DNA of 64,000 nt from Deroplatys truncata (lineage: Eukaryota > Arthropoda > Insecta > Mantodea > Mantidae), in assembly GCA_030765065.1 (NCBI GenBank), contig CM060983.1:44762067-44826066 (forward strand), written 5' to 3'. Positions 1-64,000 of the stretch are shown piece after piece. The position numbers and the translations under genes were made by a program. The notes below the pieces were generated by a model. The model was not told the origin of the DNA. It did not search any database and saw nothing but the letters and a program-made list of their open reading frames with translations. Position 1 is the first letter of the stretch; the number at the start of each line of letters is the position of its first letter.

Positions 1-547
1 CTAAATGGTTTGCTTGTAATGACTTGCAAGGAATTACGAAAGCAAACATTTTTGTGCATATTACGATTTCTTGGAAAAATATCACAATAATTTATAACCT
101 TCTGTTTGAAGAACAATGCCCTCAACCATTACCAGATGAGATTGCATCAAATTGTAGGAAGTATCAGCACAGTAAGAAATACAATACATACAACCTATTT
201 TATTTTAACAGAATCAGTAAACTTTAAAGATGGAAAGCTTGAGGTATTTGTATTTTATCTTTAAGATATGGGAGAATTTCATTTGAAAAAGGATTAAGGA
301 TTCCACAGTTTGCATATGATAAAAACTTTTGATTGTGGATCATACAATATGAAATTATTGTATTTGTGCCATTCTGATTGTTTGGTAGGTAACATTTTGG
401 CTGCCCACTGGGGAAAAAAATGTAAGCTAGCGTAATGTTTTTTTGAAAACTGGTACTTAACACACAGTGAAGCAATCTTCAACAATGTGGAAGGAGTGAG
501 GCGAATTTTACACTCTTTTCCTCCATTTATCACATTTCACATCATAC

Positions 548-836
548 AGGACATGTTTTGTGGGGCCGCCACCACATCCTGTTGCCAAATGTCGACTGGC
601 TTTGGAGTTAGATTCCAGAGCTCTGCTTGGTTCTGTGATGCCCTCTGTTGATTAGGTCCAGAAACAGCTAATGAACTTCAAAATAAGAGATCTCATCACC
701 AAGTTCATTGACCATTCGACACAGGGCACCACAGAACCAACCAGAGGTTTGGAACGCAATTCCACAACCAGTCAAGGCTTTGGAGTTGGGAAAGGATATG
801 GGAGGAGACCCACAAAACATATCTTGCATGTAAAAT
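548..836. repeat. Imperfect fold-back repeat
   Basis: Two arms of about 110-150 bases are imperfect reverse complements. The left arm (about 548-655) has tgttttgtgg, ctggctttgg and ggttctgtgatgccctctgt. The right arm (about 690-836) reads the same motifs on the minus strand, with ggttctgtggtgccctgtgt. I see no coding capacity. It sits downstream of the arrestin stop and could be a mobile fold-back element or part of a long 3' UTR. Confidence 0.6.
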
Positions 837-1156
837 GTAAGTGGACCAGAAGAGCTTATACATTGTTGAATATAATTTAAACTTGTCAAAGATCCATAGT
901 AACTGTGAAGATATAATTCTGCTTTTTGAATAATGTTCATATTTGCCAGTAGTTGCTCACAACCATCAATCTTCTACTTTAATCATAAGATGTGGTTATA
1001 GAAGAGGAACACCTGAAACACATGTTACAGATGTTACATCCATAATTGCAAAATACAAATTTTTCATTTCGTGATCATAGACAATTGTTACACTTTCTCC
1101 AGACATTTACATTACAAACTGAAACTGGTAAATGCAGTGTGCACCAGCCTGTGGTA

Positions 1157-1162
1157 TTTATT
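1157..1162 (-). terminator. Possible poly(A) signal of the arrestin gene
   Basis: AATAAA reads on the minus strand about 310 bases after the stop codon, followed by moderately T-rich sequence. It is the nearest canonical hexamer after the stop. Another lies near 199-205, so a longer 3' UTR is also possible. Confidence 0.35.
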
Positions 1163-1471
1163 GAACTAACATATCTGAGCAGTAGTAAAGCTGTTAAAAT
1201 GTTTATGTATATGTGTGTGTGCATTAAACATAATAAGAATTAACATAGCTTTTGCCATAAGACAGGGTTACATGTTAAAAGTTTGGGCTGAGTGTGTTCT
1301 CAAGATTACAAAATGATACAACATCCTCTCGTCCTTGTGCTCTTCAGCTAAATTGTCTGTTAGTCTCCTTGCTGAGAGTGGGAGCTCAGCTGTATGCTGT
1401 GCCTACTTGAGTGTGATGTACACATCTGTGCGCAGGGGCACGGCCCTTCTCCGCGTGCCCGATCCCCTCAC

Positions 1472-1562
1472 TCAGGCTTCTGCCTCACCACCCTTCAGCC
1501 GTAACCGAGCAAAGTCTTCAAAAATAATGTCGTCATCTGGTTCTGGAGGTGCCGCATCTTCC
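1472..1562 (-). CDS. krz: Beta-arrestin exon 11, C-terminus and stop
   Basis: This 91-bp last coding exon is preceded by acceptor tatgtttcag. It encodes [20 protein letters not shown] and RLKGGEAEA, then TGA at 1474-1472. [16 protein letters not shown] matches the AP-2 beta-adaptin binding motif of beta-arrestins. Its first Arg corresponds to R393 of beta-arrestin 1, which both completes the polar core and contacts AP-2. The tail after the motif is short (GGEAEA), as in other invertebrate beta-arrestins. Confidence 0.95.
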
Positions 1563-4500
1563 CTGAAACATAATGCAATATAGTTCAGTTTAATGTTACA
1601 TGCTAGAGTAGTAGTCACCATTGAGACAGATATTAAGAGGTTGAGAATTTTGGAAGGGAGATTGTTTGAAAATTAAGAAAAAGAATAGAATTCAAAATGG
1701 AGACTTTGTTCAGAAATATCAAAGATTATTAAATATTTGTTAATTTGTTTAAATTAGTAACTTATAAAGATTCTTGTATTTCTTTATTTATTCAAGGCAA
1801 TATTTATAAATATTTTGGAAATTAAAACGACCAGAATATTAAGAAGAGAGGGAAAAACATTAATTCTTTTAGTAAATTTCAGAGCCAACCATAAAGAAAT
1901 TCATTATTAAGAAAACATTTCTGTCACTTAAATTGCAATGTAGAGGAGTCAGGGGTGTCAATGCCAGGGGTCAGCATTTGGGGTCAGTTACCAAAAGCTT
2001 GTTGATTGGTAGCCACAGCATAAGGTTTGTCCAGAGAAAAAGGGGACATTTATAGTGCCTCTTAGTGTTGTTACGCATCTTCGCATAATTAGCAAATGGG
2101 ATTGTGGGTAGGAAAATTGTAAACAATATTCCAGACGTACATCGGGATTTATAATATTCATCATCAGTGCGCTGTCACCCACTCACCAGGAAGACTACAT
2201 TCATAAGCAGCTAAGCCCACTGCTAACCAAATCCACAGGCATGTATATACATGGAAGAGTAACAGTAAATGCCAGGAACTTCATTATCTGTTGACCGACA
2301 CAGCATGGGCAACAAGCTATGCACAGAGCATGGCAATTGTTCAGCCAAATTTAAAGTTCACTGCACAGAGAACTACAACTTCAAAGGATAGTATCAATTA
2401 GTTTTGGAGCAGTAATTCTAGTTTAAATAAGTACGAAGGCTTTCACGGCCGGAGTTACTCGATAAAACATTAAAATCTTCCGGGCTGGAAGGTTAGCACG
2501 TCAGGTGCTAGTAATTTTACCCTTAGACCACGGCCTTCCAGCCCAGAAGATTTTAATGTTTTATCGAGTAATTCTACTTGTTGGCCATGAACTACAGTTG
2601 TTTAATAGGGAATGTATATAGTATACTGGAAAACTTATGTAAAGAAACTCAAGTATATTAACCAGAAATTTTACACACGCACACCCACGCCCACGCGTGC
2701 ACGCGCGCGCACACACACACACACACACATATATGCATAAAAATGCTATATGGAAGTGAAATATGGGGAGTAGATTGAGGCTGGGAAGTGATAGATATGG
2801 TACACAGGAGGTTTTGTACAGAAGTTTTAGGCCTGCCAAATGCCACAGTAAAGAAGTTTGCTCTAATTGAAATGAAGAGAGTGGAGAGAAAAGGGGCAAT
2901 AATGGAGAGAGCTCCCAAATATTGGCATAGACTATTAAATTTAGAAGAAAAGAATTTGTTGCGGCTGTGTCTGGAATTTCAAGAAAGGAGCTTAAAGAAT
3001 AATGGGTGGAGCTATAGTATACAAACTAGCTTGGAAAACAGTGGTCTGGGAGAAATTTGAAGGAGGGGAGAAAATAATATCAAGGGTTTTTGGAAAGAAG
3101 CTAAGTGGAGGTTTGAAGATATAGAGATACAGAATACATTTCGTAGCATTGGGATGAAAAGTTCCTTGGAATCATATATATTAATAAAAAATACATGGGC
3201 AAGAGAAGAGTATGTGGACAACTCAAATAAGGAACAAAGAGAGAGAGCAAAGCTTGGGTATGAGCAGGTGTATGGAGACTAAAAGGAATGACAAATGGGT
3301 ACCCATAGAACCAGTGTCCAATATGTGGAGAAAGAGAAGATTTGGAACATATTGTGTTTGATTGTAAAGGTACACAGCATTGGAAAAAGGAAGGCATAAA
3401 TGGGAAATGGTTCAAACTAGACAGAAAAGTAGTCTTAAGCAAGATCTTTAACAAGGATAAAAAGGTAGGAGAGTACATGTCTAAAGTAAAAAAAGAAATG
3501 GTTATGGTCAATAAAAAGAGAATTATACTTTATCATGAGATGTTATTGTTATTATATTTATCATTATTATTAGTGGTAGTATTATTTTATTATTACTGCT
3601 ATTATATTATTATCATCGTTTTTTATGTTATATATAAAGAAAGAAATATGGGTATAACATGGCAAGATAACAGCCTGGGCTGATGTGCAGCCATATTCTA
3701 AGAAAGATTGCTAACACAAATAAATAAATAAATAAATAAATAAAATAACTAAATAAATATATGCATTGTAATTTATTCCTTAACATTTTAAATGCAAATA
3801 GCCAAGAGAATGGAACATAAAATGAATTAGTATGTAAACTCAGTATGCTAGTAGTTACTTCTGCTTATTTAGGACAGATGTAAGGCAAACTGAAGGACTA
3901 TTTTATGGTGGGCAAATATTTTGAGTTACACATTTGGAGCATTGTAAAATTAAATGCATTCTCTCTTAGGCATAGTTATTTTTCTAAGTTATCTGGTAAC
4001 TGTTGAATTTTAATAAAACAAGCAAACAAATTTAGTGAGGCAAATATGGTACGGTTCACCCATCATTCCATGTTCTCATCCATTTACGCTAGGGCTTTAA
4101 GGATTTAGAGGTAATAGATTTTCAAAGGATAGGAGGCTATAGTGGTAGCAAGGAAGTTATAAAGGATATACATATGTTACAGAAGTATAAGTTGCAGTGG
4201 TAACAGCAGAACAAGCAGTAAGAGGTGTTACACCTTGGAGAACATTTTGGTAAATCCAGAACTTCTTTACAAAACATCCTAAGTATCATATCAATCTTTA
4301 ACCAACCCACTGGATGACGAGAAATGTTTGCTAAGAGCAGTACAGATGCATTGGAAACAATGGTAGAGGATAAAAAGGTTTGGGATAGACAACAGTCAAT
4401 GTTAAGGTTATGGGGGTGAAAGGGGATATCCACATATATATATATAAATCTCCAAGAAACATGTTAAAATATTTAACAACCAAGAATTGTACAAAGCAGA

Positions 4501-7500
4501 TTGTAAGAGTCTGGCGAGCTAACAAATTCTAGGTAGAACCCACCTTTCACCAAGCTAATGAACAGCGACCCGGTAGTGGTAAGGAGAAATAGAAAGAGAC
4601 GGAGATATTGAATCCGCTTCCTGATGCGTCATGGGGACACGTATGCGCAAAACTTTGGAGTAGAATATTCTCATACACGTTAAGTTAACGCAGTCTGAGA
4701 ACCAATTAGAAATGTCATTACATTTTGAGGCGCAGAGGTAAGCGTCACTAGGCTTAGGTATATAAAGGGGAACAAAGCCCCAGATTTTCACTCTCTTCTA
4801 GAACACTCTCTTCTCTCTTCTCTCGTCAACACAAAGTGCTACTCTCTGGACGACAAATGCACGTGTGTGCACATGGATGGGAAGACATGTGCAGTTAGTT
4901 TAGGCTCCTGATTTATTCAAATGGTGGGAATTGATATAATGGGAAAAGCTAGCCACCCATAAATATTTGAATTGATAATAAACCACATTTATTAAGAGAA
5001 ACGCAGTATATTTTAATTTGCCTCACCTACGATAACCCTGAGACCCAAGAATTATCTATATAGGTAAAGATTAGGAATGGTAATCACAGCTGCCGATGAG
5101 CATCCATAGCCGAGGACAAGAACACTGCAGTAGAGCACATCAACCAGAAGAACGATGCTTCCCAGATGCTACTGATCAACGATTTCCCGCTACAGGGGAA
5201 ATAAATGATTAAATCATATAAATATTAACCATGAGAGGGGCAAAACGTATTGGAGACATAGTATCTTTGTTCCATCAAACATATAGCTTAAATGCAGTTA
5301 AGTTACAAGTCTATACAGCTTCCAACAGTGCACAGACTTGGTGAAACTGTGTACTTACGTGTCAAGCTGGATGAGATTGGTATCCACTGGAATACCTTCT
5401 TCACCTTCAGTCTCCTTATTACTGTTGGTATGTGAAGGAGAAGGACGTGTTGCAACTGGTAATGGGGGTTCCTCTTCTGGTTTGGGATGCATCAGGATGA
5501 AAGGTAGCTCTGCTACAAGATCCCTGTTAAAACATCTCTTTCATTAATAAGGACTTACCAGGTGAATCAGTTTTCTATGTCTATGCAACTCTTAGATTAT
5601 AATCTTACATGGAAATATTGACTCTTTTATCAATAATATGCATTCCTCTGCTGCTACAATTCAAACTGGTCTTTCCTCTTATGAAATTCTATCTTAGAAC
5701 AAGGCACTTTTCCAATACAAGAAAAGGGGACAACTGTAATCCAGAGAATTACAGACCTATATCTTTAACTAGCATTTTATCTGGCATTGCACACATGCAT
5801 GGTTTAAAATACGGACAACGTTGATATTTGAAAGTTATGAGTAACCTAAAATTTTCTCTCTTGTATCTAAACCACATTGCTCCAAGTTTTGTCAAAATTG
5901 TTCAAATGGTATAAAGTTGTTGAAAATACGGTTGGTATCTAATGTTGCACAGTTGGCGATGAAGTCATTTGCTCTTCTGCACTCCAGTATTTTGATGAGA
6001 GGTTGGTATGTTGATTGAATGCTGGGCAGTGGAGTAGGCATTAATCTTGTTATTAATTAATTTTGAAATTTGAAGGCTTCAAGGAACCATTCTGAACAAA
6101 ATCATCTGATGAATTAAAGCGAGGGGCTGCTCACCAATAAGCTCTGGTCAGCTTCGTGAGTTACAGACCTGGACTGATATGCCTTCCTTTCCATATATCA
6201 GATCCCCTCTTTAACTTTTTCCCTCCAATCTTCCTGACTCAACTTGTTTTCTTCGACCCCAATGGTATTAAGAGTATCTGAGGGCCTAGAGAGTCATTTC
6301 ATTTTCTTTCCTGTTCATACTTCCCTATGCTTAGAGTGATGCAACTACCAAATATGGTGCTCATTCTTAAACGGTTACAATTTGTTTGAAACACTACAGA
6401 TATCATGATGTCTCCTTGGAAAGAGTTGTTGAAAATATTGAAGTAATAATTTTCACCAAGTTCTATAGCTAAATTGTACAGTTTTGCCCTGATTGGCCAA
6501 GCAGCATATAGTTTTGTCTATAAGGTATTGAACAATTTTTAAAAATTATGAAGCACTATATGGTCAATTGGGTAGCTCTTGGAAGTTGTAAGGTAATATA
6601 TAATTTTTGCCAGGTCCTATAGTATTGTAAAATATTTCAAGCAGATGGATTAAACAATCCAAATTTCTACTTAAGGGGTGGAAAATATGATTTGTAATAA
6701 TTTTATTGGATCCAGTAGCATAATAATTTACAATTTTCTAGATAAGCCAAGAAGTGTTGATTCTAAATTCCAGTATACCAAGATTTGTCAAAATCTACCA
6801 AAAATAATGCTTGATAACAAAGTTCATTGAAATCAGAGGGAAATTTGGTGATATGAATATTATATACAAGGCCCCCCCCTCCAATAACTCAATTGTTTAA
6901 AGATTTTAAGCTGCTTCATTCACCCCTTTGAGCTGGAAGTTATTGAAAATATTGCATATTTGCAATAACATGCCAAAAATATTCTCAAACAGGATCGAAA
7001 CTGGGTGAAATAAATAGGAGCCCCCTCCACTAAATCCCTACAACTTTAAAATTCTTTGAAATATTATAAACATTATGTCCATCTGAAAGAATAGTGCTTT
7101 TCAGTAATGAAAGAATTATCAAAATCATCTGAGTGACACACAAGGACATGCAATTTCTTTCTTTGTAATATATGCTTTTCTCCCACACTGCAGCTCATGT
7201 GCCAGTGTGCATCTTTCATGTGCTACAGCTCAGACTCCCACTGAAACAGTTATAATATCCATGCAGACACCTCACATTCTCATATTTACAGTTACAATTA
7301 CAATAAGCTCATACCTTAACATAAGAGAGTTTGTAAATGTTGTCCTTGTATCCATACATTTCTGGCATCTTCTCAGAAAATTTTCATTTGCACTCGAGAG
7401 TTCAATTTCTGAAATTGAGTGAATTTCTCACCTGATGTTTTCTTCTAGTTCTTCCAATGTAGGGGGTTTGTTGCACACACTTTATTTTTCTCATGATCAA

Positions 7501-10500
7501 CAGAGTCAAGTAAATTTCTGTACTTGGATTTTGCGAAATGTCAATGATGAATAATTGACCCACGCTTAATATTCTTCTCTGATGAAGCATGGTTCCATTA
7601 ACATGGTTATGTTCCCTCGTAAAACAATAGATACTGAAGCACACAAAAACCCGATTTTACACACGAGATGCCATTTCATGATGCAAAGATTGGTGTGCGA
7701 TGGGGAGTAAATGCACACAGAATAATAGGGCCTACACTTTCTGAGCAAATAATAAGTGCAGAGGGATACAGGAATGATTTACAGGTTTTTTTTTTTTTTA
7801 CTACATATAGTAAGTAGGGGAAGTATTGTATTCCACCCAAAAATTCAATACCGAGATTTCACTGGAAATACATGTTTTGAGACCCCCTGAATCCAAAAAA
7901 AAGCATTTTTGGAAACATGTCCGTGTGTGTGTCTATGCGTGTCTGTCTGTGTGTCTGTCTGTGAACAGCATAACTCAGAAACGAACAGTTGGATAAACAC
8001 CAAACTTGGTATTTAGGTTCAGTATCTTCCAGAGATGCGACATGAAGGTTTTCAAGAAAATCCCTCCACCCCAGACTACCCTTTACATGGAACATTTTTC
8101 GAAAATTTTAATTTTCTCAAAAATGGCTCTAACGATTTTGATTAAAATATCATATGTTTAAGATATTTTCATGACAAATGAAATGTATATCTCAAATTTT
8201 CTGGGAATGTCTCCAAAAGTGTTCTTCATTGTGAACAACTTTTGCAGAACTGGTAAACCATAAGAGATAGACAAAATTTGACTACACAAAAAATGTAGAT
8301 CGCGTTAAAATACACAATTTATGTCGTACACATTTTTTTTGTAGAGTGAACCATTTTCGAGATATTGCTTGTTAGTCCCTTAAATTTTCCAATACTTATA
8401 CTTTTTCTCAAATTCGTTATTCATTTTTTTTATGTCCTGGACATGCAAAGAGATTGGAATGCGCCACATAGCAACCAACGCTTAAAAGATTTGACTATCG
8501 CTTATAACCTACCATATTCCCCTTGCATCTACAAGAAAATTAGCAATAAGATTAACATCTCGATATCTCGATTAACATGAAGCATATGGAGAATAAACGT
8601 TTGTAAAAATAGTTTGTACAAGAGTAAAGAAAGTCATGTGAGTGTAGCACATCAGATTTTTTTATGTCCTGGACATACAAAGAGAATGGAATGCGCCACA
8701 TAGCAACCAGCTCTTAAAAGATTTGACTATCGCTTAAAGCCTACCATATTCCCCAAAGAGGACAATATTTCCAGCATCTCTTAAGATAAACTGTGTGCTC
8801 GTAACTGTAATATATGAGAATGTGAGGCATAACTGTTTTGGCAGGAGCCCAAGCTGCGCGGCTGGTACATGAGCCGCCATTTGATGGCCGCAGTATGGAA
8901 GAAAAACACTGCTATTAGTAGAGGTGTTTCTAAACTTATTGAATTCTATATGCATAAATAGCCTTTCATTTTTAACTAACTGAATATGAACATATGATTG
9001 TTTTTCTTCTCAAACTTTCACATATTACCTAAAATTTTCTGTTCCAAAATGTATCTGTTTACAGAATGACAAACATTTAAAGATCTTAAAAACAAGTATA
9101 TTATACTTACCCTCCCAAACCTCCTAACCCACTAAGACAAAGCTTCACCTTCACTTTGTACTGGACTATTATTCCTAGATTCTCCTTCTGAGATGGATCT
9201 GCAACTCTGTAACAGTCATGTGTTAGTACATAATTGGTGGAGCAGATCTTCACTGTTGTGTTTTAGAAAATGAGAAAAATCAAACTTTAATTTTTAACTT
9301 TTCAATAGAGATATCTCAAATTACAAAAAATATCTGATAATCTATATTTTGCTTAGTTAACTACAATGTTAAGATTTTATTCCTTACTCAAACGAGAATA
9401 CTGCTTGATATACAGGATGTATATGAATTTATGCAGTAACTACCCTAATTATATTTTAAGAACAAATAAGCAGATAAAAATATTAAAGGTGTAACAACTG
9501 TTATGTTATGGCCACAAAATGTTAATCAATTAGAAGCTGTGAATGCCATTGAGCTCTAACAACAGGCACTTCTTGGATGCCTGAATGTTTATACCCAGAA
9601 CTGAATTATATGTAGGTTAACTTTTTACTTCTATAATACATCTGTAATTGAAATAATATTCACCCTTTAAATCAATGATACCAGATACCATTCTGAGTAA
9701 ATTCTTTTAATAACAGTTTCATAATTATATGTAATGTTATATTAATAAAATCATATGCAGCAATTGTCTCTGTCTTGTTGTCTTGAATTAGATACACCAT
9801 AATAACCATGGAGTAAGAGATGTTAAGCACAGCATAAACAACCTGAAAGACTGTGCATGCTTGTTTATGTGATGACCTAACTCAAGGTAACAATCTGCAG
9901 ATAACTTTCCACAAGAACAACTTAGATCCATCTACTATTTCAACCTGAAAGCTTGTGATTTTATTACTGAACATTACATTCAAAGATGGATGATTAATAG
10001 AACTTATATATAATTGCATCTAGTATCAATGGTTTAAAAGACAAACCCATTTTAATTACATTCTGTATAAGAAATGCTACACCTAGCCCTAAACTACAAT
10101 CACCAAATAAACTGCCTGTACTAGGATCAGCAGATAAACACGTTTAAATTATCTAACAGTTTGCACATTTATCTGAAAGTTGATTTAAAAATGCATACAG
10201 TGATTTCCTCATATTCACAATCTGGATGAATTATCCTCTAGATTTGCTAATTGAAAGTTTGAGACATCTATAACTAGCAACCTGGCAGACAGAGATTAAA
10301 GAAACACAAAGATAGCTGTATGTTGTATTGGATTTGCAACCTATAAGCTCTAACAAAAAGGTATTTTTATGACTGTATGTGCTGGTTTTGTAGAAAGTAT
10401 ATGCACAACATTTGTGGACTATTATTAATAGGCATGTGCAGGGTATACAATTTAAATCAATTGTTGTGGAAGCCAATGCAGCAGGTTCTTCACTTTGAAG

Positions 10501-13500
10501 ATTTGCACGCCTTTATTTTCCCTTTAATGTCCAAGTATGCATGAAATATCACAATTTACCCAATTTTATTGTAAGATAAATGATTTCTCCTAAACTACAA
10601 CGGATTTTGACCATGTATTAGTATCTACCAGTTTAGCAATATTTTTGTTATGCTGGTGATAATTCATAGCAAATATAGTCATTTTGGTTTTGTTATGTAG
10701 GTATGACACCAATCATTTGTTCCCTTCCATTTTTTCTACATTACATATTTTAGCAACATGTTTATGAACGTTATCAGGGACTGAAGAAGTCCATTATTCC
10801 AGTTATGTCTATGAAAATAGCTAAAGAATATTCATTAAAACATTATTGTTATCATGTTACGAGTTGAAATTCAGAATTCCAGTCACTAAAACAACAATAG
10901 ATTAGAAGTGTTCTCTTTGATCTACAAATGTTAGTCACTGAAAACAAAAAGGAAATTGTAAATTCACTTCACAAGAAAAATAACTAAAATAATTTCAGGT
11001 GTGAAGTATTGTGTTTCTGTAAAATGGAATGAAATGCAAGTTACAGAAGTGAAAGAAAATCTATGTTCTGTGTACTGAATCGATACAATAAACATTGCCT
11101 AGTATTATCTTATGCTATCAGTTTCCTCAAAATTGCAAGAATGATATTTCTGAATGGCAGACTAAGTCAATATTGTGAATAATGATATTTGTGCAAGAGC
11201 ATGGAAGGCCAAACATAATTTAACAAACAAAAAGAAGAAAAGAAAAGTGTACTTTGGGAATCAAACTCCAAACATTGAGTTTCTGTATCCATGAGTTCAT
11301 TGGTACCAGTGATTTTAAAACCATTCAGCTTAATTTGCTAGTTGAAGGTTTCTCTCTTATACAGTAACAACTTCAGTCCACTTAAAAGTTATGACGGCAA
11401 CACTGTTTTACTCAGTATTTATCTAAACTAAATAGTAATTCAGCTAAGAGTAAATTTTTAATATAGCATTGCAATACTTAGTGCATATTTGGAATAAAGG
11501 GGGAAATAAGGTGCAGAAAACTTTGAAGCGAGGAAATCTGCTGCAATGTCTTCCACCATGATTTATTTAATTACTTTCTCTACTATGTATAGTAGATACC
11601 GAGATTTCACTCAAAATATATGTTTTGAGACCCCCTGAATCCAAGAAAAGCATTTTTGGAAACATGTCCGTGTGTGTGTCTGTGAACAGCATAACTCAGA
11701 AATGAACAATCGAATAAACACCAAACTTGGTATTTAGTTCAGTATCTACCAGAGATGCGACACGAAGGTTTTCAAGAAAATTCCCCATCCCAGATTACCC
11801 TTTACATGGAACATTTTTCGAAAATTTTAATTTTCTCAAAAATGGCTCTAACGATTTTGATTAAAATATCATATGTTTAAGATATTTTCATGACAAATAA
11901 AATGTATATCTTGAATTTTCTGGGAATGTCTCCAAAAGTATTCTTCATTGTGAACGACTTTTGCATAACTGGTAAACCGTAAGAGATAGACAAAATTTTA
12001 CTACACAAAAAATGTAGATCGGGTTAAAATACACAATTTATGTCATATACATTTTTGTTGTTGAGTGAACCATTTTTGAGATATTGTTTGTTATTCCCTT
12101 AAATTTTTCAATACTTACACTTTCTCTCAAATTCGTTATTAATTTTTTTTTTCCTGGTAATGCAAAGAGAATAAAATACTCCACATAGCAACCAGCTCAT
12201 AAAATATTTGACTATCGCTTAAAGCCTACCAATTCCCCTTGCATCTACAAGAAAATTAGCAATAAGATTAACATCTCGATTAACATGAAGCATATGGAGA
12301 ATAAGCGTTTGTAAAAATAGTTTGTAGAAGAGTAGAGAAAGTAATGTGAGTGTAACACAGATTTTTTTTTATATTCTTGATACAACCTGGTGAGCATTCC
12401 GATCCACATAGGTGTCCATTTACTTTCTTGAAAGATAATACATATACTAATACAAATGCCTTTTTGCACTTGTTGGTTATAAGCTCAATATGATATACAG
12501 TCATCTTTGATCTCTGTGTGCCAGACTGGCTGGCAGATCTTTTGATTAGCTTAATCTAGAGGATATTCTTAAGCTTCTGAATATATGGAAGTTGCAGTAC
12601 ACGTGTTCAATGTGACTTTCAGGTACTTCTGGATAATTTTAAACTGCTTTTATCTGCTGATCACAGTACAGCCTAAGAAGATAATTTCTTTAATATTTTT
12701 GTCTGCAGTTTATCCATAGAATACAGCTTAGGAGGATTAGTGTGTAAATGCATGGACACACTGTATAGCAAAACAAAGGAAATCTTTTAAATTTGTTCTG
12801 CTTGGTAGTTTCTTAAAACACTTAGTCTTCCGACACCAACATGCTATTTATGACAAGTAATGCCCGTTGTGTGAACAAACACTGCCCATTAGTTGCATTA
12901 ATTTATCTTTCCTTTTTACTAGTAAACAAAACGAAAACATATAATAAACATGACACATAATGTACTGCATCATACAGATAAATCAGCAAAATGTTTTGCA
13001 CGTAAGCGTACAAAGTTCAAGAACAGAAAGAAAAGGCCATGCTATAAGAAATATCTTCCAGTGCAGTTTAATTTTGATTTGCAAGTTATTAGAAAAGAAG
13101 AATGTAACTAGATGCATGTTTACCAAAACATTCCTTCTTGAAAACAGACAGCTTTCGATTAGCAAGCATTTCAGCAAAGCTTTAAAGCAGACTATATTCA
13201 TGCAATGTTTATACCCTCAAGCATAAATCCTGAATCTGCAAGTTGAAACAACCAGGATTAATTTGTACCTACTCAGTCACAAAATAAAAAACAATAAAAA
13301 AATTTTGCCTTAAATCCAAACACTATGACATTCAGATCAGTGCAACAAAAATGTATTTTCTAGCTGTGCATGTTATGACTGATTATGTTCTACTATGAAA
13401 TTATTCTGTGTGTGCGCATTATGTGTACAACAATTTTATTTTAAGATTACTAGTGTTCCTGTATTTGACAGTAAGTGAAAGTGTACATGATGGGCAGATC

Positions 13501-16500
13501 ATTTTTCCATTTTCTGATAGCTGAAACAATCAACCTGATTGGTGCATAATTACATTTTAAAATTAAAATACATTATTTATACCCTAATTTCTTGGGTTCT
13601 GTATATTTGCTTTTATATAATGAAGATTGAGTGACAAAATTAATTTGGCTAATATGTACCTCCATGAGTCTATATGAATATAAAAAACAGAAGCAGAAAT
13701 AATGGTGCTATTTTATGTAATGAAAATTTATCTGCTTAAACTGTCATCAGCTGTAATCTGTCACTGGCATGGTTAAGACAAAAGATGTGTATTCCTTAAT
13801 GTTTAAAACAAATGAATTAACCCTCTCAGAACCCCTGTCCTTTATAATGGATGGGTTGATTTTAACTTTAAAACCAGTTGTGGCAAAACAAAACATGGTT
13901 GCAAGAAATTTTTGACAACTCTCTCCCATTATCACTTTGGTAGTTTAAGTTTATTGCTATCATGAGTATTGCTTAAAACAAAATAAAAAGTGTCAATGAT
14001 TTTTTTTTTTTTTAACTTTAAATACAAAACATATTTTCCACTACAGAACAACCAAAGTCCCTGTATCACACATGCCATTCACCACTTATTTTACATGGGC
14101 CTACCCCATTCTTTGCCACAGATTTTATTCAAAGTAAACTTTGGCATTGAAATTGTGGCCAGTGATGTTCTATGCTTTGACCACTTGGGCTACAAACCGG
14201 AGGCCCAATTGCTTCTAAAGGCAAAGGTGTGATTTTAGTAAAAAGAAAAAGAAAAACTGGGTATGAGGGGTTAAAACTACCTAGTGCAACAACTTTCCTT
14301 TGTTTCCATTTTTTGTATTACAGAAAACAAAAGCCTGCAAATTTTGAGTCATTTTATATAGGATTGTTATGTTTTAATGCACATCATAGAAGAATGGGGG
14401 AAAAAAACTATATGTCCAGCTATACAATTTCAAAATAATAGTGCTTCAAATTTGTACAAATATAATCATTCAAGTTTTTGTAACTGCTTCCAAAAGTAAC
14501 GCTCGGATAATACAGGAAATGTTGCATTATAATATAAAAGTTACAAGTATGCATATGATGCTTTGGAGTTGTCCCTGTTTCCAAGTTTCAAAAGAAGACA
14601 ATGCCCACTAGAAATTTTCTGGCCAATGAGATTAGTTATGCTACTGAGTCTTGCTGTACACATGCAAAAGGCAACTATCCGAGATGCCTTTATGGAACAC
14701 ACATCATCAGCATTCCGGAAACTGTTACTCTCTTTACTGCTATCATGATATTCCTTTAATACGAGTTAAGTTATCAGTAATGATAATAAATATATGGATG
14801 TACTGCTGCATGCATGGTGGATGGCACAATTATTGGAGGAGAGCATTGTCTTTCGATACCAGAATAAATAAATAAATAATCACAACTTGATGTAACAGAA
14901 CCCAAGTCAATAAGTAATGTAATAGTGGACTAAGAGTATTTTGCTGTTACAATTATGAAAACAAATTGTGGATGCACTCGACTGTTATTTTGGAGCATTA
15001 TTTGGAACTAGAACAATCGGAACTGTTATTGAAAAATAAAGATTTTTTCCCCACCTCTAGAATTACACTACTGATGCATTCACTATTTTCACTGTTTAAT
15101 ACTGAAGCACACTAAAAAGTTCTCTTTCCTAATGAGCACAAACTTCATGTTTTATTAAAACAGTCTATGAACATTTTTGAAGTTACAATCTTTGTATTCA
15201 CCCCCATGACCCATTTCAAATATATTTGTGTTAATTATGGTTCTAAATTACATTTACTAACGAGTACACATGCAGGTATTACCTGCTGATAGCTATTTGC
15301 TCAAAAAACTAACAACTGTCAATATAGCAATATTATTTATGCACTCACTATTTCTATTATTGTAATTTTTTGTTGTGTGACCAGATTCAGAATGGTGGTT
15401 AATGCTGCTGCAGTAAATAATGCCCCCAAAGTGAAGCAGTTTCAAGGAAATAGCAGACAACTGAGTATGCAGTAAAGCCTCTTGTGCCAAGAAAAGAAAA
15501 GAAATGACACAGAAACATGCCTCTTCAACATAGGGTGACCAGATGTTTTCATTTTAATAACATAACATTCTTTTTTAACTTCAATATGGGCTCTGATTTT
15601 CCTTGAAGGCTGCAAATGGTTGATACAAGGATTGATACACCTCTATGCACAGGACTATGATAAGGTTAACATTAATGGTTCCAACAAAACATCACGAATA
15701 TCACCACTAATGCAAATCGCAGAGTCTATCAAGCCTAACAATTACATTTTAACAATCATTTATTGTTGTACATGGAAGCCAGGATGAATAATTTCATCTA
15801 TTTTTTTTGAATCAGTACAATTAGAACATTCAACTTTGGCAGAGACTGCCTCTGTGATCGAGTGACCAGTGTACTGGCTTCTCAACCCTGAGGTCCCAGT
15901 TCACTTCGCAGCTGAGATGGGGAAATTTTTCCAACTTCCACAGAGTCTGAAAGCATACATGTGGGAATGTATGGAGTGTATTTAATGCCCCCCTCCCCAG
16001 TTATTTCTCAAGGCAAAGCTCCCGATATGTCCATAGAAGGGGGCTATACGAATTACTCAGCAGGATACAGCACCACTATTATAAACTTTATCCGATTTTT
16101 ACTTTGTCTTCCCAAATGGATCACCTGTATATTATTTCTATGTTTGTAATTTTCAAAACAGAGTGACATTTACCATATGCCAAGTGAATTCTATGTTTAA
16201 AAGTTTAGGGACTTAAAATTTGTCACATTTTTTTGGCTCTTTGGACTTAGAATTTGGTTGTACTACATGGCCCGACATGTGTTAGATATGTTATCTTTAT
16301 GTTCTTCGACTTATAGTCAACCTGGCTTCCAGCATACATTCGCAACTATGGGGTAATTAACAAATTATAAGAAAGAATGAAATCCTTTGGATAATGGTGA
16401 TAATAAACTGTAATTAAAATTCACTCCCCTATTTTTCCATGTGACCTATGTACAACACTGGTAATGTTTGTTACAAGGGCTGATCAAGAAAGACTAAGAT

Positions 16501-19500
16501 GTTATTTTTTCCTCACCTGTCTGTACCAGAATATTTTAAAAGAGTAGGGTTTAGTGTCAATACCAATCGGTTGATAGCATGCCCATATCCAGAAAAAAAA
16601 TTTTAAGGGGGTTTTTCCATAACCAGATCTAAACTTATAGTATACAGACATTATATGAATAAGAAAATTGCTTGGGGACATCATACCTTATAGACAGAAA
16701 AAAAACAACCAGAATGAAGATTATTCCACCTCACAGCACAAAACATCGAGACTGCAATGAAAACCGGAATGATCACCTTACCTATGTAAGGCAACAATAT
16801 TAAGTTTCCCTTTTCCTTGTAGTTGTGCTACTAGAGTAGATTTACTGTTATCTAACGAAATTTTCCCATATTGGTTTGATATGAATTTAAATAAATAAAA
16901 CTGTCAGAAGTATTTTTTTTTGGGGGGGGGGGTTTGAACCCTAAAAACCTCCTCTCTAAATACGGCCCTGGTTTTTAGTAATGCTGTGTTGTAGACACTG
17001 CTTACATTTTGCACATCACAAAATGCAAGTGAAATGAGAGGACCAGTTTGGAGTAATAAAATTCTGTTTTCACTCAGAGCAGGCATCACCAACTTGCTTG
17101 ATTTTGTTTTAGAGCACGCACTGCAGTGGTTAAATTGAGTTTTTACTTTCTCTACTACGTATAGTAAGTAGGGGAAGTATTGTATTCCACCCAAAATTTC
17201 GATACCGAGATTTCACCGGAAATACATGTTTTGAGACTCACTGAATCCAAAAAAAGCATTTTTGGAAACATGTCCGTGTGTGTGTCTGTCTGTGTGTCTG
17301 TGAACAGCATAACTCAAAAACGAAGAGTCGGATAAACACCAAACTTGGTATTTAGGTTCAGTATCTTTCAGAGATGCGACACGAAGGTTTTCAAGAAAAT
17401 CCCCCCACCCCAGACTACCCTTTACATGGAACATTTTTCGAAAATTTTAATTTTCTCAAAAACGGCTCTAACGATTTTGATTAAAATATCATATGTTTAA
17501 GATATTGTCATGACAAATAAAATGTATATCTCGAATTTTCTGGGAATGTCTCCAAAAGTATTCTTCGTTATGAACGACTTTTTCATAACTGGTAAACCAT
17601 AAGAGATAGACAAACTTTTACTACACGAAAAATGTAGATCGCGTTAAAATACACAATTTATGTCATATACATTTCTTTTGTTGAGTGAACCGTTTGCGAG
17701 AGATTGCTTGTTATTCCCTTAAATTTTCCAATACTTATACTTTTTCTCAAATTCGTTATTCATTTTTTTTATGTCCTGGACATGCAAAGAGAATGGAATG
17801 CGCCACATAGCAACCAGCGTTAAAATATTTGACTATCGCTTAAAACCTACCATATTCCCCTTGCATCTACAAGAAAATTATCAATAAGATTGACATCTCG
17901 ATATCCCGATCAACATGAAGCATATGGAGAATAAGCGTTTGTAAAAATAGATTGTACAAGAGTAGAGAAAGTCATGTGAGTGTAACACATCAGATTTTTT
18001 TTATTTATGGACACTCTTTAACTGCTGTGGTCCTTAGTGTTCCATTCTATATTGGGCGTGAAAGACTGTAATTTTGCTTAGAGGCCTCTTTAGAGGTTCT
18101 TTTACATGCCGGGAACACCAGTTTTACTTCCCTTCCAAAGGAAGCCATGCTAAGGATTTTTATGACCAAAAAAAATCCATCGCCCTCCACTGGGTTTGAA
18201 CCCGCAACCTCGGGAACCAAAGGCTAGCATGGTAACTACTACATCACAGAGGACGACACGCTGCAGTGGATTAACACATGGTATCAGTTAGAGATGGCCT
18301 TCTAACAGCAGCGGTGGGTCTCTCATTCCTTTGTAATGCTTCAATTATTAAGTACATTGTAGTTTGCTTGAACTGTGTTACATACCAATTAATTACCAAG
18401 ATGCCTGTTCATACTCATTGCTATAAATGTGAACGTTTTTCATTACAAATTAATTCTAATACTGTTAGCATTACAATGTGATTACAATGGTATTGACCAT
18501 GTTAAGTAGCTTGTTGTTTTACTATGTTAATACTATAATTTTGTCATTTTTTGCAACTGTTTATGTTACAACTATCAAACCTATCAAAATATGTATATGT
18601 TCAGGTCAGAAATATAAATAAGGCCAATGAAAAATACATGGGGTAGGGAAAAATATATAGACATAGTAAATAAAGAAGAGAGAGAATCTATTGCATGGGT
18701 AAGAAGCGGAGCATGGAGGCTAAGAGGGTTAAGACAGGGTATTCCTCAGAACCAATGTCCGATATGTGGTGGTAATAAATACTATGTGTTCAATGTCTTC
18801 AAGTGCCAAGGAACAGAAAATTGGAGAAAAGAACTTTTTAATAAGAAATGGTTGAAGGGGGATACAAATATAGCAATTATTCTACCAATCATAAACCTAC
18901 AATAGGTATATTAACCTATGAATGGTGGATATTTGAAATGCACTACACTGAACGAATTATCTGTTCCTGCTTTCTGTGCAGTTGAAGCTCAAGGGGAGCA
19001 ATGAGCAAGGTTACTCCCTCTGTTTTACTCAAAGAGCAGCCAATTGGTGATGCCTGGCTTAAAGCATATGGCAACAATGCACTATCTTGTGCAGCATCTT
19101 TCAAGTGGTTCAGAAACTCAACAAGGGGTAATTTTCCAGACTTAAACAAGGCAAACTTTGTTTTGGCCCACCTGGTGGACAACATTACATAAACTCGGTG
19201 AAATTTCATGTGGTAGTGTCTTTACAATTATGCACAATCATCTCCATATGACTCGTGCTTGTGCTAAGCCTGTTGACCTCTGTTCAAATGAACACATACC
19301 ATGAGATTCTTGCATCTCTAGTGATAGAGGGGCTGCTCTTTGCATTCAGTTATCAGCAGTGATGAGTCATGGCTGCATCATTATGATTCTGAAGGAAAAC
19401 AAATCGGCACATTGTGGAAATCACAACTTCTCTATCACCAAAAAAGGTAAACGTTTAATCGGCAGGAAAGTTGATACTGATCACACTTTTTTTACTGCAA

Positions 19501-22500
19501 GGGAGTTCATTTTAGCAGCGTTTAATGCCTGTTCTTACTGCATATAGCACCACAGGCACTGGACACTGATGATACACAAAATGGTATGTGGGAAAGGAAA
19601 TTTTGGAAGGAAACAATTCAGGCCTAAATTTAGGCTACCTCCATAACATTTGCCAGTTAGGAGGACTGAGGAAACCCTAGAAAAAACCTCAGTCAGGAAA
19701 TGCAGTCCTGGCAGGATTTTAAACTCAAGACTCCCATTCACAAGTTCATGCCTTAACGACCTTGACTACCGTGTCAGTCTGTGCAAGGGCGTAATTTACC
19801 AGCATGTAGTTCCCACTCACACTAAAAAAGTTGTCTACACTGTGGAAGCATGTTGGAAAGAAACAACCACACTTCACAATGGGTGGCGACTTCATCATGA
19901 CAATGCATTGCATACCAAGCCATGTCATTTTTGCATAAATTCAACCTGTGTACCACATCCACCTTATAGCTCTAATCTTGCTCTCTGTGATTTTTTTTTA
20001 TTTCCATTACTTAATGCAAAGCTCTGGGGCACTCAATATCAGAACTCTGAAACAGTGCTTGCTCAAGAAATTTGAGGCAATTGCTTAACGATCTGACAAA
20101 GAAGACCTACATGAGGACTGACAGAAATCTATAAGAGGTGTGTTGAAGTAGAAAAGGACTATTTTGAAAAGGATCATGTCAACATTTAGATACAGTAATA
20201 AAAATCTGTGAAAAAAAAAAAAAATCAATCTTTTTCTTGACCAGCCCTTGTACAGTACGGTGATTGTAAACATTTTAACCCTAGATCAGTTTTATTTTTC
20301 CAGTAAATGCATGAACTTCCTACAAGCCAACTTGAATGGATAATATGACTGCCATTAGCTTGACTTGGAAAACAATTTTAAGTGGTTTAGGGAGCAACAG
20401 AACTACCTCAGGGGATAGCTCAAATAAATTTGACCACCTTACATATATTTCTAAGACCAAGAATCTCTTAAAACTATTTATTCATCTCTATTCATTATTG
20501 TCTCATAATATAAAAATGTGTCGCCAATATGGATGTTTTATTCACCAAGTAACAGTAACTTTCGCAAACAGCTTACGATTTCTGGCCACCCTTTTCCTTT
20601 TGTTTTTAAGACATGACATTCACAGGCAGGCTGAAGTCGAGAGGAAAACTTACAATGTGCTGGATGCGAGGTTAGTGTCCTCGTGTTTCAACTGTCCATC
20701 TAGCGCTAACCCCCACTTATCCTTGTTATTGGCAAGAAGGGGTGTCAAAGTAAACACCTTGCTGAGGGTGAACCCTGGTCCAATGGGGCACCCTTCCCTG
20801 TTGCACCACCACCACCACCACCGCAAACACACAGAACACACACACATCAGAACAATTCTACTGTACTGGGGCCACACCATCGTCCCATTCAGCTGGCGAA
20901 CGTTTTCATTAATTACATATCCACATGGAAGTGTGCTACAGGCTTAGGGATTAGTAAAAAAAAAAAACTATTCAACTATTTACAAAATGCAGGTAAAGCC
21001 ATCTTGGCCAACTTGTAAAAAGAAGCCATTATTCTGGGTATTTCTTGCTATTTTAATTAGATTTCACTTTGCTTTTAACAGTTTGGTGGCTTCTACACTG
21101 CATGCAATAAAACAAAACTTTCTCACAGTGGTCAGTTTCACCGACTTAATACCAGTCATTCAAAGCTTTTACTCTAACATGCAAGTTGCTATACAATTTT
21201 GATACAAAATGCAACAAGGTTAGAAAAATAAATTCAAAACATTTAGAGCAACTTTATATTTAAATATTGTAAAATGTTTGGACAACATGTGCTGGCAGTT
21301 TCAAATACTGTTTCTTGCTGAAGTGCACCTAAAAGGTTAAACTTCTCTGCAAATTGGACACTGAACTGTTATCTGTTGAACATTCAATTAGCATTTCAAT
21401 ATGGTTCATTGTCATGAGTTAGAATTAATAAAATTACCTTTTTCTGTTCAAAAACTGTCTGTTAACAACAATTCTTCTTTAAGGCACTGAAATTTGCCCC
21501 CACACTACCAAAAAATAAGAAAGAGAAAGAGAGAGCCAAACTTAACAGCATTTTTCACTATCCAAAATGCTTTACAAGCCACAGATTTTAATTTAAATGC
21601 TTGAAATCTTCAGGAGCCTCAGGCTTTGGCTTTTAAGTCCTACAAAGAAAAGGGTAAACCGTAAAAGAAGAAATCTTTTTCAGATATTAAGGGTTAAAAT
21701 CCATTGTGCAATTATTAAACAATATTTAGTAGCTCATTGTGTAATCAAATAATTTATATATAAAGTATTATATATTCATAAAATTGTTGCCTCGTAGTGC
21801 TGCAGTAATGTGTTGCCGGAGTGCAAGTGGACATAGATCCAATTCCCAACACTACCTTAAGGACTTTTCCTACCTAAGGCTGTGCGGCATGTACCCAGCC
21901 TCATGAGGTCCTGGGGACCAATTGAGGAGCAGCTGTGGTCTTAATACACATCCCATTGACCAGAGAAAGGAAGTTTGCTGACCACAAGCCATCCACATTA
22001 ATGCATTCTGCCCATGACACCATGTGTGGATTGAGACAGAGGATGCAGCAGCTATGCAACAGATCTAGGCCCAATCAGGCTGCTCATATTTGTAAAACTG
22101 AAAAATTCTATAAAGCATATAAATTTTGCTCTACCAACATACTAATTAAAATTAATAAATGCTTGCCCAATGATTTGTAAAGAGTTTTTTAAAGTTTAGA
22201 ATTAAAAAAAATTGACAGATATAATGCGTTGTTTTGTACAAGGAGCATTTTGTATTAATTATATCAAAAGCAATTAATACACATAAAAAAAATTAACTCT
22301 CAAATGCATATGTGATAAAAATTTCATGTTAATCAACAGAAAATTTGGAGTTTCAGATTTTTACAAATACATTGTTAGGAGAAATGGTGTAGGTTACGTT
22401 CTTTAGATAAAAGCGTACCATTATGGTTCATTTCTCTAGTTTATTTTAAATGCATCTTCAGCATGTGTCAGTTCAATGTCCAACTAACAAAAAAACATCA

Positions 22501-25500
22501 AACAATCCTCAGTAAGAATTGCCATTCAAAGAGTGGTGCTTGCTGTTTAAACAATAAATATAAAGAATGTGACAATCAAACAAGCTTATTATTATACTCC
22601 GCTTTTTGCCCAACTCTCTCAACATTTGGTAGGCACTTCTCTTCACTAGCGCTTTGAGATAAAAGCCCTGGTACCTATATGCACAAATATAATGTTGTAC
22701 AATACAAGTAAATTCACTTGGAACTGAAAATATTACAATTCTGTTCCACAAGGATATTGCACACATTTATGCACTGTTAGTCCATGCTTGCAAGTTACAA
22801 GTAAAATGTTGTTTGTTTTGATCCAAAAAAGTATTTAAATTAGCTCCATATTTACAATTTTGTTTTCTCCCAAAGAAAGGAAACTAATATTTCTCATAAT
22901 GTTTGTCATGCTGTTGCCATGTAGGGACACCCCTGTGGTGCTTTCTGTAATCAGATGAATTCATAACCAGTGATTCTGCCGCTAGACTTGCATGGTGACA
23001 AGTGATTAGATAACGCAACAAAAGATGATGCTGTGGGTGTGAATTGCTGACAATTCTGCTCAGGGGCCTTCTCTTTCAAGGTATGACATTATTTTATGTA
23101 TAAATAAACATCAAGTGGGACCAACAGCTTTACTACCCTTCTGCAGGAAGCCTTTCTCCTAGTTACGTTGTTTAAACTATTCTTTTTATTTAATAATTCA
23201 GGAAAGATAACTAGTAGCACAGTAAAGTGATGGGAATGATAATTAGTGGTGTTTATAAAGAGAAAATAAATTTGAAAATGAATGCAGAGAGGTGCAAGGG
23301 CTTCCAGCTGATATTGGAAGCTCAAACATCCAAATATGACTTTGCTGCCAATCTCTTAGTAAGACTTCAAAAATCTCAGTTCAACTACTTGACTTTATAA
23401 CTCTTTAATTTCATGCAGCAAACATATTTACTTTCTTGAGTCTGCTTATTTCAAGATGAATAATTTTATTCTCTTCAGCACGATTTTGGGAGATGTTAGC
23501 AAATTATTTACAATAATGAATCTTTTGAAAATTGCTCCCAGTGCTGCCTGTTGACAGAATTTTGAAATGATATGGTAATGAATCACAAAACATCTGTAGA
23601 GGAAGTACAACATTCCACCCTAGAATATGGTATTGAACTTTCACCAGAAATATACATTTTGAGATCCATTTTAAACCCCCCCCCCCAAAAAAAAGTCGGA
23701 TGAGTACCAAACTTTGTAGATACAATAACTTTCAAGGATGCAACACAAAGATTTTCATGAAATAATGCCCTCCAAAACTACCCCTTTCCTCTTTTATTTT
23801 CTCAAAGATGACTAATGATTGTGATTAAAATTCTGAATTCTGTATTTGTAAATACACGAGATACAACAATTTACTAGAAAAAACATGTAAAGCTCATTAT
23901 ACTGCACCGTTGAGTCAAATTATTCTTTTTAGTGCCTTTAATAATTTTCAAAATATTTCATATTGTAAGTTTACATTTTCCCAAGTATGTGTGATCTAAC
24001 AGAACATTTGAAAGTTTGTGAATCTTCAAGGGCTCCTTAAAATGGATTATGAATAATTATTTTCTCTATTACTCTGATATTAATATCTGAATTTTCTTCC
24101 TATGCAAATATTGTTTAATTTTAAATAATTTCTAAGCAAAAATGTATTATGAATAACGTAACATGGATATCAGAATCATATTTTTTTACCAATACTACAA
24201 TACATTAGGTATATATGTGATTGTTCAATGTGCATTGAAAGTCATGTGAACGTATCACATTGGATTTTAAACTTAAATAGCAATACAAATTGCTGTTTTC
24301 ATTAAATTCAGTTTAAGATCAGGGAAGTGTACATAACCTAATTCAGGATATTAAGTGGCAAGTTAAAGTAAATTATTGTTGATAAATTATGACAACACTA
24401 ATAACATATGATGGTATACCTTATTTTGTGTAAAAGTGCCCATACCTTACAAGCTACAAGTAAACATCCTTGTAAAGTACAACAACATACTTTTGTTTAA
24501 TAGGCCCCAAGACCTTGTGTCACATAAAGGTAAATATTTCAAACTTCACTGTACCATTTCCAAATGTGAAAGCAACTGGAATGAAGAAAGTATAGCAACT
24601 GCAAAATAAATGCTCATGGCTCTTAATTGCATATTGTGTTTTAAGGGATACCATAATGGTTTCCTTCTTATTATTAGCATTATTTTAACATTAATGAATA
24701 CAATTTAACTGCCTAGCGAAATGCTTGTGAATTTTATCATGCTGGGATACGTACAACACAAATCTTTTGGCACACAACGAAAGTGAAAATATATCCAAAG
24801 ACTCAACACTTCCATGTAGTCCTATATTAGGAAGAATTGTGGCTAATATTCTTCTACACTACAGGAGAAATACACTACATCCTTAAGGCCAATGATAACT
24901 TTATTGCTTTCACGACTTCTCTTTCAACACTTCACTGTCCACTTTTGCTACATACTTGCTGCAAGGCTTTACTGTGAAGGCTAAAAGATGTTTCCTCCAG
25001 AGGAACACCCTTAGGGATTTTACCAACAAAGTCCTTGATATTACAATCAAAATGTTTGAAGTAACTGCCCATTACCTGACATTTTCGTGGTTTTAAAAAT
25101 GCATAGCTTGTAGAAGGTTTATGAGCGTAAAATTTAATTTGACAGCAAGTCAAAGATGGAAAGATTAAGCATAGGTTATAGAAACAATAATATGTTTAAG
25201 TTGGTACGCATTTTCATTGCTGTTTAGCCAGTGCTGTGTAAGTAAAAATACTGGTTAGTGAAACAAAATATGAAGTATCTTTCATCAGATTCTTTATTGG
25301 TTTCCCCCAATCTAAATTTGACGTGAAACATCACCAAATATCTTCTTTGCAAGGTTACATTGTTGCAGGAATCACGGATAAAGGTGTAATACACTATTTA
25401 AATGCACAAAAGCGGACATCTGAGATTGCCAAGGCGAGCGTAAACCCTGTACAGTTTGTGTAAAATGTCGTGACACTCCATGTGCACAAGAGAGGAGAAA

Positions 25501-28500
25501 TGAGGAGAGTGGTAGGGGAGCAAGAGGCTAGAAGTGATATCAGAACTCGAAGACAGTCACATACACAAGGCATTGTAAACAACTGTGTAAGCTTACAATA
25601 CCACATTCACAGCAGGTGGGACACTGACCCCCCCCCCCACCATCTTACTATGCAAGTGGGTTGGTCGGTACTATTGCACTTTAATTGAGTTTTTTATTTA
25701 TGGACGCTCTTTAACTACTATGGTTCTTAGCATCCCATTCTATATTGGGTGTGAAAGACCGATAATTTTGCTCAGAGGCCTCTTTATCAGGCTTGAGGTT
25801 CTTTTACGTGCCATAAATCTACAACACAGGACCACCGGCTTTACTTCCCTTCTGAAGGAAGCCATGCTAAGGATTTTTACGCCCGAAAAAATCCATCATC
25901 CTCTGCCGGGTTTGAACCCACGACATTGGGAACTAGAGGCTAGCATGGTACCACTAGTCCATGGAGGACGACTATCTATGCTTCAGGAGTTGGGGACTGT
26001 CATGACATTTTACATAAGCTGTAATAGAATACATTTAGGGAGAAGGTATCATGGCAGAAAAGAAGCATTTCTGCAGAACATGACTTGTCAAAGCAGGACC
26101 TTGAGCCTAGTTAAAAAGTTGAAACTATTTTCATTCATCATGAAGATTTGATACAATTTTTGTATAATTCTATTGAGAATTATTTGTGTTACTAAGATTG
26201 TTATTGTGAATGACACAAACTTCTTGCAGCATGTTGTGTTCCATGCACATGAAACATTTCATTTCCTTTAATTAGTTCTGCAGACTGTGATCTGTTGCAC
26301 GCCTGTCACCTTCCTTGTTTATGATATTTGCTAAGACTATTCACTGAATGAAGCATTTAATAAACAATGTTAATAAAACAAAAAACAAACAAACAAAAAA
26401 ACAATATTGGGAGTTCAGTGCCAGGCAGTCAGACATAAACAAAGATAAGTAGCACTCGCCAGCGTAAACACCAGAAGACTATTGTCAGATAGCCAGAATC
26501 TTCTGGATACCTCTCCTTCTTGAACGTTTTAGAAGTCTGTGGAAATTTCCAACAGCTACATAAGCAAGTGCTCTCGCAAGTCAGTCAGTTGGTGAGCAAG
26601 TTAGAAAGAGCGTTACTGGTGCAATGAAACATAATGTTCTCCATGCGAGTTTGTGATGACTACCATGACATGCAGTGAGTGCTGCTTCCACGAGATATTG
26701 GAGAAGTCTTGTGTTCAACCCCCTGTGGGTAAATATGTGGAAGAAGAGGCTAAGTCATGTGTATTTCATTACATTGCTACGCCACAAAGAAAGTGAAGTG
26801 ATAGTGAGAACTTAAGAGACGTAACAGTGAAAAGTTGAACTAGATTACATTAACGAAGTGACAGTGAGAATATTTGTGAAGTGACAGTTAAAAATGGCAC
26901 AAAATTGCAGTATTTTATAAAATATTATTTAATTGAGTTTATTACATATCAATATTATAATGTAGCACAACCTTCTATGCTCTTTAAGAAAGCTTTCTTC
27001 ATTTCTTTGCCTTATAAATCAGATGAGACAATTTCCAAGCAATTGTGTATCAGGTGTGACAATCTCATTTCAGCAAGATTTCAGTGACCTTGATTGGTTC
27101 AAATTGAAGGTTTTAAATAAACTTTAATGCCTGCTCTTACTATATGTGGCATCACGGGTGATGAACACTGGTGATACATGAAATGAAATGATAGTTGGGA
27201 AAGGAAATGCTACAGGCTTTAGTTTAGGTTAACTCCCCGGCATTTGCCAGTTACGACTGAGAAAAACCTGGAAAAAATCTCAGTCAAGGAGGATAGTGCT
27301 GGTGGGATTCGAACCGCACACTTCCTGTTCACACTTCTGTGCCTTAACGACCACAGCTACCTGTGTCAGTGGTTCAAATTAACCCCTTATAACCTGGTGC
27401 ATCACATATGTTACAAAGGTATTTTTTATGTTTTAGGATTTGTAATGGGCCTTTTTTTTTTCTTTCTTTTCGAATTTCACATTATATTAACCTTAACAAT
27501 AAAATTAGGCTATTTATAGCTGATTAATATTTTTGCAATAAAATTGTAGTGTTTTCTTTTTTAATAATAACATTGAGCAAAATCTATGCAACTGCAGTCA
27601 AATGTAACTCCATGTCATTACACCGATTATTTTACTTGGGCCCTCCCCTTCCTTTACCACAGGCACATTTGACTGCAATTGTTGGGACTCGAACTTGCAA
27701 GTTTGGCTTTGAATGGATGGCCAGTCCACTTCATATTGTACTAACGATCACGGCTACTCAAGTCACTTCAGTTATCGTGCCGGTGAAAGGGATATAAAAG
27801 CCAGTTTTGGAATTAGAGGAAGAGTGGCATATGTAGCAAAATAATTCTGGCAATAAGACGTTAACATGGGGTGTGAATTGTATTGGTCAATGTTGAGTGT
27901 CTGGCCCATGAAGTAAATAGTCCAATTTAATCTCCCAAAAATACTAAAAATACTACCCAAGAAGGGAAGTGACTTGGATTTGAACTTAAGCAGTGTTTTT
28001 AAAGGTGTCATCAGATCTTGAACACTGACTTTATACACTGCATAACCCTAGACATTGCCTTTGCAATGAAGCAATCATCAATCACTGTCCAAACATTGTT
28101 ACTGCAACTGTCCCAAAACGGGCACGTGTTTTTACTTGGGATGATATGGCACAGAAGCTACCAGTACAAATTAGTGGCAAATGTGCATATACTGAGTAAA
28201 CCTACAACTAAGCTCTGCTATCGTACACCGAGTTTAACTGTGAAAAGATCAATCAGTAAAACACTCCACAATCACAAGTCTTTGGCAGTGTAGTTTCTGC
28301 GGACATTGACACAAGGGTAAGTAGTTCTATCTCTTTCTTACTTTTAATATTCCTAACTCAGCAGCTATTCCCATTGAGACATACAGAGTGGAAGGTGACC
28401 TATGATCATCCTTGAATGGGATGACTCTTTGTAATGAATAGAGCAAAAACTCTTAGTGCAGTTTTGCGGGTGAAAAAGTGAAAACTGCTTAATATTAAGT

Positions 28501-31500
28501 CTATTTTAAATGAACATTTCGCGAAACTTAAATGCTTTTTCAAATATTTCTTAGAGGAGATTAAAAGATAAATATTTTTTGAATGTTTAAATACATTTTT
28601 AATTAAAACAATTCACACTCTTGCTATTATTATAAGCTTTTGAAATTTGTCTCAGGTGAGTCCACATTATTAGCCACAAGACTACACAACATGACAACAA
28701 TGTAAGATCAAAAGAAATGCCTTCCAGCTGCTGTTAATTGTGCTTATGGCTTGTTTTTGAAACAGCGAATTATCGGTTACAAAATGGCTCATTTTACTAA
28801 AGCTGAGTATCTTCAAATGCTACTCATTTACAGTGAAACACATCATGATGGGGCAAGAATTTATGAAAAAAGATTTCCAAATAAGACAAGTACCACATCA
28901 TAGAAATCCTTCACTTGGTGGAAAAAAAATCCTGGGAGAAGCAGCCATGTTATAGCTTGCATTAGACTGTTCTGAGAACATTAAAGGCAGAATTGCTATG
29001 CCCTTACCACACTCAGCACATCCAGTATCTCTCTGAAGCAGATTATGCACCAAGGGTAGCATTTTCCAAATGGTTTCTTCAACAAGGACAGGACTTTCCC
29101 CTTAAAATTCTTGCAATGGATGAAGCAACATTTACCAGAAATGGAGTAACTATGATACACACACCTGGGCTTACGAAAATCCACACACAATAAAACAAGA
29201 TTGCTTTCAACACATATTTTCTGTAAATGTTTGGGCAGGAATCATAGGAAACACATTAATCGGTCTGTGGACTCTTCCTCAGTGCCACCTTCTCCAGTTT
29301 CTTCAAGAAACGTTACCAGTTCTGCTTGAGGGTATACCCCTGGCAGTATGAAATGATATGTGGCTGTTACATGATAGTGTACCTCCGCACATATGTAGAG
29401 CCATGTGTGGCCATCTATATAACACTATATAGAACACGGATCGCTCGGAATGGACCAATAAGATGGTCACCAAGGTTGTCAAATCTAAAGCCAATTGGTT
29501 TTTTTTCTTTGGGGCAATATGAAAACTCACATATATGTTACAGAAGTTCCTTATGTGGAAACATTGCAAGAAAAAATACTTAGAGCAGCGGAAGAAATAA
29601 AAAAACAAGCCAGATGTACTTCGTAGAGTGCAGCAGAATTGGAGAAAGCGTTGTGGAACATGTGTGTTGGCTAGGGGTATTCAGTTTGAACAATTTCTCT
29701 ATGCATTAAAAAGGAGTTCTCATGGGTTTTCTGTTCTTGTCTTGCTCTAATTATTCACAGAGTTATTCACAATTATTCTCAAAGAAAGGAAGCACAATCT
29801 TGTAACTTGGGTTTCTCAAGCTTTTATTTACCTTTATAAAAGTGTTCCTGTTAATAATTTGTGTAATATTATAAAAGTGTACTCAGTTCCATATTCTGTA
29901 TGAATTTTAGGTTATGTTACAATCATGTGTAGTTTTCTGTTTATTAGTATACTGGAAATATTTATTTGTTTATTGCCATAGCAGCAGAAGCTGAAGAACT
30001 AAAGTTAACCTGTTGAATGTAAGGTAAACCTGCTGTGTTGCTGTGAATTTACTGTGTTGCAATATAGTGCAAAATAAAATGTTAAGTTTTCTCAAAAACA
30101 GAAAGTTTTATGGAGAAACACTCAAAACAACATGCTCTTTCATAGTTTAAAAGAATGATCATAGGTCACCTTCCACCCTGTATATTCCTCTGTAATTAAT
30201 ATACCTTACAGCTGCATCTGGCAGATCGGAAATGGCAACAATTTTTGAGAGCTGGCGTACATATCTAATTTAGTGTGAAACATAACTTTTGTTTTCTATT
30301 TTGTGATATTAAACAAATCTTGGAACATTATTGTCAGAACTTATGAGGCATAGCTGATAGACCTACTAAACTTTAGCAACAGTTTCTGAACTGTTTCATG
30401 TGTACACATGGATGAAAGTGATGCACAAAGAATTATCCATCCGACATGGTAAGATAAAACATTTTACTAAAAGGAAAACTTACATTTTTCAATTTTTATG
30501 ATGTTGTTGTGACTCAATGTTGCTTATATCTGCTAACATAAACAATTTTCATTTTCACTCGGTAGGTTTTAGTGTGCAGTTTTTATGTGAAAATTTGTTT
30601 ATGCGATACATTTTACTAGCATCCAAACCAAACTTCTTTAAGAAAGCTTTCCAAAATTGTACTGGAAGCTGATACACACTGCTAGTAACCATTAAAGAAA
30701 AAGTTTTGAATGCTACAAGGGACATACTATATTGGTTTACACTTTATTTTTTCCCCACACAATTACACAATTTACAACCTTATTGAAAGATTCATCTTTT
30801 CAATATACTCCTGAACTGTATGCCCTTGCACCATCTGTAGTCTTCAGATCCCCTTTAACTACTTCTTCAGAATGTATTGTAACTATTATCAAACAACAAC
30901 CCTGAGAAGGTCAAGTTGTGGTGTTTGGCAGCATCCAAAGCCCCTATATCAGTGATGTCATTGTTACTCTCCTCCAGGAATTGGTCTCCTACTCTGTTGA
31001 TGTAAGAATTTTTTTCTATGCTTTCCACCCACATATGCATGCTATTCTATGATGTATAATGCTGCCCAAACACTGCCACTGATTGCCTGTGAAACTCTGG
31101 AGAGAGTTCACACCTCTTTCCAGAGAGAACCTACCTTTGATCACTCTCTATCATGTCTGCTCATATTGCCCTTGAGGGGATTTATTTAGATTACAGCCTT
31201 TTATTGTGTTCTTTCACTAAACAACACCACAGTACTAGCCAACATGAATATTGTTGATAATATGGTAGAATATTACAAATAGTAGGGAAAAAATAAAGTG
31301 TAAATCAATACAGTATGCACCTTGTATTTAATTTTATTTAAAAACAAATAAATAAAGCCGCTTTCTTGCACGAATTTGAAAAGTCATGCAAAAGTTAAAA
31401 TTTGCTGAGTAACACAAAACTCTATGCTTCTGCTGTGCGCCATGTGTGGTGTTACATGCAGTGTAGCTTTCATCAACGTTTATATGATACCTGTGAATTA

Positions 31501-34500
31501 ACAATGCACAGAGCAGTTAACTTTTCTAATCACCTGATAAGATCTTTACTGCTTCACAACACTCATTGAGATATTTGTAAGCCGTAAAGTAAAAGTATGT
31601 AGCAAAAGTCTCAGTTTCTTGCAGCAAAAGCAACTTAACATAAACAAAAATTGTGAGAAACGGTTCAGTGCAATATTTCAGTTACGTGAATATAAAAATA
31701 ATCATGTGCCTTAAGGTGAGAAAGGAAAGACCCACACACAAGGGCAGCCACATTCTTCCTAAGCTCACTCAGGCACCAGCTGTAGGGGGATGGTGTGTCA
31801 TGTGGCTGTGAGGGGGGGGACTCACATTGTCGATGATGCAAGGTTGGTATCCTCGTGCTTGAGCTGCCCGTCTAGTGCCAGGCCACGCTTATCCTTGTTA
31901 TTGGCTAAGAGTGGTCGAACAGTATAAACTTTGGAGAGGGTGAATCCGGGCCCTACAGGGCAGCCTGCTCTGGAACCCACACAATATGTTCAGCGATACC
32001 TGTAAACACTTATGGAACTAACAGGCGAGGTTTCTCTTCTTCTTGGTGGCACCAACTATCTTACTACCATTACCAGTCGTTACTAAGTACACACATTCAA
32101 GCAATTTTTTGTTTTATTGCACAGCTGATTGTGATACAACAGCAAACCATGAGTTAACAGTAAATCGTCATTATTTACGAGGTGGGTCAGGATCACCAAC
32201 CTTTTATTTATTTATTTATTTTTTATTGAAGAGTGAATCTTTTCTTGAAAAATATTATTTATAACAAATACAGTACTCATTTAACATGCATCAATTAAAT
32301 GCTTTTACTGAAGTAATCAATCAATTGAAACATTACAGTATAAACTGCATTGAATTATGTTGTTCAGTTCAGCCCTTTACCATTATGGATGGAAACATTA
32401 AAGTCTCCTAGATCTAACAATACTACTAGTTTCCTATACAATATTTGCAACCTTGCTAAAGTGTTTTCTTTTAGGATTACAAATGGCCTTGGGATTTGCA
32501 GGGACATTAATACCCACTATAAATCTTCAAGCCGCTTAGATTTAATTATGCTGTTGAGTTCATGCAATATCGTTGACTCCATCTTTACATGTTTTAATTT
32601 CTTGTTTACTTTCTCTACTATGTATAGTAAGTAGGGGAAGTATTGTATTCCAACCCAAAAATTTGATACCGAGATTTCACCGGAAATACATGTTTTGAGA
32701 CCCCCTGAATCCAAAAAAATCATTTTCGGAAACATGTCCGTGTGTGTGTATGTATGTGTGTGTCTGTGTGTCAGAAACGAGTAGTCGGATAAACACCAAA
32801 CTTGGTATTTAGATTCAGTATCTTCCAGAGACACGACACGAAGGTTTTCAAGAAAATCCCCCCACCCCAGATTACCCTTTACATGGAACATTTTTTGAAA
32901 ATTTTAATTTTCTCAAAAATGGCTCTAACGATTTTGATTAAAATATCATATGTTTAAGATATTTTCATGACAAATGAAATGCATATCTGGAATTTTCTGG
33001 GAATGCCTCCAAAAGTATTCTTCATTGTGAACGACTTTTGCATAACTGGTAAACCATAAGAGATAGATAAACTTTCACTACACAAAAAATGTAGATCACA
33101 TTAAAATACACAATTTATGTCATATACATTTTTTGTTGAGTGAACCATTCTCGAGATACTGCTTGTTATTCCCTTAAATTTTCCAATACTTATACTTTTT
33201 CTCAACTTCGTTATTCATTTTTACTTTCTCTACTACGTATAGTAAGTAGGGGAAGTATTGCATTCCACCCAAAAATTCGATACCGAGATTTCACCGGAAA
33301 TACATGTTTTGAGACCTCCTGAATCCAAAAAAAGCATTTTTGGAAACATGTCCGTGTGTGTGTCTGTGTGTGTGTCTGTGTGTGTGTGTGTCTGTGTGTG
33401 TGTGTCTGTGAACAGCATAACTCAAAAACGAACAGTCGGAGACGCACCAAACTTGGTATTTAGGTTCAGTATCTTCCAGAGATGCGACACGAAGGTTTTC
33501 AAGAAAATCCCCCCACCCCAGACTACCCTTTACATGGAAGATTTTTCGAAAATTTTAATTTTCTCAAAAATGGCTCTAACGATTTTGATGAAAATATCAT
33601 ATGTTTAAGATAATGTCATGAGAAATGAAATGTATATCTCCAATTTTCTGGGAATGTCTCCAAAAGTATTCTTCATTGTGAACGACTTTTGCATAACTGG
33701 TAAACCATAAGAGATAAACAAAATTTTACTACACAAAAAATGTAGATCGCGTTAAAATACACAACTTATGTCATATACATTTCTTTTGTTGAGTGAACCG
33801 TTTTCGAGATATTGCTTGTTATTTCCTTAAATTTTCCAATACTTATACTTTTTCTCAAATACGTTATTCATTTTTTTATGTCCTGACATGCAAAGAGAAT
33901 GGAATGCGCCACATAGCAACCAGCGTTAAAATATTTGACTATCGCTTAAAAGCTACCATATTCCGCTTGCATCTACAAGAAAATTACCAATAAGATTGAC
34001 ATCTCGATATCTCGATTAACATGAAGCATATGGAGAATAGGTGTTTGTAAAAATAGATTGTACAAGAGTAGAGAAAGTCATGTGAGTGTAACACATCAGA
34101 TTTTTTTTATGTTCTGGACATGCAAAGAGAATGGAATACTTCACATAGCAACCAGCTCTTAAAATATTTGACTATTGCTTGAAGTCTAGCAATTCCCCTT
34201 GCATCTACAAGAAAATTAGCAATAAGATTAACATCTCGATATCTCGATTAACATGAAGCATATGCAGAATACGCATTTGTAAAAATAGTTTGTACAAGGG
34301 TAGAGAAAGTCATATGAGTGTAACACATCAGATTTTTGTTCTTAGAGTTACAGTTCTCAAAATTGTTATTATATTTTACACTATAAACAGGCAATGATGA
34401 CAGATGTGGTCAACTGAGGCAGAATTTTAATCAGTAATGCATATGTATTGTTGTAAACATTATGTTACTGTGATAATTTATTGTTCTTCTACACAAGCTG

Positions 34501-37500
34501 TGTATAGGCTGAAGTTAGAAAGGTAGAATCAGACTGAAAAATTTGATGCCAAGTTGGGATTTAAACCACAGATTTTCGGATTTCCATGCCACTGCTCTAA
34601 TCAACTGAGTTAACATGGGAAAATGCTGGCATGACACTAATTTTGTGTACGTAATTTTGTCGTGCCGGCATGTTACCATGGTAGCTCAGTTAGAGCAACA
34701 GAATGGAAAGCTGATGGTCCGTGGTTCACATCCCAGCTATGGCACTGAATTTTTCAGCATGTTTCTCCATTTCATTATGTTGCTAACTCACAGTGCCACC
34801 ATGTATGGCAGTCTGAGAGGAACACAGTAGAATGTAGAGCAATTTCTTTCCTCCTGTGCATCTGTCAGCCTTCCTAAAAGAAAACAACTTCAAGGTATGT
34901 TATCTTGGAATATTTAGATCACCTTAAAACTTTCCAGGTATCTGATGAGAAGATATACAGCATGTGTGAGCGTTTTGTTATAGCAACTCAGTGGTAGAGC
35001 ATCAGCATGAAGGATAAAAATCTGTGGTTAAGGTCCTGGCTAGGTCAATGAACACCAATTTCAGCCTACCCAGCCCATCTTTCCATCATAAAACCCAAAC
35101 AAAGGTATTAGAGGTAGGAGAAAAATAACTGTTTTCCAAATTTTACATTAAAGAGTACATTTAAGTAACCAGTTCTAAAAGTACAATAATGCAAACGAGG
35201 TATGTAATATAATGTGAGGCTTTAAACCGTCCCTATTTCCAAGTTACAACCTAAGGTAACAGCCATTGGAAATCTTCCAACCAATTATATTTAATTAGCT
35301 TATGAGCTCTTGCAAGCACCAATGTGACTGCAAATTACCCGAGATTACATGTTTTGGAACACATAATCATTAGCATCATGGAAACTGATATTTGACAGTT
35401 ACTATGACTATGATGAACATGGATTTTAATATAAATTAAATGAGTAGTAAATCTAATAAGTACAGGGAGAGCCAAAAGACTACAAACCGGTTGTGTGGCA
35501 TTTTTCCTGTCAGTGTCCTCGGCACTCCTTGCCGTCTTCCGCTAACATAGAAAGGCACGGATGAAACTGTACAACATTTTTAAAACTACTTTTAAAGGCT
35601 TTACTTAACAACTTTATGAAAGTGTGTTTGAGAATAGAATTATTAGTAGAGATTTGTGGCCCCCTAGGTCCTCCGACCTAACCTCCTACAATTTCTATCT
35701 CTGGGGTAACTTAAAACAAAGTGTACAAGACAAACCTACACACCCAGAAGAATTAAAACAAAATATCCACCAGGAAATTGCCAGCATTTCTCAATGTGAA
35801 CTACGGCGAGTGATGGATAGTTTCCTAAAGAGCTGCCAAAACTATATAGACGACGGTGGCCAGTTTCAGCATCTCCTTTTAATTTTCTCAAAAACGGCTC
35901 TGACGATTTTGATTAAAATATCATATGTTTAAGATATTTTCATGACAAATGAAATGTATATCTCGAATTTTCTGGGAATGTCTCCAAAAGTATTCTTCAT
36001 TGTGAACGACTTTTGCATAACTGGTAAACCATAAGAGATAAGACAAAATTTTACTACACAAAAATGTAGATCGCGTTAAAATACACAATTTATGTCATAT
36101 ACATTTTTTTTGTGTTGAGGGAACCATTTTCGAGATATTGCTTGTTATTCCCTTAAATTTTGCAATACTTATACTTTTTCTCAAATTCGTTATTCATTTT
36201 TTTTTTTTTTTTTGAGAATGGAATACTCCACATAGCAATCAGCTCTTAAAATATTTGACTATCGCTTAAAGCCAACCAATTCCCCTTGCATCCACAAGAA
36301 AATTAGCAATAAGATTAACATCTCGATATCTGGATTAACATGAAGCATATGGGGAATAAACGTTTGTAAACATAGTTTGTACAAGAGTAGAAAAAGTCAT
36401 GTGAGTGTAACACATCAGATTTTTTTTATGTCCTGGACATGCAAAGAGCGCTTAAAAGATTAGATTTGACTATTGCTTAAAACTACCATATTCCCCTTGC
36501 ATCTACAAGAAAATTAGCAATAGGATTAACATCTTGATTAACATGAAGGATATGGAGAATAAGCATTTGTAAAAATAGTTTGTACAAGAGTAGAGCAAGT
36601 CATGTGAGTGTAACACATCAGATTTTTTTTTGGAATGGAAATGCTCAGAAATGTTGCTGAAAAATAATCATTTTTCCCCCACCTCAAAACACAGTAACAT
36701 AATAGCAATCAATGTATGATATCTGTCCTATCCTGTTCTTCACAGTTTCCATGATAACAACTTATGACTGACTGAATTATAACCACATGTTGCTTTTGTT
36801 TCAACACTGCTATTCATTGAACAAACACTTAGCTTAGTTGTAAGAACAACCTGACCCTTGCATTTTCATCTAATGCATTAATATATTTTGGAATATGTGG
36901 CATTGTGAAGCTTTGCTTTATAAATGCTATGTTCTGCTAACAGAAGTAGGCTGAACACAAAATAAATACTCATCATGTTTGCTGTGTATCACAATCCATA
37001 TGTGGCTTGAAGAATATTCATGAGAGGCTCTGTACGTACAATGATCAATAAAATTGCATACTCACATATTGCTAATTTTAAGGAAGAAAGAATTTTATTT
37101 TCACTGTTCATCGGTAATGACAATTAAAATTGTGAAATTCCTAATAAATATTAATTTTATAATAAGATATGTAGACTCATTACTTTTGAGGCCCCAGACT
37201 ACAATGTCTGTGAAACAAAGCTGTGAGCTTTTGCAAGTTTAATGATATATAACGACGAACTATTTTTTTAAGCTGTGAATACCTGGGAAAGCATTAAAAA
37301 TTTTGTTTAATTCCACAGTGCCCAATGATGCCACTCTCATTTGTGCAAAATGTTTAATTTCAAAACCAATTAAAGTGACCATTGAAATTTGTTCTACCAT
37401 CCTTTAACAGAATTATAAGACCAAAGATATGCAGAATAGTCATTTTATGTTCCCACATTATGAATTTGTGTACAGCTAAAAAGAAGCAATGACCTCTGCA

Positions 37501-38657
37501 GCTATTCAGGTATATCAAAATATTTAAAAAAATCCGAGAGGTTTCATTGGGACCTGTGTTGGGTATCGAAATACATTTAAAATATTATAGCTTTCCAAAC
37601 CAAGTTAAACAATGATATTTCCATTTCGATACTCACTCGCTCTCCACTTCTGCTACTGTGCATTTGTATTGTGCTGTTGAGAACAGGCAAATGTCTGCAA
37701 ACTGCCGGACTGGAAAATACAAATCTCAAATTAACAAGAAAAGCTTTATTCATAAAAATACCCTCTTCAATGAGGATTGAAGATATGGAAAGACAGGAAT
37801 TGGTAGTTTTAATTCAAAAAGATCATTATATGTATATACAGAGATTAAAAGGGAATGGGAAAGAGAAAACTATGTTGATGTTTGTAATAAAATAGCAAGA
37901 GAGGGCTTTGCATGGGCTAGGTCAGGGGTGGTGAGGTTAAAAGGCATAGGAGAAGGAGAAAATGAAGGCAAATGCCCATTATGTAATAGCAAATTTAATA
38001 ATTATTGGCATTTAATGTTAGAATGTGAAGGAACAATGAATATGAGGAAAAAATTGCAAAGAAACAATTGGTCTAGATTACCAAACGATTATAGGTAAAA
38101 GGATGTTAAGAGTTAAATCCAAGGAAAGTTTAATTGAAATAGGAAAATATTTAGGGTAGTGAGAAATAAATGACTGAAAACAATTAGAAATAGCGAATAG
38201 AAAAGAAAATATAGATTGTTGAATCATAAAATCAAATAGGAACCAATAACTCGACAACCATAGTGTTGGATGTTTGCAGGCCCTTAGTAATGCAGCAACT
38301 TAGTGAAACAGAAAATGATATGTAAAGGGTAATGTGTAGAGATAAAATTATGTATTATAGAACTTATATGAGAATTAATTTATGTAACTAACAAAGTGAA
38401 ATAAAATATCTATCTATAAAAATATTACTTTTTGACATTAGATAGGCTCTGTTTGAATCTGCTTAAAGAACAGCTCTGCAATTCAATTTATTCTTTTCTT
38501 TTTAATATGTTCTGATTTTTAATATCATTTTATAATAGTTTTGGGCACTAAAACTGAACAAGCTATCAGTTTTACTCAATCATGTGAATTTTCTTGGAAC
38601 TACAGAAATCAGTTGTTGGCTTTTACCTATATTTTTATTACACCTAATAATGTAATT

Positions 38658-38691
<34 letters not shown>

Positions 38692-41600
38692 TTGGTTATT
38701 AGGTAAGTATCATTCAAAAGAAAGAATGGAGAAACAAAGGAATAACATGGTACATTCAAGTTTGTGACAACAAAGGAAGAATTTTTTTTTTCCTCATTTC
38801 ATTTAGAAATTTTCCTGCAATCCTCTCTAAGGACACAGTAGAATAAGGAGACCATATACTTGCCATAGAATTGTTCTATCCTGTATTTACAGAGAGCCAA
38901 CAGAATTTATATCTACATAGAGTGATCAGGGTCCAGTTTAATAAAAAAAAAAAAAAAAGTCCTTCTTATGCATTTGTTAGGGCTCCAGACAGATTTTTAG
39001 GAGTTCAGTAAATGTCCTTTTAAAGTCACCTTATTATGTGGATTTTCTCATGGTTTTTGAGATTACAAATAGTTTTCCTAAGTCATACACAAGATGATAG
39101 CACTATTGCTTCCTAGAGGTTCTCAACAATTAATGAAGTATTGCATTGTTTCTGTATTTCCTAGTACTTGTGGTATGGTTAATTTGTGCTGAACATGCAC
39201 ACGTATGATTACTGGAGACCAGATGTGCTAAATAACAACTTATGTAATATTGTGACTGTCATATAAAACCTAAGCTGTGTTTCTCACAACCTTGCCCAGA
39301 AGACATGTATTCTTCTGCGCTGCATTTCCTTCCCCTTTCCCCTGGCTGGCTATATATCTTTGAATTGTGACAGACAAGCCATGTGCTGTGCAAGAATAGG
39401 TGATAAAAGCGATATAAACACATTGCTATTGTAGATGCACATGCTTTCATCATTCGAGAGGCAGATTTAAACAAAAGGATCCTCCCAGTTATTTGTTCAT
39501 AAGAATTTACATGATTTCCGAATGCATTAAGTCTGTTACATAAATATATTTAATTCATACGGTTATGAAAATGTAAATTTGACAGTTATCTTTGAATATA
39601 TTAATGTAAATCTCATCTTGCATAATAACCTATTCCATGACAGAGCCAACGAGAGCTGGCTAGTGCACTTGACCAATAAGAGATACAGGGCAAAGTTATA
39701 TGGACCAGACCTTAAATGTAAATAAAAATTTAGTGGTAAACTTGCCACAAAAATCACCTTCTTTTAAGAGATGAAGTAATCAACTTGAAGTGGAATGTAA
39801 AGTAAGCGACATCGGAAGTGTGAACGCAGGAGCAAATGTGAGTTAATTTCATAGTTGCAAACAATTAAAACCCAGCTTTGACAACACCAAAGAACTGTTT
39901 CTAAATGCAAAACCACCAAAATTATCAAGGTTAGCTATATACGAGGCTCACTGAAAACTTTGAGAATGGGCAACAATGAGTTGTGGTATGTCAAAGCAGG
40001 TGTTCATAGCTTTCAAGTTCAGATAGCAAGCCTGTGTGCCCTCCAACAATGTGCAGCATCAGCACTTCTGTATATGTGCATGCAGGTGTTGCTATTCTAT
40101 ATGCTAGGAGAGATCTAAGTGAGAGCATTTCTGTGCTATGCTTTTCAATGACTTTGGAGTTGGTTTAGGGGAGAGAGAATGCCTTGAAAGGCTGCATTGG
40201 GCTTTGGGGATCTTTGTCCTTCAAAATCTATGATTTATTGATGGTTTGCATAGTTAAGAAGAGGAAGAGATTCCCTCCAGATGAAGACTGTGCAGGACAG
40301 CCAGCTACAGCAACAACAAATGAAAGTGTGATGAAAGCAGAGTGCATCTTGCGAGAAGATCATCGTTGCACATATTATCAGATTCAAGAAGCCCTGAATA
40401 TTGGCTCCAGAGCAGCCACCATTCATAAAGAGAAACTTCATACCAAGAAGCTCTGAAGTTGTTGGAACACCCACACTTCATAATGAGTAGAAATTGACAC
40501 GTGTGCAATGGTGCCAGGAAATGATAGGAAAATTTGATGGATGAAGATCCAAAAACATAACATCGTAACACACGATGTAAGCTGGATATACCATTATGAT
40601 CCAAAAACTAAGCGACAGTCATCGATCCAGATCTTCCCAGAAGAGGATCATCCAATAAAAAGTGAGACGTGCAAGAAGTGCTGGCAAGAAGATATGTTCG
40701 TTCTTCTCAGCTAGTGGCTACATTGTGACAATTTCATTGAGGGACAAAACGGTCACAAAATGTCTGCCACAAGTCTTTGATTAACTGAGAACAAAGCACC
40801 CTAAGATTGGTCTGCATGTTGCACCATGACAAAGACTCTGCCCCACAGAAATAACACAATTTCTGTAAGAGTCAAACATTTGTGCCATCCTCCCTACAGT
40901 CCAGATCTGGCCCCATGTGACTTTTTTCCATTTCTCCAGTAACTGCTTACAAAAATATATTTGCACTCTCTCCAAAGAAGAATGACATTTAGGATTTAAA
41001 AAGAGGTTTGAAAGGATGAAACATTGTACAGAATGCAATGGAGAATATCTTGAAAATATGAAATGATCAGATCTAAATTTTTAAAAACTTTTTGGGTTCA
41101 TTCTCAAAACTTTCAGAGTGACCCTCATAAAAGGAAAATGTGTTATTAAGGTTTTCCCACACATCAGTCTTATTTGATTGCATTGTGTTTAAATTATTAC
41201 CAAAAAGAACCATAAACTCAATTACAAAGTTCATAACTAAGTAAATCATAAATCTTAAGCTTACCTGAGACTTTTATTTTTTTTACTGTTCTATTTGAAT
41301 TGTTTGCTATGTGTACATTGACTGCTATGTTTTCTCCATGGTGATACAGCTGTAAAAAAAAAAAAAAGCAAGGGTGAGAAAAAAAATGTGGCAACATGCA
41401 CAAGATAGCTGCAAATATTTTATTTCAATAGCAATGATAACAACTGGTATGAATGTTTAAACTGAGATTGTTCTTGTTTAAGTTTAATGAGTAATTTCAG
41501 TTCTCTCACCTCTTTATCAAGAGATGCTTCTAGATGGAGTTTGTTTGGGCTCATTACAAACTCTTTACTCACTTCCACTGATGGTTGTTCCCCCTGTTTG

Positions 41601-44600
41601 CTAGGGGCATACATTATCTTTCGTATTGCCAATCTGACTGAGTTTCTGCAATGCAAATAAAACAACAAGTCATTACTTGGCCATTACTATATGTAATATA
41701 TGCAGGGTGTGCAAACATTTCAGAGTGAATCTAATATACACAGAGAAGAAAATGCTGTCACAGTATGGTGAACTGCTACATTTGAAAAATGAAGAAATAG
41801 GAAAGTACAACTGACAGCGAGGCATACAAAATTTTAAGGATGGACTTGTCAGTCATGCTATACAGTGTGTTTAAAAAATAAAGAGCATAAATTCAGGTAT
41901 GCATTCCCCATATATAGACAGTAAAAAAGTCCATTACAACATGCGTCTGGAAATGTTTAGTTTTTGAGTTATGACCTTCAAAACAGTGATATTCACTGGA
42001 ACCTTTTTCTTCCTGCAGGTCTTGACAAAAGATATTAATGGACACTCTGACAGTTCATTCCGAGGTGAAGGGTACACTGAGTGTTGTGTTTGGCGTTCGA
42101 CTGAGCGACATGTACTCAAATCAGGAGAAGGCAGAAATGCACTTCATGTACGATAAGGTGGACAGCAATGCTGGGCTGGTTTGGGGAGGGGACAACCAAG
42201 ATCTACAACTTCGGATGTAGAAGAAGAGATTCTAGATTCTGTACACACGATTCCTCCTATCAGTATACGAAGGTGCAAGAGCAGCAGTTGTATCCTTATC
42301 ATTTGCAACATGTACAGGCCCTGTCACCAGCAGATTACCCTGTGGTTCTTGCAGCAGTGCACTACAAATCCCAACTTTTCTACCTTAGTGTTATTTACAG
42401 ATGGGGCACAGTTCACACTAGATGGCATTACAAATTTCCACAATCAGCATATATGGGCATCGTTTACTTGCACCCCAGGTACTTGTAAACAGACAGGGCA
42501 GGCGTACACAAACTTCCTGGAAAACACCATACCTCATATGTATGGTGTTTTCCACTGAGCATTTGTCAACAAGCTCACTTCCTGCATGAGGTGCTTCTGC
42601 ACACTTCAGTCGTACCGCTCGCCGGTACTTGGATTGAAGGTTTCCTGTTTGATGGATAGTTAAGAGGTGGCCCAATTGCTTGGCCACCATACTCACTTGT
42701 CGATTTCTAATTGTTGGGACATTAAAAGCCTTGGTGCATTCATCTCCGGTGTCTAACATGGAATCCCTTCAGAATCGAATTGTGGCAGGTTGTGAGGAAA
42801 TACACAATAATCCTGAAATTTGTGGTCGTGTTTGCATGACCATGAGACGTTGATGTGAACTCTGTATTCAAACAGGAGGTGGATACTTTGAATATCTTCT
42901 GTAAAGAAAACTACCTGTGGTAAGAAGTATGTTCCGGTGAATATCACTGTTTTGAAGGCCATAACTGAGAAATTGAAATTGAGTTTTTATTTATGGACAC
43001 TCTTTAACTACTATGGCCCTTAGCATCCCATTCTATATTGGGCGTGAAAGACCGGAAATTTTGCTCAGAGGCCTCTTTATCAGGCTTAAGGTTCTTTTAC
43101 GTGCGTAAATTTACGACATGGGACCACCGGCTTTACCTCCCTTCCGAAGGAAGCCATGCTAAGGATTTTATGCCCGAAAAAATCCATTGTCCTCCACTGG
43201 GTTTGAACCCGCGACCTCGGGAACTAGAGGCTAGCATGGTAACCACTACACCATGGAGGGCGACCCATAACTGAGAAACCAAGTATTTCCGGACACTTTT
43301 TTTTTGGGGGGTCTATATATGGGGAATGCATACCTGAAATTATGCCCTCTATTTTTTAAACATCCTGTATATAGAAGCATGGCTATTTACCCTGTAGTGT
43401 ACAGAATCAAATGGTTAATGCCACAGAATGAATCAGTGACTCTGATTCTCCTCATTCTCCCTTCGGAAACTCTAATGGAGCCTTTTTGGCACATGCTTTT
43501 GTGGTGTTTTCATTTTTCATATTTTTTTCTTTTCTGCACTAGTGTTTCCTAGAGATGATATGTGTGCTAATATAATCATATTTTCAATTTAGTGTATACG
43601 AAAATGCAGTTTTAACAGATTTCATATATTTTTGATTAAGTGTTTCTCAAGTATAATTTGTATACAAATGATAAGCATAAATTTCATTCTGGTTTTTATT
43701 TCAACTCTAAAATATCTTCTCTTTCATATCCAATTCTTTAATTCTAAATATTTCACTTTCTCAATGATGAGTGGTGTATACGACTGCACCACAACATTAG
43801 TGTACCAATCATGCCACTGCGTTTATAGGTTAAAATGCCAGTGACAACCATAATTTCCAATTAATTTTCATTTTTATTTTCTTTCTGTCTTTGTTTTAAC
43901 ATGATCTTTAGATTAGGCAGGTCAGCAGAAGATAAAACAGGAGAAATTAACTTGAGGACCTAAAGTGCCAAGGATGTTCATGATAAATATCCTACACCCA
44001 GAAGAAAACCCCTGAACAAAATGCTCAGCCAGGCAGTTTGACCCAACTGTGGTTCATAATTTGAATAGGTGTCATTTTAAAATTGCCTTTTTAAGGTGAG
44101 GAGTGCAACCTTGTAACTTTGTTCTAAAGAGATCTACATTTTTTGTGTAGTACTTTTTTTAATCTCTTATGGTTTACCAGTTATACAAAATTATACAAAT
44201 AAAGAGGGGACCACAGGCTATTCCCAGCAGCTTCAAGATATATATTTTATTTATCATTTAAATATCTTAAATAGGTATATGGTATTTTAATCAAAATTGT
44301 TAGAGCAACTTTTGAGAAAATCAAACACTTTGATAAAACTTCCATATGAAGTGTAGTTTGGGGTGGGGGATTTTCTTGAGAATCCATATATTGCACTTTC
44401 AAAACAAGTATTTCCATTGAAATCTTGACATTAATGGAATACAAGATTTATATCTTACAAAACAATTTTCTAGTATCACTGAAAGGCTGTAAAATTCCTA
44501 CAAATGGAACTTTATTTATATAAGATGAATATAACCTAAAACCCTTCACTCCAATAAGGTTAAAAAAAACAAACAAACTTACCTACCATAGGTAGGTGGC

Positions 44601-47600
44601 AGAGAAAGTAAAAATGAGTTAAATTTAAATTGAGTTTTTATTTATGGATGCTCTTTAATTGCTGTGGTCCTTAGCGTCCCATTCTATATTGGGCATGAAT
44701 GACCTGAAATTTTGCTCAGAGGTCTCTTTATCAGGCTTGAGGTTCTTTTATGTGCTGTAAATCTACAACCGGGACCACCAGCTTTACTTCTCTTTCGAAG
44801 GAAGCCATGCTAAGGATTTTTCACCTGAAAAAAATCCATCGCCCCCCGCCAGGTTTGAACCTGCGACCTAGCAAACTGGAGGCTAGCATGGTGTAAAAAT
44901 GAGTTGAGTTATTTCAATTACAATAAATCAAGAGAATTCTATGATAGTATTGTTTGAGATGATGCTTTACAGCTAGAAATAGCAGTAGGTACAAAAACTG
45001 ATCAGTTTCAATCAATGTGTGCAAATGTATGCGCCATTGATAACAGACAATATATTCTGTAAAGATTACGTATTCAAGTTTTCTACAAGTAATAGACTTT
45101 TATTTTGGTTCCAATTAAAAAATTATAATCCCACATGGGACTCCACTATCTGTAGTAACCTACTTTAGCCTCTAAGAGTACCGTACACTGCAATGATGTG
45201 TGTGTTTCTTACTTCCAATTTGAGAATCTGGCAACACTGGTAACAGCTCAACAAAACCCCTGAAGAAATGTAAATGTCACTTACCTCTTGTGAGGTTTGT
45301 CATCTTGTGTTTCCCCAACAAAAGCCTTAAGCTCATAGTCGACACCACATGGCTTTCCTGTATCCCCTGGAGCAGGTTGTAATGTGACGGATGCTGGACA
45401 GTGAGGTGGCAACTCGAAGTAGAAGGGGTATGCATTGGGACCTAGTTTCTTTATTAGGCGTTCCTGTAACCACAATTATAAACGTGTGCCTTAAGGAGAG
45501 TTCTTTGTGAAATATTCACACAATTTTTTATAACTGCTTACACTATGTAATATTAGTTAAAATGGCTATTTATATGCAGTACTAACATCTCTGTGCATAA
45601 CATCTGTAACTCAACATATTCATGTTATTAATTTCCATAAAATGTCAATTTAAACATTCCTTATCCATATTTTCATCTTCGTCTCATATTTAGACTGCAC
45701 AAATAAGTTCAGTATCAGCATAAATATCAATTAATTTCATTAATTGTTTGAAATTTTTTCATACAATTTCCTAGATTTGTCTGTTAATACAATACATAAA
45801 CATACAGTAAAATAATTTCGGTACATTCAGGGTGTGGAAAAACAATGTGCAGAAAATTGTAGAGTAAAAAGGCAGCGTCAGACTAATTGAAATGAAATGT
45901 AACTCACATAACAAGTGTATACATACTGTCTCAACTAATCAGTACTGGTACACAATGAGAAACTAACCATTATATGCACATACTACACTGAACAAAACAG
46001 TATTGCCATACCATCCAGTATGGCTTCACATCAGACACTCCTAATGACAGTGACTAATACTGTACAACAGTGCATTCTGTTTACATTGACGCATCACAAC
46101 CAGAGCTTCTAACATGATGGATTTACTGTTGATGTGTGTAGCTCAGTAAAAAAACCTTCTGTGGTCCCTTATTCCTATACCCAAAATGCTTATTTTTGGT
46201 TCTACCTTTTACTCCACCATTTTCTGCACTCCTGAAGTCATAATAAACCCCTACGGATTGTTAGATACAACAATATGTATGTATTAAAAAAGAGAAGACT
46301 TAAATAATAAAACTTAGAGCAATTTTAATTCACTGTACATCTATGAACTTGTATACCAAATTTCATTAGTCTTAACACAAAATCTGTTAAGCAGAGAGAA
46401 TTTTATAGGAAGAAAAATGCTGAAAACATCAATAGCAAGAAAACAACAACGAAAGTTCTGCATCCATAGTTCATATTGAAATCCAGGGACAAGAAAAATA
46501 GCATCCAGGAGTGAATAAGTCTTTTTGGCTTCAAATATATTTCTCAAAACTTCACTGATAGATGAAAAAACTTCATTTAAAAGCAATAACACTTAGCACT
46601 AATAACCGATTTTCCTACATTTCAGAACACAGTATGCATCCACTATTTCATAACAAATTCTTAAGGAATGCTGTTAACACACTAATCTTCAGCAATGCTT
46701 TGTGATTAGGTTGAAATGTTCACCACTCATGCAGAACATAACAGAAATGGAACATCCCAAACGAGCTATGTGTTACCACTTTAAAGATATTAATTTTTTT
46801 TAAACTTATGATCAATTAGACACTAACACAAAGTAATCCTTGTACCAAATTATTTATTACATACATCTTAACATTTTATTTTGAATTTAATAAGCCAATA
46901 AATAAATTTATGTGCAGGCATTGTTTAATTTTAATTTATGTACCTAATAGAAAAGTGCGGTTTTTAATACATAATATTGAATTTTTCGATTTGACCAATG
47001 CAAGTCATGGAAAATCTTTAATTGTAAGCTAGCTACTTACATATTTTTCCTATTACTGCATATTGTCAGTGTCCCTTAAAGCCAGAAACATGCATAAAAA
47101 CATTTCCTTTTATTTACTCCATATCAAATTGAATACCTGCAGCCGTGTGAGCGGTCTTTTTGAGCAGCCGTCCTGCGGAAATATCTGCTCTGCAGCCAGG
47201 TACAGATCCTTGCGAAATGTGAGTCCTAGAACATCCAGATCCTCACGCCCATAACGGAATGCGGCCAAAACATGGCCAAACACTTTGCGTTCCTTCACAT
47301 AGTCCGGATCGATCAGAACAACACCATCTGCAAACAAATTCAAAACTTTTATTGTCACACATTTTGCATCAGAGACAATATCAGAACAATTAAATATGAA
47401 CATCACAAATTTATAATTTTTATTATTAATATATGAAATATTTTGCTATGTATCTTTTTTGCTGACAAAAAAGGAGTGACAATCCAGAAACAATATGCAT
47501 ACACTCTTGTTTGTATCAGCGGAGATGTGTGGGTTCAAGTCATTCTAAACAGGTTTAATTATGTTTAAAAACTTTTTTGTCTACAAACTATGAAATGAGT

Positions 47601-50600
47601 TTAAATTAGTGTCTTGTATTGAAGCTTTATGACAGTAAGTGATAAATGGTCTAAATATTTGCCATCTATCTCAAAAATACTGGAATACAAGATGACTAAT
47701 AACTATGTTGCTGAATGCCTGTGGTGTGACCAGCATTGAGAAAACAGTACAGGCATTATGGCATGAGTGTTGCAGTATGTATCGCGCCTATTTTGCCTGT
47801 CTCATCTGTGTGGACTCCAAATTTCGTTACTATTACTATTTCCTTGCTGTTTTAATGATGATATTAGCTCTGTCATCTCATAAATAGTTTTGGGTCTTGC
47901 AATAAAGATGTAGTTTTCTATGTGTAGAGGGTCGTGTCTGGTAATTAAACTAACAAAATCTTCTTCATGCATGGCTGGAGTTAAATATCTACACACTTTG
48001 ATTGTTACCATCTAAACACAAACACAGGGAATTGTGAAAACAAATATGAATCACCGTATATACAAACTATTATAGCAGGAAGGGAAGTAGTTGTTGCAAT
48101 AGATTCAGGATCATCAGCTCTATCCGCTCAAAGAAATTTTATGAACAACTGTTAAATGAAGGGATAAAACTTATGTCAGCCCCAATTAGTAATATTGTAT
48201 GTAGGGTACCAATAAGTACAATGACCCAAACTATTAAATCTCAAGTATTGATACCTATACAAATAGCAGATATTACATTGGAGGTCATGTTTTTAATAGT
48301 TCTAAACTTAATATGCGAAGTTATAATTGGGTGTGATGTATTAATAGAGTTCTCTGCAATAGTTGATTTTAAGAAGGACAGACTTGTATTAAATAAAGAA
48401 GAAAAGAATATATACGTGCCTATAAAAGATAAAGTATGTAGAGTGCAAAGGATGGAACAAGAAAATGCAGTATATGAAGAAGAATGCTTCATACAAATAG
48501 TAAATGTCCAAGCAAGCAGGGAAAACAATGAAAGGTTATTGACCCTTAACTTCGAAGAACAGAAAACTGACCTTACCTTATACAAAGAAACCGATGGCAG
48601 AAGAAAATATATTAGAGCAGGTAGAAAATAGTTATGCAACAGAGATAGAAGAAAGGAAAATACGCACAGATACACTGATGACAAATACAATACTGACCGA
48701 CCGTGAAAAGATAATAATGAAAAAGGTATTAGAAGCAATAAACATGTATTCATTGAAGATCCAGGGCAGTGTACATCATATATTCACACATTCACAGTAA
48801 TGTACCAACATTAGAAGAAAATATAATACATCTTCATCAAACTGCTTTCCATACCTAGCAGCAACAAACCTACTTCAAGAGATACGTGGCAACATGCATT
48901 CATTTATTTTCCAACGTGTATAGAGAAATCTTGCAACACTAGTCACAGAATGCTTCATTCAGCTCTTTTCTTTTATTGGCCTACTCCACTGCTTACATTA
49001 AACAATCTAATGTCTTGTAAGAACGTAGGTTTTCACGGCCGGTGTCACAATTATAACTAATATGATTTTCCGGGCTGTTATGCCGTGGTCTGCTGAAGAA
49101 AGATTTCCCAGACGTTTCGTCCACAACTGCGGTGGACATCTTCAGTGGCGCGGACGAAGTCTTCTCGGTGAAAGTATCGCAGCGTCTGATGCGTTGGCCG
49201 TTAGTGCCGCTCTCTTTATAGTGTGGGCGCTCTCTGCTGATTGGCCCGCTGGTATGAGGGAGCTGGCGCCGGCTGTGTTGTTGCTCTCTTCTGATTGGCT
49301 CGCAGTGTTTTTCGGTTTTGTATGACCTTTCTTGTTTTTGATGACTAGATGCCAGTTACTGTTGAGTTTCAATGCTTCTTCTTTCCTATTGAAATTCTTG
49401 GGATGTTTATAAATCTCTATTGCTTCGCGTTGTAGCCGGGTATGGTAATGCTTTATGGAGGAAAGAATGTTGGTGTCCTGAAATCTAATAATGTGTTCGC
49501 CCTCGGCTTCAATGGTGAAGCCAAGAGGTATTCAGTCCAAGAGGTGAGAAGAGCCTGCCGTCCGGCCAAGCCCCGACCGGCTACTCAGGACCAACCCAAA
49601 AGCAAGTCCATCGTCTTTCTGCCATATTTCAGAAATGTCACTGACCGTATTGAACATATACTTCAACGTCATAACGTCAAAACAGTATTCAAACCTACAA
49701 GACAATTAAACAGCCTACTGCGCTCTTTCAAAGACCCCCGAGAACCCCTGTCATCGGCCGGTGTTTACCGTATTCCTTGTTCGTGTGGTTCAGTGTACAT
49801 TGGTACCACACAGCGGAGCGTTAACACCAGACTGAGCGAACACAAAAGAAACTGCCGCCTGGGCCATACAGAAAAATCGGCAGTCGCCGAACATGCCATT
49901 GAAGCCGAGGGCGAACACATTATTAGATTTCAGACACCAACATTCTTTCCTCCATAAAGCATTACCATACCCGGCTACAACGCGAAGCAATAGAGATTTA
50001 TAAACATCCCAAGAATTTCAATAGGAAAGAAGAAGCATTGAAACTCAACAGTAACTGGCATCTAGTCATCAAAAACAAGAAAGGTCATACAAAACCGAAA
50101 AACACTGCGAGCCAATCAGAAGAGAGCAACAACACAGCCGGCGCCAGCTCCCTCATACCAGCGGGCCAATCAGCAGAGAGCGCCCACACTATAAAGAGAG
50201 CGGCACTAACGGCCAGCTTCGAAGTTCAAAAATGCAGCCAACTGTACTCTAGAAGAGCAAGGCGCCGGATACCGACCTTCCTAACAGAGCTTACAAACGA
50301 GACCTGCGCCACGGCAATCAAGTCCATAAAAGACATCATGCACTGCAAGGTAAAAATTGAGGACTACGTCCCCCCACAAGGGCCCCCACAATGTGGCAGG
50401 TGCCAAAGATTTAAACATCTCACCAGGAACTGTGAAGCGCCACAAATATGTCCCAAATGCGCAGGCCCGCACACTGGCAGGACCTGCACTGCGCAACAAT
50501 ACAAATGCGCACTATGCAACAGCAACGAGCACGGCGCCAGATGGAGAGGCTGCCCGTACTATAGGAGAATGGTAGACCCACCAGCCAGATACAGTCACCC

Positions 50601-53600
50601 GAGCGCCCGGGCAACCGTCACGGCCGAGCGCGGAACCTACGCGGAGCAGCTGAGACCGCAACAAGACAGGTCGCACATCACAGCGAACCCCCCGCACAGG
50701 AGCGGTGCAAACCTACAAATCCAGGGCCCAAGCACACAGCCGAGAGAACCTGTAACACCGCCGCCACCCACGGCACCGCCAGCAGCGCCCACGACACCAA
50801 GAAAAAGCTCCGCTCAAGTGGCTGCAGCAAGCACACCCGCCAATAAGACGGCAAAGCAGACGACGCTGCCAAATGTGCCGGACAGCCCAGAAAAACGGAT
50901 GCTGGCACGGCTAGCTTCACCACTGCCAAGTAAAACTGAAAAGAATATCCAATACAAGCAGCATCACTTCAGAATAAACTTTTTACCTTCACATATACTC
51001 AAATTGCTCCGCAATATGGGCAACGAAAGCCTGAGCGCAGGACTACAAGCCATTGGAGCAGTAGTTGAGAAATTGGCACAAACATACAGCATAGAAAGCA
51101 ACATGCCCTTCTTCGACATACTCGAGGCGATTGCCGCAACGCTTTTCACCTTGGAGACAGGAAGAAGGCTTTAAAGCAAAAGAGGGGAAAAAAAAGCATG
51201 AGAGAGATAAATAAACAAAAAAAAAGGAGAGAAAAAAAAAGTAAGAAAGAAAGAAGAAGAAAAAAAAATAATAAAGCACAAACACAACACACTCTTAAAA
51301 TGGCAGGACACACACTAACACCCAACACTCTTACAGTCCTCTACTGGAACTGCAGGGGGGCCCGGTCTAAACTACAAGAACTCCGACACTACCTGAACAC
51401 CAACAATACAGACATAGCGCTACTAGGCGAAACACTCCTAAACGCCAAAGCCCGATTCTCAGTACCAGGTTACAGAGTCTACCGATCGGACCGGCCCAAC
51501 CGCGCCCCAACAGGAGGAACCGCCATCTTAATCAAGAACAACATGCAGCACAGCCAGAAACACATACCGACACTAAAACAGATGGACGCTACAGCAATCA
51601 CAATACCCATAGGCCCACAAGACATCACAGTGGTAGCGGCTTACAGCTCACCGCGAACGCTAAACACCGATGACCTAGACACCATCACCTCACTCAGCGA
51701 CCAAGTAGTAGCCATGGCAGACCTGAACGCCATACACGAAATCTGGGGCGGCGACAAGAACAACCACGAGGGGAACCTTCTACACAACCACATGCTGGAA
51801 AACAACTACATCATAGCCCACACAGATGAACCCACCTTCCTGCCCCACAGGCCCGAACACGTGCCACATATCCTAGACCTAGTCATCCTGAAAAATACCC
51901 TCTTTCAATACAAGCTCAACCGAGTCGAAACACTAGCCTCCGACCACTATGCAATCAAGCTCACCATCACCCACTCCCCCACCTTACACCCAGAAGCACC
52001 CCGTCGCAACTTCAACAAAACAAACTGGCCGCTATTTACCCAGATACTGGATGCCAACCTCCCAACAGCGACGGAACTGACGAACCCAGAAGACACAGAA
52101 ACAGCCGTAACAGCGCTAGAAACCGCAACACAACTAGCCATCGCAGCAGCCACGCCGTTTAAACCACCCCCTAAACGAGAAATAAATCTACCACCAGAGG
52201 TCCTATACCTTATGAATGAAAGAGACCATGAGCGGAGAAAATGGCAACGAACGAGAAACATCGTGCACAAAGTTAATATGGAAGTCCTAAACAGCGACAT
52301 CAAAACACGCATAAACCAACAGATCCAACAGCAGTGGGACCAGACCCTAGCAGACATGCAACCCGGCAACTCACAGATATGGCAACTCACTAAACGCCTC
52401 ATAAGAGAAACAATCAATATACCACCCCTCCGTAACACCGACAACCCAGGACAGATGGCAGAAACGCCGGAGGGACAGGCGAACACCCTAGCGGTCACCT
52501 TTGAAAGAGCCTGCTCACCAAACGAGCCGCCACCCCCCGGTGGCTTCTCCACCATGATCGACGATTGCACTAGAAATTTAATAACCACGCCCACGCACAA
52601 CAAACTCAGAAAAATACACCCGTCCGAAGTTAAATGGCTAATAGCCCATCTGAGAGACCACAAAGCCCCAGGACCAGACCAGATACCAAACTTGGTACTC
52701 AAACACTGGACACCCGCAGCAATACACCACTTTACGGAAATATGCAATTACTGCCTGCAGCATGGATACTTTCCAAAACAGTGGAAACATGCACTAGTAT
52801 TAATGTTCCCCAAACCCGGAAAAGACAGGCACGACCCAAATAACTACAGGCCGATTAGCCTTTTAAACACGATGAGCAAACTAGCAGAAAAAATAATATT
52901 AAAGAGACTGAACGCCTATCTCATACGACACTCCACGATAATACCGGAGCAATTCGGCTTTAGAGCAAAACACTCCACCACTCACCAATTACTTCGCTGC
53001 ACAGAGAGCATAACTCAAGGATTCAATCAAAAACAAAGTACAGGAATACTCTTTCTGGACATACAGCGCGCATTTGACTCCGTCCACCACCCGAGTTTAC
53101 TATACAAACTAAAGCAATTGAATCTCACGGACACCTTTGTTAAACTAGCTGCGCACTATCTCAGCGGCCGCACATTTGCGGTCAAAACGTCAACAGCAAC
53201 GTCGGAGCCCAGGCAACTCCATGCTGGGGTCCCACAAGGAAGTATACTCTCGCCGGTTCTATTCACGATATACGTAAATGACATCCCAAAAACACCCAAC
53301 ACAACACTACACATGTATGCCGACGACACTGCCATATCAGCACGATCCGTTCAACCGAGGCTAATCCACTCCAGGCTACAAACGGCACTTCAAGACCTGG
53401 AACCCTGGCTCCGGCAATGGCGCATTAAAGTCAATGCCACAAAATCACAACTAATGCTCTTCACAAAAAGAACCTCCCACAAGAAACCCTTAACTCCGCT
53501 GAAACTTCAACAAAGCGATATCCACTGGACCAACAAGGTGAAATATCTAGGCGTGACACTGGACACCGGACTAACCTTTGGACCACACGTCAAACAAGTT

Positions 53601-56600
53601 AAGAGACTAGCATACGCACAACTGACGCGCATTTACCCATTAATTAACCGAAAGACGGAACTAAGCACGGCCCTTAGCATCACACTGTACAAGAGCCTAA
53701 TCAGACCGATAATGACATACGCGGCACCGGTCTGGGGACACTGTGCCCCCTCGCACATACGCACGCTGCAGACGATACAAAACAAAATAATCAGAATGGC
53801 CTCAAGAGTACCAAAGAGCACACCCGCAGACATACTGCACGACGAACTCAAATTACACACAATAGAGGAATTTATTAAGAAACTCGCCTACGATCTATAC
53901 AGACGATCCAAAACCCACCATAACCCTCTGATACAAGGCCTAGGCCAGTACACTACAGAAGCAGACAAGCACAAACGACCCCTGTCTCTTTTTGACAGAT
54001 CTCTTCCCATCACCAAGCAAACTGGCCCCGACCCTGTCACACAGTACCTAATGCATCTTATCCCGCCATGAGGACTGAACGCCCCTATGACGACCACCGC
54101 GCTAATATGGAACACGAATAGGTAACTGAAACTCACATTCTATGTTTCCTTTCAGGACGAACCCACACCAACAGAGACCCGACACGTAAGTAAGCATGGT
54201 CACTTCTACTCTATCACTAAGCACGACACCTAACACAAAATTCCACCTGCATGAGCATGAATACCTCACTAACATACACCAGGCACCAGCACTGGGCCAC
54301 GAGCCAAGTGATGGCCCTGGATCCACCTCTGCCTGTCTACCCCCTGGTAGGCCGGCGTCTTTCGTAGAGTTACCCACTAACCCCAGGTTGCGCAAGCGGT
54401 ACCTGGCACCACTAGCACCACTCCCTCTCCCATCCATTAGCTGTAGTTAGTGCATGGTAGGGGAGGCGATGTAGATCCCTTTCGGATGATCGTCACCTGG
54501 TGTGGCGGCGGAGGGGCCACACCAAAAAAAAAATAAAAAAAAAAAAAAAATAAATAAAAAAAAAAAAAAAGCCAACGCATCAGACGCTGCGATACTTTCA
54601 CCGAGAAGACTTCGTCCGCGCCACTGAAGATGTCCACCGCAGTTGTGGACGAAACGTCTGGGAAATCTTTCTTCAGCAGACCACGGCATAACAGCCCGGA
54701 AAATCATATTAGTTATAATCTAATGTCTGTGTTATATTCAAATGACTTTCTCTAGCACTATCATTTATTTTTATGTAGCTTCTACTAACTATCCTTACAA
54801 AACCTTTTTACTTTCTCTACTATGTATAGTAACTAGGGGAAGTATTGCATTCCACCCAGAAATTCGATACCGAGATTTCACCGGAAATACATGTTTTGAG
54901 ATCCCCTGAATCCAAAAAAAGCATTTTTGGAAACATATCTGTGTGTGCGTGCGTGCGTGTGTGTGTGTGTGTGTGAACAGCATAACTCAGAAACGAACAG
55001 TCGGATGAACACCAAACTTGATATTTAGGTTCAGTATCTTCCGGAGATGCGACACAAAGGTTTTCAAGAAAATCCCCCACCCCAGATTACCCTTTACATG
55101 GAACATTTTTCGAAAATTTTAATTTTCTCAAAAATGGCTCTAACGATTTTGATTAAAATATCATATGTTTAAGATACTTTCATGACAAATAAAATGTATA
55201 TCTTGAATTTTCTGGGAATGTCTCCAAAAGTATTCTTCATTGTGAACGACTTTTGCATAACTGGTAAACCATAAGAGATAGACAAATATTTACTACACAA
55301 AAAATGTAGATCCCATTAAAATACACAATTTATGTCATATACATTTTTTTGGTGAGTGAACCATTTTCGAGATATTGCTTGTTATTCCCTTAAATTTTCC
55401 AATACTTATACTTTTTCTCCAATTCATTATTCATTTTTTTTTGTCCTGGTAATGCAAAGAGAATGGAATACTCCACATAGCAACCAGCTCTTAAAATATT
55501 TGACTAATGCTTAAAGCCTACCAATTCCCCTTGCATCTACAAGAAAATTAGCAATAAGATTAACATCTCGATTAACATGAAGCATATGGAGGTTAAGCGT
55601 TTGTAAAAATAGTTTGTACAAGAGTAGAGAAAGTCATGTGAGTGTAACACATCAGAATTTTTTTCTATCTATTACATGTTAATTGAGATAAACATTTTCA
55701 GAAATAGTTTCATTATACATTTCATTGTAGGCGCCAAGAGTGTATATGAGGCTGAAGAGTCAAGACAAATCTTTAATACGTTGTTCACTATATGCTGGCT
55801 TTGAAATTCCACTCTTTCCATGGCATCGTGAAAAACCACTAATGGTGACAGCACATAAAAAAATGACAAAGTATTAAAAAATTCAAACTAATCACAGTGG
55901 ATATCTCAGAAATTACTAACATCACCCAAAAGAAAAGGAAGAGATAAACTGTGTATTTTAAAGAGATCTACATTTTTTGTGTAATAACTTTTTGGCCATT
56001 CGCTTATGGTTTACCAGTGAAACAGAGGTATACAAAATTCATTCAGAATTAAGAGAACTTCACAGCCTATGTGCAGAAAATTCAAGATATGAGTATATAC
56101 AAATATCTTAAAGATAGAGTATTTTAATCAAAATTGTTAAGAGCCATTTTTGACAAAACAGAAACTAATGAAAAAGTTTCCAGGTAGTAAAGGCTAGTTT
56201 GGGGTGGGGTAGGATGGGGAGGGGTTCTTAAATATCTTTGTATTGCATCCTAGGATGACAATGAACTTAAATACTAAGCTGGGTATTTATGCAAGTTTTC
56301 ATTTTTAAGTCCCCACCTTCTCTCTGTCTCTGTCTCTCTCCCTCTCTCTCTCTCTCTCCCTCCCTCTCTCTCTCTCTCTCTCCCTGAGTGACCTTTTTCT
56401 AAAAATTTTTTTGGAATCAAGGAACTCAAAACATGTATTTCTGGTTAAATCTTTAATTCAAATTTTTTGGTTGAATGCACAAGTACTTATAATTTCCGAG
56501 CTAAGCTTTATAGATATGCTATTAGAAGTAATTTATAGTTAATTTATTTTTTGTAGTTTTAAAATTATAATTGTTCCTTCACACTAGCCGTGTGTAGGCT

Positions 56601-56752
56601 TTAAGTTGAAGAAGACTTGAAAAAATTTCAAGAAATCCTAAATACCTATGACAATTCTTCTGGTGGATGAAAGTAATGGAAAACAACTTACCTATAGGAT
56701 CAACATGTGTTATGTGGTCCACAAAGTCCCGCTTCCCGAGGTATACAGTGAT
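1472..56752 (-). CDS. krz: Beta-arrestin (non-visual arrestin), exons 2-11, N-terminal exon missing
   Basis: Gene-level entry. The coding exons are 56752-56692, 47327-47137, 45463-45285, 41645-41510, 41349-41265, 37709-37637, (31969-31826 or 20797-20654), 9206-9111, 5523-5359 and 1562-1472. Joined with one copy of exon 8 they give 1221 bp, which is 406 codons plus TGA, with no frame break. Arrestins bind activated, phosphorylated G-protein-coupled receptors at the plasma membrane, uncouple G proteins and link receptors to clathrin and AP-2. Visible hallmarks are [12 protein letters not shown] (exon 2), [16 protein letters not shown] (exon 3), NSVRLAIRK (exon 5), [13 protein letters not shown] (exon 8), NLIQLD (exon 10) and [16 protein letters not shown] (exon 11). 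The clathrin and AP-2 motifs mark it as non-visual rather than a photoreceptor arrestin. The first coding exon (Met to about residue 18) was not found up to 64000. Introns range from 160 bp to 11.4 kb. Confidence 0.96.
1563..2410. other. Intron 10 sequence, nothing recognised
   Basis: AT-rich arrestin intron between exon 11 and the Penelope-derived fold-back. No gene, RNA or recognisable repeat seen. Confidence 0.5.
2421..2566. mobile_element. Penelope-derived short fold-back element
   Basis: A 146-bp insertion flanked by a 10-bp direct repeat AGTAATTCTA (2411-2420 and 2567-2576). Its arms are nearly perfect reverse complements around cgataaaacattaaaatctt and cgggctggaagg. The left end has ggctttcacggccgg and the right arm ccacggccttccagccc. 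The same motif pair, tttcacggccgg followed by ttttccgggctg, marks the end of the Penelope-like element at 49021, so this looks like a non-coding relative. Confidence 0.7.
2690..2730. repeat. CA/CG microsatellite
   Basis: A run of alternating ca, cg and ca dinucleotides inside arrestin intron 10. Confidence 0.9.
2770..3690 (+). pseudogene. Non-LTR retrotransposon, C-terminal reverse-transcriptase relic
   Basis: A frame at 2788-3060 has [15 protein letters not shown] and a Leu/Lys-rich stretch typical of the region after the reverse-transcriptase core in non-LTR elements. Further on, about 3300-3420, another frame reads [19 protein letters not shown], the C-x2-C-x7-H-x4-C motif found at the C-terminus of many non-LTR polymerases. 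Several frameshifts and stops separate the pieces. It ends near a run of aaat repeats (3716-3760), as non-LTR 3' ends often do. Copies of the same end occur at 18615 and 37730. Confidence 0.75.
3716..3765 (+). repeat. AAAT microsatellite, probable retrotransposon tail
   Basis: A run of aaat repeats directly after the non-LTR relic, consistent with a 3' tail. Confidence 0.7.
4140..4340 (-). pseudogene. Non-LTR reverse-transcriptase fragment
   Basis: The minus strand reads [19 protein letters not shown], which aligns by eye with [16 protein letters not shown] of the copy at 2788. It is a short decayed piece in the opposite orientation. Confidence 0.55.
4430..5045 (+). repeat. LTR-like repeat, probable solo LTR
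   Basis: Contains gtatataaagggg (TATA-box-like, near 4757), then a pyrimidine-rich cttctctcttctctc tract, and aataaa near 4979. This is the order of promoter and poly(A) signal in a retroviral-type LTR. The first 320 bases are shared with 63600-64000, for example acatgttaaaatat, cctttcaccaagc, agaaatagaaagagac, cgcagaggt. No internal retrotransposon sequence adjoins it. The exact ends are not clear. Confidence 0.55.
5359..5523 (-). CDS. krz: Beta-arrestin exon 10 (C-domain end, clathrin box)
   Basis: This 165-bp exon encodes [20 protein letters not shown], a Ser/Thr/Glu-rich linker, and [12 protein letters not shown] plus two bases. The acceptor is tttaacag and the donor gtaagt. [14 protein letters not shown] is the last folded strand. 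The disordered tail then carries LIQLD, which fits the clathrin-box pattern (L, hydrophobic, any, hydrophobic, D/E). Gln stands where vertebrate beta-arrestins usually have Glu. The linker has several Ser/Thr that could be phosphorylated. Confidence 0.95.
5609..5800 (+). pseudogene. Non-LTR reverse-transcriptase fragment
   Basis: [19 protein letters not shown] (about 5728-5785) is the NYRPISL motif at the start of the non-LTR reverse-transcriptase domain. Nothing of the rest of the domain follows. It lies in arrestin intron 9, on the opposite strand. Confidence 0.7.
5830..7400. other. Intron 9 sequence, nothing recognised
   Basis: AT-rich sequence without clear coding or repeat structure. 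It has several stretches resembling 'aattgttgaaaatattg...ccaagtttt', which may be decayed copies of an old repeat, but I cannot define a unit. Confidence 0.4.
7430..7795 (+). pseudogene. Tc1/mariner-like transposase relic
   Basis: With stops and frameshifts the plus strand reads FSDEAWFH, then HGYV, then [20 protein letters not shown]. These match the catalytic-core segments of the transposase type at 57987-58493, where FFDETINAERY follows IIGP. The relic stops at the T-run where the HINE-like copy begins (7787). Confidence 0.65.
7787..8755 (+). mobile_element. HINE-like repeat copy a, with extra 3' unit
   Basis: A copy of the window's main interspersed family. It starts within a T-run at ctacatatagtaagtagggg, has a tg/tctg microsatellite (7920-7960), and ends in agagtaaagaaagtcatgtg and a T-run near 8658. 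A second, truncated 3' unit (8659-8755) begins at the family's internal T-run position (tttttatgtcctgg) and stops at attcccc. Confidence 0.75.
9111..9206 (-). CDS. krz: Beta-arrestin exon 9 (C-domain)
   Basis: This 96-bp exon begins with A, which completes Leu (TTA after exon 8A) or Ile (ATA after exon 8B). It then encodes [20 protein letters not shown] and [12 protein letters not shown]. The acceptor is tgttacag and the donor gtaagt. [14 protein letters not shown] is the conserved C-domain strand pair. The exon ends in GG, completed by exon 10. The Gly/Leu-rich end lies where vertebrate arrestins have a variable loop. Confidence 0.95.
9210..11570. other. Intron 8 sequence, nothing recognised
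   Basis: AT-rich sequence of the large intron between exons 8A and 9. I see no gene, RNA or clear repeat. Confidence 0.45.
11574..12371 (+). mobile_element. HINE-like repeat copy b
   Basis: Starts actttctctactatgtatag and ends agagtagagaaagtaatgtg then a T-run. It is slightly shorter than other copies: bases after tagta in the 5' end and most of the microsatellite are missing. The interior is otherwise collinear with copies c and g. Confidence 0.8.
12380..14025. other. Intron 8 sequence, nothing recognised
   Basis: AT-rich, no coding or repeat structure that I can support. Confidence 0.45.
14030..14235 (-). repeat. Decayed tRNA-like SINE (family 3)
   Basis: Shares order and wording with 27599-27790, for example cacttattttacatgggcctaccccat, gccacag and gaccacttgggctac. 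The B box is no longer clear in this copy. Confidence 0.45.
14520..14800. repeat. Diverged repeat shared with 35200-35440
   Basis: Both stretches have gtcccta/gtccctgt tttccaagtt, aattttctggccaatgagatta or its variant, tggaacacacatcatcagca, ggaaactg and ctatcatga in the same order. The element type is unknown. Confidence 0.5.
14880..15835. other. Intron 8 sequence, nothing recognised
   Basis: AT-rich, no supported feature. Confidence 0.4.
15840..15935 (+). repeat. tRNA-like SINE head
   Basis: tctgtgatcgagtgaccagtg resembles a pol III A box region, and ccctgaggtcccagttcact a B box region, at tRNA-like spacing. Confidence 0.4.
15940..17140. other. Intron 8 sequence, nothing firm
   Basis: AT-rich, with a T-run and G-run at 16913-16933. 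No supported gene. Confidence 0.4.
17147..18000 (+). mobile_element. HINE-like repeat copy c
   Basis: A full-length copy. 5' end actttctctactacgtatag, microsatellite at 17275-17303, inverted 3' end agagtagagaaagtc, then the small hairpin atgtg-n7-cacat, then a T-run. A family-1 SINE begins directly in that T-run. Confidence 0.85.
18001..18262 (-). repeat. tRNA-derived SINE, family 1
   Basis: On the minus strand a tRNA-like head contains cgaggttgcgggttcaaacc (B box). The unit ends at the other side in aaataaa next to the HINE T-run. Other copies are at 25687, 42973 and 44621. Confidence 0.75.
18615..18905 (+). pseudogene. Non-LTR retrotransposon C-terminal relic
   Basis: A frame reads [20 protein letters not shown], then [20 protein letters not shown], the C-x2-C motif of a non-LTR polymerase C-terminus. 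The His of the C2HC motif appears replaced here. Same family as 2770-3690 and 37730-38170. Confidence 0.65.
18950..20115 (+). pseudogene. mariner-like transposase relic with SINE insertion
   Basis: From about 19830 a frame reads [14 protein letters not shown], then [20 protein letters not shown], the mariner signature around the second and third catalytic Asp (usual form HxDNAxxH and [13 protein letters not shown]). Upstream, 19200-19400 keeps fragments such as [12 protein letters not shown] in broken frames. A decayed SINE (19530-19790) interrupts the region. Confidence 0.65.
19530..19795 (-). repeat. Decayed SINE (family 2)
   Basis: Shares tgcctgttcttactgcatat, catttgccagtta, gaggaaaccctagaaaaaacctcagtca and ccttaacgaccttgactac with the clearer copy at 27130-27372. 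Confidence 0.55.
20654..20797 (-). CDS. krz: Beta-arrestin exon 8A, alternative lariat-loop exon (Trp form)
   Basis: This 144-bp exon runs from acceptor gcaacag to donor gtaagt. It encodes [19 protein letters not shown], then [15 protein letters not shown], then [13 protein letters not shown] and two bases (TT). The first base G completes Glu from exon 7, and TT plus the A of exon 9 gives Leu. Length and both phases equal those of exon 8B, 11 kb upstream in the gene. The polar-core aspartates are present. The acceptor is unusual: instead of a pyrimidine tract it follows UG-rich sequence and six GGT triplets. From memory of the family, the Trp form resembles the single exon of Drosophila kurtz, so this is probably the default form, though that is inference. 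Confidence 0.93.
20740..20860 (-). promoter_or_regulatory. UG-rich and GGU-repeat tract before exon 8A
   Basis: On the transcribed strand the 60 bases before the exon 8A acceptor (20798-20855) read tgtgtgtgttctgtgtgtttg followed by six ggt triplets and gcaacag. Such UG-rich tracts are typical binding sites of CELF/Bruno and TDP-43 type splicing factors. A regulatory role is inferred. Confidence 0.45.
20950..21785. other. Intron between exons 8B and 8A, nothing recognised
   Basis: AT-rich, no supported feature. Confidence 0.4.
21787..21970 (+). repeat. tRNA-like SINE
   Basis: cctcgtagtgctgcagtaatgtg resembles an A-box region and atagatccaattccc a decayed B box, followed by a non-tRNA body. 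Confidence 0.45.
21975..23580. other. Intron sequence, nothing recognised
   Basis: AT-rich, no supported feature. Confidence 0.4.
23590..24270 (+). mobile_element. HINE-like repeat, old diverged copy
   Basis: Collinear with the main family but strongly mutated: gaggaagtacaacattccacc, tattgaactttcaccagaaat, aagtcggatgagtaccaaact, gatgcaacacaaagattttcatgaaa, and gaaagtcatgtgaacgtatcacat at the 3' end. Confidence 0.6.
24275..25680. other. Intron sequence, nothing recognised
   Basis: AT-rich, no supported feature. Confidence 0.4.
25687..25972 (-). repeat. tRNA-derived SINE, family 1
   Basis: The minus strand has a tRNA-like head with gtcgtgggttcaaaccc (B box). It is collinear with the copies at 18001, 42973 and 44621. 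Confidence 0.75.
26000..27125. other. Intron sequence, nothing recognised
   Basis: Includes an aaacaaacaaac-type simple tract near 26380. No supported gene. Confidence 0.4.
27130..27372 (-). repeat. tRNA-derived SINE, family 2
   Basis: On the minus strand gcggttcgaatcccaccagc is a good pol III B box, preceded by gtagctgtggtcgttaaggc as the A-box region. Diverged copy at 19530. Confidence 0.65.
27599..27790 (-). repeat. tRNA-derived SINE, family 3
   Basis: On the minus strand tagccgtgatcgttagtaca (A-box region) and gcaagttcgagtcccaaca (B box) lie at tRNA-like spacing. Diverged copy at 14030. Confidence 0.6.
28384..30180 (+). mobile_element. Tc1/mariner-type DNA transposon, full length but dead
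   Basis: Ends are inverted repeats (cagagtggaaggtgacctat at the left; its complement ataggtcaccttccaccctg at the right) flanked by TA (28382-28383 and 30181-30182). The length is 1797 bp. The transposase starts near ATG 28783 ([18 protein letters not shown]) and has frameshifts and stops. The catalytic-core piece at 28993-29193 reads [12 protein letters not shown] and [14 protein letters not shown], with the first catalytic Asp in MDEATF. The same transposase type occurs at 41864-43367. Confidence 0.85.
28783..29740 (+). pseudogene. Broken transposase of the 28384-30180 element
   Basis: Readable pieces in order are the N-terminal helix-turn-helix region ([17 protein letters not shown], then stop), [16 protein letters not shown] and SEADYAPRV, the DEATFTRNG core, and a tail near 29590-29690. 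Several frame changes make it non-functional. Confidence 0.75.
30727..31313. mobile_element. Non-autonomous TIR element (587 bp)
   Basis: The ends are imperfect inverted repeats of about 32 bp sharing ggtttacactttattttttcc (right end with one change), flanked by TA. No transposase frame lies inside. It is probably a MITE of Tc1/mariner type. Confidence 0.7.
31740..31825 (-). promoter_or_regulatory. C-rich intron start after exon 8B
   Basis: On the transcribed strand the donor gtgagt is followed by two C-runs (tccccccctcacag and ccatccccctacag) within 50 bases. C-runs are sites for PCBP/hnRNP-K type factors. Each also ends in a cag/acag acceptor-like motif. A role in exon choice is inferred. 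Confidence 0.35.
31826..31969 (-). CDS. krz: Beta-arrestin exon 8B, alternative lariat-loop exon (Arg form)
   Basis: This 144-bp exon runs from acceptor gttccag to donor gtgagt. It encodes [19 protein letters not shown], then [15 protein letters not shown], then [13 protein letters not shown] and two bases (AT). The first base A completes Glu from exon 7, and AT plus the A of exon 9 gives Ile. The LDG and HED aspartates match the polar-core D290 and D297 of beta-arrestin 1, so the lariat loop is intact. Compared with exon 8A it has Arg for Trp after NNKDK, Arg for Thr before PLL, and Tyr for Phe in the KVY/KVF motif. The upstream tract is only weakly pyrimidine-rich, and the intron after the donor starts with runs of C. 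No stop codon or splice-site damage is visible, so it looks functional. Confidence 0.9.
32607..34340 (+). mobile_element. HINE-like copy d, split by copy e
   Basis: The 5' part (32607-33222) runs from actttctctactatgtatag to the internal T-run (ttattcattttt). There a second copy (e, 33223-34100) begins. After e, 34101-34340 continues with atgttctggacatgcaaag to the family's 3' end (gtagagaaagtcatatgagt). The simplest reading is that e inserted into the T-run of d. Confidence 0.7.
33223..34100 (+). mobile_element. HINE-like repeat copy e (nested in d)
   Basis: A full copy: actttctctactacgtatag at the start, a long tgtgtgtctg microsatellite (33354-33412), agagtagagaaagtcatgtg at the end, then a T-run. 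It is flanked by T-runs on both sides, consistent with insertion between Ts. Confidence 0.8.
34505..34620 (-). repeat. tRNA-like SINE head, minus member of inverted pair
   Basis: On the minus strand ttaactcagttgattagagc (A-box region) and gtggtttaaatccca (B-box-like) lie at tRNA-like spacing. It faces the copy at 34660 head to head. Confidence 0.55.
34660..34830 (+). repeat. tRNA-like SINE, plus member of inverted pair
   Basis: ggtagctcagttagagcaac is a near-consensus A box and gtggttcacatcccagc a B box. The bases before it (gtcgtgccggcatgttaccat) pair with those before the minus copy. Confidence 0.65.
34975..35065 (+). repeat. tRNA-like SINE fragment
   Basis: agcaactcagtggtagagcat (A-box region) is followed by gtggttaaggtcctgg (weak B box). 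Confidence 0.5.
35200..35440. repeat. Diverged repeat shared with 14520-14800
   Basis: Same ordered motifs as the other copy: gtccctatttccaagtt, ccaaccaattatatttaatta, tggaacacataatcattagca, ggaaactg and gactatgatgaacat. Confidence 0.5.
35463..35878 (+). pseudogene. mariner-like relic with rearranged 5' part
   Basis: Begins after TA with a TIR (cagggagagccaaaagacta) also found at the right end of the 59049-59365 element. It then runs into an inverted piece of the element's other end (ctttacttaacaactttatg). From 35624 a frame reads [20 protein letters not shown], with the third catalytic position region, and ends [20 protein letters not shown]. It fuses to a 5'-truncated HINE copy at about 35877. 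Confidence 0.7.
35878..36632 (+). mobile_element. HINE-like copy f, 5' truncated, with extra 3' unit
   Basis: Starts inside the family at attttctcaaaaacggctct, directly after the mariner-like relic. It runs to a normal 3' end (36420). A second 3' unit (36421-36632) begins at the internal T-run position and ends in agtagagcaagtcatgtgag and a T-run. Confidence 0.75.
36640..37630. other. Intron 7 sequence, nothing recognised
   Basis: AT-rich, no supported feature before exon 7. Confidence 0.4.
37637..37709 (-). CDS. krz: Beta-arrestin exon 7
   Basis: This 73-bp exon was found by looking for the expected [17 protein letters not shown] segment. It encodes that segment followed by TVAEVESE, with acceptor tattttccag and donor gtgagt. 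The first two bases finish the Val codon begun by exon 6. The last two bases (GA) need one base from exon 8. Both exon 8 copies supply a purine, G or A, so the codon is Glu either way. Confidence 0.95.
37730..38170 (+). pseudogene. Non-LTR retrotransposon C-terminal relic
   Basis: Frames give [20 protein letters not shown], then [20 protein letters not shown], a complete C-x2-C-x7-H-x4-C motif. Same family as 2770 and 18615, here with the His intact. It lies just upstream of exon 7 in the gene, on the opposite strand. Confidence 0.7.
38400..39935. other. Intron 6 sequence, microsatellite only
   Basis: Contains an AT then AC dinucleotide run at 38656-38690 and an A-run near 38943. No supported gene. 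Confidence 0.45.
39942..41127 (+). mobile_element. mariner element, dead
   Basis: Flanked by TA (39940-39941, 41128-41129) with TIRs sharing gaggctcactgaaaa and, on the other end, gagggtcactctgaaa in complement, then gagaatg. The 1186-bp size is near the usual 1.3 kb. Frames give [39 protein letters not shown] and [16 protein letters not shown] pieces, then APCDFF-like sequence near 40905-40930. This is a typical mariner transposase with frameshifts. Confidence 0.85.
41265..41349 (-). CDS. krz: Beta-arrestin exon 6 (C-domain)
   Basis: This 85-bp exon encodes [20 protein letters not shown] followed by TVKKIKVS and one base (G). The acceptor is a T-rich tract ending in acag and the donor is gtaagc. 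It forms C-domain beta strands. The [11 protein letters not shown] segment corresponds to the basic patch that binds inositol phosphates or phosphoinositides in vertebrate beta-arrestins. Confidence 0.95.
41510..41645 (-). CDS. krz: Beta-arrestin exon 5 (polar-core Arg, hinge)
   Basis: This 136-bp exon encodes [20 protein letters not shown] through [10 protein letters not shown]. The acceptor is attgcag and the donor gtgaga. The Arg in NSVRLAIRK corresponds to R169 of beta-arrestin 1, the phosphate sensor of the polar core. The tail of the exon covers the inter-domain hinge and the start of the C-domain. It ends in phase 0. The intron to exon 6 is only 160 bp, the shortest in the gene. Confidence 0.96.
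41864..43367 (+). mobile_element. Tc1/mariner-type transposon relic with nested SINE
   Basis: TIRs of about 55 bp agree closely (tatgcattccccatatatag at the left; its complement near 43312-43332), flanked by TA. A second inverted segment (41950-42030 against 42895-42965, sharing tcaaaacagtgatattcac) extends the arms. Transposase pieces at 42265-42555 read [37 protein letters not shown] and a mutated core. A family-1 SINE (42973-43264) sits inside the right arm. Confidence 0.8.
42973..43264 (-). repeat. tRNA-derived SINE, family 1, with target duplication
   Basis: The minus strand reads atggtgtagtggttaccatg (A-box region) and gaggtcgcgggttcaaaccc (B box), then a non-tRNA body ending in aaataaaaactcaatttc. 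It is flanked by the 14-bp direct repeat CCATAACTGAGAAA (42959-42972 and 43265-43278). This is the best copy of the family in the window. Confidence 0.85.
44110..44612 (-). mobile_element. HINE-like repeat, diverged minus copy
   Basis: On the minus strand it starts actttctctgccacctaccta and continues with family segments: ccccaccccaaactacac, aaaagttgctctaacaattt, gtttaccataagag and ctacacaaaaaatgtagatc. It is more diverged than the plus-strand copies. Confidence 0.6.
44621..44892 (-). repeat. tRNA-derived SINE, family 1, with target duplication
   Basis: Flanked by the 13-bp direct repeat GTAAAAATGAGTT (44608-44620 and 44893-44905). On the minus strand it carries gtcgcaggttcaaacctggc (B box). 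The head is a little truncated (ends at ccatgctagcctcc) compared with the 42973 copy. It inserted at the edge of the minus HINE-like copy. Confidence 0.8.
45285..45463 (-). CDS. krz: Beta-arrestin exon 4 (N-domain)
   Basis: This 179-bp exon encodes [20 protein letters not shown] through [20 protein letters not shown], with the acceptor gttacag and the donor gtaagt. It includes the conserved [11 protein letters not shown] segment (the middle loop and adjacent strands of the N-domain). It ends two bases into an Arg codon completed by exon 5. The sequence is close to known insect and vertebrate beta-arrestins throughout. Confidence 0.96.
45828..46243. mobile_element. MITE, also present at 60709-62112
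   Basis: Inverted ends carry cagggtgtggaaaaacaatgtgcag at the left and a decayed match ccaccattttctgcactcctg at the right. The interior shares ttgaaatgaaatgtaactcac, caatgagaaact and tgtgtg pieces with the 60.7 kb copy in inverted order. No coding sequence. Confidence 0.55.
46250..47100. other. Intron 3 sequence, nothing recognised
   Basis: AT-rich, no supported feature between the MITE and exon 3. Confidence 0.4.
47137..47327 (-). CDS. krz: Beta-arrestin exon 3 (finger loop)
   Basis: This 191-bp exon runs from [18 protein letters not shown] to SKRPLTRLQ. It is bounded by the acceptor tttgcag and the donor gtattc, which is weaker than the gtaagt donors elsewhere in the gene. It contains [17 protein letters not shown]. 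The stretch around EDLDVLGL is the finger loop that enters the receptor's transmembrane cavity, and the Lys after FR lies in the phosphate-sensing N-domain. It ends in phase 0 and joins exon 4 directly. The intron to exon 2 is about 9.4 kb and holds the Penelope/Jockey insertion. Confidence 0.96.
48040..48810 (+). pseudogene. Ty3/gypsy-type retrotransposon protease relic
   Basis: The frame near 48046-48150 reads [20 protein letters not shown], with the aspartic-protease motif as DSGSS (DSGS type). After a frame shift near 48140 the frame at 48173-48631 continues [20 protein letters not shown], then [20 protein letters not shown], where IIGCDVL is the second conserved protease motif (usual form IIGxDFL). 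This order is that of gypsy-type Pol. Neither reverse transcriptase nor LTRs were seen next to it. Confidence 0.75.
49004..49015 (+). repeat. Left target-site duplication of the Penelope insertion
   Basis: AATCTAATGTCT occurs here and again at 54717-54728, bracketing the whole 5.7-kb composite. Confidence 0.8.
49050..49521 (-). repeat. Inverted left arm: 3' end of the Penelope-like element
   Basis: On the minus strand this repeats the end of the Pol frame and the 3' non-coding region of the plus copy. The junction with the plus copy is near cggcttcaatgg/tgaagcc. It keeps caggacacc where the plus copy has cagacacc, so the minus arm preserves the uninterrupted reading of the C-terminus. Confidence 0.85.
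49518..50212 (+). pseudogene. Penelope-like element Pol C-terminus with GIY-YIG endonuclease
   Basis: The frame that ends at 49957 reads [20 protein letters not shown], then [35 protein letters not shown] and [25 protein letters not shown]...YIGTT is the GIY-YIG core, with the downstream Arg and the EH residues of Penelope nucleases. A one-base deletion near 49933 shifts the frame to a stop at 49957. The true C-terminus continues in the next frame as [20 protein letters not shown] and [20 protein letters not shown]. The reverse-transcriptase domain that should precede it is missing. Confidence 0.85.
50038..51174 (+). CDS. Chimeric frame: Penelope tail fused to Jockey ORF1 (Gag-like) C-terminus
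   Basis: The open frame of 378 residues reads through the insertion point. Residues 1-59 ([20 protein letters not shown] onward) are the Penelope Pol tail. From [18 protein letters not shown] on it is Jockey ORF1. ORF1 proteins bind element RNA. Three zinc knuckles are visible near residues 119-171: [27 protein letters not shown] and [17 protein letters not shown] Pro/Thr-rich linker and a helical C-terminal segment follow. The natural N-terminal half of ORF1 is missing. It is unlikely to be expressed as a meaningful protein, but the fusion is in frame. Confidence 0.75.
   Translation: MKLNSNWHLVIKNKKGHTKPKNTASQSEESNNTAGASSLIPAGQSAESAHTIKRAALTASFEVQKCSQLYSRRARRRIPTFLTELTNETCATAIKSIKDIMHCKVKIEDYVPPQGPPQCGRCQRFKHLTRNCEAPQICPKCAGPHTGRTCTAQQYKCALCNSNEHGARWRGCPYYRRMVDPPARYSHPSARATVTAERGTYAEQLRPQQDRSHITANPPHRSGANLQIQGPSTQPREPVTPPPPTAPPAAPTTPRKSSAQVAAASTPANKTAKQTTLPNVPDSPEKRMLARLASPLPSKTEKNIQYKQHHFRINFLPSHILKLLRNMGNESLSAGLQAIGAVVEKLAQTYSIESNMPFFDILEAIAATLFTLETGRRL
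51300..54071 (+). CDS. Jockey ORF2: AP endonuclease and reverse transcriptase, intact
   Basis: I chose the ATG at 51300 ([20 protein letters not shown]) because it starts just before the endonuclease; the frame is open from 51198, but the extra residues are low-complexity Lys/Arg. It has 923 residues. Apurinic-type endonuclease motifs are WNCRGARSK (about residue 16), LLGETLL (about 40), [11 protein letters not shown] (GDFN position), and ASDHYAIK (about 213). Reverse-transcriptase motifs are [10 protein letters not shown] (about 453), NYRPISLL (about 515), [12 protein letters not shown] (about 585), [10 protein letters not shown] and the catalytic YADD (about 672). It nicks target DNA and copies the element RNA at the nick. 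No stops or frameshifts are seen. Confidence 0.93.
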   Translation: MAGHTLTPNTLTVLYWNCRGARSKLQELRHYLNTNNTDIALLGETLLNAKARFSVPGYRVYRSDRPNRAPTGGTAILIKNNMQHSQKHIPTLKQMDATAITIPIGPQDITVVAAYSSPRTLNTDDLDTITSLSDQVVAMADLNAIHEIWGGDKNNHEGNLLHNHMLENNYIIAHTDEPTFLPHRPEHVPHILDLVILKNTLFQYKLNRVETLASDHYAIKLTITHSPTLHPEAPRRNFNKTNWPLFTQILDANLPTATELTNPEDTETAVTALETATQLAIAAATPFKPPPKREINLPPEVLYLMNERDHERRKWQRTRNIVHKVNMEVLNSDIKTRINQQIQQQWDQTLADMQPGNSQIWQLTKRLIRETINIPPLRNTDNPGQMAETPEGQANTLAVTFERACSPNEPPPPGGFSTMIDDCTRNLITTPTHNKLRKIHPSEVKWLIAHLRDHKAPGPDQIPNLVLKHWTPAAIHHFTEICNYCLQHGYFPKQWKHALVLMFPKPGKDRHDPNNYRPISLLNTMSKLAEKIILKRLNAYLIRHSTIIPEQFGFRAKHSTTHQLLRCTESITQGFNQKQSTGILFLDIQRAFDSVHHPSLLYKLKQLNLTDTFVKLAAHYLSGRTFAVKTSTATSEPRQLHAGVPQGSILSPVLFTIYVNDIPKTPNTTLHMYADDTAISARSVQPRLIHSRLQTALQDLEPWLRQWRIKVNATKSQLMLFTKRTSHKKPLTPLKLQQSDIHWTNKVKYLGVTLDTGLTFGPHVKQVKRLAYAQLTRIYPLINRKTELSTALSITLYKSLIRPIMTYAAPVWGHCAPSHIRTLQTIQNKIIRMASRVPKSTPADILHDELKLHTIEEFIKKLAYDLYRRSKTHHNPLIQGLGQYTTEADKHKRPLSLFDRSLPITKQTGPDPVTQYLMHLIPP
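54072..54568 (+). other. Jockey 3' UTR and poly(A)-type tail
   Basis: About 450 bases of untranslated sequence follow the ORF2 stop, ending in A-runs broken by single T (54524-54568). Confidence 0.75.
54569..54728 (+). repeat. Distal part of the Penelope right arm and right target duplication
   Basis: gccaacgcatcagacgctgc to gttat at 54716 is the reverse complement of 49050-49195, cut off from the rest of the arm by the Jockey insertion. AATCTAATGTCT follows at 54717-54728. Confidence 0.85.
54809..55660 (+). mobile_element. HINE-like repeat copy g
   Basis: A full copy: tttactttctctactatgta at the start, a gtgcgtgcgtgtgtg microsatellite (54940-54974), and agagtagagaaagtcatgtg, the small hairpin and a T-run at the end. 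Confidence 0.85.
55670..56490 (-). mobile_element. HINE-like repeat, old minus copy
   Basis: On the minus strand it keeps the order of the family: tgaatgcaacc...attaaagatttaaccagaa, aaacatgttttgag-like, ccaccccaaactagcc, gattttgattaaaatact-like, gtttaccataagcg and acacaaaaaatgtagatc. The microsatellite position is a CT/AG run (56325-56390). The segment 55960-56110 is the best preserved. Confidence 0.55.
56325..56392. repeat. CT microsatellite
   Basis: Run of ctctct with some ccctccc, within the old minus HINE-like copy. Confidence 0.85.
56692..56752 (-). CDS. krz: Beta-arrestin exon 2 (N-domain strand I)
   Basis: This 61-bp exon encodes [20 protein letters not shown] plus one base. The acceptor reads tttcag and the donor gtaagt. 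It covers the first N-domain strands. The Asp in KRDFVDH corresponds to the polar-core aspartate (D26 of mammalian beta-arrestin 1), whose salt bridge holds the basal state. The preceding exon should end in phase 0 after the usual N-terminal phosphate-binding lysines, but it is not in the window. The leftover G joins exon 3 to make the Asp codon of the DGVVLID motif. Confidence 0.95.
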
Positions 56753-56759
56753 CTGAAAC

Positions 56760-57865
56760 ATCAAAATAAAATCATTAGAAAGGTCAGAAAGTAAATCAGC
56801 AACACGTATACAAAACTTGCTAAATTCAAGCACAACTATTTACTGTTCTAAAATCTGATAAATTTTCTTTGATACTAACACAACCAAAAATAACATTTTT
56901 GGCACAAAGTGGTATTTTTTAAATTAAAGCCATAAGGTTAGCAGAAATTAAACTATTAATTAATTTTTGTACATCAAACTGGTTAAGGGACCATTCACCT
57001 AAAGCGAAGAGTAATGGAAGAAAAGAAAGGCAATACACAACAAGCCACTCTATTCATTAGCAGCTCCCAGACATTCCTCTTTTATCATTCATATAAAAAT
57101 TATTCTACTCTTCTATGTTGGTTACTATATAGTTTGTACAGCAATGTTTACATATTAGGCAATACAGGTTTGGTTACATGAACAATGCATACATAACACT
57201 TAACTGTTTATGTCACAGATCAACAAATATATCGGAAATGATTAGAACTATAAAAGATCATTTGTCTATCTCTTACCATTTCCCAGTAATAAAACCTCAC
57301 AAGCACCTTATGTAAAATTCAAGATTTTTGTTTTATCTTTCATGACAATATCTCAAATATATTCAAATTGTAATCTAAGTTCTACAGGAGCTATTTGAGA
57401 AAATATACACCAAACAAAAATATTCAAACATCTTTGCCTTGTTTCCCTTAAAGACACTCGACTAGGCATGAAATTTTGTGATTTCTCAACTTTTTATTTT
57501 AGGGTCTCTCTTCCCTTCCCCCCCCTCTCTCTCTCTCTCTTAAAAATTCACATACATCCCTTTAAATAACGATCATGTATTCATAAACAACGTTTTCTCT
57601 ACAAATAGTTGCAAACTAAGTAATGCAGATCACAGCCTCGATTACATGCAAAATGCAGAAACAACATTTAAACTCTTTATGTTACAAGTAGATTTTCATA
57701 GTAATGAAATTATGCAACAAAAAACAAAAATAAAGAACCATGATTTTCACCTATGTAAACTTCAGCCTTGATGAAAGAATAATCAAGCTTGATAGAGTCC
57801 ATTATGAGAAAATTAAAAATATAGAATAAGTTTCTATATGAAGCATTGTGGTAGAATCTCAAGAA
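56760..57865. other. Intron 1 (or 5' flank) sequence, nothing firm
   Basis: AT-rich. The part 57260-57560 may be a very old minus copy of the HINE-like family (ctatctcttaccattt, ttcatgacaatatctcaa), ending in a ct-run at 57520-57540. I looked here for the missing first arrestin exon (expected to end in a CSPNGK-like motif) and did not find it. Confidence 0.4.
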
Positions 57866-57870
57866 ACTAT

Positions 57871-58534
57871 AGGGTAGTTAAATTATATTCGAACCCACTC
57901 TCTACTGCACGAAACAGCCGGCAGTCGCTGGGGAAATTACGCCGGCAGAGGCGGACTAAAATCCTTACCTTTTAATAGATGCTGGAATGTTGACGTGCTC
58001 CCAAACAGGTAGTATATCTCGTGTAAATATTCTCGATCACTCTCCGAAGCTCGGCAGCAGGAATTCTTGTGATGAAACGCCTTATTATGATCAGAAAATT
58101 GGAGTGTGGTATGCGATAAGTGCTAGAAGAATAATAGGGCCCATATTCTTTGATGAAACAATAAATGCAGAGCGATATCAGAGGTTAATTCTGAGGCCAT
58201 TTCGCAATCGCTTGACAGAGGAAGAGAAATCGTATGGTTGGTTCCAGCAAGATTCTGCAACAGCACACACGGCTGCCGAATCATTACATGCAATAAGAGA
58301 GGTGTTTGATGACAGAATAAGTAGTGTTGATTTGTGGCCCCCTCGTTCTACTGACCTAACGTGTTGTGATTTTTATTTATGGGGTTCTTTAAAAGACAAA
58401 GTGCATCGTTCGTATCCTCGCACACTACAGAAACTTAGAGAAAACATTGTGCAAGAAATTTCCCCGACGACTGCCAGCTGTCTCGCGCAGTAGAGAGAGG
58501 CCGCGAGTGGGTTCGAATATAATTTAACTACCCT
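57871..58534 (+). mobile_element. Tc1/mariner-type element, internally deleted, 30-bp perfect TIRs
   Basis: The first 30 and last 30 bases are exact reverse complements (starting agggtagttaaattatattc). Similarity resumes further in after a short gap (tctactgc, ggcagtcg). The 664-bp unit contains only the C-terminal two thirds of a transposase, so it is a deletion derivative. Confidence 0.85.
57987..58493 (+). CDS. Partial transposase, open frame
   Basis: A 168-residue open frame. From about residue 30 it reads DETPYYDQKIGVWYAISARR, IIGPIFFDETINAERYQRLI, FQQDSATAHTAAESL and DLWPPRSTDLTCCDFYLWGS. FQQDSATAHTA carries the second catalytic Asp; STDLTCCDF carries the third acidic position. The DNA-binding domain and first catalytic Asp region are deleted. 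The first 30 residues come from non-coding TIR sequence, so the start is probably not real. It cannot transpose itself but may have been moved by a complete relative. Confidence 0.75.
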   Translation: MLTCSQTGSISRVNILDHSPKLGSRNSCDETPYYDQKIGVWYAISARRIIGPIFFDETINAERYQRLILRPFRNRLTEEEKSYGWFQQDSATAHTAAESLHAIREVFDDRISSVDLWPPRSTDLTCCDFYLWGSLKDKVHRSYPRTLQKLRENIVQEISPTTASCLAQ

Positions 58535-58621
58535 TTATATTTTGTAAATCCTCGTCACACTTCAGTAATCATATTTTATATTTTTTGGAAAATTGAGACT
58601 ATTAACTTTTTGTTTATGCTG

Positions 58622-58655
58622 CTGCTCTCTCTCTCTCTTTCTCTTTCTCTCTCTC
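58622..58655. repeat. CT microsatellite
   Basis: Run of ctctct and ctttctctt. Confidence 0.8.
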
Positions 58656-58769
58656 ATGACACATACAAACCTTTTTCTAAAAATACTTCTTTTTATAAAG
58701 GAGAGGTTAAAGGGCTTGGTGAAATTTTGATTTCAAATTCTTGGGTAGAGTGCAATATGTTCTTATGCC

Positions 58770-59020
58770 AAGCAGAATGTCTCAGGCGGTAATGTCCGAG
58801 ACTCGTGTTCAGGAAATGCGGGATCCATTCCTTTTGGACCGACCATCCTGACCTTGCTTTTTCCATGATTTTCCCAAGTCAGTAGAAAAATGCTGGGACG
58901 GAGAGAACTGCCTTCCTGGCATGGCACCTTCTGCCTGAACCTATCCGTACGTTCCGTGGATGGAGGGGGGATGAGAATGCTAAAATCTGGAAACGAATAG
59001 GGACCAGCTGTGTTGTGCCT
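58770..59020 (+). repeat. tRNA-like SINE
   Basis: ctcaggcggtaatgtccgag (A-box region) is followed by atgcgggatccattcc (B-box-like), then a body with ttttcccaagtcagtag. Confidence 0.5.
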
Positions 59021-59048
59021 GCCTCCGTCAGACCCGGCCGTCCTTCTA

Positions 59049-59365
59049 CACAGAGAGCTAAAAAACTACGAACGGCTGCGAGGTGTTTTTCCTGTCCACT
59101 TCCTCAACGTGTAGTTTCTCAGCGTGAACTACGGCGAGTGATGGATAGTTTCCTAAAGAAGTGCCAAAAATGTATGGACAACGACGGTGGCCAGTTTCAG
59201 CATCTCCTTTCATAAAGTTGGTAAGTAAAGCCTTTAAAAGTAGTTTAAATGCGTTGTATGGTTTCATCCGCGCCTTTCTATGATAGCGGCAGACGGCAAA
59301 GAGCGCAGAGGGCGCGGACAGGAAAAACACTGCGCAGCCGGTTCGTAGTGTTTTGGCTCTCCCTG
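59049..59365. mobile_element. mariner-derived MITE-like deletion product
   Basis: TIRs flanked by TA share gagagc(c/t)aaaa and actacgaac(c)ggctgcg, then gtgtttttcctgtcc. The core (59118-59215) encodes only the transposase tail [20 protein letters not shown], matching the relic at 35820. Most of the transposase is deleted. Confidence 0.75.
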
Positions 59366-60109
59366 TACATAGAAGAGTTAAACAAAACTGAACATACCTA
59401 TTTAGCTTCCAAAAGAGTTTTATCTTGTAATACATCTATTTGACGTAGTCCGGCTGGACGTATTGAAGATGCTGATGTAATAAAAGCAAGTTAGTTCCGG
59501 ACTTCCGATTGTGCTGCTATAAAATGAAGATACTGTACCCATGGTAGACTGAATTGTTTTACTGTTTTCCAATAGTTGCGCTAGGTGTTTTTTATGTCTT
59601 CTACAAACTTTTTCCATCAACGTTTGTCTTCAGCAGGAGTTTAAACAACAATCGAGAGCTGGTAAATCTTTCCATTTACTTTAGTGATACTGGTGAGGGA
59701 ATGCTTACTTCCACGCCAGTAAAAACGTTCTTAAAACAAGGTCATAAATGTATCCACAACGGTATATTTCAGGTGTGTGTTCACTTTTTACGGAATTATG
59801 TGGTAGTATTACTAAGATTTGTTTATTCAAATATTTTGGGAAACAATTCTAAAATCCTGTATCTTTTACATGTGTCTTAGAGGAAATTAATATTGTACTC
59901 CACTCAAAAATTCTGTATCGAGATTTCACCGGGAATGCATGTTTTGAAACGCCATTAACTCAAAGATGAAAAGTCGTATCTAAACCCAAGGATGCAACAC
60001 GAAGATTTTCACGAAATTTTTCGTCGCCAAACTACCTTTTATGTAGCATTTTCATTGTTTATTTATATTACATGTTAAATAGCCTGTGAAATCTTTTTCA
60101 TTTTGACTG

Positions 60110-60330
60110 GATTTTGTTTGTTTGGGTTTCTGTTTCACGTCCTCTAACCGGATAGGTTGTATCCGACGATGGTTAAATGATGTTCAAATGAGCCCGGGAG
60201 CTTAAAGTTACCTTACATTCAACTTTTCAGGATAACGGGCAACTCACCCTAACCGAACTCGGGACCTCTTGAATGTGAGGAAGACAAGCTACCCCCTCCC
60301 ACATCACGGAGGTGGGCTCTGACTCGTTTA
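60110..60330 (-). repeat. tRNA-like SINE, family 4, copy 1
   Basis: Parallels 60390-60640: atcggacgatg/atccgacgatg, gatgttcaaatgagcccggg, cttcaggataa, and a tRNA-like head on the minus strand with a weak B box. Confidence 0.55.
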
Positions 60331-60389
60331 GTATAATTTTGGATAACCACAAGAGACAGACAAAAGCCTTAGTACAGAATTCTTTTTAA

Positions 60390-60640
60390 GTTTAGTTAGC
60401 GCCCTTTAACCACTTAGGTCACATCGGACGATGCTTGAATGAAATGGGTGAAATGATGCTCAAATGAGCCCGGGGTCCATAGAGCTTAACGCTACCCAAC
60501 ATTAATCTCTTCAGGATAAGGGAGAACCCCGGAGAAAACCTTACGAGCAACTCATCTTAACCGAGATTCGAGCTCGGGATCTATGTGAAGCAGACACGCT
60601 ACCCCCATGCCACACAGGCAGGCTTCTACAGGAACTGTTT
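60390..60640 (-). repeat. tRNA-like SINE, family 4, copy 2
   Basis: On the minus strand tgtggcatgggggtagcgtg (A-box region) and cccgagctcgaatctcgg (B box) lie at tRNA-like spacing. Confidence 0.65.
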
Positions 60641-61092
60641 GTAGAAGAGAGATAGAAATAGGTGACAGTGGATAGGGAAAGTCATGTGAATGTAACATAG
60701 ATATGTATATACTGGGTACAGAAAACAGTGCGCAGAAAAGCGTTAAGAGTAGAAAGACAGTACCAAGATAAGCATTTTGATGATAGGAACAAGGGGTCGC
60801 AGAAGCTTCTTTGCTACACTACATGTGTCAACGTTAAATCCATCATGCTAAAGCTCTCCGATTGTAGAGCCTGTTTGTGTCGCGTCAAACGTAAACAAAA
60901 CTCACTCTTGTACAGGATGGTACGGTAATACCGACTTGTTCAGTTCAGCACACGCATGTAATGATCAGTTTCTCATAGTGTACCAGGACTCACTGGTTGA
61001 GACTTGTGTGAGTTACATTTCATTTTGACTGGCAAATGAATATGTTTCATAAAATCAAACTTCAATTATGTTCACACAGCGCTCTTGTTATA

Positions 61093-62018
61093 CGAGGTGT
61101 GATCAAAAAGTTTCCGGAATGACGTCATAAATATTACATAACAGTTTCTTTTGTCTAATCTGCACTGTCACCCTCGAAGTAGTCTCCTTGGGAGTTGATA
61201 CACATGTCCCAGCGCTTCTGCCACTGCTGGAAGCACTTCTAGAAGCCCTCTTCTTTCAACATGTTCAGAGCCTTCCGCGATTCGCGATGGATGACATCAA
61301 TGTCCTCAAAACAGTGTCATCGGAACCGCATTTTAAGTCGCGGGAAAAGAAAACAGTCCGTTGGTGCCAAATCTGGAGAATAGGCGGGATGGGGAACAGT
61401 ATTCATCCTATTTTTATCCAAAAATTGGCGAACAGAAATGGCTTTGTGCGCGGGCGCATTGTCATAATGCAGGAACATGTCGAGATTGTCTTTCAAAATG
61501 CTTTGAACACTTTCAAAGGAGAGTCTTAATGAGTCAGAAAGTTCTCTTATTGTAATGCGCCTATCATTTAAAACCATTTCCCTCACCTGATTGATACTTT
61601 CACAGTTTTGCTGGAACAGGATCGCCCCGAACGATCTGCATCTTTAACTGATGTCACACCACTTTTAAACTTCGAAAACCACTCAAATGCTTGAATTTTG
61701 CCCATAACTTCCTCCCCACAAGCTGTTCTTAACATTTCATAGGCTTATGTTGCAGTTTTACCGAGTTTAAAGCAAAATTTGATGTTCGTTCTTTTTTCTT
61801 CGTAATCTGACATTTTTGCTACGCGGAAAAATCGCAGCACATGCAAAACACATGTTCACTTCAGAGCGTCTACCTCGTCACTGCATGGTCACAGGAAGTC
61901 ACGTGACCTCTCATTTTTATCGGAAAGGGACGCTGCATGTACAGTCTGGATAAGAATTAAAGAAATCTCAGCGTCAGCATTGTTGTAAAGCCATTCCGGA
62001 AACTTTTTGATCACATCG
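61093..62018 (-). mobile_element. mariner element with internal deletion
   Basis: Flanked by TA. The TIRs share tgatcaaaaagtttccggaa exactly; the outermost bases differ by a 2-base gap. At 926 bp it is shorter than a full mariner (about 1.3 kb). Confidence 0.85.
61317..61790 (-). pseudogene. Deleted mariner transposase
   Basis: The minus frame at 61586-61317 reads MREMVLNDRRITIRELSDSL, then SFESVQSILKDNLDMFLHYD, NAPAHKAISVRQFL and AYSPDLAPTDCFLFPRLK. HYDNAPAH and YSPDLAPTD hold the second and third catalytic Asp. The jump from QSILKD to NLDMFLHYD deletes the centre of the protein, including the first catalytic Asp. Upstream, the N-terminal part lies in other frames (to about 61820). Confidence 0.8.
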
Positions 62019-62159
62019 TACATCAGCGACCCCTTCTAACCTCAAAATGATTAATGTGGTACTGTCTTTCTAATCTACAATTTTATGCACGTTGTTTCTC
62101 CCCACCCTGTATATAAAATGTAATATATACCAATTAGTTAGTGTTTCAAGCCGTGTATT

Positions 62160-62240
62160 TCCGATAATATCTCATATCGAATTTTTGGGCCGAATGCAAT
62201 ACCTTCTCTGACTTAGTTAAGTGGTAGAGAAAGTAAAAAC
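62160..62240 (-). mobile_element. HINE-like repeat 5' end, minus strand
   Basis: On the minus strand: ttttactttctctaccactt, then gaaggtattgcattcggccc and aaaaattcgatatgaga, the first 75 bases of a diverged copy. Confidence 0.55.
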
Positions 62241-62779
62241 TCCACAACTTCCATCTAAAAACATTTCATCCTGTTTCTTTGATGCACAGATTTTTGAAGA
62301 TCAACTTATGAGGTTGTTGCCCCCAACCCTCTGTTCCCTTGAGTGCACATGGAATATATTTTTCCCCTGCTTCCTTTCTGCCCCCCCTCCTCCCTCTTTC
62401 TTTTCTCAACCCAAGGTTTCAAAGCCCTCAAGCGTTTGCATTAACTGAATAAACTCCCAAAGATGTTTGCAGCAGTTTTTCTCCAAATAGCATACATGAC
62501 GTTACATGCGGCGACGTAGGAAGGCAAGCCAGGGGACAGAAAAAGGAAATAAACAGGAAACATTGCATTCAGAATACATAAGTTAAGTTCTAACCTTAAC
62601 TCGCCCTTGCAACCATTTTGTTTTTACGTGCAGCAAATGTTTTAAAAATTCGTAATAGAAGTTGCTCATATATATAATTTGATATTTTCACATTTAATGA
62701 AAAAGCTATAATGTGTTTCATTCGTATAGCATTCTCTACTCATTCTTTCATAGACTATTCTTACAAAAGCTTACTTTTT

Positions 62780-63394
62780 ACCTACTATATGTTAATCGAG
62801 ATAAACGTTTGCAGAAATGGTTTTATTATTTCGTTATAAGCACATACGATTTTTCGCGCCGTGGCGTGGAGAGGAATGGCGTGGGTTCCAGACTACCCAA
62901 GTGGGTGTGGATTTTTCTGCCCATCTATAGAACCGGACCCACTCAGCATCGTGATGCATTTGAGGAGTTACGATATGTAGCGGTCTGTAGGCCACGAAAG
63001 CCAACCTCTGCCTTGCGTAAGTTGACATGGGGTCGGCAGCCGTGTTGGTAGCCCAAGGACTGTAGTGCCACAGATTTAAGAACATACAAGGAGATGCAGG
63101 AGGCCGATGCGACAGGCAAATTTAAAGTGGGTCGCTATAAGCTAGCTTTGAAATTATCTGTGCATGACCACGATAGAAACGAATGGCGACCTGACACTAA
63201 AAGTATATAAATTATTTCAAAATTCAAACCAATAATAATGAATATGTTGGAAATGGTTATTGACTTAAACTGTGTATTTAAGCTTTGCCTCTCTCATGTG
63301 GTTTATTATACAAAGGTTTACAGAATTCAGAACGAAGAGGACTTCACAGGTTATTCACAGAAATTTCAAGGTATACATTTTACTAGTCATGTCC

Positions 63395-63425
<31 letters not shown>

Positions 63426-63600
63426 TATATGGTATGTAAAGAAAACTCATTAGAGCCACTTCCAAGAAGAAATAACGAATAATCGCATACAGCGACTCGT
63501 TTTTTAAAGATTTGACCATCGCTTCAGCCTCCTATATCCCTCTTATACCTACAACGAAATGTGTAATGAAACCATTTCTGTAAACATCTAGGTTACGAAA
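62780..63600 (-). mobile_element. Old HINE-like minus copy, interrupted
   Basis: Shares with 55670-56110 the stretches atgttaatcgagataaacg, ttgcagaaatggtttta, aactgtgtattta, acaaaggtttacagaattca and aggacttcacagg in the same order. An unrelated piece lies at 62860-63180. Confidence 0.45.
63397..63425. repeat. AT microsatellite
   Basis: Run of tatata. Confidence 0.85.
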
Positions 63601-64000
63601 GGGGATATATTATACATATATAGAGGAATTATACATATGAAACTGTAACCATACATATAAGAATTGTACAGTAATACTTTAATTCACTAACATGTTAAAA
63701 TATTCAACATCTAACATTTGTACAGAGCTGATTGTAACAAACGGGCGAGCTAGCAGAATTCCAAGAAAGCATAAAGAGCGTACCTTTCACCAAGCCAACA
63801 GGCAGGGAACCGGTAACGATACGGAGAAATAGAAAGAGACAGATAGAGAAAAGAAAGAGACGGAGATATGGAACGGGCTCCTCAACGCTACAAGATGGCG
63901 CTTAAGCGCACGGATCTGAAGCCACACATTCTCATACATGTTGAGGTAACGCGGTCTGAGGGCCAATAGGAAACGTCGTTACATTTTAAACGCAGAGGTG
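63600..64000 (+). repeat. LTR-like repeat, second copy, cut by the window edge
   Basis: Matches the first part of the repeat at 4430-5045: acatgttaaaatattcaaca, tgtaacaaacgggcgagcta, cctttcaccaagc, cggagaaatagaaagagac, gaggtaacgcggtctgagg, cattacatttt-type and cgcagaggt at the very edge. It carries a short extra duplication of agaaagagac. The TATA and poly(A) parts would lie beyond 64000. Confidence 0.55.

Follow-up and report, generated by a model that had tools for sequence, protein, structure and literature searches.

Two alternative lariat-loop exons, probably mostly mutually exclusive, in a beta-arrestin gene of Deroplatys truncata

Beta-arrestins shut off and reroute hormone and neurotransmitter receptors. 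The window analyzed here, a 64-kb stretch of Deroplatys truncata DNA, has a beta-arrestin gene on its minus strand with two homologous 144-nt exons, 8A and 8B. Our main reading, to which we give a probability of roughly 85%, is a splice switch of ancient origin that chooses between these exons in a mostly mutually exclusive way and so alters how the arrestin engages its receptors. The lariat-loop exon of a non-visual beta-arrestin gene would have been duplicated in tandem in ancient times, and splicing would normally pick one copy per mRNA, producing an R isoform (8A, with Arg285, the putative ancestral residue) or a W isoform (8B, with Trp285). The two isoforms would share the remaining chain, including the polar-core aspartates, and their most telling difference would be a receptor-touching residue of the central crest. 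The W isoform may have another receptor range, a weaker dependence on receptor phosphorylation, or both.

The coding exons were located by tblastn with human ARRB1 and by their splice boundaries. They lie on the minus strand in the order e2 (56692..56752; 20 protein letters not shown), e3 (47137..47327), e4 (45285..45463), e5 (41510..41645), e6 (41265..41349), and e7 (37637..37709), which ends in GA| and is the common upstream partner of 8A and 8B. The R-type lariat-loop exon 8A (31826..31969) and the W-type lariat-loop exon 8B (20654..20797) follow, and then e9 (9111..9206), their common downstream partner, e10 (5359..5523), and the last coding exon with the stop codon, e11 (1472..1562). Reading and alignment to human ARRB1 revealed NLIQLD in e10 and a motif in e11 (16 protein letters not shown), which we take to be clathrin-box-like and AP2-binding-like, respectively. 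A clathrin box and an AP2-binding motif in the C tail distinguish non-visual beta-arrestins from visual arrestins. The spliced R isoform scored 102.3 bits against Arrestin_N (PF00339) and 76.6 bits against Arrestin_C (PF02752), both above the cut-offs. With both domains, the polar-core aspartates, and the C-tail motifs present, the gene is classed from its sequence as a non-visual beta-arrestin, and it shares Arrestin_N, Arrestin_C, Asp290, Asp297, and C-terminal clathrin- and AP2-type motifs with vertebrate arrestin-2 and arrestin-3 and presumably with Drosophila Kurtz. The single-exon isoforms of Zootermopsis are 91-92% identical to this beta-arrestin.

We compared 8A and 8B with each other. 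An earlier sequence-only reading had placed two 144-bp exons of identical phase at these coordinates, each joining exon 7 to exon 9, and this arrangement was confirmed. Its estimate of about 103 matching nucleotides agreed with our count of 103 in 144, and its 41 of 48 residues is the same count as our 42 of 49 codons (split codons included) without the shared first Glu. The differences fell on codon positions 1, 2, and 3 in the numbers 10, 5, and 26. Synonymous differences occupied 26 of about 36 sites and nonsynonymous differences 15 of about 111 (Fisher p = 8e-11), corresponding to a dN of 0.149, a dS of 2.68, and a dN/dS of 0.055 (NG86). By these measures, the duplication is old and purifying selection has kept both exons, as had been proposed. 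Several features of mutually exclusive tandem exons were found: the copies are adjacent, homologous, and equal in length and phase, have their own splice sites, are under purifying selection, and are conserved across species. Searching with the arrestin exon peptides by tblastn detected no third copy in the window. When the 8A peptide was searched against the whole 4.29-Gb genome and the best five candidates were scored, four matched, namely 8A, 8B, and two other arrestin loci, and no third copy of the 8A/8B kind was found among them. One of these loci (L011) has a single such exon with matching boundaries, and the other (L012) is open onward on both sides.

Database proteins of relatives bear on how the two exons are used. 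Among 224 fetched relatives, 40 have both copies in a row, 99 have a single R-type copy, and 84 have a single W-type copy; these counts use the looser residue pattern, which classes all 224, as a stricter pattern left three unclassified (two R-type Schistocerca proteins and one W-type protein). Of 42 species entries picked by hand, 27 have R-only as well as W-only proteins, and both are present in Zootermopsis, Schistocerca piceifrons, and Gryllus bimaculatus. Between Zootermopsis X5 and X4, the differences are confined to the N terminus and the lariat-loop exon. At the level of these database proteins, separate R-only and W-only isoforms appear to exist, and public gene models already hold them. 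We infer that this animal makes both isoforms and that the choice between them is mostly exclusive and regulated.

An alternative is that both exons are regularly used together, producing a third protein with two tandem lariat segments, alone or beside the single forms. The gene structure would permit this. Because 144 is a multiple of three, double inclusion or skipping leaves the frame intact, and with both exons included the frame stays open for 455 codons including the stop; the frame therefore enforces no exclusivity. The introns compared are of the U2 type, and 11 kb separate 8A from 8B; exclusion is therefore not accounted for by steric hindrance or by U2/U12 incompatibility. The region contains seven pairs of inverted repeats. 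The 40 double proteins include gene models of many species and a UniRef entry from Lygus hesperus (P0024), which we take to be transcriptome-derived. However, all 40 derive from annotated sources (ncbi, uniref, nr), where gene predictors may chain compatible exons, and both single forms occur in the 27 species entries mentioned above. Among 23 transcript-like records known only from short contigs of 1.6-5.6 kb (sources lgn, ena, and jgi), 14 were R, 9 were W, and none was double, although doubles were top-ranked in the relative searches. Clustering at 90% identity may conceal double transcripts. P0052 and P0076, both W and with the lgn source in addition to annotated sources, were excluded from this set. 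Four of the 14 R records (P0121, P0162, P0168, and P0186) resemble arthropods with only R listed and thus say little about exclusion; without them, the count of doubles is 0 of 19. A second 48-residue segment within the C-domain should also disturb the fold. AlphaFold models of Zootermopsis X2 (double-exon, 55-row alignment) and X5 (W-only, 46 rows) had mean pLDDT values of 47.8 and 45.1, too poor for use. We regard regular double inclusion as unlikely. As nothing in the frame, the spacing, or the type of intron prevents it, we describe the pair as alternative exons that are mostly exclusive. The mutually exclusive splicing predicted by the sequence-only reading is thereby softened: exclusivity is likely, but the frame is kept when both exons are used and 40 of the 224 relatives are double.

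The splice sites bear on a second alternative, in which this species has stopped splicing one of the two exons, leaving it as a relic. Both exons have AG acceptors and GT donors (gtgagt for 8A and gtaagt for 8B). The donors had been called strong, which holds on the intron side only; the exon sides read AAT| in 8A and ATT| in 8B, and the log-odds scores were 3.9 and 2.0, respectively, of a maximum of 8.9, that of 8B being the second-lowest among ten donors. Both acceptors are weak. The tract of 8B, 0.38 pyrimidine, was the poorest of 11 compared, tied with exon 10, and 8A (0.50) came next. A TG-repeat and a GGT-repeat tract precede the 8B acceptor, the GGT-repeat standing in place of the pyrimidine tract. 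These weaknesses would suit a relic, but both exons are open and carry the low dN/dS given above. In addition, the 8A peptide is 100% identical to copy 1 of Zootermopsis and the 8B peptide to copy 2 of Molorchus, each over 46 columns, and the W-only and R-only proteins of Zootermopsis, S. piceifrons, and G. bimaculatus are further evidence against disuse. We regard a relic as very unlikely. A recent duplication or assembly artefact in one genome, conceivable given the long repeat-rich introns and with no support found, was ruled out by the near-saturated synonymous sites, the unrelated flanks (27-37% ungapped identity of the flanking introns over 60-300 nt), and the same pair in proteins from many other assemblies.

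The exon pair is not confined to this mantis. Double-copy proteins span many insect orders and also shrimp, crab, woodlouse, and ostracods, with the R-type copy first in 40 of 40 and W (35), C (4), or F (1) in the second. Chelicerates, myriapods, and Daphnia had R only among the matches listed; no Drosophila protein was among the best 120 matches listed in each relative search, and no relative was found in the viral contigs scanned. Since database proteins across insects and several crustaceans have the same pair, it is better read as an old splicing switch than as a quirk of one genome, and judged from these proteins the pair is widespread and not special to D. truncata. The earlier view of single-copy exons as the usual state in arrestins is thus unsupported for this group. 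The proposal to look among hemimetabolous insects was too narrow, as the pair is widespread and already in automatic gene models. No published description of the insect pair appeared among the matches listed in open-licence full-text searches. In the tree, W-type copies formed one side of a branch (93/91). Without column 285 they were no longer a single clade (3 changes), which weakens the case for a single origin of the W-type copies, although one clade was not rejected (p-AU 0.196).

The marker change between the exons is Arg285 in 8A to Trp285 in 8B; the R-W residue contrast used the stricter pattern without the three proteins it left unclassified and was sorted by residue 285 itself. The other six differences are at 258, 262, 272, 274, 275, and 305 (arrestin-2 numbers). 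The gate loop is given as 291-307 of arrestin-1 (PMC12733242), which we converted to 285-301 of arrestin-2. In this numbering, Arg285Trp is its first residue and the other six differences lie outside, with 274 and 275 falling within the lariat loop as defined in PMC10447241 (274-300). The suggestion that the isoforms differ only in the activation-gating loop therefore stands for the exon and fails for the loop (six of seven differences outside). Since 8A and 8B have the same polar-core aspartates at 290 and 297, the evidence favours an altered receptor interface over an altered gate. R285 is reported among the residues always contacting the compared GPCRs, via ICL2 or ICL1 (PMC10866553), and R285A almost abolished beta-arrestin-1 coupling to the glucagon receptor (PMC10447241). 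At the equivalent site of arrestin-1, Arg291Ala and Arg291Glu increased binding to unphosphorylated rhodopsin more than two-fold, and Arg291Gln shifted selectivity the same way, reducing the preference for phosphorylated receptor (PMC12733242). The functional argument is based on these vertebrate mutations to Ala, Glu, and Gln, none to Trp.

As a tentative extension, which we hold with less than even confidence, one gene may have toggled Arg285 and Trp285 since the base of Pancrustacea, with a phosphorylation-dependent R form and a less dependent or differently receptor-selective W form taking the place of the two vertebrate beta-arrestin genes. Drosophila is described as expressing a single beta-arrestin orthologue, Kurtz (PMC9624432). 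If one insect gene yields both forms, expression and knock-down studies of "the" insect beta-arrestin may have confounded or overlooked two proteins, whose difference would include a residue found repeatedly in contact with GPCRs. The pair would amount to a natural experiment at this position, where mutations in vertebrate arrestins alter both receptor binding and phosphorylation selectivity.

Tandem duplicated or mutually exclusive exons are known, for example, in Ca-alpha1T and Cacophony (PMC9741552), arthropod Mhc (PMC2257972), and Dscam. As in these reported cases, 8A and 8B are homologous exons that lie next to each other, match in length and phase, and give proteins that are alike except for one region; they are also old and conserved, and only a few residues change at a functional site. 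In contrast to those cases, double inclusion of 8A and 8B is in frame and they lie 11 kb apart, so that neither frame nor spacing enforces exclusivity. Neither PMC9741552 nor PMC3303723 uses the word "arrestin" in its main text, and no arrestin is among their named examples. The beta-arrestin-1 and -2 structures with alignments examined have Arg285, whereas this gene also offers Trp285 through its second exon. Arrestin-4 (cone arrestin) naturally differs at this position too, with Gln at the Arg291 equivalent; there, the change is in a separate gene, whereas here Trp would be reached by exon choice within one gene.

A non-visual beta-arrestin gene lies on the minus strand, with most of its coding part within the window. 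Its 11 coding exons, counting both 8A and 8B, run from 56752 down to the stop codon at 1472 and are bounded by AG acceptors and GT donors. The spliced product matched both Pfam Arrestin_N and Arrestin_C, and its closest single-exon relatives among the matches listed were Zootermopsis beta-arrestin-1 isoforms (91–92% identity). An upstream coding stretch, RVFKKSSPNGK, was located beyond the window (positions 7014–7046 of the outside sequence L014, approximately window position 81,014–81,046). It is apparently preceded by its own acceptor, and thus the start codon should be further upstream.

We compared the two lariat-loop exons, 8A (31826–31969, minus strand, 144 nt) and 8B (20654–20797, minus strand, 144 nt). 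Their phase is identical at both ends, 103 of 144 nucleotides are identical and 42 of 49 codons agree, and the differences at codon positions 1, 2 and 3 number 10, 5 and 26 (NG86: dN 0.149, dS 2.68, ratio 0.055). The sequence flanking 8A is unlike that flanking 8B. No third copy was found within the window, and a genome-wide search (4.29 Gb, 818 contigs) with the 8A peptide returned four matches: 8A, 8B and two other arrestin loci. In one of these (L011, C2), the lariat segment forms a single exon, bounded as 8A and 8B are, and reads RRG; in the other (L012, C1), it reads RHG and the open reading runs on at both sides with no intron there. These comparisons and copy searches confirmed the sequence-only reading of two homologous, in-phase 144-nt exons. 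We regard 8A and 8B as a genuine, conserved pair of alternative exons through which beta-arrestin exchanges a residue that contacts the receptor; splicing most likely uses only one of them at a time.

Relatives were collected as 224 distinct proteins pooled from three protein searches (best 120 of 3682, 4131 and 3016 matches), and copies were classified by the residue preceding GLALDG (or ALALDG), which is residue 285. One R copy was present in 99 proteins, one W copy in 84, one F copy in 1 and two copies in 40. The doubles comprised 35 RW, 4 RC and 1 RF, with the R copy first in 40/40. By listing names, they come from termite, cockroach (Blattella fragment P0176), true bugs, lanternfly, sharpshooter, whitefly, lice, beetles, sawfly, ants, bees and wasps, sand fly, fungus gnat, mosquitoes, mayfly and dragonfly, and among crustaceans from shrimp, crab, woodlouse and ostracods. 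Only R was found among the listed proteins of Nymphon, Limulus, Tachypleus, Strigamia, Chamberlinius and Daphnia, and the sole listed Hyalella isoform is R; further isoforms may exist in all of these. The Lepidoptera noticed among the listed proteins (Eumeta, Colias and Plutella) had W only. Cys or Phe replaces Trp285 of the second-type copy in P0032, P0041 and P0127 (lice), P0182 (Eufriesea), P0184 (Cyprideis) and P0197 (Belonocnema).

In bovine arrestin-2 numbering (residue n of the 47-residue query is 257 + n), 8A and 8B differ at 258, 262, 272, 274, 275, 285 and 305, and share both polar-core aspartates (290 and 297). At 287–303, a common 17-residue sequence is shared by 63 of the 65 distinct R-type peptides and by 44 of the 54 distinct non-R ones; the peptides were sorted by residue 285 itself, with three pattern-missed proteins left out. 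Independently of this sorting, copy 1 is R in 40/40 doubles and copy 2 in 0/40. The largely shared 287–303 segment and the steady contrast at 285 mark Arg285 versus Trp285 as the signature of the two copies at the sequence level. Departures from the consensus within 287–301 occurred in 8/54 distinct non-R and 1/65 R peptides (one more on each side when pattern-missed proteins are counted). H295D (KDEDTNL or similar) was seen in W-type second copies of P0025 (Penaeus), P0028 (Armadillidium), P0090 (Scylla) and some bees and wasps. The R-type copy of P0035 (Schistocerca cancellata) and P0042 (S. piceifrons isoform X2) reads KHEGTNLASS, in which polar-core Asp297 is replaced by Gly, whereas the W-type protein P0018 keeps Asp; the R isoform may therefore be loosened in those locusts.

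Several published findings bear on residue 285. In a study of V2R–beta-arrestin-1, R285 is described among the residues always contacting the compared GPCRs, via ICL2 or ICL1, although for V2R itself the resolution permitted just a guess on this contact (PMC10866553). It pairs with Trp425 of the glucagon receptor through a pi-cation interaction, and an alanine change of either residue nearly abolishes binding (PMC10447241). At the same site in arrestin-1, Arg291Ala and Arg291Glu raised binding to phosphorylated rhodopsin by 20–30% and more than doubled binding to unphosphorylated rhodopsin, and Arg291Gln, found in some cone arrestins, also lowered selectivity (PMC12733242). R285 adopts several conformations depending on the ligand, and its importance for ERK has been hypothesised (PMC7519161). 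By analogy with these effects, the natural Arg/Trp swap should alter the choice of receptors, or of their phosphorylation states, that the arrestin accepts. An Arg285Trp effect could go in either direction: the cited results vary between receptors, and Trp is absent from the R285/Arg291 changes cited.

Mutually exclusive splicing had been predicted for the pair. R-only and W-only proteins were separate in 27 of 42 species entries chosen by hand for having several rows; the remaining 15 include the R-only Daphnia and horseshoe crabs, as well as species in which one of the single forms occurs, mostly alongside a double. In Zootermopsis, the N terminus and the lariat-loop exon are the sole differences between isoforms X5 and X4. 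Single use of each exon fits this annotation, in which many entries are automatic gene models, not reads. As a transcript proxy, we used 23 records with sources exclusively lgn, ena or jgi and contigs of 1.6–5.6 kb, which we infer to be assembled transcripts because the beta-arrestin gene spans tens of kb. They comprised 14 R, 9 W and 0 doubles, even though doubles occupied the top ranks in two of the three protein searches. Among the R records, P0121, P0162, P0168 and P0186 carry FYLTPL/FYLQPL-type sequence, as in R-only arthropods, and so are weak evidence on exclusion; with these four removed, doubles numbered 0/19. The 40 doubles among the 224 proteins argue against strict exclusion; they include Lygus P0024, which we take to be transcriptome-based, and clustering at 90% identity may also conceal members.

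No feature that would force exclusion (frame, spacing or intron type) was found at 8A/8B. At 144 nt each, the frame is kept with both exons (455 codons with stop) or neither (359 codons with stop), the spacing is 11,028 nt, and the introns are U2-type. Both acceptors are weak, with a tract pyrimidine content of 50% (8A) and 38% (8B), which would fit, as a guess, regulation of exon choice by trans-acting factors such as UG-binding proteins. At the 8B acceptor, TG-rich sequence is followed by a GGT repeat directly ahead of gcaacag, and these stand in for a pyrimidine tract (20798–20850, minus strand). This GGT-type repeat could differ in length between individuals and influence splicing.

The ancestral state at 285 is, judging from the sequences compared, R, because R is present in the listed non-pancrustacean arthropods as well as in those structures of beta-arrestin-1 and -2 that had printed alignments. 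A tree was built from 67 exon peptides selected from the 224 proteins (30 pairs, the window's included, and 7 single-copy rows; 46–47 columns). A branch supported at 93/91 had all 30 second copies to one side. Once column 285 was masked, three changes were required for the second copies, and one clade was not rejected (p-AU 0.196). From so few columns, these results are suggestive. We favour one origin before the split of the listed insect and crustacean lineages, since copy order is constant and exon junctions match across doubles. Under a single origin, Daphnia would have lost the W exon or would have W in unlisted isoforms.

Tandem duplicated exon substitution is a known kind of device, and R and W isoforms are already present in public gene models. 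We found no description of such an exon pair in an arrestin among the matches listed by full-text searches of open-licence papers on arrestin and splicing (the first 15–30 of 34 to 2,883 papers per search) or on residue 285; one may exist elsewhere.

The introns also contain other elements. One intron carries, antisense to the gene, a 957-aa open frame of a non-LTR retrotransposon (51198–54071, plus strand) that encodes an endonuclease and a reverse transcriptase domain. It is preceded by a 378-aa frame (50038–51174, plus strand) that matched no Pfam family and looks like the ORF1 of this retrotransposon. Pieces of apparently one interspersed element, with translated stretches of, for example, 13 and 15 residues, recur in several introns (approximately 32517–32891, 16904–17194, 54820–55080 and others).
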